Shown piece by piece: positions 1 through 64,000 of a stretch of 64,000 bases of DNA. Origin of the DNA: Allacma fusca. Lineage: Eukaryota > Arthropoda > Collembola > Symphypleona > Sminthuridae. Each line of letters starts with the position of its first letter. The stretch's first letter is position 1. The notes under the pieces were generated by a model. The model ran no database searches and was not told the origin of the DNA. It saw only the letters and a program-made list of their open reading frames with translations. Where the stretch lies: assembly GCA_947179485.1 (NCBI GenBank), contig OX359246.1, positions 50,881,632 to 50,945,631 of the forward strand, read 5' to 3'. A program made the translations under genes and the position numbers.

Positions 1-442
1 TCACTTTTCCAACGGTTTGCTGAACTCGTCCGATTCTCCTCAAACTTTGGGAATACATTCGGGCAGTATCCTAAAGCTTAATTCTCGAATTTGAGTTGAA
101 TCGAAAAACTTTAAAAATAGCGATGAAAATGACGTGCCGTTGCTCTAGTCACTTTTTTAAGGGTTTCCTGAACTCGTCCGATTCTCCTCAAACTTTGGGA
201 ATACTATCGGGCAGTCTGCTTAAGCTCAATTCTCGACTTTGAGGTGAATCGAAAAACTTTAAAAATAGCGATTAAAATGAAGTGTCGTTGCTCTGGTCAC
301 TTTTTTAAGGGTTTCCTGAACTCGTCCGATTCTCCTTAAACTTTGGGAATACTATCGGGCAGTCTGCCAAAGCTCAATTCTCGAATTTGAGGTGAATCGA
401 AAAACTTTAAAAATAGCGATAAAAATGACGTCGTTTCTGTGG

Positions 443-590
443 TCACTTTTTCGGTTGTTTTCTGAACTCGTCCGATTCTCCTCAAACTGTGGCAATACAT
501 TCGGGCAGTATCCTAAAGCTTAATTTTCGAATTTGAGTTGAATCGAACAACTTTAGAAATAGCGATTAAAATGAAGTGTCGTTGCTCTGG
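443..590. repeat. Reference beta-subfamily monomer (D)
   Basis: A typical beta monomer. It is preceded by GTTTCTGTGG instead of GTTGCTCTGG and reads CGGTTGTTTTCTGAAC after the T-tract. D is marked by ACTGTGGCAATACATTCGGG, CAGTATCCTAAAGCTTAATTTTCG and GAACAACTTTAGAAATAG. The tail returns to the alpha type. The preceding interval is 146 bp because the junction reads TGACGTCG, not TGACGTGTCG, a 2-bp loss. Confidence 0.88.
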
Positions 591-651
591 TCACTTTTTC
601 AAGGGTTTCCTGAACTCGTCCGAATCCCATCAAACTTTGGGAATACACTCG

Positions 652-662
652 GGCAGTCTGCC
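652..662. other. 11-bp dyad in monomer, GGCAGTCTGCC (example)
   Basis: A perfect 5-bp inverted repeat (GGCAG/CTGCC) around a single T. It lies at monomer positions 62-72 and recurs in every monomer whose text reads GGGCAGTCTGCC. It is broken in monomers reading CTGCTAAAG, CTGCTTAAG or CAGTATCC. Protein binding is not shown by the sequence. Confidence 0.7.
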
Positions 663-666
663 AAAG

Positions 667-685
667 CTCAATTCTCGAATTTGAG
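667..685. other. 19-nt imperfect palindrome in monomer (example)
   Basis: CTCAATTCTCGAATTTGAG pairs CTCAATTC with GAATTTGAG with one unpaired T, so a short stem with a TC loop is possible. It sits at monomer positions 77-95, four bases after the 11-bp dyad. It is present in most alpha and many beta monomers. The CGACTTTGAG and CTTAATTTTCG variants weaken it. Dyads of this kind are reported in satellites that lack CENP-B boxes (general knowledge); function here is inferred. Confidence 0.65.
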
Positions 686-693
686 TTGAATCG

Positions 694-719
694 AAAAACT
701 TTAAAAATAGCAATGAAAA
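694..719. other. Clustered A-tracts at the monomer tail (example)
   Basis: A-runs start at 694, 703 and 716, followed by a T-run from 743. The spacing averages about one helical turn, so this part of each monomer may be intrinsically bent. Nearly all monomers carry the GAAAAACTTTAAAAATAGCGAT core, the most invariant block of the array. Bending is inferred. Confidence 0.5.
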
Positions 720-1033
720 TGAAGTGCCGTTGCTCTAGTCACTTTTTTAAGGGTTTCCTAAACTCGTACGATTCTCCTCAAACTTTGGGAATACTATCGG
801 GCAGTCTGCTAAAGCTCAATTCTCGACTTTGAGGTGAATCGAAAAACTTTAAAAATAGCAATAAAATGACGTGTCGTTTCTGTGGTCACTTTTTCGGTTG
901 TTTTCTGAACCGGTCCGAATCCCCTCAAACTTTGGGAATACACTCGGGCAGTCTGCCAAAGCTCAATTCTCGAATTTGAGGTGAATCGAAAAACTTTAAA
1001 AATAGCGATTAAAATGAAGTGTCGTTGCTCTGG

Positions 1034-2214
1034 TCACTTTTTCAACGGTTTGCTGAACTCGTCCGATTCTCCTCAAACTTTGGGAATACATTCGGGCAGT
1101 ATCCTAAAGCTTAATTCTCGAATTTGAGTTGAATCGAAAAACTTTAAAAATAGCGATGAAAATGACGTGCCGTTGCTCTAGTCACTTTTTTAAGGGTTTC
1201 CTGAACTCGTCCGATTCTCCTCAAACTTTGGGAATACTATCGGGCAGTCTGCTTAAGCTCAATTCTCGACTTTGAGGTGAATCGAAAAACTTTAAAAATA
1301 GCGATTAAAATGAAGTGTCGTTGCTCTGGTCACTTTTTTAAGGGTTTCCTGAACTCGTCCGAATCCCATCAAACTTTGGGAATACACTCGGGCAGTCTGC
1401 CAAAGCTCAATTCTCGACTTTGAGTTGAATCGAAAAACTTTAAAAATAGCGATGAAAATGACGTGCCATTGCTCTAGTCACTTTTTCAAGGGTTTCCTGA
1501 ACTCGTCCGATTCTCCTCAAACTTTGGCAATACACTCAGGCAGTCTGCCAAAGCTCAATTCTCGATTTTGAGGTGAATCGAAAAACTTTAAAAATAGCGA
1601 TAAAAATGACGTCGTTTCTGTGGTCACTTTTTCGGTTGTTTTCTGAACTCGTCCGATTCTCCTCAAACTGTGGCAATACATTCGGGCAGTATCCTAAAGC
1701 TTAATTTTCGAATTTGAGTTGAATCGAACAACTTTAGAAATAGCGATTAAAATGAAGTGTCGTTGCTCTGGTCACTTTTTCAAGGGTTTCCTGAACTCGT
1801 CCGAATCCCATCAAACTTTGGGAATACACTCGGGCAGTCTGCCAAAGCTCAATTCTCGAATTTGAGTTGAATCGAAAAACTTTAAAAATAGCAATGAAAA
1901 TGAAGTGCCGTTGCTCTAGTCACTTTTTTAAGGGTTTCCTAAACTCGTACGATTCTCCTCAAACTTTGGGAATACTATCGGGCAGTCTGCTAAAGCTCAA
2001 TTCTCGACTTTGAGGTGAATCGAAAAACTTTAAAAATAGCAATAAAATGACGTGTCGTTTCTGTGGTCACTTTTTCGGTTGTTTTCTGAACCGGTCCGAA
2101 TCCCCTCAAACTTTGGGAATACACTCGGGCAGTCTGCCAAAGCTCAATTCTCGAATTTGAGGTGAATCGAAAAACTTTAAAAATAGCGATTAAAATGAAG
2201 TGTCGTTGCTCTGG
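1034..2214. repeat. Canonical HOR, 8-mer A-B-K-J-D-E-F-G (1,181 bp)
   Basis: Starts are A 1034, B 1182, K 1330, J 1478, D 1624, E 1772, F 1920 and G 2067. K has CGAATCCCATC followed by CGACTTTGAGTTG and GTGCCATTGC. J has TTTGGCAATACACTCAGGC and CTCGATTTTGAGG and is 146 bp. This is the basic unit of domain I. Confidence 0.9.
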
Positions 2215-3395
2215 TCACTTTTTCAACGGTTTGCTGAACTCGTCCGATTCTCCTCAAACTTTGGGAATACATTCGGGCAGTATCCTAAAGCTTAATTCTC
2301 GAATTTGAGTTGAATCGAAAAACTTTAAAAATAGCGATGAAAATGACGTGCCGTTGCTCTAGTCACTTTTTTAAGGGTTTCCTGAACTCGTCCGATTCTC
2401 CTCAAACTTTGGGAATACTATCGGGCAGTCTGCTTAAGCTCAATTCTCGACTTTGAGGTGAATCGAAAAACTTTAAAAATAGCGATTAAAATGAAGTGTC
2501 GTTGCTCTGGTCACTTTTTTAAGGGTTTCCTGAACTCGTCCGAATCCCATCAAACTTTGGGAATACACTCGGGCAGTCTGCCAAAGCTCAATTCTCGACT
2601 TTGAGTTGAATCGAAAAACTTTAAAAATAGCGATGAAAATGACGTGCCATTGCTCTAGTCACTTTTTCAAGGGTTTCCTGAACTCGTCCGATTCTCCTCA
2701 AACTTTGGCAATACACTCAGGCAGTCTGCCAAAGCTCAATTCTCGATTTTGAGGTGAATCGAAAAACTTTAAAAATAGCGATAAAAATGACGTCGTTTCT
2801 GTGGTCACTTTTTCGGTTGTTTTCTGAACTCGTCCGATTCTCCTCAAACTGTGGCAATACATTCGGGCAGTATCCTAAAGCTTAATTTTCGAATTTGAGT
2901 TGAATCGAACAACTTTAGAAATAGCGATTAAAATGAAGTGTCGTTGCTCTGGTCACTTTTTCAAGGGTTTCCTGAACTCGTCCGAATCCCATCAAACTTT
3001 GGGAATACACTCGGGCAGTCTGCCAAAGCTCAATTCTCGAATTTGAGTTGAATCGAAAAACTTTAAAAATAGCAATGAAAATGAAGTGCCGTTGCTCTAG
3101 TCACTTTTTTAAGGGTTTCCTAAACTCGTACGATTCTCCTCAAACTTTGGGAATACTATCGGGCAGTCTGCTAAAGCTCAATTCTCGACTTTGAGGTGAA
3201 TCGAAAAACTTTAAAAATAGCAATAAAATGACGTGTCGTTTCTGTGGTCACTTTTTCGGTTGTTTTCTGAACCGGTCCGAATCCCCTCAAACTTTGGGAA
3301 TACACTCGGGCAGTCTGCCAAAGCTCAATTCTCGAATTTGAGGTGAATCGAAAAACTTTAAAAATAGCGATTAAAATGAAGTGTCGTTGCTCTGG
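2215..3395. repeat. HOR 8-mer A-B-K-J-D-E-F-G (1,181 bp)
   Basis: Same monomer order and length as the preceding copy. I see no difference between the two at the diagnostic positions. Confidence 0.9.
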
Positions 3396-4576
3396 TCACT
3401 TTTTCAACGGTTTGCTGAACTCGTCCGATTCTCCTCAAACTTTGGGAATACATTCGGGCAGTATCCTAAAGCTTAATTCTCGAATTTGAGTTGAATCGAA
3501 AAACTTTAAAAATAGCGATGAAAATGACGTGCCGTTGCTCTAGTCACTTTTTTAAGGGTTTCCTGAACTCGTCCGATTCTCCTCAAACTTTGGGAATACT
3601 ATCGGGCAGTCTGCTTAAGCTCAATTCTCGACTTTGAGGTGAATCGAAAAACTTTAAAAATAGCGATTAAAATGAAGTGTCGTTGCTCTGGTCACTTTTT
3701 TAAGGGTTTCCTGAACTCGTCCGAATCCCATCAAACTTTGGGAATACACTCGGGCAGTCTGCCAAAGCTCAATTCTCGACTTTGAGTTGAATCGAAAAAC
3801 TTTAAAAATAGCGATGAAAATGACGTGCCATTGCTCTAGTCACTTTTTCAAGGGTTTCCTGAACTCGTCCGATTCTCCTCAAACTTTGGCAATACACTCA
3901 GGCAGTCTGCCAAAGCTCAATTCTCGATTTTGAGGTGAATCGAAAAACTTTAAAAATAGCGATAAAAATGACGTCGTTTCTGTGGTCACTTTTTCGGTTG
4001 TTTTCTGAACTCGTCCGATTCTCCTCAAACTGTGGCAATACATTCGGGCAGTATCCTAAAGCTTAATTTTCGAATTTGAGTTGAATCGAACAACTTTAGA
4101 AATAGCGATTAAAATGAAGTGTCGTTGCTCTGGTCACTTTTTCAAGGGTTTCCTGAACTCGTCCGAATCCCATCAAACTTTGGGAATACACTCGGGCAGT
4201 CTGCCAAAGCTCAATTCTCGAATTTGAGTTGAATCGAAAAACTTTAAAAATAGCAATGAAAATGAAGTGCCGTTGCTCTAGTCACTTTTTTAAGGGTTTC
4301 CTAAACTCGTACGATTCTCCTCAAACTTTGGGAATACTATCGGGCAGTCTGCTAAAGCTCAATTCTCGACTTTGAGGTGAATCGAAAAACTTTAAAAATA
4401 GCAATAAAATGACGTGTCGTTTCTGTGGTCACTTTTTCGGTTGTTTTCTAAACCGGTCCGAATCCCCTCAAACTTTGGGAATACACTCGGGCAGTCTGCC
4501 AAAGCGCAATTCTCGAATTTGAGGTGAATCGAAAAACTTTAAAAATAGCGATTAAAATGAAGTGTCGTTGCTCTGG
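3396..4576. repeat. HOR 8-mer with variant G monomer
   Basis: 8-mer of 1,181 bp. Its G monomer has CTAAACCGG (not CTGAACCGG) near 4449 and AAGCGCAATT (not AAGCTCAATT) near 4504. The GCGC allele marks a sublineage found later in many domain I HORs. Confidence 0.88.
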
Positions 4577-5609
4577 TCACTTTTTCAACGGTTTGCTGAA
4601 CTCGTCCGATTCTCCTCAAACTTTGGGAATACATTCGGGCAGTATCCTAAAGCTTAATTCTCGAATTTGAGTTGAATCGAAAAACTTTAAAAATAGCGAT
4701 GAAAATGACGTGCCGTTGCTCTAGTCACTTTTTTAAGGGTTTCCTGAACTCGTCCGAATCCCATCAAACTTTGGGAATACACTCGGGCAGTCTGCCAAAG
4801 CTCAATTCTCGACTTTGAGTTGAATCGAAAAACTTTAAAAATAGCGATGAAAATGACGTGCCATTGCTCTAGTCACTTTTTCAAGGGTTTCCTGAACTCG
4901 TCCGATTCTCCTCAAACTTTGGCAATACACTCAGGCAGTCTGCCAAAGCTCAATTCTCGATTTTGAGGTGAATCGAAAAACTTTAAAAATAGCGATAAAA
5001 ATGACGTCGTTTCTGTGGTCACTTTTTCGGTTGTTTTCTGAACTCGTCCGATTCTCCTCAAACTGTGGCAATACATTCGGGCAGTATCCTAAAGCTTAAT
5101 TTTCGAATTTGAGTTGAATCGAACAACTTTAGAAATAGCGATTAAAATGAAGTGTCGTTGCTCTGGTCACTTTTTCAAGGGTTTCCTGAACTCGTCCGAA
5201 TCCCATCAAACTTTGGGAATACACTCGGGCAGTCTGCCAAAGCTCAATTCTCGAATTTGAGTTGAATCGAAAAACTTTAAAAATAGCAATGAAAATGAAG
5301 TGCCGTTGCTCTAGTCACTTTTTTAAGGGTTTCCTAAACTCGTACGATTCTCCTCAAACTTTGGGAATACTATCGGGCAGTCTGCTAAAGCTCAATTCTC
5401 GACTTTGAGGTGAATCGAAAAACTTTAAAAATAGCAATAAAATGACGTGTCGTTTCTGTGGTCACTTTTTCGGTTGTTTTCTGAACCGGTCCGAATCCCC
5501 TCAAACTTTGGGAATACACTCGGGCAGTCTGCCAAAGCTCAATTCTCGAATTTGAGGTGAATCGAAAAACTTTAAAAATAGCGATTAAAATGAAGTGTCG
5601 TTGCTCTGG
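4577..5609. repeat. HOR 7-mer A-[B/K]-J-D-E-F-G (1,033 bp)
   Basis: One monomer is missing: the second monomer starts as B (CTAGTCACTTTTTTAAGGG) and switches to K (CGAATCCCATC) near 4755. The loss is exactly 148 bp, as expected from unequal exchange between aligned monomers. Confidence 0.88.
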
Positions 5610-6790
5610 TCACTTTTTCAACGGTTTGCTGAACTCGTCCGATTCTCCTCAAACTTTGGGAATACATTCGGGCAGTATCCTAAAGCTTAATTCTCGAATT
5701 TGAGTTGAATCGAAAAACTTTAAAAATAGCGATGAAAATGACGTGCCGTTGCTCTAGTCACTTTTTTAAGGGTTTCCTGAACTCGTCCGATTCTCCTCAA
5801 ACTTTGGGAATACTATCGGGCAGTCTGCTTAAGCTCAATTCTCGACTTTGAGGTGAATCGAAAAACTTTAAAAATAGCGATTAAAATGAAGTGTCGTTGC
5901 TCTGGTCACTTTTTTAAGGGTTTCCTGAACTCGTCCGAATCCCATCAAACTTTGGGAATACACTCGGGCAGTCTGCCAAAGCTCAATTCTCGACTTTGAG
6001 TTGAATCGAAAAACTTTAAAAATAGCGATGAAAATGACGTGCCATTGCTCTAGTCACTTTTTCAAGGGTTTCCTGAACTCGTCCGATTCTCCTCAAACTT
6101 TGGCAATACACTCAGGCAGTCTGCCAAAGCTCAATTCTCGATTTTGAGGTGAATCGAAAAACTTTAAAAATAGCGATAAAAATGACGTCGTTTCTGTGGT
6201 CACTTTTTCGGTTGTTTTCTGAACTCGTCCGATTCTCCTCAAACTGTGGCAATACATTCGGGCAGTATCCTAAAGCTTAATTTTCGAATTTGAGTTGAAT
6301 CGAACAACTTTAGAAATAGCGATTAAAATGAAGTGTCGTTGCTCTGGTCACTTTTTCAAGGGTTTCCTGAACTCGTCCGAATCCCATCAAACTTTGGGAA
6401 TACACTCGGGCAGTCTGCCAAAGCTCAATTCTCGAATTTGAGTTGAATCGAAAAACTTTAAAAATAGCAATGAAAATGAAGTGCCGTTGCTCTAGTCACT
6501 TTTTTAAGGGTTTCCTAAACTCGTACGATTCTCCTCAAACTTTGGGAATACTATCGGGCAGTCTGCTAAAGCTCAATTCTCGACTTTGAGGTGAATCGAA
6601 AAACTTTAAAAATAGCAATAAAATGACGTGTCGTTTCTGTGGTCACTTTTTCGGTTGTTTTCTGAACCGGTCCGAATCCCCTCAAACTTTGGGAATACAC
6701 TCGGGCAGTCTGCCAAAGCTCAATTCTCGAATTTGAGGTGAATCGAAAAACTTTAAAAATAGCGATTAAAATGAAGTGTCGTTGCTCTGG
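5610..6790. repeat. HOR 8-mer (1,181 bp)
   Basis: Canonical order A-B-K-J-D-E-F-G with GCTC in G. Confidence 0.9.
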
Positions 6791-7971
6791 TCACTTTTTC
6801 AACGGTTTGCTGAACTCGTCCGATTCTCCTCAAACTTTGGGAATACATTCGGGCAGTATCCTAAAGCTTAATTCTCGAATTTGAGTTGAATCGAAAAACT
6901 TTAAAAATAGCGATGAAAATGACGTGCCGTTGCTCTAGTCACTTTTTTAAGGGTTTCCTGAACTCGTCCGATTCTCCTCAAACTTTGGGAATACTATCGG
7001 GCAGTCTGCTTAAGCTCAATTCTCGACTTTGAGGTGAATCGAAAAACTTTAAAAATAGCGATTAAAATGAAGTGTCGTTGCTCTGGTCACTTTTTTAAGG
7101 GTTTCCTGAACTCGTCCGAATCCCATCAAACTTTGGGAATACACTCGGGCAGTCTGCCAAAGCTCAATTCTCGACTTTGAGTTGAATCGAAAAACTTTAA
7201 AAATAGCGATGAAAATGACGTGCCATTGCTCTAGTCACTTTTTCAAGGGTTTCCTGAACTCGTCCGATTCTCCTCAAACTTTGGCAATACACTCAGGCAG
7301 TCTGCCAAAGCTCAATTCTCGATTTTGAGGTGAATCGAAAAACTTTAAAAATAGCGATAAAAATGACGTCGTTTCTGTGGTCACTTTTTCGGTTGTTTTC
7401 TGAACTCGTCCGATTCTCCTCAAACTGTGGCAATACATTCGGGCAGTATCCTAAAGCTTAATTTTCGAATTTGAGTTGAATCGAACAACTTTAGAAATAG
7501 CGATTAAAATGAAGTGTCGTTGCTCTGGTCACTTTTTCAAGGGTTTCCTGAACTCGTCCGAATCCCATCAAACTTTGGGAATACACTCGGGCAGTCTGCC
7601 AAAGCTCAATTCTCGAATTTGAGTTGAATCGAAAAACTTTAAAAATAGCAATGAAAATGAAGTGCCGTTGCTCTAGTCACTTTTTTAAGGGTTTCCTAAA
7701 CTCGTACGATTCTCCTCAAACTTTGGGAATACTATCGGGCAGTCTGCTAAAGCTCAATTCTCGACTTTGAGGTGAATCGAAAAACTTTAAAAATAGCAAT
7801 AAAATGACGTGTCGTTTCTGTGGTCACTTTTTCGGTTGTTTTCTGAACCGGTCCGAATCCCCTCAAACTTTGGGAATACACTCGGGCAGTCTGCCAAAGC
7901 TCAATTCTCGAATTTGAGGTGAATCGAAAAACTTTAAAAATAGCGATTAAAATGAAGTGTCGTTGCTCTGG
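6791..7971. repeat. HOR 8-mer (1,181 bp)
   Basis: Canonical order A-B-K-J-D-E-F-G with GCTC in G. Confidence 0.9.
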
Positions 7972-9152
7972 TCACTTTTTCAACGGTTTGCTGAACTCGT
8001 CCGATTCTCCTCAAACTTTGGGAATACATTCGGGCAGTATCCTAAAGCTTAATTCTCGAATTTGAGTTGAATCGAAAAACTTTAAAAATAGCGATGAAAA
8101 TGACGTGCCGTTGCTCTAGTCACTTTTTTAAGGGTTTCCTGAACTCGTCCGATTCTCCTCAAACTTTGGGAATACTATCGGGCAGTCTGCTTAAGCTCAA
8201 TTCTCGACTTTGAGGTGAATCGAAAAACTTTAAAAATAGCGATTAAAATGAAGTGTCGTTGCTCTGGTCACTTTTTTAAGGGTTTCCTGAACTCGTCCGA
8301 ATCCCATCAAACTTTGGGAATACACTCGGGCAGTCTGCCAAAGCTCAATTCTCGACTTTGAGTTGAATCGAAAAACTTTAAAAATAGCGATGAAAATGAC
8401 GTGCCATTGCTCTAGTCACTTTTTCAAGGGTTTCCTGAACTCGTCCGATTCTCCTCAAACTTTGGCAATACACTCAGGCAGTCTGCCAAAGCTCAATTCT
8501 CGATTTTGAGGTGAATCGAAAAACTTTAAAAATAGCGATAAAAATGACGTCGTTTCTGTGGTCACTTTTTCGGTTGTTTTCTGAACTCGTCCGATTCTCC
8601 TCAAACTGTGGCAATACATTCGGGCAGTATCCTAAAGCTTAATTTTCGAATTTGAGTTGAATCGAACAACTTTAGAAATAGCGATTAAAATGAAGTGTCG
8701 TTGCTCTGGTCACTTTTTCAAGGGTTTCCTGAACTCGTCCGAATCCCATCAAACTTTGGGAATACACTCGGGCAGTCTGCCAAAGCTCAATTCTCGAATT
8801 TGAGTTGAATCGAAAAACTTTAAAAATAGCAATGAAAATGAAGTGCCGTTGCTCTAGTCACTTTTTTAAGGGTTTCCTAAACTCGTACGATTCTCCTCAA
8901 ACTTTGGGAATACTATCGGGCAGTCTGCTAAAGCACAATTCTCGACTTTGAGGTGAATCGAAAAACTTTAAAAATAGCAATAAAATGACGTGTCGTTTCT
9001 GTGGTCACTTTTTCGGTTGTTTTCTGAACCGGTCCGAATCCCCTCAAACTTTGGGAATACACTCGGGCAGTCTGCCAAAGCTCAATTCTCGAATTTGAGG
9101 TGAATCGAAAAACTTTAAAAATAGCGATTAAAATGAAGTGTCGTTGCTCTGG
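7972..9152. repeat. HOR 8-mer, F-GCAC allele (super-HOR first unit)
   Basis: Canonical 8-mer. F carries AAGCACAATT at about 8935. The same private change occurs at 12,035 and 21,338, which marks the first unit of three super-HOR copies. Confidence 0.88.
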
Positions 9153-10333
9153 TCACTTTTTCAACGGTTTGCTGAACTCGTCCGATTCTCCTCAAACTTT
9201 GGGAATACATTCGGGCAGTATCCTAAAGCTTAATTCTCGAATTTGAGTTGAATCGAAAAACTTTAAAAATAGCGATGAAAATGACGTGCCGTTGCTCTAG
9301 TCACTTTTTTAAGGGTTTCCTGAACTCGTCCGATTCTCCTCAAACTTTGGGAATACTATCGGGCAGTCTGCTTAAGCTCAATTCTCGACTTTGAGGTGAA
9401 TCGAAAAACTTTAAAAATAGCGATTAAAATGAAGTGTCGTTGCTCTGGTCACTTTTTTAAGGGTTTCCTGAACTCGTCCGAATCCCATCAAACTTTGGGA
9501 ATACACTCGGGCAGTCTGCCAAAGCTCAATTCTCGACTTTGAGTTGAATCGAAAAACTTTAAAAATAGCGATGAAAATGACGTGCCATTGCTCTAGTCAC
9601 TTTTTCAAGGGTTTCCTGAACTCGTCCGATTCTCCTCAAACTTTGGCAATACACTCAGGCAGTCTGCCAAAGCTCAATTCTCGATTTTGAGGTGAATCGA
9701 AAAACTTTAAAAATAGCGATAAAAATGACGTCGTTTCTGTGGTCACTTTTTCGGTTGTTTTCTGAACTCGTCCGATTCTCCTCAAACTGTGGCAATACAT
9801 TCGGGCAGTATCCTAAAGCTTAATTTTCGAATTTGAGTTGAATCGAACAACTTTAGAAATAGCGATTAAAATGAAGTGTCGTTGCTCTGGTCACTTTTTC
9901 AAGGGTTTCCTGAACTCGTCCGAATCCCATCAAACTTTGGGAATACACTCGGGCAGTCTGCCAAAGCTCAATTCTCGAATTTGAGTTGAATCGAAAAACT
10001 TTAAAAATAGCAATGAAAATGAAGTGCCGTTGCTCTAGTCACTTTTTTAAGGGTTTCCTAAACTCGTACGATTCTCCTCAAACTTTGGGAATACTATCGG
10101 GCAGTCTGCTAAAGCTCAATTCTCGACTTTGAGGTGAATCGAAAAACTTTAAAAATAGCAATAAAATGACGTGTCGTTTCTGTGGTCACTTTTTCGGTTG
10201 TTTTCTGAACCGGTCCGAATCCCCTCAAACTTTGGGAATACACTCGGGCAGTCTGCCAAAGCGCAATTCTCGAATTTGAGGTGAATCGAAAAACTTTAAA
10301 AATAGCGATTAAAATGAAGTGTCGTTGCTCTGG
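9153..10333. repeat. HOR 8-mer, G-GCGC allele (super-HOR second unit)
   Basis: Canonical 8-mer whose G carries AAGCGCAATT near 10,262. It follows the F-GCAC unit, as in the copies at 12,253 and 21,556. Confidence 0.88.
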
Positions 10334-11071
10334 TCACTTTTTCAACGGTTTGCTGAACTCGTCCGATTCTCCTCAAACTTTGGGAATACATTCGGGCAGT
10401 ATCCTAAAGCTTAATTCTCGAATTTGAGTTGAATCGAAAAACTTTAAAAATAGCGATGAAAATGACGTGCCGTTGCTCTAGTCACTTTTTTAAGGGTTTC
10501 CTGAACTCGTCCGAATCCCATCAAACTTTGGGAATACACTCGGGCAGTCTGCCAAAGCTCAATTCTCGACTTTGAGTTGAATCGAAAAACTTTAAAAATA
10601 GCGATGAAAATGACGTGCCATTGCTCTAGTCACTTTTTCAAGGGTTTCCTGAACTCGTCCGATTCTCCTCAAACTTTGGCAATACACTCAGGCAGTCTGC
10701 CAAAGCTCAATTCTCGATTTTGAGGTGAATCGAAAAACTTTAAAAATAGCGATAAAAATGACGTCGTTTCTGTGGTCACTTTTTCGGTTGTTTTCTGAAC
10801 TCGTCCGATTCTCCTCAAACTGTGGCAATACATTCGGGCAGTATCCTAAAGCTTAATTTTCGAATTTGAGTTGAATCGAACAACTTTAGAAATAGCGATT
10901 AAAATGAAGTGTCGTTGCTCTGGTCACTTTTTCAAGGGTTTCCTGAACTCGTCCGAATCCCATCAAACTTTGGGAATACACTCGGGCAGTCTGCCAAAGC
11001 TCAATTCTCGAATTTGAGGTGAATCGAAAAACTTTAAAAATAGCGATTAAAATGAAGTGTCGTTGCTCTGG
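10334..11071. repeat. HOR 5-mer A-[B/K]-J-D-[E/G] (738 bp)
   Basis: Shortest HOR of domain I. The B/K hybrid removes one monomer. A second fusion near 11,020 begins as E and ends as G (TTTGAGGTGAATCG then CGATTAAAATGAAG), removing F and most of G. The difference from 1,181 bp is 443 bp, exactly 148+148+147. Confidence 0.87.
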
Positions 11072-12252
11072 TCACTTTTTCAACGGTTTGCTGAACTCGT
11101 CCGATTCTCCTCAAACTTTGGGAATACATTCGGGCAGTATCCTAAAGCTTAATTCTCGAATTTGAGTTGAATCGAAAAACTTTAAAAATAGCGATGAAAA
11201 TGACGTGCCGTTGCTCTAGTCACTTTTTTAAGGGTTTCCTGAACTCGTCCGATTCTCCTCAAACTTTGGGAATACTATCGGGCAGTCTGCTTAAGCTCAA
11301 TTCTCGACTTTGAGGTGAATCGAAAAACTTTAAAAATAGCGATTAAAATGAAGTGTCGTTGCTCTGGTCACTTTTTTAAGGGTTTCCTGAACTCGTCCGA
11401 ATCCCATCAAACTTTGGGAATACACTCGGGCAGTCTGCCAAAGCTCAATTCTCGACTTTGAGTTGAATCGAAAAACTTTAAAAATAGCGATGAAAATGAC
11501 GTGCCATTGCTCTAGTCACTTTTTCAAGGGTTTCCTGAACTCGTCCGATTCTCCTCAAACTTTGGCAATACACTCAGGCAGTCTGCCAAAGCTCAATTCT
11601 CGATTTTGAGGTGAATCGAAAAACTTTAAAAATAGCGATAAAAATGACGTCGTTTCTGTGGTCACTTTTTCGGTTGTTTTCTGAACTCGTCCGATTCTCC
11701 TCAAACTGTGGCAATACATTCGGGCAGTATCCTAAAGCTTAATTTTCGAATTTGAGTTGAATCGAACAACTTTAGAAATAGCGATTAAAATGAAGTGTCG
11801 TTGCTCTGGTCACTTTTTCAAGGGTTTCCTGAACTCGTCCGAATCCCATCAAACTTTGGGAATACACTCGGGCAGTCTGCCAAAGCTCAATTCTCGAATT
11901 TGAGTTGAATCGAAAAACTTTAAAAATAGCAATGAAAATGAAGTGCCGTTGCTCTAGTCACTTTTTTAAGGGTTTCCTAAACTCGTACGATTCTCCTCAA
12001 ACTTTGGGAATACTATCGGGCAGTCTGCTAAAGCACAATTCTCGACTTTGAGGTGAATCGAAAAACTTTAAAAATAGCAATAAAATGACGTGTCGTTTCT
12101 GTGGTCACTTTTTCGGTTGTTTTCTGAACCGGTCCGAATCCCCTCAAACTTTGGGAATACACTCGGGCAGTCTGCCAAAGCTCAATTCTCGAATTTGAGG
12201 TGAATCGAAAAACTTTAAAAATAGCGATTAAAATGAAGTGTCGTTGCTCTGG
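11072..12252. repeat. HOR 8-mer, F-GCAC allele (super-HOR copy 1, unit 1)
   Basis: Canonical 8-mer with AAGCACAATT in F at about 12,035. It lies 3,100 bp after the matching unit at 7,972. Confidence 0.88.
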
Positions 12253-13433
12253 TCACTTTTTCAACGGTTTGCTGAACTCGTCCGATTCTCCTCAAACTTT
12301 GGGAATACATTCGGGCAGTATCCTAAAGCTTAATTCTCGAATTTGAGTTGAATCGAAAAACTTTAAAAATAGCGATGAAAATGACGTGCCGTTGCTCTAG
12401 TCACTTTTTTAAGGGTTTCCTGAACTCGTCCGATTCTCCTCAAACTTTGGGAATACTATCGGGCAGTCTGCTTAAGCTCAATTCTCGACTTTGAGGTGAA
12501 TCGAAAAACTTTAAAAATAGCGATTAAAATGAAGTGTCGTTGCTCTGGTCACTTTTTTAAGGGTTTCCTGAACTCGTCCGAATCCCATCAAACTTTGGGA
12601 ATACACTCGGGCAGTCTGCCAAAGCTCAATTCTCGACTTTGAGTTGAATCGAAAAACTTTAAAAATAGCGATGAAAATGACGTGCCATTGCTCTAGTCAC
12701 TTTTTCAAGGGTTTCCTGAACTCGTCCGATTCTCCTCAAACTTTGGCAATACACTCAGGCAGTCTGCCAAAGCTCAATTCTCGATTTTGAGGTGAATCGA
12801 AAAACTTTAAAAATAGCGATAAAAATGACGTCGTTTCTGTGGTCACTTTTTCGGTTGTTTTCTGAACTCGTCCGATTCTCCTCAAACTGTGGCAATACAT
12901 TCGGGCAGTATCCTAAAGCTTAATTTTCGAATTTGAGTTGAATCGAACAACTTTAGAAATAGCGATTAAAATGAAGTGTCGTTGCTCTGGTCACTTTTTC
13001 AAGGGTTTCCTGAACTCGTCCGAATCCCATCAAACTTTGGGAATACACTCGGGCAGTCTGCCAAAGCTCAATTCTCGAATTTGAGTTGAATCGAAAAACT
13101 TTAAAAATAGCAATGAAAATGAAGTGCCGTTGCTCTAGTCACTTTTTTAAGGGTTTCCTAAACTCGTACGATTCTCCTCAAACTTTGGGAATACTATCGG
13201 GCAGTCTGCTAAAGCTCAATTCTCGACTTTGAGGTGAATCGAAAAACTTTAAAAATAGCAATAAAATGACGTGTCGTTTCTGTGGTCACTTTTTCGGTTG
13301 TTTTCTGAACCGGTCCGAATCCCCTCAAACTTTGGGAATACACTCGGGCAGTCTGCCAAAGCGCAATTCTCGAATTTGAGGTGAATCGAAAAACTTTAAA
13401 AATAGCGATTAAAATGAAGTGTCGTTGCTCTGG
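12253..13433. repeat. HOR 8-mer, G-GCGC allele (super-HOR copy 1, unit 2)
   Basis: Canonical 8-mer with AAGCGCAATT in G near 13,362. Confidence 0.88.
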
Positions 13434-15056
13434 TCACTTTTTCAACGGTTTGCTGAACTCGTCCGATTCTCCTCAAACTTTGGGAATACATTCGGGCAGT
13501 ATCCTAAAGCTTAATTCTCGAATTTGAGTTGAATCGAAAAACTTTAAAAATAGCGATGAAAATGACGTGCCGTTGCTCTAGTCACTTTTTTAAGGGTTTC
13601 CTGAACTCGTCCGATTCTCCTCAAACTTTGGGAATACTATCGGGCAGTCTGCTTAAGCTCAATTCTCGACTTTGAGGTGAATCGAAAAACTTTAAAAATA
13701 GCGATTAAAATGAAGTGTCGTTGCTCTGGTCACTTTTTTAAGGGTTTCCTGAACTCGTCCGAATCCCATCAAACTTTGGGAATACACTCGGGCAGTCTGC
13801 CAAAGCTCAATTCTCGACTTTGAGTTGAATCGAAAAACTTTAAAAATAGCGATGAAAATGACGTGCCATTGCTCTAGTCACTTTTTCAAGGGTTTCCTGA
13901 ACTCGTCCGATTCTCCTCAAACTTTGGCAATACACTCAGGCAGTCTGCCAAAGCTCAATTCTCGATTTTGAGGTGAATCGAAAAACTTTAAAAATAGCGA
14001 TAAAAATGACGTCGTTTCTGTGGTCACTTTTTCGGTTGTTTTCTGAACTCGTCCGATTCTCCTCAAACTGTGGCAATACATTCGGGCAGTATCCTAAAGC
14101 TTAATTTTCGAATTTGAGTTGAATCGAACAACTTTAGAAATAGCGATTAAAATGAAGTGTCGTTGCTCTGGTCACTTTTTCAAGGGTTTCCTGAACTCGT
14201 CCGAATCCCATCAAACTTTGGGAATACACTCGGGCAGTCTGCCAAAGCTCAATTCTCGACTTTGAGTTGAATCGAAAAACTTTAAAAATAGCGATGAAAA
14301 TGACGTGCCATTGCTCTAGTCACTTTTTCAAGGGTTTCCTGAACTCGTCCGATTCTCCTCAAACTTTGGCAATACACTCAGGCAGTCTGCCAAAGCTCAA
14401 TTCTCGATTTTGAGGTGAATCGAAAAACTTTAAAAATAGCGATAAAAATGACGTCGTTTCTGTGGTCACTTTTTCGGTTGTTTTCTGAACTCGTCCGATT
14501 CTCCTCAAACTGTGGCAATACATTCGGGCAGTATCCTAAAGCTTAATTTTCGAATTTGAGTTGAATCGAACAACTTTAGAAATAGCGATTAAAATGAAGT
14601 GTCGTTGCTCTGGTCACTTTTTCAAGGGTTTCCTGAACTCGTCCGAATCCCATCAAACTTTGGGAATACACTCGGGCAGTCTGCCAAAGCTCAATTCTCG
14701 AATTTGAGTTGAATCGAAAAACTTTAAAAATAGCAATGAAAATGAAGTGCCGTTGCTCTAGTCACTTTTTTAAGGGTTTCCTAAACTCGTACGATTCTCC
14801 TCAAACTTTGGGAATACTATCGGGCAGTCTGCTAAAGCTCAATTCTCGACTTTGAGGTGAATCGAAAAACTTTAAAAATAGCAATAAAATGACGTGTCGT
14901 TTCTGTGGTCACTTTTTCGGTTGTTTTCTGAACCGGTCCGAATCCCCTCAAACTTTGGGAATACACTCGGGCAGTCTGCCAAAGCGCAATTCTCGAATTT
15001 GAGGTGAATCGAAAAACTTTAAAAATAGCGATTAAAATGAAGTGTCGTTGCTCTGG
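13434..15056. repeat. HOR 11-mer A-B-K-J-D-[E/K]-J-D-E-F-G (1,623 bp)
   Basis: Monomer starts include E/K at 14,172, J at 14,320, D at 14,466, E at 14,614, F at 14,762 and G at 14,909. The E/K fusion repeats J-D internally. It corresponds to the 7-mer at 22,737 with 590 bp extra. Confidence 0.86.
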
Positions 15057-16091
15057 TCACTTTTTCAACGGTTTGCTGAACTCGTCCGATTCTCCTCAAA
15101 CTTTGGGAATACATTCGGGCAGTATCCTAAAGCTTAATTCTCGAATTTGAGTTGAATCGAAAAACTTTAAAAATAGCGATGAAAATGACGTGCCGTTGCT
15201 CTAGTCACTTTTTTAAGGGTTTCCTGAACTCGTCCGATTCTCCTCAAACTTTGGGAATACTATCGGGCAGTCTGCTTAAGCTCAATTCTCGACTTTGAGG
15301 TGAATCGAAAAACTTTAAAAATAGCGATTAAAATGAAGTGTCGTAGCTCTGGTCACTTTTTTAAGGGTTTCCTGAACTCGTCCGAATCCCATCAAACTTT
15401 GGGAATACACTCGGGCAGTCTGCCAAAGCTCAATTCTCGACTTTGAGTTGAATCGAAAAACTTTAAAAATAGCGATGAAAATGACGTGCCATTGCTCTAG
15501 TCACTTTTTCAAGGGTTTCCTGAACTCGTCCGATTCTCCTCAAACTTTGGCAATACACTCAGGCAGTCTGCCAAAGCTCAATTCTCGATTTTGAGGTGAA
15601 TCGAAAAACTTTAAAAATAGCGATAAAAATGACGTGTCGTTTCTGTGGTAACTTTTTCGGTTGTTTTCTCAACTCGTCCGATTCTCCTCAAACTTTGGGA
15701 ATACACTCGGGGAGTCTGCCAAAGCTCAATTCTCGAATTTGAGGTGAATCGAAAAACTTTAAAAATAGCGATTAAAATGAAGTGTCGTTGCTCTGGTCAC
15801 TTTTTCAAGGGTTTCCTGAACTCGTCCGATTCTCCTCAAACTTTGGGAATACTATCGGGCAGTCTGCTAAAGCTCAATTCTCGACTTTGAGGTGAATCGA
15901 AAAACTTTAAAAATAGCAATAAAATGACGTGTCGTTTCTGTGGTCACTTTTTCGGTTGTTTTCTGAACCGGTCCGAATCCCCTCAAACTTTGGGAATACA
16001 CTCGGGCAGTCTGCCAAAGCGCAATTCTCGAATTTGAGGTGAATCGAAAAACTTTAAAAATAGCGATTAAAATGAAGTGTCGTTGCTCTGG
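15057..16091. repeat. HOR 7-mer A-B-K-J-H-I-G (1,035 bp)
   Basis: Introduces H at 15,649 (TAACTTTTTCGG, TTCTCAACTCG, CTCGGGGAGTCTGCC) and I at 15,797 in place of D-E-F. J here is 148 bp because its junction is TGACGTGTCG. K carries a private TCGTAGCTCT at 15,345, shared only with 24,058. H and I contain an accidental 81-codon frame (15,645-15,890). Confidence 0.87.
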
Positions 16092-17716
16092 TCACTTTTT
16101 CAACGGTTTGCTGAACTCGTCCGATTCTCCTCAAACTTTGGGAATACATTCGGGCAGTATCCTAAAGCTTAATTCTCGAATTTGAGTTGAATCGAAAAAC
16201 TTTAAAAATAGCGATGAAAATGACGTGCCGTTGCTCTAGTCACTTTTTTAAGGGTTTCCTGAACTCGTCCGAATCCCATCAAACTTTGGGAATACACTCG
16301 GGCAGTCTGCCAAAGCTCAATTCTCGACTTTGAGTTGAATCGAAAAACTTTAAAAATAGCGATGAAAATGACGTGCCATTGCTCTAGTCACTTTTTCAAG
16401 GGTTTCCTGAACTCGTCCGATTCTCCTCAAACTTTGGCAATACACTCAGGCAGTCTGCCAAAGCTCAATTCTCGATTTTGAGGTGAATCGAAAAACTTTA
16501 AAAATAGCGATAAAAATGACGTCGTTTCTGTGGTCACTTTTTCGGTTGTTTTCTGAACTCGTCCGATTCTCCTCAAACTGTGGCAATACATTCGGGCAGT
16601 ATCCTAAAGCTTAATTTTCGAATTTGAGTTGAATCGAACAACTTTAGAAATAGCGATTAAAATGAAGTGTCGTTGCTCTGGTCACTTTTTCAAGGGTTTC
16701 CTGAACTCGTCCGAATCCCATCAAACTTTGGGAATACACTCGGGCAGTCTGCCAAAGCTCAATTCTCGAATTTGAGTTGAATCGAAAAACTTTAAAAATA
16801 GCGATGAAAATGACGTGCCGTTGCTCTAGTCACTTTTTTAAGGGTTTCCTGAACTCGTCCGATTCTCCTCAAACTTTGGGAATACTATCGGGCAGTCTGC
16901 TTAAGCTCAATTCTCGACTTTGAGGTGAATCGAAAAACTTTAAAAATAGCGATTAAAATGAAGTGTCGTTGCTCTGGTCACTTTTTTAAGGGTTTCCTGA
17001 ACTCGTCCGAATCCCATCAAACTTTGGGAATACACTCGGGCAGTCTGCCAAAGCTCAATTCTCGACTTTGAGTTGAATCGAAAAACTTTAAAAATAGCGA
17101 TGAAAATGACGTGCCATTGCTCTAGTCACTTTTTCAAGGGTTTCCTGAACTCGTCCGATTCTCCTCAAACTTTGGCAATACACTCAGGCAGTCTGCCAAA
17201 GCTCAATTCTCGATTTTGAGGTGAATCGAAAAACTTTAAAAATAGCGATAAAAATGACGTGTCGTTTCTGTGGTAACTTTTTCGGTTGTTTTCTCAACTC
17301 GTCCGATTCTCCTCAAACTTTGGGAATACACTCGGGGAGTCTGCCAAAGCTCAATTCTCGAATTTGAGGTGAATCGAAAAACTTTAAAAATAGCGATTAA
17401 AATGAAGTGTCGTTGCTCTGGTCACTTTTTCAAGGGTTTCCTGAACTCGTCCGATTCTCCTCAAACTTTGGGAATACTATCGGGCAGTCTGCTAAAGCTC
17501 AATTCTCGACTTTGAGGTGAATCGAAAAACTTTAAAAATAGCAATAAAATGACGTGTCGTTTCTGTGGTCACTTTTTCGGTTGTTTTCTGAACCGGTCCG
17601 AATCCCCTCAAACTTTGGGAATACACTCGGGCAGTCTGCCAAAGCGCAATTCTCGAATTTGAGGTGAATCGAAAAACTTTAAAAATAGCGATTAAAATGA
17701 AGTGTCGTTGCTCTGG
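16092..17716. repeat. HOR 11-mer A-[B/K]-J-D-[E/A]-B-K-J-H-I-G (1,625 bp)
   Basis: Starts are A 16,092, B/K 16,240, J 16,388, D 16,534, E/A 16,682, B 16,830, K 16,978, J 17,126, H 17,274, I 17,422 and G 17,569. The E/A hybrid has the E front and the A tail (GCGATGAAAATGACGTGCCG), then re-enters B. Confidence 0.88.
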
Positions 17717-19341
17717 TCACTTTTTCAACGGTTTGCTGAACTCGTCCGATTCTCCTCAAACTTTGGGAATACATTCGGGCAGTATCCTAAAGCTTAATTC
17801 TCGAATTTGAGTTGAATCGAAAAACTTTAAAAATAGCGATGAAAATGACGTGCCGTTGCTCTAGTCACTTTTTTAAGGGTTTCCTGAACTCGTCCGAATC
17901 CCATCAAACTTTGGGAATACACTCGGGCAGTCTGCCAAAGCTCAATTCTCGACTTTGAGTTGAATCGAAAAACTTTAAAAATAGCGATGAAAATGACGTG
18001 CCATTGCTCTAGTCACTTTTTCAAGGGTTTCCTGAACTCGTCCGATTCTCCTCAAACTTTGGCAATACACTCAGGCAGTCTGCCAAAGCTCAATTCTCGA
18101 TTTTGAGGTGAATCGAAAAACTTTAAAAATAGCGATAAAAATGACGTCGTTTCTGTGGTCACTTTTTCGGTTGTTTTCTGAACTCGTCCGATTCTCCTCA
18201 AACTGTGGCAATACATTCGGGCAGTATCCTAAAGCTTAATTTTCGAATTTGAGTTGAATCGAACAACTTTAGAAATAGCGATTAAAATGAAGTGTCGTTG
18301 CTCTGGTCACTTTTTCAAGGGTTTCCTGAACTCGTCCGAATCCCATCAAACTTTGGGAATACACTCGGGCAGTCTGCCAAAGCTCAATTCTCGAATTTGA
18401 GTTGAATCGAAAAACTTTAAAAATAGCGATGAAAATGACGTGCCGTTGCTCTAGTCACTTTTTTAAGGGTTTCCTGAACTCGTCCGATTCTCCTCAAACT
18501 TTGGGAATACTATCGGGCAGTCTGCTTAAGCTCAATTCTCGACTTTGAGGTGAATCGAAAAACTTTAAAAATAGCGATTAAAATGAAGTGTCGTTGCTCT
18601 GGTCACTTTTTTAAGGGTTTCCTGAACTCGTCCGAATCCCATCAAACTTTGGGAATACACTCGGGCAGTCTGCCAAAGCTCAATTCTCGACTTTGAGTTG
18701 AATCGAAAAACTTTAAAAATAGCGATGAAAATGACGTGCCATTGCTCTAGTCACTTTTTCAAGGGTTTCCTGAACTCGTCCGATTCTCCTCAAACTTTGG
18801 CAATACACTCAGGCAGTCTGCCAAAGCTCAATTCTCGATTTTGAGGTGAATCGAAAAACTTTAAAAATAGCGATAAAAATGACGTGTCGTTTCTGTGGTA
18901 ACTTTTTCGGTTGTTTTCTCAACTCGTCCGATTCTCCTCAAACTTTGGGAATACACTCGGGGAGTCTGCCAAAGCTCAATTCTCGAATTTGAGGTGAATC
19001 GAAAAACTTTAAAAATAGCGATTAAAATGAAGTGTCGTTGCTCTGGTCACTTTTTCAAGGGTTTCCTGAACTCGTCCGATTCTCCTCAAACTTTGGGAAT
19101 ACTATCGGGCAGTCTGCTAAAGCTCAATTCTCGACTTTGAGGTGAATCGAAAAACTTTAAAAATAGCAATAAAATGACGTGTCGTTTCTGTGGTCACTTT
19201 TTCGGTTGTTTTCTGAACCGGTCCGAATCCCCTCAAACTTTGGGAATACACTCGGGCAGTCTGCCAAAGCGCAATTCTCGAATTTGAGGTGAATCGAAAA
19301 ACTTTAAAAATAGCGATTAAAATGAAGTGTCGTTGCTCTGG
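17717..19341. repeat. HOR 11-mer, second tandem copy (1,625 bp)
   Basis: Same monomer order as the preceding 11-mer at an exact 1,625-bp spacing. H starts at 18,899. Confidence 0.88.
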
Positions 19342-20374
19342 TCACTTTTTCAACGGTTTGCTGAACTCGTCCGATTCTCCTCAAACTTTGGGAATACATT
19401 CGGGCAGTATCCTAAAGCTTAATTCTCGAATTTGAGTTGAATCGAAAAACTTTAAAAATAGCGATGAAAATGACGTGCCGTTGCTCTAGTCACTTTTTTA
19501 AGGGTTTCCTGAACTCGTCCGAATCCCATCAAACTTTGGGAATACACTCGGGCAGTCTGCCAAAGCTCAATTCTCGACTTTGAGTTGAATCGAAAAACTT
19601 TAAAAATAGCGATGAAAATGACGTGCCATTGCTCTAGTCACTTTTTCAAGGGTTTCCTGAACTCGTCCGATTCTCCTCAAACTTTGGCAATACACTCAGG
19701 CAGTCTGCCAAAGCTCAATTCTCGATTTTGAGGTGAATCGAAAAACTTTAAAAATAGCGATAAAAATGACGTCGTTTCTGTGGTCACTTTTTCGGTTGTT
19801 TTCTGAACTCGTCCGATTCTCCTCAAACTGTGGCAATACATTCGGGCAGTATCCTAAAGCTTAATTTTCGAATTTGAGTTGAATCGAACAACTTTAGAAA
19901 TAGCGATTAAAATGAAGTGTCGTTGCTCTGGTCACTTTTTCAAGGGTTTCCTGAACTCGTCCGAATCCCATCAAACTTTGGGAATACACTCGGGCAGTCT
20001 GCCAAAGCTCAATTCTCGAATTTGAGTTGAATCGAAAAACTTTAAAAATAGCAATGAAAATGAAGTGCCGTTGCTCTAGTCACTTTTTTAAGGGTTTCCT
20101 AAACTCGTACGATTCTCCTCAAACTTTGGGAATACTATCGGGCAGTCTGCTAAAGCTCAATTCTCGACTTTGAGGTGAATCGAAAAACTTTAAAAATAGC
20201 AATAAAATGACGTGTCGTTTCTGTGGTCACTTTTTCGGTTGTTTTCTGAACCGGTCCGAATCCCCTCAAACTTTGGGAATACACTCGGGCAGTCTGCCAA
20301 AGCGCAATTCTCGAATTTGAGGTGAATCGAAAAACTTTAAAAATAGCGATTAAAATGAAGTGTCGTTGCTCTGG
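19342..20374. repeat. HOR 7-mer A-[B/K]-J-D-E-F-G (1,033 bp)
   Basis: B/K hybrid 7-mer with the GCGC allele in G near 20,303. It closes super-HOR copy 1. Confidence 0.88.
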
Positions 20375-21555
20375 TCACTTTTTCAACGGTTTGCTGAACT
20401 CGTCCGATTCTCCTCAAACTTTGGGAATACATTCGGGCAGTATCCTAAAGCTTAATTCTCGAATTTGAGTTGAATCGAAAAACTTTAAAAATAGCGATGA
20501 AAATGACGTGCCGTTGCTCTAGTCACTTTTTTAAGGGTTTCCTGAACTCGTCCGATTCTCCTCAAACTTTGGGAATACTATCGGGCAGTCTGCTTAAGCT
20601 CAATTCTCGACTTTGAGGTGAATCGAAAAACTTTAAAAATAGCGATTAAAATGAAGTGTCGTTGCTCTGGTCACTTTTTTAAGGGTTTCCTGAACTCGTC
20701 CGAATCCCATCAAACTTTGGGAATACACTCGGGCAGTCTGCCAAAGCTCAATTCTCGACTTTGAGTTGAATCGAAAAACTTTAAAAATAGCGATGAAAAT
20801 GACGTGCCATTGCTCTAGTCACTTTTTCAAGGGTTTCCTGAACTCGTCCGATTCTCCTCAAACTTTGGCAATACACTCAGGCAGTCTGCCAAAGCTCAAT
20901 TCTCGATTTTGAGGTGAATCGAAAAACTTTAAAAATAGCGATAAAAATGACGTCGTTTCTGTGGTCACTTTTTCGGTTGTTTTCTGAACTCGTCCGATTC
21001 TCCTCAAACTGTGGCAATACATTCGGGCAGTATCCTAAAGCTTAATTTTCGAATTTGAGTTGAATCGAACAACTTTAGAAATAGCGATTAAAATGAAGTG
21101 TCGTTGCTCTGGTCACTTTTTCAAGGGTTTCCTGAACTCGTCCGAATCCCATCAAACTTTGGGAATACACTCGGGCAGTCTGCCAAAGCTCAATTCTCGA
21201 ATTTGAGTTGAATCGAAAAACTTTAAAAATAGCAATGAAAATGAAGTGCCGTTGCTCTAGTCACTTTTTTAAGGGTTTCCTAAACTCGTACGATTCTCCT
21301 CAAACTTTGGGAATACTATCGGGCAGTCTGCTAAAGCACAATTCTCGACTTTGAGGTGAATCGAAAAACTTTAAAAATAGCAATAAAATGACGTGTCGTT
21401 TCTGTGGTCACTTTTTCGGTTGTTTTCTGAACCGGTCCGAATCCCCTCAAACTTTGGGAATACACTCGGGCAGTCTGCCAAAGCTCAATTCTCGAATTTG
21501 AGGTGAATCGAAAAACTTTAAAAATAGCGATTAAAATGAAGTGTCGTTGCTCTGG
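20375..21555. repeat. HOR 8-mer, F-GCAC allele
   Basis: Canonical 8-mer, first unit of super-HOR copy 2, with AAGCACAATT at 21,338. Confidence 0.88.
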
Positions 21556-22736
21556 TCACTTTTTCAACGGTTTGCTGAACTCGTCCGATTCTCCTCAAAC
21601 TTTGGGAATACATTCGGGCAGTATCCTAAAGCTTAATTCTCGAATTTGAGTTGAATCGAAAAACTTTAAAAATAGCGATGAAAATGACGTGCCGTTGCTC
21701 TAGTCACTTTTTTAAGGGTTTCCTGAACTCGTCCGATTCTCCTCAAACTTTGGGAATACTATCGGGCAGTCTGCTTAAGCTCAATTCTCGACTTTGAGGT
21801 GAATCGAAAAACTTTAAAAATAGCGATTAAAATGAAGTGTCGTTGCTCTGGTCACTTTTTTAAGGGTTTCCTGAACTCGTCCGAATCCCATCAAACTTTG
21901 GGAATACACTCGGGCAGTCTGCCAAAGCTCAATTCTCGACTTTGAGTTGAATCGAAAAACTTTAAAAATAGCGATGAAAATGACGTGCCATTGCTCTAGT
22001 CACTTTTTCAAGGGTTTCCTGAACTCGTCCGATTCTCCTCAAACTTTGGCAATACACTCAGGCAGTCTGCCAAAGCTCAATTCTCGATTTTGAGGTGAAT
22101 CGAAAAACTTTAAAAATAGCGATAAAAATGACGTCGTTTCTGTGGTCACTTTTTCGGTTGTTTTCTGAACTCGTCCGATTCTCCTCAAACTGTGGCAATA
22201 CATTCGGGCAGTATCCTAAAGCTTAATTTTCGAATTTGAGTTGAATCGAACAACTTTAGAAATAGCGATTAAAATGAAGTGTCGTTGCTCTGGTCACTTT
22301 TTCAAGGGTTTCCTGAACTCGTCCGAATCCCATCAAACTTTGGGAATACACTCGGGCAGTCTGCCAAAGCTCAATTCTCGAATTTGAGTTGAATCGAAAA
22401 ACTTTAAAAATAGCAATGAAAATGAAGTGCCGTTGCTCTAGTCACTTTTTTAAGGGTTTCCTAAACTCGTACGATTCTCCTCAAACTTTGGGAATACTAT
22501 CGGGCAGTCTGCTAAAGCTCAATTCTCGACTTTGAGGTGAATCGAAAAACTTTAAAAATAGCAATAAAATGACGTGTCGTTTCTGTGGTCACTTTTTCGG
22601 TTGTTTTCTGAACCGGTCCGAATCCCCTCAAACTTTGGGAATACACTCGGGCAGTCTGCCAAAGCGCAATTCTCGAATTTGAGGTGAATCGAAAAACTTT
22701 AAAAATAGCGATTAAAATGAAGTGTCGTTGCTCTGG
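21556..22736. repeat. HOR 8-mer, G-GCGC allele
   Basis: Canonical 8-mer, second unit of super-HOR copy 2. Confidence 0.88.
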
Positions 22737-23769
22737 TCACTTTTTCAACGGTTTGCTGAACTCGTCCGATTCTCCTCAAACTTTGGGAATACATTCGGGC
22801 AGTATCCTAAAGCTTAATTCTCGAATTTGAGTTGAATCGAAAAACTTTAAAAATAGCGATGAAAATGACGTGCCGTTGCTCTAGTCACTTTTTTAAGGGT
22901 TTCCTGAACTCGTCCGAATCCCATCAAACTTTGGGAATACACTCGGGCAGTCTGCCAAAGCTCAATTCTCGACTTTGAGTTGAATCGAAAAACTTTAAAA
23001 ATAGCGATGAAAATGACGTGCCATTGCTCTAGTCACTTTTTCAAGGGTTTCCTGAACTCGTCCGATTCTCCTCAAACTTTGGCAATACACTCAGGCAGTC
23101 TGCCAAAGCTCAATTCTCGATTTTGAGGTGAATCGAAAAACTTTAAAAATAGCGATAAAAATGACGTCGTTTCTGTGGTCACTTTTTCGGTTGTTTTCTG
23201 AACTCGTCCGATTCTCCTCAAACTGTGGCAATACATTCGGGCAGTATCCTAAAGCTTAATTTTCGAATTTGAGTTGAATCGAACAACTTTAGAAATAGCG
23301 ATTAAAATGAAGTGTCGTTGCTCTGGTCACTTTTTCAAGGGTTTCCTGAACTCGTCCGAATCCCATCAAACTTTGGGAATACACTCGGGCAGTCTGCCAA
23401 AGCTCAATTCTCGAATTTGAGTTGAATCGAAAAACTTTAAAAATAGCAATGAAAATGAAGTGCCGTTGCTCTAGTCACTTTTTTAAGGGTTTCCTAAACT
23501 CGTACGATTCTCCTCAAACTTTGGGAATACTATCGGGCAGTCTGCTAAAGCTCAATTCTCGACTTTGAGGTGAATCGAAAAACTTTAAAAATAGCAATAA
23601 AATGACGTGTCGTTTCTGTGGTCACTTTTTCGGTTGTTTTCTGAACCGGTCCGAATCCCCTCAAACTTTGGGAATACACTCGGGCAGTCTGCCAAAGCGC
23701 AATTCTCGAATTTGAGGTGAATCGAAAAACTTTAAAAATAGCGATTAAAATGAAGTGTCGTTGCTCTGG
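22737..23769. repeat. HOR 7-mer A-[B/K]-J-D-E-F-G (1,033 bp)
   Basis: Counterpart of the 11-mer at 13,434, lacking its four extra monomers. The hybrid B/K starts at 22,885. Confidence 0.87.
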
Positions 23770-24804
23770 TCACTTTTTCAACGGTTTGCTGAACTCGTCC
23801 GATTCTCCTCAAACTTTGGGAATACATTCGGGCAGTATCCTAAAGCTTAATTCTCGAATTTGAGTTGAATCGAAAAACTTTAAAAATAGCGATGAAAATG
23901 ACGTGCCGTTGCTCTAGTCACTTTTTTAAGGGTTTCCTGAACTCGTCCGATTCTCCTCAAACTTTGGGAATACTATCGGGCAGTCTGCTTAAGCTCAATT
24001 CTCGACTTTGAGGTGAATCGAAAAACTTTAAAAATAGCGATTAAAATGAAGTGTCGTAGCTCTGGTCACTTTTTTAAGGGTTTCCTGAACTCGTCCGAAT
24101 CCCATCAAACTTTGGGAATACACTCGGGCAGTCTGCCAAAGCTCAATTCTCGACTTTGAGTTGAATCGAAAAACTTTAAAAATAGCGATGAAAATGACGT
24201 GCCATTGCTCTAGTCACTTTTTCAAGGGTTTCCTGAACTCGTCCGATTCTCCTCAAACTTTGGCAATACACTCAGGCAGTCTGCCAAAGCTCAATTCTCG
24301 ATTTTGAGGTGAATCGAAAAACTTTAAAAATAGCGATAAAAATGACGTGTCGTTTCTGTGGTAACTTTTTCGGTTGTTTTCTCAACTCGTCCGATTCTCC
24401 TCAAACTTTGGGAATACACTCGGGGAGTCTGCCAAAGCTCAATTCTCGAATTTGAGGTGAATCGAAAAACTTTAAAAATAGCGATTAAAATGAAGTGTCG
24501 TTGCTCTGGTCACTTTTTCAAGGGTTTCCTGAACTCGTCCGATTCTCCTCAAACTTTGGGAATACTATCGGGCAGTCTGCTAAAGCTCAATTCTCGACTT
24601 TGAGGTGAATCGAAAAACTTTAAAAATAGCAATAAAATGACGTGTCGTTTCTGTGGTCACTTTTTCGGTTGTTTTCTGAACCGGTCCGAATCCCCTCAAA
24701 CTTTGGGAATACACTCGGGCAGTCTGCCAAAGCGCAATTCTCGAATTTGAGGTGAATCGAAAAACTTTAAAAATAGCGATTAAAATGAAGTGTCGTTGCT
24801 CTGG
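23770..24804. repeat. HOR 7-mer A-B-K-J-H-I-G (1,035 bp)
   Basis: Counterpart of 15,057-16,091, including the private TCGTAGC change in K (24,058). H begins at 24,362. Confidence 0.88.
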
Positions 24805-26429
24805 TCACTTTTTCAACGGTTTGCTGAACTCGTCCGATTCTCCTCAAACTTTGGGAATACATTCGGGCAGTATCCTAAAGCTTAATTCTCGAATTTGAGT
24901 TGAATCGAAAAACTTTAAAAATAGCGATGAAAATGACGTGCCGTTGCTCTAGTCACTTTTTTAAGGGTTTCCTGAACTCGTCCGAATCCCATCAAACTTT
25001 GGGAATACACTCGGGCAGTCTGCCAAAGCTCAATTCTCGACTTTGAGTTGAATCGAAAAACTTTAAAAATAGCGATGAAAATGACGTGCCATTGCTCTAG
25101 TCACTTTTTCAAGGGTTTCCTGAACTCGTCCGATTCTCCTCAAACTTTGGCAATACACTCAGGCAGTCTGCCAAAGCTCAATTCTCGATTTTGAGGTGAA
25201 TCGAAAAACTTTAAAAATAGCGATAAAAATGACGTCGTTTCTGTGGTCACTTTTTCGGTTGTTTTCTGAACTCGTCCGATTCTCCTCAAACTGTGGCAAT
25301 ACATTCGGGCAGTATCCTAAAGCTTAATTTTCGAATTTGAGTTGAATCGAACAACTTTAGAAATAGCGATTAAAATGAAGTGTCGTTGCTCTGGTCACTT
25401 TTTCAAGGGTTTCCTGAACTCGTCCGAATCCCATCAAACTTTGGGAATACACTCGGGCAGTCTGCCAAAGCTCAATTCTCGAATTTGAGTTGAATCGAAA
25501 AACTTTAAAAATAGCGATGAAAATGACGTGCCGTTGCTCTAGTCACTTTTTTAAGGGTTTCCTGAACTCGTCCGATTCTCCTCAAACTTTGGGAATACTA
25601 TCGGGCAGTCTGCTTAAGCTCAATTCTCGACTTTGAGGTGAATCGAAAAACTTTAAAAATAGCGATTAAAATGAAGTGTCGTTGCTCTGGTCACTTTTTT
25701 AAGGGTTTCCTGAACTCGTCCGAATCCCATCAAACTTTGGGAATACACTCGGGCAGTCTGCCAAAGCTCAATTCTCGACTTTGAGTTGAATCGAAAAACT
25801 TTAAAAATAGCGATGAAAATGACGTGCCATTGCTCTAGTCACTTTTTCAAGGGTTTCCTGAACTCGTCCGATTCTCCTCAAACTTTGGCAATACACTCAG
25901 GCAGTCTGCCAAAGCTCAATTCTCGATTTTGAGGTGAATCGAAAAACTTTAAAAATAGCGATAAAAATGACGTGTCGTTTCTGTGGTAACTTTTTCGGTT
26001 GTTTTCTCAACTCGTCCGATTCTCCTCAAACTTTGGGAATACACTCGGGGAGTCTGCCAAAGCTCAATTCTCGAATTTGAGGTGAATCGAAAAACTTTAA
26101 AAATAGCGATTAAAATGAAGTGTCGTTGCTCTGGTCACTTTTTCAAGGGTTTCCTGAACTCGTCCGATTCTCCTCAAACTTTGGGAATACTATCGGGCAG
26201 TCTGCTAAAGCTCAATTCTCGACTTTGAGGTGAATCGAAAAACTTTAAAAATAGCAATAAAATGACGTGTCGTTTCTGTGGTCACTTTTTCGGTTGTTTT
26301 CTGAACCGGTCCGAATCCCCTCAAACTTTGGGAATACACTCGGGCAGTCTGCCAAAGCGCAATTCTCGAATTTGAGGTGAATCGAAAAACTTTAAAAATA
26401 GCGATTAAAATGAAGTGTCGTTGCTCTGG
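24805..26429. repeat. HOR 11-mer A-[B/K]-J-D-[E/A]-B-K-J-H-I-G (1,625 bp)
   Basis: Counterpart of 16,092-17,716 at an 8,713-bp offset. Confidence 0.88.
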
Positions 26430-28054
26430 TCACTTTTTCAACGGTTTGCTGAACTCGTCCGATTCTCCTCAAACTTTGGGAATACATTCGGGCAGTATCC
26501 TAAAGCTTAATTCTCGAATTTGAGTTGAATCGAAAAACTTTAAAAATAGCGATGAAAATGACGTGCCGTTGCTCTAGTCACTTTTTTAAGGGTTTCCTGA
26601 ACTCGTCCGAATCCCATCAAACTTTGGGAATACACTCGGGCAGTCTGCCAAAGCTCAATTCTCGACTTTGAGTTGAATCGAAAAACTTTAAAAATAGCGA
26701 TGAAAATGACGTGCCATTGCTCTAGTCACTTTTTCAAGGGTTTCCTGAACTCGTCCGATTCTCCTCAAACTTTGGCAATACACTCAGGCAGTCTGCCAAA
26801 GCTCAATTCTCGATTTTGAGGTGAATCGAAAAACTTTAAAAATAGCGATAAAAATGACGTCGTTTCTGTGGTCACTTTTTCGGTTGTTTTCTGAACTCGT
26901 CCGATTCTCCTCAAACTGTGGCAATACATTCGGGCAGTATCCTAAAGCTTAATTTTCGAATTTGAGTTGAATCGAACAACTTTAGAAATAGCGATTAAAA
27001 TGAAGTGTCGTTGCTCTGGTCACTTTTTCAAGGGTTTCCTGAACTCGTCCGAATCCCATCAAACTTTGGGAATACACTCGGGCAGTCTGCCAAAGCTCAA
27101 TTCTCGAATTTGAGTTGAATCGAAAAACTTTAAAAATAGCGATGAAAATGACGTGCCGTTGCTCTAGTCACTTTTTTAAGGGTTTCCTGAACTCGTCCGA
27201 TTCTCCTCAAACTTTGGGAATACTATCGGGCAGTCTGCTTAAGCTCAATTCTCGACTTTGAGGTGAATCGAAAAACTTTAAAAATAGCGATTAAAATGAA
27301 GTGTCGTTGCTCTGGTCACTTTTTTAAGGGTTTCCTGAACTCGTCCGAATCCCATCAAACTTTGGGAATACACTCGGGCAGTCTGCCAAAGCTCAATTCT
27401 CGACTTTGAGTTGAATCGAAAAACTTTAAAAATAGCGATGAAAATGACGTGCCATTGCTCTAGTCACTTTTTCAAGGGTTTCCTGAACTCGTCCGATTCT
27501 CCTCAAACTTTGGCAATACACTCAGGCAGTCTGCCAAAGCTCAATTCTCGATTTTGAGGTGAATCGAAAAACTTTAAAAATAGCGATAAAAATGACGTGT
27601 CGTTTCTGTGGTAACTTTTTCGGTTGTTTTCTCAACTCGTCCGATTCTCCTCAAACTTTGGGAATACACTCGGGGAGTCTGCCAAAGCTCAATTCTCGAA
27701 TTTGAGGTGAATCGAAAAACTTTAAAAATAGCGATTAAAATGAAGTGTCGTTGCTCTGGTCACTTTTTCAAGGGTTTCCTGAACTCGTCCGATTCTCCTC
27801 AAACTTTGGGAATACTATCGGGCAGTCTGCTAAAGCTCAATTCTCGACTTTGAGGTGAATCGAAAAACTTTAAAAATAGCAATAAAATGACGTGTCGTTT
27901 CTGTGGTCACTTTTTCGGTTGTTTTCTGAACCGGTCCGAATCCCCTCAAACTTTGGGAATACACTCGGGCAGTCTGCCAAAGCGCAATTCTCGAATTTGA
28001 GGTGAATCGAAAAACTTTAAAAATAGCGATTAAAATGAAGTGTCGTTGCTCTGG
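26430..28054. repeat. HOR 11-mer, second tandem copy (1,625 bp)
   Basis: Counterpart of 17,717-19,341 at an 8,713-bp offset. Confidence 0.88.
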
Positions 28055-29087
28055 TCACTTTTTCAACGGTTTGCTGAACTCGTCCGATTCTCCTCAAACT
28101 TTGGGAATACATTCGGGCAGTATCCTAAAGCTTAATTCTCGAATTTGAGTTGAATCGAAAAACTTTAAAAATAGCGATGAAAATGACGTGCCGTTGCTCT
28201 AGTCACTTTTTTAAGGGTTTCCTGAACTCGTCCGAATCCCATCAAACTTTGGGAATACACTCGGGCAGTCTGCCAAAGCTCAATTCTCGACTTTGAGTTG
28301 AATCGAAAAACTTTAAAAATAGCGATGAAAATGACGTGCCATTGCTCTAGTCACTTTTTCAAGGGTTTCCTGAACTCGTCCGATTCTCCTCAAACTTTGG
28401 CAATACACTCAGGCAGTCTGCCAAAGCTCAATTCTCGATTTTGAGGTGAATCGAAAAACTTTAAAAATAGCGATAAAAATGACGTCGTTTCTGTGGTCAC
28501 TTTTTCGGTTGTTTTCTGAACTCGTCCGATTCTCCTCAAACTGTGGCAATACATTCGGGCAGTATCCTAAAGCTTAATTTTCGAATTTGAGTTTAATCGA
28601 ACAACTTTAGAAATAGCGATTAAAATGAAGTGTCGTTGCTCTGGTCACTTTTTCAAGGGTTTCCTGAACTCGTCCGAATCCCATCAAACTTTGGGAATAC
28701 ACTCGGGCAGTCTGCCAAAGCTCAATTCTCGAATTTGAGTTGAATCGAAAAACTTTAAAAATAGCAATGAAAATGAAGTGCCGTTGCTCTAGTCACTTTT
28801 TTAAGGGTTTCCTAAACTCGTACGATTCTCCTCAAACTTTGGGAATACTATCGGGCAGTCTGCTAAAGCTCAATTCTCGACTTTGAGGTGAATCGAAAAA
28901 CTTTAAAAATAGCAATAAAATGACGTGTCGTTTCTGTGGTCACTTTTTCGGTTGTTTTCTGAACCGGTCCGAATCCCCTCAAACTTTGGGAATACACTCG
29001 GGCAGTCTGCCAAAGCGCAATTCTCGAATTTGAGGTGAATCGAAAAACTTTAAAAATAGCGATTAAAATGAAGTGTCGTTGCTCTGG
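28055..29087. repeat. HOR 7-mer A-[B/K]-J-D-E-F-G (1,033 bp)
   Basis: Last full HOR of domain I. D carries the private substitution at 28,594. Confidence 0.87.
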
Positions 29088-29975
29088 TCACTTTTTCAAC
29101 GGTTTGCTGAACTCGTCCGATTCTCCTCAAACTTTGGGAATACATTCGGGCAGTATCCTAAAGCTTAATTCTCGAATTTGAGTTGAATCGAAAAACTTTA
29201 AAAATAGCGATGAAAATGACGTGCCGTTGCTCTAGTCACTTTTTTAAGGGTTTCCTGAACTCGTCCGATTCTCCTCAAACTTTGGGAATACTATCGGGCA
29301 GTCTGCTTAAGCTCAATTCTCGACTTTGAGGTGAATCGAAAAACTTTAAAAATAGCGATTAAAATGAAGTGTCGTTGCTCTGGTCACTTTTTTAAGGGTT
29401 TCCTGAACTCGTCCGAATCCCATCAAACTTTGGGAATACACTCGGGCAGTCTGCCAAAGCTCAATTCTCGACTTTGAGTTGAATCGAAAAACTTTAAAAA
29501 TAGCGATGAAAATGACGTGCCATTGCTCTAGTCACTTTTTCAAGGGTTTCCTGAACTCGTCCGATTCTCCTCAAACTTTGGCAATACACTCAGGCAGTCT
29601 GCCAAAGCTCAATTCTCGATTTTGAGGTGAATCGAAAAACTTTAAAAATAGCGATAAAAATGACGTGTCGTTTCTGTGGTAACTTTTTCGGTTGTTTTCT
29701 CAACTCGTCCGATTCTCCTCAAACTTTGGGAATACACTCGGGGAGTCTGCCAAAGCTCAATTCTCGAATTTGAGGTGAATCGAAAAACTTTAAAAATAGC
29801 GATTAAAATGAAGTGTCGTTGCTCTGGTCACTTTTTCAAGGGTTTCCTGAACTCGTCCGATTCTCCTCAAACTTTGGGAATACACTCGGGCAGTCTGCCA
29901 AAGCTCAATTCTCGAATTTGAGGTGAATCGAAAAACTTTAAAAATAGCGATTAAAATAAAGTGTCGTTGCTCTGG
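29088..29975. repeat. Terminal partial HOR A-B-K-J-H-I' at the end of domain I
   Basis: Starts are A 29,088, B 29,236, K 29,384, J 29,532, H 29,680 and I' 29,828. The start matches super-HOR unit 1, but it jumps to H and I' at the point where unit 1 has D. I' has CACTCGGGCAGTCTGCCAAAG where I has CTATCGGGCAGTCTGCTAAAG, and G does not follow. This is where the regular array ends. Confidence 0.82.
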
Positions 29976-30122
29976 TCACTTTTCAAGGGTTTCCTGAACT
30001 CGTCCGAATCCCATCAAACTTTGGGAATACACTCGGGCAGTCTGCCAAAGCTCAATTCTCGACTTTGAGTTGAATCGAAAAACTTTAAAAAAAGCGATGA
30101 AAATGACGTGCCATTGCTCTAG
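29976..30122. repeat. Transition monomer between domains I and II (147 bp)
   Basis: Alpha monomer with a shortened T-tract (TCACTTTTCAAGGG). The segment before it reads AAAATAAAGTG, a change not seen elsewhere, and it ends AAAAAAAGCGATG. The K-like middle (CGACTTTGAGTTG) shows that it is a patchwork of domain I parts. Confidence 0.75.
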
Positions 30123-33079
30123 TCACTTTTTTAAGGGTTTCCTGAACTCGTACGATTCTCCTTACACTTTGGAAATACTATCGGGCAGTCTGCTTAAGCT
30201 CAATTCTCGACTTTGAGGTGAATCGAAAAACTTTAAAAATAGCGATTAAAATGAAGTGTCGTTGCTCTGGTCACTTTTCAACGGTTTGCTGAACTCGTCC
30301 GATTCTCCTCAAACTTTGGGAATACATTCGGGCAGTATCCTAAAGCTTAATTCTCGAATTTGAGTTGAATCGAAAAACTTTCAAAATAGCGATTAAAATG
30401 AAGTGTCGTTGCTCTAGTCACTTTTTTAAGGGTTTCCTGAACTCGTCCGAATCTCCTAAAACTTTGGGAACACACTCGGGCAGTCTGCCAAAGCTCAATT
30501 CTCGAATTTGACGTGAATCAAAAAACTTTAAAAATAGCGATGAAAATGACGTGCTGTTGCTCTGGTCACTTTTTCAAGGGTTTCCTGAACTCGTCCGATT
30601 CTCCTCAAACTTTGGCAATACACTCAGGCAGTCTGCCAAAGCTCAATTCTCGATTTTGAGGTGAATCGAAAACCTTAAAAAATTACGATGAAAATGACCG
30701 TTGCTCTGGTCACTTTTTTAAGGGTTTCCTGAACTCGTCCGATTCTCCTTAAACTTTGGGAATACTATCCGGCAGTCTACCAAAGCTCAATTCTCGAATT
30801 TGGGGTGAATCGAAAAACTTTAAAAATAGCGATGAAAATGACGTGTCGTTTCTGTGGTCACTTTTTCGCTTGTTTTCTGAACTCGTCCGATTCTCCTCAA
30901 ACTTTGGGAATACATTCGGGCAGTATCCTAAAGCTTAATTTTCGAATTTGAGTTGAATCGAACAACTTTAAAAATAGCGATTAAAATGAAGTGTCGTTGC
31001 TCTGGTCACTTTTTCAAGGGTTTCCTGAACTCGTCCGAATCCCATCAAACTTTGGGAATACACTCGGGCAGTCTGCCAAAGCTCAATTCTCGACTTTGAG
31101 TTGAATCGAAAAACTTTAAAAATAGCGATAAAAATGACGTGTCGTTTCTGTGGTCACTTTTTCGCTTGTTTTCTGAACTCGTCCGATTCTCCTCAAACTT
31201 TGGGAATACTATCGGGCAGTCTGCCAAAGCTCAATTCTCGAATTTGAGTTCAATCGAAAACCTTTAAAAATAGGGATGAAAATGACGTGTCGTTTCTGTG
31301 GTCACTTTTTCGGTTGTTTTCTGAACTCGTCCGATTCTCCTCAAACTTTTGGAATACACTCGGGCAGTCTGCCATAGCTCAATTCTCGAATTTGTGGTGA
31401 ATCGAAAAACTTTAAAAATAGCGATAAAAATGACGTGTCGTTTCTGTGGTAACTTTTTTGGTTGTTCTCTGAACTCGTCTGATTCTCCTCACACTTTGGG
31501 AATACACTCGGGCAGTCTGCTTAAGCTCAATTCTCGAATTTGAGGTGAATCGAAAAACTTAAAAAATAGCGATGAAAATGACGTGCCGTTGCTCTGGTCA
31601 CTTTTTTAAGGGTTTCCTGAACTCGTCCGATTCTCCTTAAACTTTGGGAATGCTATCGGGCAGTCTGCCAAAGCTCAATTCTCGAATTTGAGGTGAATCG
31701 AAAAACATTAAAAATAGCGATAAAAATGACGTGTCGTTTCTGTGGTCACTTTTTTGGTTGTTTTCTGAACTCGTCCGATTCTCCTCAAACTTTGGGAATA
31801 CTATCGGGCAGTCTGCTAAAGCTCAATTCTCGAATTTGAGGTGAATCAAAAAACTTTAAAAATAGCGATAAAAATGACGTGTCGTTTCTGTGGTCACTTT
31901 TTCGGTTGTTTTCTGAACTCGTCCGATTCTCCTCAAACTTTGGGAATACACTCGGGGAGTCTGCCAAAGCTCAATTCTCGAATTTGAGGTGAATCGAAAA
32001 ACTTTAAAAATAGCGATAAAAATGACGTGTCGTTTCTGTGGTCACTTTTTCGGTTGTTTTCTGAACTCGTCCGATTCTCCTCAAACTTTGGGAATACTAT
32101 CGGGCAGTCTGCCAAAGCTCAATTCTCGAATTTGAGTTCAATCGAAAACCCTTAATAATAGCGATGAAAATGACGTGTGCCGTTGCTCTAGTCACTTTTT
32201 TAAGGGTTTCCTGAACTCGTCCGATTCTCCTCAAACTTTGGGAATACTATCGGGCAGTCTGCTAAAGCTCAATTCTCGAATTTGAGGTGAATCGAAAAAC
32301 TTAAAAAATAGCGATGAAAATGACGTGCCGTTGCTCTGGTCACTTTTTTAAGGGTTTCCTGAACTCGTCCGATTCTCCTTAAACTTTGGGAATACTATCG
32401 GGCAGTCTGCCAAAGCTCAATTCTCGAATTTGAGGTGAATCGAAAAACTTAAAAAATAGCGATGAAAATGACGTGCCGTTGCTCTGGTCACTTTTTTAAG
32501 GGTTTCCTGAACTCGTCCGATTCTCCTTAAACTTTGGGAATACTATCGGGCAGTCTGCCAAAGCTCAATTCTCGAATTTGAGGTGAATCGAAAAACTTTA
32601 AAAATAGCGATAAAAATGACGTGTCGTTTCTGTGGTCACTTTTTCGGTTGTTTTCTGAACTCGTCCGATTCTCCTTAAACTTTGGGAATACTATCGGGCA
32701 GTCTGCCAAAGCTCAATTCTCGAATTTGAGGTGAATCGAAAAACTTTAAAAATAGCGATAAAAATGACGTGTCGTTTCTGTGGTCACTTTTTCGGTTGTT
32801 TTCTGAACTCGTCCGATTCTCCTCAAACTTTGGGAATACTATCGGGCAGTCTGCTAACGCTCAATTCTCGAATTTGAGGTGAATCGAAAAACTTAAAAAA
32901 TAGCGATGAAAATGACGTGCCGTTGCTCTGGTCACTTTTTTAAGGGTTTCCTGAACTCGTCCGATTCTCCTTAAACTTTGGGAATACTATCGGGCAGTCT
33001 GCCAAAGCTCAATTCTCGAATTTGAGGTGAATCGAAAAACTTTAAAAAAAGCGATGAAAATGACGTGCCATTGCTCTAG
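30123..33079. repeat. Domain II block, first copy (20 monomers, 2,957 bp)
   Basis: Monomer starts are 30,123, 30,271, 30,418, 30,566, 30,710, 30,858, 31,006, 31,154, 31,302, 31,450, 31,598, 31,746, 31,894, 32,042, 32,192, 32,340, 32,488, 32,636, 32,784 and 32,932. It includes a 144-bp monomer (30,566-30,709, with ATTACGATG and TGACCGTTGC) and a 150-bp one (GACGTGTGCCG near 32,173). Beta monomers are more frequent here, and the order is less regular than in domain I. Several 60-64 codon frames on both strands are repeat shadows. Confidence 0.85.
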
Positions 33080-35389
33080 TCACTTTTTTAAGGGTTTCCT
33101 GAACTCGTACGATTCTCCTTACACTTTGGAAATACTATCGGGCAGTCTGCTTAAGCTCAATTCTCGACTTTGAGGTGAATCGAAAAACTTTAAAAATAGC
33201 GATTAAAATGAAGTGTCGTTGCTCTGGTCACTTTTCAACGGTTTGCTGAACTCGTCCGATTCTCCTCAAACTTTGGGAATACATTCGGGCAGTATCCTAA
33301 AGCTTAATTCTCGAATTTGAGTTGAATCGAAAAACTTTCAAAATAGCGATTAAAATGAAGTGTCGTTGCTCTAGTCACTTTTTTAAGGGTTTCCTGAACT
33401 CGTCCGAATCTCCTAAAACTTTGGGAACACACTCGGGCAGTCTGCCAAAGCTCAATTCTCGAATTTGACGTGAATCAAAAAACTTTAAAAATAGCGATGA
33501 AAATGACGTGCTGTTGCTCTGGTCACTTTTTCAAGGGTTTCCTGAACTCGTCCGATTCTCCTCAAACTTTGGCAATACACTCAGGCAGTCTGCCAAAGCT
33601 CAATTCTCGATTTTGAGGTGAATCGAAAACCTTAAAAAATTACGATGAAAATGACCGTTGCTCTGGTCACTTTTTTAAGGGTTTCCTGAACTCGTCCGAT
33701 TCTCCTTAAACTTTGGGAATACTATCCGGCAGTCTACCAAAGCTCAATTCTCGAATTTGGGGTGAATCGAAAAACTTTAAAAATAGCGATGAAAATGACG
33801 TGTCGTTTCTGTGGTCACTTTTTCGCTTGTTTTCTGAACTCGTCCGATTCTCCTCAAACTTTGGGAATACATTCGGGCAGTATCCTAAAGCTTAATTTTC
33901 GAATTTGAGTTGAATCGAACAACTTTAAAAATAGCGATTAAAATGAAGTGTCGTTGCTCTGGTCACTTTTTCAAGGGTTTCCTGAACTCGTCCGAATCCC
34001 ATCAAACTTTGGGAATACACTCGGGCAGTCTGCCAAAGCTCAATTCTCGACTTTGAGTTGAATCGAAAAACTTTAAAAATAGCGATAAAAATGACGTGTC
34101 GTTTCTGTGGTCACTTTTTCGCTTGTTTTCTGAACTCGTCCGATTCTCCTCAAACTTTGGGAATACTATCGGGCAGTCTGCCAAAGCTCAATTCTCGAAT
34201 TTGAGTTCAATCGAAAACCTTTAAAAATAGGGATGAAAATGACGTGTCGTTTCTGTGGTCACTTTTTCGGTTGTTTTCTGAACTCGTCCGATTCTCCTCA
34301 AACTTTTGGAATACACTCGGGCAGTCTGCCATAGCTCAATTCTCGAATTTGTGGTGAATCGAAAAACTTTAAAAATAGCGATAAAAATGACGTGTCGTTT
34401 CTGTGGTAACTTTTTTGGTTGTTCTCTGAACTCGTCTGATTCTCCTCACACTTTGGGAATACACTCGGGCAGTCTGCTTAAGCTCAATTCTCGAATTTGA
34501 GGTGAATCGAAAAACTTAAAAAATAGCGATGAAAATGACGTGCCGTTGCTCTGGTCACTTTTTTAAGGGTTTCCTGAACTCGTCCGATTCTCCTTAAACT
34601 TTGGGAATGCTATCGGGCAGTCTGCCAAAGCTCAATTCTCGAATTTGAGGTGAATCGAAAAACATTAAAAATAGCGATAAAAATGACGTGTCGTTTCTGT
34701 GGTCACTTTTTTGGTTGTTTTCTGAACTCGTCCGATTCTCCTCAAACTTTGGGAATACTATCGGGCAGTCTGCTAAAGCTCAATTCTCGAATTTGAGGTG
34801 AATCAAAAAACTTTAAAAATAGCGATGAAAATGACGTGTCGTTTCTGTGGTCACTTTTTCGCTTGTTTTCTGAACTCGTCCGATTCTCCTCAAACTTTGG
34901 GAATACACTCGGGGAGTCTGCCAAAGCTCAATTCTCGAATTTGAGGTGAATCGAAAAACTTTAAAAATAGCGATAAAAATGACGTGTCGTTTCTGTGGTC
35001 ACTTTTTCGGTTGTTTTCTGAACTCGTCCGATTCTCCTCAAACTTTGGGAATACTATCGGGCAGTCTGCCAAAGCTCAATTCTCGAATTTGAGTTCAATC
35101 GAAAACCCTTAATAATAGCGATGAAAATGACGTGTGCCGTTGCTCTAGTCACTTTTTTAAGGGTTTCCTGAACTCGTCCGATTCTCCTCAAACTTTGGGA
35201 ATACTATCGGGCAGTCTGCTAAAGCTCAATTCTCGAATTTGAGGTGAATCGAAAAACTTAAAAAATAGCGATGAAAATGACGTGCCGTTGCTCTGGTCAC
35301 TTTTTTAAGGGTTTCCTGAACTCGTCCGATTCTCCTTAAACTTTGGGAATACTATCGGGCAGTCTGCCAAAGCTCAATTCTCGAATTTG
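33080..35389. repeat. Domain II block, second copy (partial, offset 2,957 bp)
   Basis: Repeats 30,123-32,432 in the same order, including the 144-bp and 150-bp monomers. Identity starts near 33,029 and ends near 35,389, where the text switches to GAGTTGAATCGAACAAC. A short patch near 34,828-34,863 (CGATGAAAATG and CGCTTGTTTTC) differs from the first copy (CGATAAAAATG and CGGTTGTTTTC). Confidence 0.83.
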
Positions 35390-36184
35390 AGTTGAATCGA
35401 ACAACTTTAAAAATAGCGATTAAAATGAAGTGTCGTTGCTCTGGTCACTTTTTCAAGGGTTTCCTGAACTCGTCCGAATCCCATCAAACTTTGGGAATAC
35501 ACTCGGGCAGTCTGCCAAAGCTCAATTCTCGACTTTGAGTTGAATCGAAAAACTTTAAAAATAGCGATAAAAATGACGTGTCGTTTCTGTGGTCACTTTT
35601 TCGCTTGTTTTCTGAACTCGTCCGATTCTCCTCAAACTTTGGGAATACTATCGGGCAGTCTGCCAAAGCTCAATTCTCGAATTTGAGTTCAATCGAAAAC
35701 CTTTAAAAATAGGGATGAAAATGACGTGTCGTTTCTGTGGTCACTTTTTCGGTTGTTTTCTGAACTCGTCCGATTCTCCTCAAACTTTTGGAATACACTC
35801 GGGCAGTCTGCCATAGCTCAATTCTCGAATTTGTGGTGAATCGAAAAACTTTAAAAATAGCGATAAAAATGACGTGTCGTTTCTGTGGTAACTTTTTTGG
35901 TTGTTCTCTGAACTCGTCTGATTCTCCTCACACTTTGGGAATACACTCGGGCAGTCTGCTTAAGCTCAATTCTCGAATTTGAGGTGAATCGAAAAACTTA
36001 AAAAATAGCGATGAAAATGACGTGCCGTTGCTCTGGTCACTTTTTTAAGGGTTTCCTGAACTCGTCCGATTCTCCTTAAACTTTGGGAATGCTATCGGGC
36101 AGTCTGCCAAAGCTCAATTCTCGAATTTGAGGTGAATCGAAAAACATTAAAAATAGCGATAAAAATGACGTGTCGTTTCTGTGG
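35390..36184. repeat. Domain II re-duplicated segment (offset 1,482 bp)
   Basis: Monomers at 35,445, 35,593, 35,741, 35,889 and 36,037 repeat those at 33,963-34,555 at a constant offset of 1,482 bp (ten monomers). It is therefore a third copy of the segment beginning at 31,006. Confidence 0.82.
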
Positions 36185-36776
36185 TCACTTTTTCGCTTGT
36201 TTTCTGAACTCGTCCGATTCTCCTCAAACTTTGGGAATACTATCGGGCAGTCTGCCAAAGCTCAATTCTCGAATTTGAGTTCAATCGAAAACCTTTAAAA
36301 ATAGGGATGAAAATGACGTGTCGTTTCTGTGGTCACTTTTTCGGTTGTTTTCTGAACTCGTCCGATTCTCCTCAAACTTTTGGAATACACTCGGGCAGTC
36401 TGCCATAGCTCAATTCTCGAATTTGTGGTGAATCGAAAAACTTTAAAAATAGCGATAAAAATGACGTGTCGTTTCTGTGGTAACTTTTTTGGTTGTTCTC
36501 TGAACTCGTCTGATTCTCCTCACACTTTGGGAATACACTCGGGCAGTCTGCTTAAGCTCAATTCTCGAATTTGAGGTGAATCGAAAAACTTAAAAAATAG
36601 CGATGAAAATGACGTGCCGTTGCTCTGGTCACTTTTTTAAGGGTTTCCTGAACTCGTCCGATTCTCCTTAAACTTTGGGAATGCTATCGGGCAGTCTGCC
36701 AAAGCTCAATTCTCGAATTTGAGGTGAATCGAAAAACATTAAAAATAGCGATAAAAATGACGTGTCGTTTCTGTGG
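35593..36776. repeat. Tandem 4-mer, two copies of 592 bp
   Basis: 35,593-36,184 and 36,185-36,776 share the order CGCTTG monomer (GAGTTCAATCG, AATAGGGATG), CGGTTG monomer with ACTTTTGGAATACAC and CCATAGC, TAACTTTTTTGGTTGTTCTC monomer with CTCACACTTTGG, then a TTAAGGG monomer with GGGAATGCTATC. The spacing is exactly four monomers. Confidence 0.85.
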
Positions 36777-37666
36777 TCACTTTTTTGGTTGTTTTCTGAA
36801 CTCGTCCGATTCTCCTCAAACTTTGGGAATACTATCGGGCAGTCTGCTAAAGCTCAATTCTCGAATTTGAGGTGAATCAAAAAACTTTAAAAATAGCGAT
36901 GAAAATGACGTGTCGTTTCTGTGGTCACTTTTTCGCTTGTTTTCTGAACTCGTCCGATTCTCCTCAAACTTTGGGAATACACTCGGGGAGTCTGCCAAAG
37001 CTCAATTCTCGAATTTGAGGTGAATCGAAAAACTTTAAAAATAGCGATAAAAATGACGTGTCGTTTCTGTGGTCACTTTTTCGGTTGTTTTCTGAACTCG
37101 TCCGATTCTCCTCAAACTTTGGGAATACTATCGGGCAGTCTGCCAAAGCTCAATTCTCGAATTTGAGTTCAATCGAAAACCCTTAATAATAGCGATGAAA
37201 ATGACGTGTGCCGTTGCTCTAGTCACTTTTTTAAGGGTTTCCTGAACTCGTCCGATTCTCCTCAAACTTTGGGAATACTATCGGGCAGTCTGCTAAAGCT
37301 CAATTCTCGAATTTGAGGTGAATCGAAAAACTTAAAAAATAGCGATGAAAATGACGTGCCGTTGCTCTGGTCACTTTTTTAAGGGTTTCCTGAACTCGTC
37401 CGATTCTCCTTAAACTTTGGGAATACTATCGGGCAGTCTGCCAAAGCTCAATTCTCGAATTTGAGGTGAATCGAAAAACTTAAAAAATAGCGATGAAAAT
37501 GACGTGCCGTTGCTCTGGTCACTTTTTTAAGGGTTTCCTGAACTCGTCCGATTCTCCTTAAACTTTGGGAATACTATCGGGCAGTCTGCCAAAGCTCAAT
37601 TCTCGAATTTGAGGTGAATCGAAAAACTTTAAAAATAGCGATAAAAATGACGTGTCGTTTCTGTGG
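36777..37666. repeat. Domain II tail, copies of earlier monomers (offsets 2,074 and 5,031 bp)
   Basis: 36,777 to about 37,463 repeats 34,703-35,389 (offset 2,074), including the GACGTGTGCCG insertion. The monomer at 37,519 matches 32,488 (offset 5,031). The end merges into the V-W-X-Y series of domain III. Confidence 0.8.
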
Positions 37667-38406
37667 TCACTTTTTCGGTTGTTTTCTGAACTCGTCCGAT
37701 TCTCCTCAAACTTTGGGAATACTATCGGGCAGTCTGCCAAAGCTCAATTCTCGAATTTGAGTTCAATCGAAAACCTTTAAAAATAGGGATGAAAATGACG
37801 TGTCGTTTCTGTGGTCACTTTTTCGGTTGTTTTCTGAACTCGTCCGATTCTCCTCAAACTTTGGGAATACTATCGGGCAGTCTGCTAACGCTCAATTCTC
37901 GAATTTGAGGTGAATCGAAAAACTTAAAAAATAGCGATGAAAATGACGTGCCGTTGCTCTGGTCACTTTTTTAAGGGTTTCCTGAACTCGTCCGATTCTC
38001 CTTAAACTTTGGGAATACTATCGGGCAGTCTGCCAAAGCTCAATTCTCGAATTTGAGGTGAATCGAAAAACTTTAAAAATAGCGATAAAAATGACGTGTC
38101 GTTTCTGTGGTCAATTTTTCGGTTGTTTTCTGAACTCGTCCGATTCTCCTCAAACTTTTGGAATACACTCGGGCAGTCTGCCATAGCTCAATTCTCGAAT
38201 TTGTGGTGAATCAAAAAACTTTAAAAATAGCGATAAAAATGACGTGTCGTTTCTGTGGTAACTTTTTTGGTTGTTCTCTGAACTCGTCTGATTCTCCTCA
38301 AACTTTGGGAATACTATCGGGCAGTCTGCCAAAGCTCAATTCTCGAATTTGAGGTAAATCAAAAAACTTAAAAAATAGCGATAAAAATGACGTGTCGTTT
38401 CTGTGG
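37667..38406. repeat. Domain III entry, v-w-x-y-p monomers
   Basis: Starts are v 37,667 (GAGTTCAATCG), w 37,815 (CTGCTAACGCTC), x 37,963 (CTCCTTAAAC), y 38,111 (TCAATTTTTCGG, then CTTTTGG and CCATAGC) and p 38,259 (TAACTTTTTTGGTTGTTCTC). The same v-w-x-y series recurs at 42,546 and 45,059, so this is the truncated first copy of the domain III super-HOR. Confidence 0.82.
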
Positions 38407-39737
38407 TAACGTTTTCGGTTGTTTTTTGAACTCGTCCGATTCTCCTCAAACTTTGGCAATACATTCGGGCAGTATCCTAAAGCTTAATTTTCGAATTTGA
38501 GTTGAATCGAAAAACTTTGAAAATAGCGATTAAAATGAAGTGTCGTTGCTCTGGTCACTTTTTCAAGGGTTTCCTGAACTCGTCCGAATCCCATCAAACT
38601 TTGGGAATACTCTCAGGCAGTCTGCTGAAGCTCAATTCTCGAATTTGAGTTGAATCGAAAAACTTTAAAAATAGCGATGAAAATGACGTGCCGTTGCTCT
38701 AGTCACTTTTTTAAGGGTTTCGTGAACTCGTCCGATTCTCTTTAAACTTTGGGAATACTATCGGGCAGTCTGCTAAAGCTCAATTCTCGAATTTGAGGTG
38801 AATCAAAAAACTTTAAAAATGGCGATAAAAATGACGTGTCGTTTCTGTGGTAACGTTTTCGGTTGTTTTTTGAACTCGTCCGATTCTCCTCAAACTTTGG
38901 CAATACATTCGGGCAGTATCCTAAAGCTTAATTTTCGAATTTGAGTTGAATCGAAAAACTTTGAAAATAGCGATTAAAATGAAGTGTCGTTGCTCTGGTC
39001 ACTTTTTCAAGGGTTTCCTGAACTCGTCCGAATCCCATCAAACTTTGGGAATACTCTCAGGCAGTCTGCTGAAGCTCAATTCTCGAATTTGAGTTGAATC
39101 GAAAAACTTTAAAAATAGCGATGAAAATGACGTGCCGTTGCTCTAGTCACTTTTTTAAGGGTTTCGTGAACTCGTCCGATTCTCTTTAAACTTTGGGAAT
39201 ACTATCGGGCAGTCTGCTAAAGCTCAATTCTCGAATTTGAGGTGAATCAAAAAACTTTAAAAATAGCGATAAAAATGACGTGTCGTTTCTGTGGTAACGT
39301 TTTCGGTTGTTTTTTGAACTCGTCCGATTCTCCTCAAACTTTGGCAATACATTCGGGCAGTATCCTAAAGCTTAATTTTCGAATTTGAGTTGAATCGAAA
39401 AACTTTGAAAATAGCGATTAAAATGAAGTGTCGTTGCTCTTGTCACTTTTTCAAGGGTTTCCTGAACTCGTCCGAATCCCATCAAACTTTGGGAATACTC
39501 TCAGGCAGTCTGCTGAAGCTCAATTCTCGAATTTGAGTTGAATCGAAAAGCTTTAAAAATAGCGATGAAAATGACGTGCCGTTGCTCTAGTCACTTTTTT
39601 AAGGGTTTCCTGAACTCGTCCGATTCTCTTTAAACTTTGGGAATACTATCGGGCAGTCTGCTAAAGCTCAATTCTCGACTTTAAGGTGAATCAAAAACCT
39701 TAAAAATAGCGATAAAAATGACGTGTCGTTTCTGTGG
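38407..39737. repeat. Tandem 3-mer l-m-n, three copies of ~444 bp
   Basis: TAACGTTTTCGG monomers start at 38,407, 38,851 and 39,295. Each is followed by m (CTCTCAGGCAGTCTGCTGAAG) and n (CTCTTTAAACTTTGG). Small differences separate the copies: GGCGATAAA at 38,821, CTCTTGTCAC near 39,440, and CGTGAACTCG in the first two n monomers but CCTGAACTCG in the third. The last n is 147 bp. At 444 bp (a multiple of three) the frame is kept, yet stops still close all frames. Confidence 0.87.
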
Positions 39738-39885
39738 TCACTTTTTCGGTTGTTTTCTGAACTCGTCCGATTCTCCTCAAACTTTTGGAATACACTCGGG
39801 CAGTCTGCCATAGCTCAATTCTCGAATTTGTGGTGAATCGAAAAACTTTAAAAATAGCGATAAAAATGACGTGTCGTTTCTGTGG
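39738..39885. repeat. Monomer o linking the 3-mer block to the 9-mer block
   Basis: Beta monomer with CTTTTGGAATACACTCGGG, CTGCCATAGC and TTTGTGGTG. Equivalent o monomers are at 43,581 and 46,242. Confidence 0.8.
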
Positions 39886-41215
39886 TAACTTTTTTGGTTG
39901 TTCTCTGAACTCGTCTGATTCTCCTCAAACTTTGGGAATACACTCGGGCAGTCTGCTTAAGCTCAATTCTCGAATTTGTGGTGAATCGAAAAACTTTAAA
40001 AATAGCGATGAAAATGACGTGCCGTTGCTCTGGTCACTTTTTTAAGGGTTTCCTGAACTCGTCCGATTCTCCTTAAACTTTGGGAATACTATCGGGCAGT
40101 CTGCCAAAGCTCAATTCTCGAATTTGAGGTGAATCGAAAAACATTAAAAATAGCGATAAAAATGACGTGTCGTTTCTGTGGTCACTTTTTTGGTTGTTTT
40201 CTGAACTCGTCCGATTCTCCTCAAACTTTGGGAATACTATCGGGCAGTCTGCTAAAGCTCAATTCTCGAATTTGAGGTGAATCAAAAAACTTTAAAAATA
40301 GCGATAAAAATGACGTGTCGTTTCTGTGGTCACTTTTTCGGTTGTTTTCTGAACTCGTCCGATTCTCCTCAAACTTTGGGAATACACTCGGGGAGTCTGC
40401 CAAAGCTCAATTCTCGATTTTGAGGTGAATCGAAAAACTTTAAAAATAGCGATAACAATGACGTATCGTTTCTGTGGTAACGTTTTCGGTTGTTTTTTGA
40501 ACTCGTCCGATTCTCCTCAAACTTTGGCAATACATTCGGGCAGTATCCTAAAGCTTAATTTTCGAATTTCAGTTGAATCGAAAAACTTTAAAAATAGCGA
40601 TTAAAATGAAGTGTCGTTGCTCTGGTCACTTTTTCAAGGGTTTCCTGAACTCGTCCGAATCCCATCAAACTTTGGGAATACTCTCAGGCAGTCTGCTGAA
40701 GCTCAATTCTCGAATTTGAGTTGAATCGAAAAACTTTAAAAATAGCGATGAAAATGACGTGCCGTTGCTCTAGTCACTTTTTTAAGGGTTTCCTGAACTC
40801 GTCCGATTCTCTTTAAACTTTGGGAATACTATCGGGCAGTCTGCTAAAGCTCAATTCTCGACTTTGAGGTGAATCAAAAACCTTAAAAATAGCGATAAAA
40901 ATGACGTGTCGTTTCTGTGGTCACTTTTTCTTTTGTTTTCTGAACTCGTCCGATTCTCCTCAAACTTTTGGAATACACTCGGGCAGTCTGCCATAGCTCA
41001 ATTCTCGAATTTGTGGTGAATCGAAAAACTTTAAAAATAGCGATTAAAATGAAGTGTCGTTGCTCTGGTCACTTTTTCAAGGGTTTCCCGAACTCGTCCG
41101 AATCCCATCAAACTTTGGGAATACTATCGTGCAGTCTGCTAAAGCTCAATTCTCGACTTTGAGGTGAATCAAAAACCTTAAAAATAGCGATAAAAATGAC
41201 GTGTCGTTTCTGTGG
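39886..41215. repeat. 9-mer p-q-r-s-l-m-n-t-u, copy 1 (1,330 bp)
   Basis: Starts are p 39,886, q 40,034, r 40,182 (TTTTTTGGTTG), s 40,330 (CTCGGGGAGTC), l 40,478 (CGATAACAATGACGTATCG), m 40,626, n 40,774, t 40,921 (TTTTTCTTTTG) and u 41,069 (TTTCCCGAACTCG, CTATCGTGCAGTC). Confidence 0.87.
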
Positions 41216-42545
41216 TAACTTTTTTGGTTGTTCTCTGAACTCGTCTGATTCTCCTCAAACTTTGGGAATACACTCGGGCAGTCTGCTTAAGCTCAATTCT
41301 CGAATTTGTGGTGAATCGAAAAACTTTAAAAATAGCGATGAAAATGACGTGCCGTTGCTCTGGTCACTTTTTTAAGGGTTTCCTGAACTCGTCCGATTCT
41401 CCTTAAACTTTGGGAATACTATCGGGCAGTCTGCCAAAGCTCAATTCTCGAATTTGAGGTGAATCGAAAAACATTAAAAATAGCGATAAAAATGACGTGT
41501 CGTTTCTGTGGTCACTTTTTTGGTTGTTTTCTGAACTCGTCCGATTCTCCTCAAACTTTGGGAATACTATCGGGCAGTCTGCTAAAGCTCAATTCTCGAA
41601 TTTGAGGTGAATCAAAAAACTTTAAAAATAGCGATAAAAATGACGTGTCGTTTCTGTGGTCACTTTTTCGGTTGTTTTCTGAACTCGTCCGATTCTCCTC
41701 AAACTTTGGGAATACACTCGGGGAGTCTGCCAAAGCTCAATTCTCGATTTTGAGGTGAATCGAAAAACTTTAAAAATAGCGATAACAATGACGTATCGTT
41801 TCTGTGGTAACGTTTTCGGTTGTTTTTTGAACTCGTCCGATTCTCCTCAAACTTTGGCAATACATTCGGGCAGTATCCTAAAGCTTAATTTTCGAATTTC
41901 AGTTGAATCGAAAAACTTTAAAAATAGCGATTAAAATGAAGTGTCGTTGCTCTGGTCACTTTTTCAAGGGTTTCCTGAACTCGTCCGAATCCCATCAAAC
42001 TTTGGGAATACTCTCAGGCAGTCTGCTGAAGCTCAATTCTCGAATTTGAGTTGAATCGAAAAACTTTAAAAATAGCGATGAAAATGACGTGCCGTTGCTC
42101 TAGTCACTTTTTTAAGGGTTTCCTGAACTCGTCCGATTCTCTTTAAACTTTGGGAATACTATCGGGCAGTCTGCTAAAGCTCAATTCTCGACTTTGAGGT
42201 GAATCAAAAACCTTAAAAATAGCGATAAAAATGACGTGTCGTTTCTGTGGTCACTTTTTCTTTTGTTTTCTGAACTCGTCCGATTCTCCTCAAACTTTTG
42301 GAATACACTCGGGCAGTCTGCCATAGCTCAATTCTCGAATTTGTGGTGAATCGAAAAACTTTAAAAATAGCGATTAAAATGAAGTGTCGTTGCTCTGGTC
42401 ACTTTTTCAAGGGTTTCCCGAACTCGTCCGAATCCCATCAAACTTTGGGAATACTATCGTGCAGTCTGCTAAAGCTCAATTCTCGACTTTGAGGTGAATC
42501 AAAAACCTTAAAAATAGCGATAAAAATGACGTGTCGTTTCTGTGG
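41216..42545. repeat. 9-mer p-q-r-s-l-m-n-t-u, copy 2 (1,330 bp)
   Basis: Follows copy 1 directly at an exact 1,330-bp spacing with the same signatures: s at 41,660, l at 41,808, t at 42,251 and u at 42,399. It also opens the 17-monomer super-HOR. Confidence 0.87.
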
Positions 42546-43728
42546 TCACTTTTTCGGTTGTTTTCTGAACTCGTCCGATTCTCCTCAAACTTTGGGAATA
42601 CACTCGGGCAGTCTGCCAAATCTCAATTCTCGAATTTGAGTTCAATCGAAAACCTTTAAAAATAGGGATGAAAATGACGTGTCGTTTCTGTGGTCACTTT
42701 TTCGGTTGTTTTCTGAACTCGTCCGATTCTCCTCAAACTTTGGGAATACTATCGGGCAGTCTGCTAACGCTCAATTCTCGAATTTGAGGTGAATCGAAAA
42801 ACTTAAAAAATAGCGATGAAAATGACGTGCCGTTGCTCTGGTCACTTTTTTAAGGGTTTCCTGAACTCGTCCGATTCTCCTTAAACTTTGGGAATACTAT
42901 CGGGCAGTCTGCCAAAGCTCAATTCTCGAATTTGAGGTGAATCGAAAAACTTTAAAAATAGCGATAAAAATGACGTGTCGTTTCTGTGGTCAATTTTTCG
43001 GTTGTTTTCTGAACTCGTCCGATTCTCCTCAAACTTTTGGAATACACTCGGGCAGTCTGCCATAGCTCAATTCTCGAATTTGTGGTGAATCAAAAAACTT
43101 TAAAAATAGCGATAAAAATGACGTGTCGTTTCTGTGGTAACGTTTTCGGTTGTTTTTTGAACTCGTCCGATTCTCCTCAAACTTTGGCAATACATTCGGG
43201 CAGTATCCTAAAGCTTAATTTTCGAATTTGACTTGAATCGAAAAACTTTGAAAATAGCGATTAAAATGAAGTGTCGTTGCTCTTGTCACTTTTTCAAGGG
43301 TTTCCTGAACTCGTCCGAATCCCATCAAACTTTGGGAATACTCTCAGGCAGTCTGCTGAAGCTCAATTCTCGAATTTGAGTTGAATCGAAAAACTTTAAA
43401 AATAGCGATGAAAATGACGTGCCGTTGCTCTAGTCACTTTTTTAAGGGTTTCCTGAACTCGTCCGATTCTCTTTAAACTTTGGGAATACTATCGGGCAGT
43501 CTGCTAAAGCTCAATTCTCGACTTTAAGGTGAATCAAAAACCTTAAAAATAGCGATAAAAATGACGTGTCGTTTCTGTGGTCACTTTTTCGGTTGTTTTC
43601 TGAACTCGTCCGATTCTCCTCAAACTTTTGGAATACACTCGGGCAGTCTGCCATAGCTCAATTCTCGAATTTGTGGTGAATCGAAAAACTTTAAAAATAG
43701 CGATAAAAATGACGTGTCGTTTCTGTGG
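41216..43728. repeat. Domain III super-HOR copy 1, 17-mer (2,513 bp)
   Basis: Order p-q-r-s-l-m-n-t-u-v-w-x-y-l-m-n-o. v is at 42,546 (with private CCAAATCTC), w 42,694, x 42,842, y 42,990, l 43,138, m 43,286, n 43,434 and o 43,581. Confidence 0.85.
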
Positions 43729-46389
43729 TAACTTTTTTGGTTGTTCTCTGAACTCGTCTGATTCTCCTCAAACTTTGGGAATACACTCGGGCAGTCTGCC
43801 ATAGCTCAATTCTCGAATTTGTGGTGAATCGAAAAACTTTAAAAATAGCGATGAAAATGACGTGCCGTTGCTCTGGTCACTTTTTTAAGGGTTTCCTGAA
43901 CTCGTCCGATTCTCCTTAAACTTTGGGAATACTATCGGGCAGTCTGCCAAAGCTCAATTCTCGAATTTGAGGTGAATCGAAAAACATTAAAAATAGCGAT
44001 AAAAATGACGTGTCGTTTCTGTGGTCACTTTTTTGGTTGTTTTCTGAACTCGTCCGATTCTCCTCAAACTTTGGGAATACTATCGGGCAGTCTGCTAAAG
44101 CTCAATTCTCGAATTTGAGGTGAATCAAAAAACTTTAAAAATAGCGATAAAAATGACGTGTCGTTTCTGTGGTCACTTTTTCGGTTGTTTTCTGAACTCG
44201 TCCGATTCTCCTCAAACTTTGGGAATACACTCGGGGAGTCTGCCAAAGCTCAATTCTCGATTTTGAGGTGAATCGAAAAACTTTAAAAATAGCGATAACA
44301 ATGACGTATCGTTTCTGTGGTAACGTTTTCGGTTGTTTTTTGAACTCGTCCGATTCTCCTCAAACTTTGGCAATACATTCGGGCAGTATCCTAAAGCTTA
44401 ATTTTCGAATTTGAGTTGAATCGAAAAACTTTAAAAATAGCGATTAAAATGAAGTGTCGTTGCTCTGGTCACTTTTTCAAGGGTTTCCTGAACTCGTCCG
44501 AATCCCATCAAACTTTGGGAATACTCTCAGGCAGTCTGCTGAAGCTCAATTCTCGAATTTGAGTTGAATCGAAAAACTTTAAAAATAGCGATGAAAATGA
44601 CGTGCCGTTGCTCTAGTCACTTTTTTAAGGGTTTCCTGAACTCGTCCGATTCTCTTTAAACTTTGGGAATACTATCGGGCAGTCTGCTAAAGCTCAATTC
44701 TCGACTTTGAGGTGAATCAAAAACCTTAAAAATAGCGATAAAAATGACGTGTCGTTTCTGTGGTCACTTTTTCTTTTGTTTTCTGAACTCGTCCGATTCT
44801 CCTCAAACTTTTGGAATACACTCGGGCAGTCTGCCATAGCTCAATTCTCGAATTTGTGGTGAATCGAAAAACTTTAAAAATAGCGATTAAAATGAAGTGT
44901 CGTTGCTCTGGTCACTTTTTCAAGGGTTTCCCGAACTCGTCCGAATCCCATCAAACTTTGGGAATACTATCGTGCAGTCTGCTAAAGCTCAATTCTCGAC
45001 TTTGAGGTGAATCAAAAACCTTAAAAATAGCGATAAAAATGACGTGTCGTTTCTGTGGTCACTTTTTCGGTTGTTTTCTGAACTCGTCCGATTCTCCTCA
45101 AACTTTGGGAATACACTCGGGCAGTCTGCCAAAGCTCAATTCTCGAATTTGAGTTCAATCGAAAACCTTTAAAAATAGGGATGAAAATGACGTGTCGTTT
45201 CTGTGGTCACTTTTTCGGTTGTTTTCTGAACTCGTCCGATTCTCCTCAAACTTTGGGAATACTATCGGGCAGTCTGCTAACGCTCAATTCTCGAATTTGA
45301 GGTGAATCGAAAAACTTAAAAAATAGCGATGAAAATGACGTGCCGTTGCTCTGGTCACTTTTTTAAGGGTTTCCTGAACTCGTCCGATTCTCCTTAAACT
45401 TTGGGAATACTATCGGGCAGTCTGCCAAAGCTCAATTCTCGAATTTGAGGTGAATCGAAAAACTTTAAAAATAGCGATAAAAATGACGTGTCGTTTCTGT
45501 GGTCAATTTTTCGGTTGTTTTCTGAACTCGTCCGATTCTCCTCAAACTTTTGGAATACACTCGGGCAGTCTGCCATAGCTCAATTCTCGAATTTGTGGTG
45601 AATCAAAAAACTTTAAAAATAGCGATAAAAATGACGTGTCGTTTCTGTGGTAACTTTTTTGGTTGTTCTCTGAACTCGTCTGATTCTCCTCAAACTTTGG
45701 GAATACTATCGGGCAGTCTGCCAAAGCTCAATTCTCGAATTTGAGGTAAATCAAAAAACTTTAAAAATAGCGATAAAAATGACGTGTCGTTTCTGTGGTA
45801 ACGTTTTCGGTTGTTTTTTGAACTCGTCCGATTCTCCTCAAACTTTGGCAATACATTCGGGCAGTATCCTAAAGCTTAATTTTCGAATTTGAGTTGAATC
45901 GAAAAACTTTGAAAATAGCGATTAAAATGAAGTGTCGTTGCTCTTGTCACTTTTTCAAGGGTTTCCTGAACTCGTCCGAATCCCATCAAACTTTGGGAAT
46001 ACTCTCAGGCAGTCTGCTGAAGCTCAATTCTCGAATTTGAGTTGAATCGAAAAACTTTAAAAATAGCGATGAAAATGACGTGCCGTTGCTCTAGTCACTT
46101 TTTTAAGGGTTTCCTGAACTCGTCCGATTCTCTTTAAACTTTGGGAATACTATCGGGCAGTCTGCTAAAGCTCAATTCTCGACTTTAAGGTGAATCAAAA
46201 ACCTTGAAAATAGCGATAAAAATGACGTGTCGTTTCTGTGGTCACTTTTTCGGTTGTTTTCTGAACTCGTCCGATTCTCCTCAAACTTTTGGAATACACT
46301 CGGGCAGTCTGCCATAGCTCAATTCTCGAATTTGTGGTGAATCGAAAAACTTTAAAAATAGCGATAAAAATGACGTGTCGTTTCTGTGG
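43729..46389. repeat. Domain III super-HOR copy 2, 18-mer (2,661 bp)
   Basis: Same order as copy 1 plus one additional p-type monomer at 45,651 between y and l, which explains the 148-bp length difference. The first p ends CTGCCATAGC, not CTGCTTAAGC (near 43,797). The copy at 37,667-39,885 also has p after y, so the 18-mer may be the older form. Confidence 0.85.
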
Positions 46390-46831
46390 TAAATTTTTTG
46401 GTTGTTCTCTGAACTCGTCTGATTCTCCTCAAACTTTGGGAATACACTCGGGCAGTCTGCTTAAGCTCAATTCTCGAATTTGTGGTGAATCGAAAAACTT
46501 TAAAAATAGCGATGAAAATGACGTGCCGTTGCTTTGGTCACTTTTTTAAGGGTTTCCTGAACTCGTCCGATTCTCCTTAAACTTTGGGAATACTATCGGG
46601 CAGTCTGCCAAAGCTCAATTCTCGAATTTGAGGTGAATCGAAAAACATTAAAAATAGCGATAAAAATGACGTCGTTTCTGTGGTCACTTTTTTGGTTGTT
46701 TTCTGAACTCGTCCGATTCTCCTCAAACTTTGGGAATACTATCGGGCAGTCTGCTAAAGCTCAATTCTCGAATTTGAGGTGAATCAAAAAACTTTAAAAA
46801 TAGCGATAAAAATGACGTGTCGTTTCTGTGG
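46390..46831. repeat. Domain III super-HOR copy 3 start (p-q-r)
   Basis: p at 46,390 (TAAATTTTTTGG, changed from TAAC), q at 46,538 (GCTTTGGTCAC) and r at 46,684, preceded by TGACGTCG (146 bp). It leads into the duplicated composite block. Confidence 0.8.
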
Positions 46832-48750
46832 TCACTTTTTCGGTTGTTTTCTGAACTCGTCCGATTCTCCTCAAACTTTGGGAATACACTCGGGGAGTCT
46901 GCCAAAGCTCAATTCTCGATTTTGAGGTGAATCGAAAAACTTTAAAAATAGCGATAACAATGACGTATCGTTTCTGTGGTAACGTTTTCGGTTGTTTTTT
47001 GAACTCGTCCGATTCTCCTCAAACTTTGGCAATACATTCGGGCAGTATCCTAAAGCTTAATTTTCGAATTTGAGTTGAATCGAAAAACTTTAAAAATAGC
47101 GATTAAAATGAAGTGTCGTTGCTCTGGTCACTTTTTCAAGGGTTTCCTGAACTCGTCCGAATCCCATCAAACTTTGGGAATACTCTCAGGCAGTCTGCTG
47201 AAGCTCAATTCTCGAATTTGAGTTGAATCGAAAAACTTTAAAAATAGCGATGAAAATGACGTGCCGTTGCTCTAGTCACTTTTTTAAGGGTTTCCTGAAC
47301 TCGTCCGATTCTCTTTAAACTTTGGGAATACTATCGGGCAGTCTGCTAAAGCTCAATTCTCGACTTTGAGGTGAATCAAAAACCTTAAAAATAGCGATAA
47401 AAATGACGTGTCGTTTCTGTGGTCACTTTTTCTTTTGTTTTCTGAACTCGTCCGATTCTCCTCAAACTTTTGGAATACACTCGGGCAGTCTGCCATAGCT
47501 CAATTCTCGAATTTGTGGTGAATCGAAAAACTTTAAAAATAGCGATAAAAATGACGTGTCGTTTCTGTGGTAAATTTTTTGGTTGTTCTCTGAACTCGTC
47601 TGATTCTCCTCAAACTTTGGGAATACACTCGGGCAGTCTGCTTAAGCTCAATTCTCGAATTTGTGGTGAATCGAAAAACTTTAAAAATAGCGATAAAAAT
47701 GACGTCGTTTCTGTGGTCACTTTTTTGGTTGTTTTCTGAACTCGTCCGATTCTCCTCAAACTTTGGGAATACTATCGGGCAGTCTGCTAAAGCTCAATTC
47801 TCGAATTTGAGGTGAATCAAAAAACTTTAAAAATAGCGATAAAAATGACGTGTCGTTTCTGTGGTCACTTTTTCGGTTGTTTTCTGAACTCGTCCGATTC
47901 TCCTCAAACTTTGGGAATACACTCGGGGAGTCTGCCAAAGCTCAATTCTCGATTTTGAGGTGAATCGAAAAACTTTAAAAATAGCGATAACAATGACGTA
48001 TCGTTTCTGTGGTAACGTTTTCGGTTGTTTTTTGAACTCGTCCGATTCTCCTCAAACTTTGGCAATACATTCGGGCAGTATCCTAAAGCTTAATTTTCGA
48101 ATTTGAGTTGAATCGAAAAACTTTAAAAATAGCGATTAAAATGAAGTGTCGTTGCTCTGGTCACTTTTTCAAGGGTTTCCTGAACTCGTCCGAATCCCAT
48201 CAAACTTTGGGAATACTCTCAGGCAGTCTGCTGAAGCTCAATTCTCGAATTTGAGTTGAATCGAAAAACTTTAAAAATAGCGATGAAAATGACGTGCCGT
48301 TGCTCTAGTCACTTTTTTAAGGGTTTCCTGAACTCGTCCGATTCTCTTTAAACTTTGGGAATACTATCGGGCAGTCTGCTAAAGCTCAATTCTCGACTTT
48401 GAGGTGAATCAAAAACCTTAAAAATAGCGATAAAAATGACGTGTCGTTTCTGTGGTCACTTTTTCTTTTGTTTTCTGAACTCGTCCGATTCTCCTCAAAC
48501 TTTTGGAATACACTCGGGCAGTCTGCCATAGCTCAATTCTCGAATTTGTGGTGAATCGAAAAACTTTAAAAATAGCGATTAAAATGAAGTGTCGTTGCTC
48601 TGGTCACTTTTTCAAGGGTTTCCCGAACTCGTCCGAATCCCATCAAACTTTGGGAATACTATCGTGCAGTCTGCTAAAGCTCAATTCTCGACTTTGAGGT
48701 GAATCAAAAACCTTAAAAATAGCGATAAAAATGACGTGTCGTTTCTGTGG
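46832..48750. repeat. Composite block I, domain III part (1,919 bp)
   Basis: Order s-l-m-n-t-p-r-s-l-m-n-t-u, with s at 46,832 and 47,865, l at 46,980 and 48,013, t at 47,423 and 48,456, and u at 48,604. The 7-mer r-s-l-m-n-t-p is itself spaced 1,033 bp (46,684 to 47,717). Repeated at 53,473-55,391. Confidence 0.84.
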
Positions 48751-49785
48751 TCACTTTTTCGGTTGTTTTCTGAACTCGTCCGAATCCCCTCAAACTTTGG
48801 GAATACACTCGGGCAGTCTGCCAAAGCTCAATTCTCGAATTTGAGGTGAATCGAAAAACTTTAAAAATAGCGATGAAAATGACGTGCCGTTGCTCTGGTC
48901 ACTTTTTCAAGGGTTTTCTGAACTCGTCCGATTCTCCTCAAACTTTGGGAATACTATCGGGCAGTCTGCTAAAGCTCAATTCTCGAATTTGAGGTGAATC
49001 AAAAAACTTTAAAAATAGCGATAAAAATGACGTGTCGTTTCTGTGGTAACGTTTTCGGTTGTTTTTTGAACTCGTCCGATTCTCCTCAAACTTTGGCAAT
49101 ACATTCAGGCAGTATCCTAAAGCTCAATTCTCGAATTTGTGGTGAATCGAAAAACTTTAAAAATAGCGATTAAAATGAAGTGTCGTTTCTGTGGTCACTT
49201 TTTCAAGGGTTTCCCGAACTCGTCCGAATCCCATCAAACTTTGGGAATACTATCGGGCGGTCTGCTAAAGCTCAATTCTCGACTTTGAGGTGAATCAAAA
49301 ACCTTAAAAATAGCGATAAAAATGACGTGTCGTTTCTGTGGTCACTTTTTCGGTTGTTTTCTGAACTCGTCCGAATCCCCTCAAACTTTGGGAATACACT
49401 CGGGCAGTCTGCCATAGCTCAATTCTCGAATTTGTGGTGAATCGAAAAACTTTAAAAATAGCGATGAAAATGACGTGCCGTTGCTCTAGTCACTTTTTTA
49501 AGGGTTTCCTGAACTCGTCCGATTCTCCTCAAACTTTAGGAATACTATCGGGAAGTCTGCTAAAGCTCAATTCTCGAATTTAAGGTGACTCGAAAAACTT
49601 TAAAAATAGCGATGAAAATGACGTGCCGTTGCTCTGGTCACTTTTTTAAGGTTTTCCTGAACTCGTCCGATTCTCCTCAAACTTTGGGAATACTATCGGG
49701 CAGTCTGCCAAAGCTCAATTCTCGAATTTGAGGTGAATCGAAAACCTTTAAAAATAGTGATGAAAATGACGTGCCGTTGCTCTGG
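48751..49785. repeat. Bridge monomers between domain III and domain I types
   Basis: Seven monomers at 48,751, 48,899, 49,047, 49,195, 49,342, 49,490 and 49,638. They carry unusual mixtures: a beta G-like front with GAACTCG; an l-type TAACG monomer whose tail is GTGGTGAATCG; a beta junction followed by TCAAGGG at 49,195; CTATCGGGCGGTC near 49,258; CTTTAGGAATAC with GGGAAGTC near 49,540; and GTGACTCG near 49,587. Repeated at 55,392 and, shortened, at 60,114. Confidence 0.82.
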
Positions 49786-50522
49786 TCACTTTTTTAAGGG
49801 TTTCCTGAACTCGTCCGATTCTCCTTAAACTTTGGGAATACTATCGGGCAGTCTGCCAAAGCTCAATTCTCGAATTTGAGGTGAATCGAAAAACTTTAAA
49901 AATAGCGATAAAAATGACGTCGTTTCTGTGGTCACTTTTTCGGTTGTTTTCTGAACTCGTCCGATTCTCCTCAAACTGTGGCAATACATTCGGGCAGTAT
50001 CCTAAAGCTTAATTTTCGAATTTGAGTTGAATCGAACAACTTTAGAAATAGCGATTAAAATGAAGTGTCGTTGCTCTGGTCACTTTTTCAAGGGTTTCCT
50101 GAACTCGTCCGAATCCCATCAAACTTTGGGAATACACTCGGGCAGTCTGCCAAAGCTCAATTCTCGAATTTGAGTTGAATCGAAAAACTTTAAAAATAGC
50201 AATGAAAATGAAGTGCCGTTGCTCTAGTCACTTTTTTAAGGGTTTCCTAAACTCGTACGATTCTCCTCAAACTTTGGGAATACTATCGGGCAGTCTGCTA
50301 AAGCTCAATTCTCGACTTTGAGGTGAATCGAAAAACTTTAAAAATAGCAATAAAATGACGTGTCGTTTCTGTGGTCACTTTTTCGGTTGTTTTCTGAACC
50401 GGTCCGAATCCCCTCAAACTTTGGGAATACACTCGGGCAGTCTGCCAAAGCTCAATTCTCGAATTTGAGGTGAATCGAAAAACTTTAAAAATAGCGATTA
50501 AAATGAAGTGTCGTTGCTCTGG
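49786..50522. repeat. Domain I-type monomers C-D-E-F-G
   Basis: Starts are C 49,786, D 49,932, E 50,080, F 50,228 and G 50,375, with the same signatures as 297-1,033, including TGACGTCG, ACTGTGGC, CTCGTACG and GAACCGG. Confidence 0.86.
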
Positions 50523-51555
50523 TCACTTTTTCAACGGTTTGCTGAACTCGTCCGATTCTCCTCAAACTTTGGGAATACATTCGGGCAGTATCCTAAAGCT
50601 TAATTCTCGAATTTGAGTTGAATCGAAAAACTTTAAAAATAGCGATGAAAATGACGTGCCGTTGCTCTAGTCACTTTTTTAAGGGTTTCCTGAACTCGTC
50701 CGATTCTCCTCAAACTTTGGGAATACTATCGGGCAGTCTGCTTAAGCTCAATTCTCGACTTTGAGGTGAATCGAAAAACTTTAAAAATAGCGATTAAAAT
50801 GAAGTGTCGTTGCTCTGGTCACTTTTTTAAGGGTTTCCTGAACTCGTCCGATTCTCCTTAAACTTTGGGAATACTATCGGGCAGTCTGCCAAAGCTCAAT
50901 TCTCGAATTTGAGGTGAATCGAAAAACTTTAAAAATAGCGATAAAAATGACGTCGTTTCTGTGGTCACTTTTTCGGTTGTTTTCTGAACTCGTCCGATTC
51001 TCCTCAAACTGTGGCAATACATTCGGGCAGTATCCTAAAGCTTAATTTTCGAATTTGAGTTGAATCGAACAACTTTAGAAATAGCGATTAAAATGAAGTG
51101 TCGTTGCTCTGGTCACTTTTTCAAGGGTTTCCTGAACTCGTCCGAATCCCATCAAACTTTGGGAATACACTCGGGCAGTCTGCCAAAGCTCAATTCTCGA
51201 ATTTGAGTTGAATCGAAAAACTTTAAAAATAGCAATGAAAATGAAGTGCCGTTGCTCTAGTCACTTTTTTAAGGGTTTCCTAAACTCGTACGATTCTCCT
51301 CAAACTTTGGGAATACTATCGGGCAGTCTGCTAAAGCTCAATTCTCGACTTTGAGGTGAATCGAAAAACTTTAAAAATAGCAATAAAATGACGTGTCGTT
51401 TCTGTGGTCACTTTTTCAGTTGTTTTCTGAACCGGTCCGAATCCCCTCAAACTTTGGGAATACACTCGGGCAGTCTGCCAAAGCTCAATTCTCGAATTTG
51501 AGGTGAATCGAAAAACTTTAAAAATAGCGATTAAAATGAAGTGTCGTTGCTCTGG
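50523..51555. repeat. HOR 7-mer A-B-C-D-E-F-G (1,033 bp), same form as window start
   Basis: Identical order to 1-1,033, with C and not K-J. G has the private CAGTTGTTTTC near 51,418. This 7-mer is otherwise absent from 1,034-49,785. Confidence 0.87.
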
Positions 51556-52734
51556 TCACTTTTTCAACGGTTTGCTGAACTCGTCCGATTCTCCTCAAAC
51601 TTTGGGAATACATTCGGGCAGTATCCTAAAGCTTAATTCTCGAATTTGAGTTGAATCGAAAAACTTTAAAAATAGCAATGAAAATGAAGTGCCGTTGCTC
51701 TAGTCACTTTTTTAAGGGTTTCCTAAACTCGTACGATTCTCCTCAAACTTTGGGAATACTATCGGGCAGTCTGCTTAAGCTCAATTCTCGACTTTGAGGT
51801 GAATCGAAAAACTTTAAAAATAGCGATTAAAATGAAGTGTCGTTGCTCTGGTCACTTTTTTAAGGGTTTCCTGAACTCGTCCGAATCCCATCAAACTTTG
51901 GGAATACACTCGGGCAGTCTGCCAAAGCTCAATTCTCGACTTTGAGTTGAATCGAAAAACTTTAAAAATAGCGATGAAAATGACGTGCCATTGCTCTAGT
52001 CACTTTTTCAAGGGTTTCCTGAACTCGTCCGATTCTCCTCAAACTTTGGCAATACACTCAGGCAGTCTGCCAAAGCTCAATTCTCGATTTTGAGGTGAAT
52101 CGAAAAACTTTAAAAATAGCGATAAAAATGACGTCGTTTCTGTGGTCACTTTTTCGGTTGTTTTCTGAACTCGTCCGATTCTCCTCAAACTGTGGCAATA
52201 CATTCGGGCAGTATCCTAAAGCTTAATTTTCGAATTTGAGTTGAATCGAACAACTTTAGAAATAGCGATTAAAATGAAGTGTCGTTGCTCTGGTCACTTT
52301 TTCAAGGGTTTCCTGAACTCGTCCGAATCCCATCAAACTTTGGGAATACACTCGGGCAGTCTGCCAAAGCTCAATTCTCGAATTTGAGTTGAATCGAAAA
52401 ACTTTAAAAATAGCAATGAAAATGAAGTGCCGTTGCTCTAGTCACTTTTTTAAGGGTTTCCTAAACTCGTACGATTCTCCTCAAACTTTGGGAATACTAT
52501 CGGGCAGTCTGCTAAAGCTCAATTCTCGACTTTGAGGTGAATCGAAAAACTTTAAAAATAGCAATAAAATGACGTGTCGTTTCTGTGGTCACTTTTTCGG
52601 TTGTTTTCTGAACCGGTCCGAATCCCCTCAAACTTTGGGAATACACTCGGGCAGTCTGCCAAAGCTCAATTCTCGAATTTGAGGTGAATCGAAAAACTAA
52701 AAATAGCGATAACAATGACGTATCGTTTCTGTGG
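51556..52734. repeat. HOR A-[F/B]-K-J-D-E-F-[G/l] (1,179 bp)
   Basis: The second monomer begins as F (GCAATGAAAATGAAG, CTCGTACG) and ends as B (CTGCTTAAG). The last begins as G at 52,589 and exits into l through a 2-bp-shorter junction (GAAAAACTAAAAATAGCG), so it is 146 bp. This G/l junction also occurs at 59,338 and 63,765. Confidence 0.85.
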
Positions 52735-53472
52735 TAACGTTTTCGGTTGTTTTTTGAACTCGTCCGATTCTCCTCAAACTTTGGCAATACATTCGGGCAG
52801 TATCCTAAAGCTTAATTTTCGAATTTGAGTTGAATCGAAAAACTTTAAAAATAGCGATTAAAATGAAGTGTCGTTGCTCTGGTCACTTTTTCAAGGGTTT
52901 CCTGAACTCGTCCGAATCCCATCAAACTTTGGGAATACTCTCAGGCAGTCTGCTGAAGCTCAATTCTCGAATTTGAGTTGAATCGAAAAACTTTAAAAAT
53001 AGCGATGAAAATGACGTGCCGTTGCTCTAGTCACTTTTTTAAGGGTTTCCTGAACTCGTCCGATTCTCTTTAAACTTTGGGAATACTATCGGGCAGTCTG
53101 CTAAAGCTCAATTCTCGACTTTGAGGTGAATCAAAAACCTTAAAAATAGCGATAAAAATGACGTGTCGTTTCTGTGGTCACTTTTTCTTTTGTTTTCTGA
53201 ACTCGTCCGATTCTCCTCAAACTTTTGGAATACACTCGGGCAGTCTGCCATAGCTCAATTCTCGAATTTGTGGTGAATCGAAAAACTTTAAAAATAGCGA
53301 TTAAAATGAAGTGTCGTTGCTCTGGTCACTTTTTCAAGGGTTTCCCGAACTCGTCCGAATCCCATCAAACTTTGGGAATACTATCGTGCAGTCTGCTAAA
53401 GCTCAATTCTCGACTTTGAGGTGAATCAAAAACCTTAAAAATAGCGATAAAAATGACGTGTCGTTTCTGTGG
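52735..53472. repeat. Composite block I closing l-m-n-t-u
   Basis: Starts are l 52,735, m 52,883, n 53,031, t 53,178 and u 53,326, the domain III series again. The next base begins composite block II. Confidence 0.85.
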
Positions 53473-56400
53473 TCACTTTTTCGGTTGTTTTCTGAACTCG
53501 TCCGATTCTCCTCAAACTTTGGGAATACACTCGGGGAGTCTGCCAAAGCTCAATTCTCGATTTTGAGGTGAATCGAAAAACTTTAAAAATAGCGATAACA
53601 ATGACGTATCGTTTCTGTGGTAACGTTTTCGGTTGTTTTTTGAACTCGTCCGATTCTCCTCAAACTTTGGCAATACATTCGGGCAGTATCCTAAAGCTTA
53701 ATTTTCGAATTTGAGTTGAATCGAAAAACTTTAAAAATAGCGATTAAAATGAAGTGTCGTTGCTCTGGTCACTTTTTCAAGGGTTTCCTGAACTCGTCCG
53801 AATCCCATCAAACTTTGGGAATACTCTCAGGCAGTCTGCTGAAGCTCAATTCTCGAATTTGAGTTGAATCGAAAAACTTTAAAAATAGCGATGAAAATGA
53901 CGTGCCGTTGCTCTAGTCACTTTTTTAAGGGTTTCCTGAACTCGTCCGATTCTCTTTAAACTTTGGGAATACTATCGGGCAGTCTGCTAAAGCTCAATTC
54001 TCGACTTTGAGGTGAATCAAAAACCTTAAAAATAGCGATAAAAATGACGTGTCGTTTCTGTGGTCACTTTTTCTTTTGTTTTCTGAACTCGTCCGATTCT
54101 CCTCAAACTTTTGGAATACACTCGGGCAGTCTGCCATAGCTCAATTCTCGAATTTGTGGTGAATCGAAAAACTTTAAAAATAGCGATAAAAATGACGTGT
54201 CGTTTCTGTGGTAAATTTTTTGGTTGTTCTCTGAACTCGTCTGATTCTCCTCAAACTTTGGGAATACACTCGGGCAGTCTGCTTAAGCTCAATTCTCGAA
54301 TTTGTGGTGAATCGAAAAACTTTAAAAATAGCGATAAAAATGACGTCGTTTCTGTGGTCACTTTTTTGGTTGTTTTCTGAACTCGTCCGATTCTCCTCAA
54401 ACTTTGGGAATACTATCGGGCAGTCTGCTAAAGCTCAATTCTCGAATTTGAGGTGAATCAAAAAACTTTAAAAATAGCGATAAAAATGACGTGTCGTTTC
54501 TGTGGTCACTTTTTCGGTTGTTTTCTGAACTCGTCCGATTCTCCTCAAACTTTGGGAATACACTCGGGGAGTCTGCCAAAGCTCAATTCTCGATTTTGAG
54601 GTGAATCGAAAAACTTTAAAAATAGCGATAACAATGACGTATCGTTTCTGTGGTAACGTTTTCGGTTGTTTTTTGAACTCGTCCGATTCTCCTCAAACTT
54701 TGGCAATACATTCGGGCAGTATCCTAAAGCTTAATTTTCGAATTTGAGTTGAATCGAAAAACTTTAAAAATAGCGATTAAAATGAAGTGTCGTTGCTCTG
54801 GTCACTTTTTCAAGGGTTTCCTGAACTCGTCCGAATCCCATCAAACTTTGGGAATACTCTCAGGCAGTCTGCTGAAGCTCAATTCTCGAATTTGAGTTGA
54901 ATCGAAAAACTTTAAAAATAGCGATGAAAATGACGTGCCGTTGCTCTAGTCACTTTTTTAAGGGTTTCCTGAACTCGTCCGATTCTCTTTAAACTTTGGG
55001 AATACTATCGGGCAGTCTGCTAAAGCTCAATTCTCGACTTTGAGGTGAATCAAAAACCTTAAAAATAGCGATAAAAATGACGTGTCGTTTCTGTGGTCAC
55101 TTTTTCTTTTGTTTTCTGAACTCGTCCGATTCTCCTCAAACTTTTGGAATACACTCGGGCAGTCTGCCATAGCTCAATTCTCGAATTTGTGGTGAATCGA
55201 AAAACTTTAAAAATAGCGATTAAAATGAAGTGTCGTTGCTCTGGTCACTTTTTCAAGGGTTTCCCGAACTCGTCCGAATCCCATCAAACTTTGGGAATAC
55301 TATCGTGCAGTCTGCTAAAGCTCAATTCTCGACTTTGAGGTGAATCAAAAACCTTAAAAATAGCGATAAAAATGACGTGTCGTTTCTGTGGTCACTTTTT
55401 CGGTTGTTTTCTGAACTCGTCCGAATCCCCTCAAACTTTGGGAATACACTCGGGCAGTCTGCCAAAGCTCAATTCTCGAATTTGAGGTGAATCGAAAAAC
55501 TTTAAAAATAGCGATGAAAATGACGTGCCGTTGCTCTGGTCACTTTTTCAAGGGTTTTCTGAACTCGTCCGATTCTCCTCAAACTTTGGGAATACTATCG
55601 GGCAGTCTGCTAAAGCTCAATTCTCGAATTTGAGGTGAATCAAAAAACTTTAAAAATAGCGATAAAAATGACGTGTCGTTTCTGTGGTAACGTTTTCGGT
55701 TGTTTTTTGAACTCGTCCGATTCTCCTCAAACTTTGGCAATACATTCAGGCAGTATCCTAAAGCTCAATTCTCGAATTTGTGGTGAATCGAAAAACTTTA
55801 AAAATAGCGATTAAAATGAAGTGTCGTTTCTGTGGTCACTTTTTCAAGGGTTTCCCGAACTCGTCCGAATCCCATCAAACTTTGGGAATACTATCGGGCG
55901 GTCTGCTAAAGCTCAATTCTCGACTTTGAGGTGAATCAAAAACCTTAAAAATAGCGATAAAAATGACGTGTCGTTTCTGTGGTCACTTTTTCGGTTGTTT
56001 TCTGAACTCGTCCGAATCCCCTCAAACTTTGGGAATACACTCGGGCAGTCTGCCATAGCTCAATTCTCGAATTTGTGGTGAATCGAAAAACTTTAAAAAT
56101 AGCGATGAAAATGACGTGCCGTTGCTCTAGTCACTTTTTTAAGGGTTTCCTGAACTCGTCCGATTCTCCTCAAACTTTAGGAATACTATCGGGAAGTCTG
56201 CTAAAGCTCAATTCTCGAATTTAAGGTGACTCGAAAAACTTTAAAAATAGCGATGAAAATGACGTGCCGTTGCTCTGGTCACTTTTTTAAGGTTTTCCTG
56301 AACTCGTCCGATTCTCCTCAAACTTTGGGAATACTATCGGGCAGTCTGCCAAAGCTCAATTCTCGAATTTGAGGTGAATCGAAAACCTTTAAAAATAGTG

Positions 56401-59400
56401 ATGAAAATGACGTGCCGTTGCTCTGGTCACTTTTTTAAGGGTTTCCTGAACTCGTCCGATTCTCCTTAAACTTTGGGAATACTATCGGGCAGTCTGCCAA
56501 AGCTCAATTCTCGAATTTGAGGTGAATCGAAAAACTTTAAAAATAGCGATAAAAATGACGTCGTTTCTGTGGTCACTTTTTCGGTTGTTTTCTGAACTCG
56601 TCCGATTCTCCTCAAACTGTGGCAATACATTCGGGCAGTATCCTAAAGCTTAATTTTCGAATTTGAGTTGAATCGAACAACTTTAGAAATAGCGATTAAA
56701 ATGAAGTGTCGTTGCTCTGGTCACTTTTTCAAGGGTTTCCTGAACTCGTCCGAATCCCATCAAACTTTGGGAATACACTCGGGCAGTCTGCCAAAGCTCA
56801 ATTCTCGAATTTGAGTTGAATCGAAAAACTTTAAAAATAGCAATGAAAATGAAGTGCCGTTGCTCTAGTCACTTTTTTAAGGGTTTCCTAAACTCGTACG
56901 ATTCTCCTCAAACTTTGGGAATACTATCGGGCAGTCTGCTAAAGCTCAATTCTCGACTTTGAGGTGAATCGAAAAACTTTAAAAATAGCAATAAAATGAC
57001 GTGTCGTTTCTGTGGTCACTTTTTCGGTTGTTTTCTGAACCGGTCCGAATCCCCTCAAACTTTGGGAATACACTCGGGCAGTCTGCCAAAGCTCAATTCT
57101 CGAATTTGAGGTGAATCGAAAAACTTTAAAAATAGCGATTAAAATGAAGTGTCGTTGCTCTGGTCACTTTTTCAACGGTTTGCTGAACTCGTCCGATTCT
57201 CCTCAAACTTTGGGAATACATTCGGGCAGTATCCTAAAGCTTAATTCTCGAATTTGAGTTGAATCGAAAAACTTTAAAAATAGCGATGAAAATGACGTGC
57301 CGTTGCTCTAGTCACTTTTTTAAGGGTTTCCTGAACTCGTCCGATTCTCCTCAAACTTTGGGAATACTATCGGGCAGTCTGCTTAAGCTCAATTCTCGAC
57401 TTTGAGGTGAATCGAAAAACTTTAAAAATAGCGATTAAAATGAAGTGTCGTTGCTCTGGTCACTTTTTTAAGGGTTTCCTGAACTCGTCCGATTCTCCTT
57501 AAACTTTGGGAATACTATCGGGCAGTCTGCCAAAGCTCAATTCTCGAATTTGAGGTGAATCGAAAAACTTTAAAAATAGCGATAAAAATGACGTCGTTTC
57601 TGTGGTCACTTTTTCGGCTGTTTTCTGAACTCGTCCGATTCTCCTCAAACTGTGGCAATACATTCGGGCAGTATCCTAAAGCTTAATTTTCGAATTTGAG
57701 TTGAATCGAACAACTTTAGAAATAGCGATTAAAATGAAGTGTCGTTGCTCTGGTCACTTTTTCAAGGGTTTCCTGAACTCGTCCGAATCCCATCAAACTT
57801 TGGGAATACACTCGGGCAGTCTGCCAAAGCTCAATTCTCGAATTTGAGTTGAATCGAAAAACTTTAAAAATAGCAATGAAAATGAAGTGCCGTTGCTCTA
57901 GTCACTTTTTTAAGGGTTTCCTAAACTCGTACGATTCTCCTCAAACTTTGGGAATACTATCGGGCAGTCTGCTAAAGCTCAATTCTCGACTTTGAGGTGA
58001 ATCGAAAAACTTTAAAAATAGCAATAAAATGACGTGTCGTTTCTGTGGTCACTTTTTCAGTTGTTTTCTGAACCGGTCCGAATCCCCTCAAACTTTGGGA
58101 ATACACTCGGGCAGTCTGCCAAAGCTCAATTCTCGAATTTGAGGTGAATCGAAAAACTTTAAAAATAGCGATTAAAATGAAGTGTCGTTGCTCTGGTCAC
58201 TTTTTCAACGGTTTGCTGAACTCGTCCGATTCTCCTCAAACTTTGGGAATACATTCGGGCAGTATCCTAAAGCTTAATTCTCGAATTTGAGTTGAATCGA
58301 AAAACTTTAAAAATAGCAATGAAAATGAAGTGCCGTTGCTCTAGTCACTTTTTTAAGGGTTTCCTAAACTCGTACGATTCTCCTCAAACTTTGGGAATAC
58401 TATCGGGCAGTCTGCTTAAGCTCAATTCTCGACTTTGAGGTGAATCGAAAAACTTTAAAAATAGCGATTAAAATGAAGTGTCGTTGCTCTGGTCACTTTT
58501 TTAAGGGTTTCCTGAACTCGTCCGAATCCCATCAAACTTTGGGAATACACTCGGGCAGTCTGCCAAAGCTCAATTCTCGACTTTGAGTTGAATCGAAAAA
58601 CTTTAAAAATAGCGATGAAAATGACGTGCCATTGCTCTAGTCACTTTTTCAAGGGTTTCCTGAACTCGTCCGATTCTCCTCAAACTTTGGCAATACACTC
58701 AGGCAGTCTGCCAAAGCTCAATTCTCGATTTTGAGGTGAATCGAAAAACTTTAAAAATAGCGATAAAAATGACGTCGTTTCTGTGGTCACTTTTTCGGTT
58801 GTTTTCTGAACTCGTCCGATTCTCCTCAAACTGTGGCAATACATTCGGGCAGTATCCTAAAGCTTAATTTTCGAATTTGAGTTGAATCGAACAACTTTAG
58901 AAATAGCGATTAAAATGAAGTGTCGTTGCTCTGGTCACTTTTTCAAGGGTTTCCTGAACTCGTCCGAATCCCATCAAACTTTGGGAATACACTCGGGCAG
59001 TCTGCCAAAGCTCAATTCTCGAATTTGAGTTGAATCGAAAAACTTTAAAAATAGCAATGAAAATGAAGTGCCGTTGCTCTAGTCACTTTTTTAAGGGTTT
59101 CCTAAACTCGTACGATTCTCCTCAAACTTTGGGAATACTATCGGGCAGTCTGCTAAAGCTCAATTCTCGACTTTGAGGTGAATCGAAAAACTTTAAAAAT
59201 AGCAATAAAATGACGTGTCGTTTCTGTGGTCACTTTTTCGGTTGTTTTCTGAACCGGTCCGAATCCCCTCAAACTTTGGGAATACACTCGGGCAGTCTGC
59301 CAAAGCTCAATTCTCGAATTTGAGGTGAATCGAAAAACTAAAAATAGCGATAACAATGACGTATCGTTTCTGTGGTAACGTTTTCGGTTGTTTTTTGAAC

Positions 59401-60113
59401 TCGTCCGATTCTCCTCAAACTTTGGCAATACATTCGGGCAGTATCCTAAAGCTTAATTTTCGAATTTGAGTTGAATCGAAAAACTTTAAAAATAGCGATT
59501 AAAATGAAGTGTCGTTGCTCTGGTCACTTTTTCAAGGGTTTCCTGAACTCGTCCGAATCCCATCAAACTTTGGGAATACTCTCAGGCAGTCTGCTGAAGC
59601 TCAATTCTCGAATTTGAGTTGAATCGAAAAACTTTAAAAATAGCGATGAAAATGACGTGCCGTTGCTCTAGTCACTTTTTTAAGGGTTTCCTGAACTCGT
59701 CCGATTCTCTTTAAACTTTGGGAATACTATCGGGCAGTCTGCTAAAGCTCAATTCTCGACTTTGAGGTGAATCAAAAACCTTAAAAATAGCGATAAAAAT
59801 GACGTGTCGTTTCTGTGGTCACTTTTTCTTTTGTTTTCTGAACTCGTCCGATTCTCCTCAAACTTTTGGAATACACTCGGGCAGTCTGCCATAGCTCAAT
59901 TCTCGAATTTGTGGTGAATCGAAAAACTTTAAAAATAGCGATTAAAATGAAGTGTCGTTGCTCTGGTCACTTTTTCAAGGGTTTCCCGAACTCGTCCGAA
60001 TCCCATCAAACTTTGGGAATACTATCGTGCAGTCTGCTAAAGCTCAATTCTCGACTTTGAGGTGAATCAAAAACCTTAAAAATAGCGATAAAAATGACGT
60101 GTCGTTTCTGTGG
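53473..60113. repeat. Composite segmental unit II (6,641 bp)
   Basis: Tandem copy of 46,832-53,472. Landmarks: s 53,473, t 54,064, p 54,212, u 55,245, bridge from 55,392, C 56,427, A 57,164 and 58,197, G/l 59,230 and u 59,967. A private change CGGCTG is near 57,617. Confidence 0.86.
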
Positions 60114-63100
60114 TCACTTTTTCGGTTGTTTTCTGAACTCGTCCGAATCCCCTCAAACTTTGGGAATACACTCGGGCAGTCTGCCAAAGCTCAATTCTCG
60201 AATTTGAGGTGAATCGAAAAACTTTAAAAATAGCGATGAAAATGACGTGCCGTTGCTCTGGTCACTTTTTCAAGGGTTTTCTGAACTCGTCCGATTCTCC
60301 TCAAACTTTGGGAATACTATCGGGCAGTCTGCTAAAGCTCAATTCTCGAATTTGAGGTGAATCAAAAAACTTTAAAAATAGCGATAAAAATGACGTGTCG
60401 TTTCTGTGGTAACGTTTTCGGTTGTTTTTTGAACTCGTCCGATTCTCCTCAAACTTTGGCAATACATTCAGGCAGTATCCTAAAGCTTAATTTTCGAATT
60501 TGAGTTGAATCGAAAAACTTTATTAATAGCGATTAAAATGAAGTGTCGTTGCTCTGGTCACTTTTTCAAGGGTTTCCTGAACTCGTCCGAATCCCCTCAA
60601 ACTTTGGGAATACACTCGGGCAGTCTGCCATAGCTCAATTCTCGAATTTGTGGTGAATCGAAAAACTTTAAAAATAGCGATGAAAATGACGTGCCGTTGC
60701 TCTAGTCACTTTTTTAAGGGTTTCCTGAACTCGTCCGATTCTCCTCAAACTTTAGGAATACTATCGGGAAGTCTGCTAAAGCTCAATTCTCGAATTTAAG
60801 GTGACTCGAAAAACTTTAAAAATAGCGATGAAAATGACGTGCCGTTGCTCTGGTCACTTTTTTAAGGTTTTCCTGAACTCGTCCGATTCTCCTCAAACTT
60901 TGGGAATACTATCGGGCAGTCTGCCAAAGCTCAATTCTCGAATTTGAGGTGAATCGAAAACCTTTAAAAATAGTGATGAAAATGACGTGCCGTTGCTCTG
61001 GTCACTTTTTTAAGGGTTTCCTGAACTCGTCCGATTCTCCTTAAACTTTGGGAATACTATCGGGCAGTCTGCCAAAGCTCAATTCTCGAATTTGAGGTGA
61101 ATCGAAAAACTTTAAAAATAGCGATAAAAATGACGTCGTTTCTGTGGTCACTTTTTCGGTTGTTTTCTGAACTCGTCCGATTCTCCTCAAACTGTGGCAA
61201 TACATTCGGGCAGTATCCTAAAGCTTAATTTTCGAATTTGAGTTGAATCGAACAACTTTAGAAATAGCGATTAAAATGAAGTGTCGTTGCTCTGGTCACT
61301 TTTTCAAGGGTTTCCTGAACTCGTCCGAATCCCATCAAACTTTGGGAATACACTCGGGCAGTCTGCCAAAGCTCAATTCTCGAATTTGAGTTGAATCGAA
61401 AAACTTTAAAAATAGCAATGAAAATGAAGTGCCGTTGCTCTAGTCACTTTTTTAAGGGTTTCCTAAACTCGTACGATTCTCCTCAAACTTTGGGAATACT
61501 ATCGGGCAGTCTGCTAAAGCTCAATTCTCGACTTTGAGGTGAATCGAAAAACTTTAAAAATAGCAATAAAATGACGTGTCGTTTCTGTGGTCACTTTTTC
61601 GGTTGTTTTCTGAACCGGTCCGAATCCCCTCAAACTTTGGGAATACACTCGGGCAGTCTGCCAAAGCTCAATTCTCGAATTTGAGGTGAATCGAAAAACT
61701 TTAAAAATAGCGATTAAAATGAAGTGTCGTTGCTCTGGTCACTTTTTCAACGGTTTGCTGAACTCGTCCGATTCTCCTCAAACTTTGGGAATACATTCGG
61801 GCAGTATCCTAAAGCTTAATTCTCGAATTTGAGTTGAATCGAAAAACTTTAAAAATAGCGATGAAAATGACGTGCCGTTGCTCTAGTCACTTTTTTAAGG
61901 GTTTCCTGAACTCGTCCGATTCTCCTCAAACTTTGGGAATACTATCGGGCAGTCTGCTTAAGCTCAATTCTCGACTTTGAGGTGAATCGAAAAACTTTAA
62001 AAATAGCGATTAAAATGAAGTGTCGTTGCTCTGGTCACTTTTTTAAGGGTTTCCTGAACTCGTCCGATTCTCCTTAAACTTTGGGAATACTATCGGGCAG
62101 TCTGCCAAAGCTCAATTCTCGAATTTGAGGTGAATCGAAAAACTTTAAAAATAGCGATAAAAATGACGTCGTTTCTGTGGTCACTTTTTCGGTTGTTTTC
62201 TGAACTCGTCCGATTCTCCTCAAACTGTGGCAATACATTCGGGCAGTATCCTAAAGCCTAATTTTCGAATTTGAGTTGAATCGAACAACTTTAGAAATAG
62301 CGATTAAAATGAAGTGTCGTTGCTCTGGTCACTTTTTCAAGGGTTTCCTGAACTCGTCCGAATCCCATCAAACTTTGGGAATACACTCGGGCAGTCTGCC
62401 AAAGCTCAATTCTCGAATTTGAGTTGAATCGAAAAACTTTAAAAATAGCAATGAAAATGAAGTGCCGTTGCTCTAGTCACTTTTTTAAGGGTTTCCTAAA
62501 CTCGTACGATTCTCCTCAAACTTTGGGAATACTATCGGGCAGTCTGCTAAAGCTCAATTCTCGAGTTTGAGGTGAATCGAAAAACTTTAAAAATAGCAAT
62601 AAAATGACGTGTCGTTTCTGTGGTCACTTTTTCGGTTGTTTTCTGAACCGGTCCGAATCCCCTCAAACTTTGGGAATACACTCGGGCAGTCTGCCAAAGC
62701 TCAATTCTCGAATTTGAGGTGAATCGAAAAACTTTAAAAATAGCGATGAAAATGACGTGCCATTGCTCTAGTCACTTTTTTAAGGGTTTCCTGAACTCGT
62801 CCGATTCTCCTCAAACTTTGGGAATACTATCGGGCAGTCTGCTTAAGCTCAATTCTCGACTTTGAGGTGAATCGAAAAACTTTAAAAATAGCGATTAAAA
62901 TGAAGTGTCGTTGCTCTGGTCACTTTTTTAAGGGTTTCCTGAACTCGTCCGAATCCCATCAAACTTTGGGAATACACTCGGGCAGTCTGCCAAAGCTCAA
63001 TTCTCGACTTTGAGTTGAATCGAAAAACTTTAAAAATAGCGATGAAAATGACGTGCCATTGCTCTAGTCACTTTTTCAAGGGTTTCCTGAACTCGTCCGA

Positions 63101-64000
63101 TTCTCCTCAAACTTTGGCAATACACTCAGGCAGTCTGCCAAAGCTCAATTCTCGATTTTGAGGTGAATCGAAAAACTTTAAAAATAGCGATAAAAATGAC
63201 GTCGTTTCTGTGGTCACTTTTTCGGTTGTTTTCTGAACTCGTCCGATTCTCCTCAAACTGTGGCAATACATTCGGGCAGTATCCTAAAGCTTAATTTTCG
63301 AATTTGAGTTGAATCGAACAACTTTAGAAATAGCGATTAAAATGAAGTGTCGTTGCTCTGGTCACTTTTTCAAGGGTTTCCTGAACTCGTCCGAATCCCA
63401 TCAAACTTTGGGAATACACTCGGGCAGTCTGCCAAAGCTCAATTCTCGAATTTGAGTTGAATCGAAAAACTTTAAAAATAGCAATGAAAATGAAGTGCCG
63501 TTGCTCTAGTCACTTTTTTAAGGGTTTCCTAAACTCGTACGATTCTCCTCAAACTTTGGGAATACTATCGGGCAGTCTGCTAAAGCTCAATTCTCGACTT
63601 TGAGGTGAATCGAAAAACTTTAAAAATAGCAATAAAATGACGTGTCGTTTCTGTGGTCACTTTTTCGGTTGTTTTCTGAACCGGTCCGAATCCCCTCAAA
63701 CTTTGGGAATACACTCGGGCAGTCTGCCAAAGCTCAATTCTCGAATTTGAGGTGAATCGAAAAACTAAAAATAGCGATAACAATGACGTATCGTTTCTGT
63801 GGTAACGTTTTCGGTTGTTTTTTGAACTCGTCCGATTCTCCTCAAACTTTGGCAATACATTCGGGCAGTATCCTAAAGCTTAATTTTCGAATTTGAGTTG
63901 AATCGAAAAACTTTAAAAATAGCGATTAAAATGAAGTGTCGTTGCTCTGGTCACTTTTTCAAGGGTTTCCTGAACTCGTCCGAATCCCATCAAACTTTGG
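60114..64000. repeat. Composite core, third copy, partial and shortened
   Basis: Repeats the 4,722-bp core that starts at 48,751 and 55,392. One monomer is lost in the bridge, where the l monomer runs into a fused monomer at 60,558 (private AACTTTATTAATAG near 60,520). A second is lost near 62,740, where G runs straight into B and skips A. The offset to unit II therefore falls from 4,722 to 4,575 and then 4,427. Private changes include AAGCCTAATT near 62,257 and CTCGAGTTTGAG near 62,564. The window ends inside monomer m (63,951). Confidence 0.85.

Follow-up and report, generated by a model that had tools for sequence, protein, structure and literature searches.

The analysed window comprises 64,000 nucleotides of contig C8 of Allacma fusca (C8:50,881,632-50,945,631; window position x corresponds to C8 position 50,881,631 + x), from a genome of 393 Mb in 91 contigs. 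The whole window is occupied by one satellite array with a period of 148 bp, lying on the + strand, as do the parts of the duplication described below. It was divided into 432 monomers, each about 148 bp long, which represent 90 distinct sequences; monomer types were named by clustering, and their alleles were numbered. A further 100 kb were read on each side, giving 264 kb in total, with negative positions to the left of the window. The satellite type spans from about -52,000 to at least +164,000, which is the right limit of the DNA read. Left of -52,000, the share of the window's common 11-mers per 4-kb bin falls to 0.00-0.20 (0.00 near -92,000), and the DNA there with a share of about 0.2 may be a remote variant of the satellite.

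A satellite higher-order repeat (HOR) is an ordered set of different monomers that repeats as a unit, with near-identical copies. Between 1,034 and 29,600, the array has such a HOR, with the base unit E F A D B A C G, composed of 8 monomers, measuring 1,181 bp, and present in exact copies. Cutting at monomer E divides the amplified block into 24 units. An array-wide super-HOR of fixed period was considered and rejected, as the best monomer-level autocorrelation lag differs by block: it is 66 in -27,000 to 0, 8 in 0-29,700, and 45 in 46,800-67,400. The accompanying alignment, of 355 columns, had many gaps, and its mean distance is left aside here. We found no publication on a 148 bp HOR satellite in insects, although we do not claim its absence from print.

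Two copies of a seven-unit series lie in direct succession in the amplified block, as the earlier note had described. The units of copy 1 begin at 11,072 in the order 8(GCAC)-8-11-7-11-11-7 and contain 63 monomers, and those of copy 2 begin at 20,375 in the order 8(GCAC)-8-7-7-11-11-7 and contain 59 monomers. With a putative crossover tract included, copy 1 occupies 11,002-20,953 and copy 2 occupies 20,305-29,666, which pair near-exactly or exactly at lags of 8,713 and 9,303. At lag 8,713, 14,182-20,953 equals 22,895-29,666 except for one mismatch, which separates exact runs of 5,699 and 1,072 bp. The slightly narrower comparison proposed in the earlier note, 14,185-20,950 against 22,898-29,663, gives one mismatch in 6,766 (19,881/28,594). 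At lag 9,303, 11,002-13,614 equals 20,305-22,917 over 2,613 bp with zero mismatches. The difference between the two lags, 590 bp, amounts to four monomers and is located in the third unit, which has 11 monomers in copy 1 (13,434-15,056) and 7 in copy 2. The coordinates, the unit lengths, and the explanation of the 590 bp given in the earlier note agree with ours to within a few bases.

The sole substitution between the copies is a G>T at 28,594, where copy 2 carries the rare base; its B2 context occurs once in 264 kb, and allele B0 occurs 29 times in the window. Monomer A3, from the third unit of copy 1, fits a chimera A1 x A0, yet is one base from A0, and its sequence is found three times right of the window. 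Two alleles had been proposed as private to matching places of the copies. TCGTAGC indeed occurs in the window only at 15,341 and 24,054, but GCAC (C2) is present three times instead of two, at 8,933, 12,033, and 21,336. The F1 allele occurs twice in the 264 kb read.

The longest run of monomers with the same order and sequence in the window is 37 monomers long. A first unit-level test, based on exact unit runs, gave only runs of 3, none of which comprised three different types, as the series is interrupted at the third unit and at the B2 substitution. In its place we used a count of matching units, a statistic chosen after seeing the data, which is 6/7 for the two copies. When the order of the 24 units was shuffled, with a one-SNP unit merged with its parent, 6/7 matches were reached in 7 of 20,000 trials. 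A stricter shuffle that keeps neighbours reached the observed value in 818 of 5,000 trials, a control not passed on unit order alone; the units are small in number, and the neighbour pairs themselves arose from the duplication. The assembled sequence supports a recent duplication, in tandem, of about 60 monomers.

This duplication had been described as single and very recent. Its recency holds, with one substitution between the tandem copies, but calling it single oversimplifies, as a partial third copy lies upstream. The partial copy, 8(GCAC)-8-5, has units occupying 7,972-11,071, and is the closest match to the left end of copy 2: 7,902-11,018 is identical over 3,117 bp to 20,305-23,421, at lag 12,403, whereas the left end of copy 2 shares only 2,613 bp exactly with copy 1. 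The 9,362 bp of copy 2 are covered by two upstream segments and form a mosaic of 7,902-11,018 and 14,182-20,953 with one mismatch. The left of copy 1 carries a 3,100-bp (21-monomer) duplication, made up of 7,863-10,514 and 10,963-13,614. Its probable joint is the chimeric monomer c0 (A1 x G1, 10,924-11,071), which has a single occurrence in 264 kb. The first 95 bp of c0 equal A1 and the last 109 bp equal G1, with an overlap of 56 bp, and G1 is the monomer preceding the first GCAC unit. Since the left end of copy 2 is nearer to 7,902-11,018 than to copy 1, the history requires at least one more event, involving 21-25 monomers. A single event would leave the third unit and the upstream partial copy unexplained.

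The junction of copies 1 and 2 contains a 649-bp tract (20,305-20,953), identical to 11,002-11,650, 7,902-8,550, and 29,018-29,666, which is the putative exchange site. Identity runs 649 bp beyond one period in this homologous tract, an overrun such as out-of-register homologous exchange would leave. The right-hand exchange site adjoins the right edge of the amplified block, formed by E F A D1 Q (29,088-29,827). We consider it probable, at roughly 0.75, that the copies arose recently when 59-63 monomers (8.7-9.3 kb) were duplicated in tandem through homologous out-of-register exchange inside a locally amplified 8-monomer HOR. The partners that paired out of register would have been sister chromatids, or else a broken end with its template, with the G|E-F-A-D tract ahead of the GCAC unit as the left site, and the identical 649-bp tract beside the right edge of the amplified block as the right site. 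Exchange there would have placed two copies head to tail. Afterwards, the left part of copy 1 would have been duplicated by 21 monomers in an A1 x G1 exchange, the third unit of copy 1 would have turned into an 11-mer, and, last, copy 2 would have gained one substitution. The copies, the tract, the chimera, and the substitution are read directly in the sequence, from which we infer which type of exchange took place and in what order the events followed.

The exact identity of 7,902-11,018 and 20,305-23,421 would also follow from an 84-monomer (12,403-bp) duplication starting at 7,902, with a subsequent loss of 25 monomers in copy 2. Within copy 2, the counterpart of 7,902-11,018 and that of the piece from 14,182 share 527 bp (22,895-23,421), which offers a ready deletion site. 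The loss would, however, have to recreate exactly the series 8-8-7-7, the ancestor that the 21-monomer duplication needs, and by our count this order takes one event more. We regard it as rather unlikely; a 21-monomer duplication that preceded the block duplication and was followed by a 25-monomer loss is less likely than one that came after it.

The block could instead have been copied once, without reciprocal exchange, by break-induced replication or template switching. Such copying likewise leaves homologous joints and tandem copies, and, as a special case of homology-directed copying, does not exclude the other explanations. Nothing separates it from unequal exchange here. The share of reverse-strand satellite 11-mers is 0.00 in every 4-kb bin, and inverted pieces, which template switching can leave, are not seen at that resolution. 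Overall, we find copying without reciprocal exchange a doubtful origin for the block.

The 7- and 11-monomer units hold the chimeras C1 (c1 x C0, where c1 is the edge monomer) and A2 (A1 x E0), which, like c0, stand at unit joints. The edge of the block would have been captured into the array through exchange. Rare monomers, defined by 6 copies or fewer, number 70; 15 with fewer than two differences were set aside, and 55 were tested. Ten of the 55 are exact two-parent chimeras, compared to 0.005 expected under random substitutions, and the remaining 45 are not chimeras of common monomers.

We scanned 218 kb (-53,999 to 164,000) for near-exact segment pairs at lags of 140-39,999 with a score of at least 1,500. 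The scan gave 127 pairs, or 43 once redundant ones were removed, and the 6,772-bp pair at lag 8,713 is the longest ungapped pair in the 218 kb. Other pairs are found at lag 6,641 (46,794-60,146; 6,712 bp, one mismatch), lag 9,754 (66 monomers; 6,216 bp, exact), lag 10,789 (73 monomers; 4,405 bp, exact), and lag 18,160 (4,860 bp, five mismatches). Those at lags 9,754 and 10,789 are both positioned left of the window, at -27,321 to -6,997 (L016-L018). The duplication at 46,794-60,146, with 45 monomers and a joint tract of 71 bp, is cleaner than the ~9-kb one, and next to it follows a 4,427-bp duplication (58,375 to 67,355), partly outside the window. A second scan, at lags of 280-8,999, in which a tandem duplication was defined as identity lasting at least one period, found 37 tandem duplications of 296 to 6,641 bp, or 2 to 45 monomers, spread over many sizes. 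At 97,236-103,138 (L022), a 2,064-bp unit is present in 2.86 copies with zero mismatches. The suggestion that the ~9-kb duplication is much larger than ordinary one-HOR slippage is correct as to size but misleading, given duplications of 2-45 monomers and exact pairs at 66 and 73; its size is not exceptional for this array.

A joint tract of 1-259 bp is present in 29 of the 37 tandem duplications, and the remaining 8 comprise 2.8-4.9 copies. Those 29 joints lie in identical tracts with a median of 47 bp, a value possibly biased towards long tracts, as the duplications were found by requiring identity. After merging equal joints, 26 remain, with a median of 48 bp, and several of these may represent one event at several lags (for example 1,033, 2,214, and 3,395, which agree in tract phase). 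Control tracts measure 9 bp at random positions, 16 bp where the base matches, and 31 bp when the longest tract per random monomer pair is taken. A hot segment for exchange within the monomer was considered and rejected: joints occur at all phases, with an apparent mild excess at positions 1-40. Warburton et al. reportedly described recombined repeat-unit variants with short joints in 1993.

The differences between the copies, one substitution and 590 bp, resemble those between two alleles, and the assembly might have set the two haplotypes of a single locus, or a single copy, in tandem. Such an error seems improbable, as there is no N in the 264 kb read, the array contains many other duplications, varied in size and with homologous joints, and the partial third copy has a chimeric joint of its own.

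Monomer order was also read in 20 kb of C10 and 10 kb of C12. One 10-kb segment of C10 (L029; C10:63,305,001-63,315,000) shares the monomer order of the window, with exact matches as long as 2,195 bp, suggesting that chromosomes exchanged this sequence or that it spread recently among them. Between the monomers 'Z a' and 'W R K P H', counted by hand from monomer rows, there are 28 monomers in L029 and 236 on C8 (about -3,840 to 31,005). The right edge of the block is found on C10 too, as D1 and Q0 have whole-monomer matches at 5,542 and 5,690 of L029, their one exact copy each in the 20 kb of C10. F1, C2, B2, C1, and A2 have no exact copies in those 20 kb. The second 10 kb of C10 (L030) contain short, mixed forms, and in the 10 kb of C12 the monomers form a more distant mixture that lacks the window's order. 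Six further places on C8, near -20,000, -10,000, 50,000, 57,000, 61,000, and 65,000, have two to four such units. Because the stretch in L029 is unexpanded and few units occur elsewhere on C8, the amplified block and the ~9-kb duplication look local and late, and the latter looks like a late step in a local amplification. Taken together, the copies with a single mismatch, the 649-bp tract, the chimeras, the joint tracts, and the unexpanded state on C10 appear to be best explained by exchange.

The copies differ at one substitution in 9,385 bp compared (6,772 + 2,613). Assuming 3e-9 mutations per site and generation, the duplication would date back some 10,000-20,000 generations in order of magnitude, with more than tenfold uncertainty. 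Gene conversion would make it look younger.

The term super-HOR, used in the earlier note, fits the long unit of 7 sub-units and 59 or 63 monomers, which exceeds the human 34mer and repeats inner monomer types, but it is a liberal label where the window has two copies and a partial third and not an array of several copies. In one source, a superHOR, or long cascading HOR, is a very long unit past the human 34mer (PMC12428378). Sources on orangutan alpha satellite describe a 59mer HOR with copies 0.1% apart, 8 copies, and 56mer variants (PMC11276891), and a 58mer HOR with copies 0.25% apart and 310 copies, or 67 in the abstract (PMC12428378). The series in the window resembles these HORs in unit size, near-identical copies, repeated inner monomer types, and few-monomer variants; the orangutan HORs, in contrast, consist of primate alpha satellite with monomers of ~171 bp, and here there are two copies and a part (PMC11276891, PMC12428378). 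New HOR variants in human centromeres are attributed to saltatory amplification and to unequal crossing over (PMC11062924). That process is similar in its recent local gain and in whole units gained and lost, but amounts to >1 Mb, compared to ~30 kb in the array described here (PMC11062924). In Meloidogyne HORs, recombination at short shared stretches is proposed, and the array resembles them in having unit variants from recombination between different monomers at such stretches (PMC3694981). That paper reports conserved motifs at joints, whereas joints here were compared by position only and are spread over the monomer (PMC3694981).

The ~9-kb duplication is a fresh example of a kind known from other satellites, and the accepted view of satellite array evolution is unchanged by it. 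The steps of satellite amplification are separable in this array, as edge capture, chimeric joints, unit duplication, and block duplication, and the unexpanded relative on another contig serves as an outgroup. The array contains duplications of many sizes, not one-unit slippage with a rare large jump. We tentatively propose, at a little less than even odds, that the array preserves its history at single-base level, with changes in unit length carrying chimeric monomers or identical tracts as marks of the exchanges, that one copy of a stretch with 28 monomers on another contig was amplified about eightfold here, and that the ~9-kb duplication was among the last large steps. If true, the array would provide a time-ordered natural record of the birth of a HOR in a satellite unrelated to alpha satellite.
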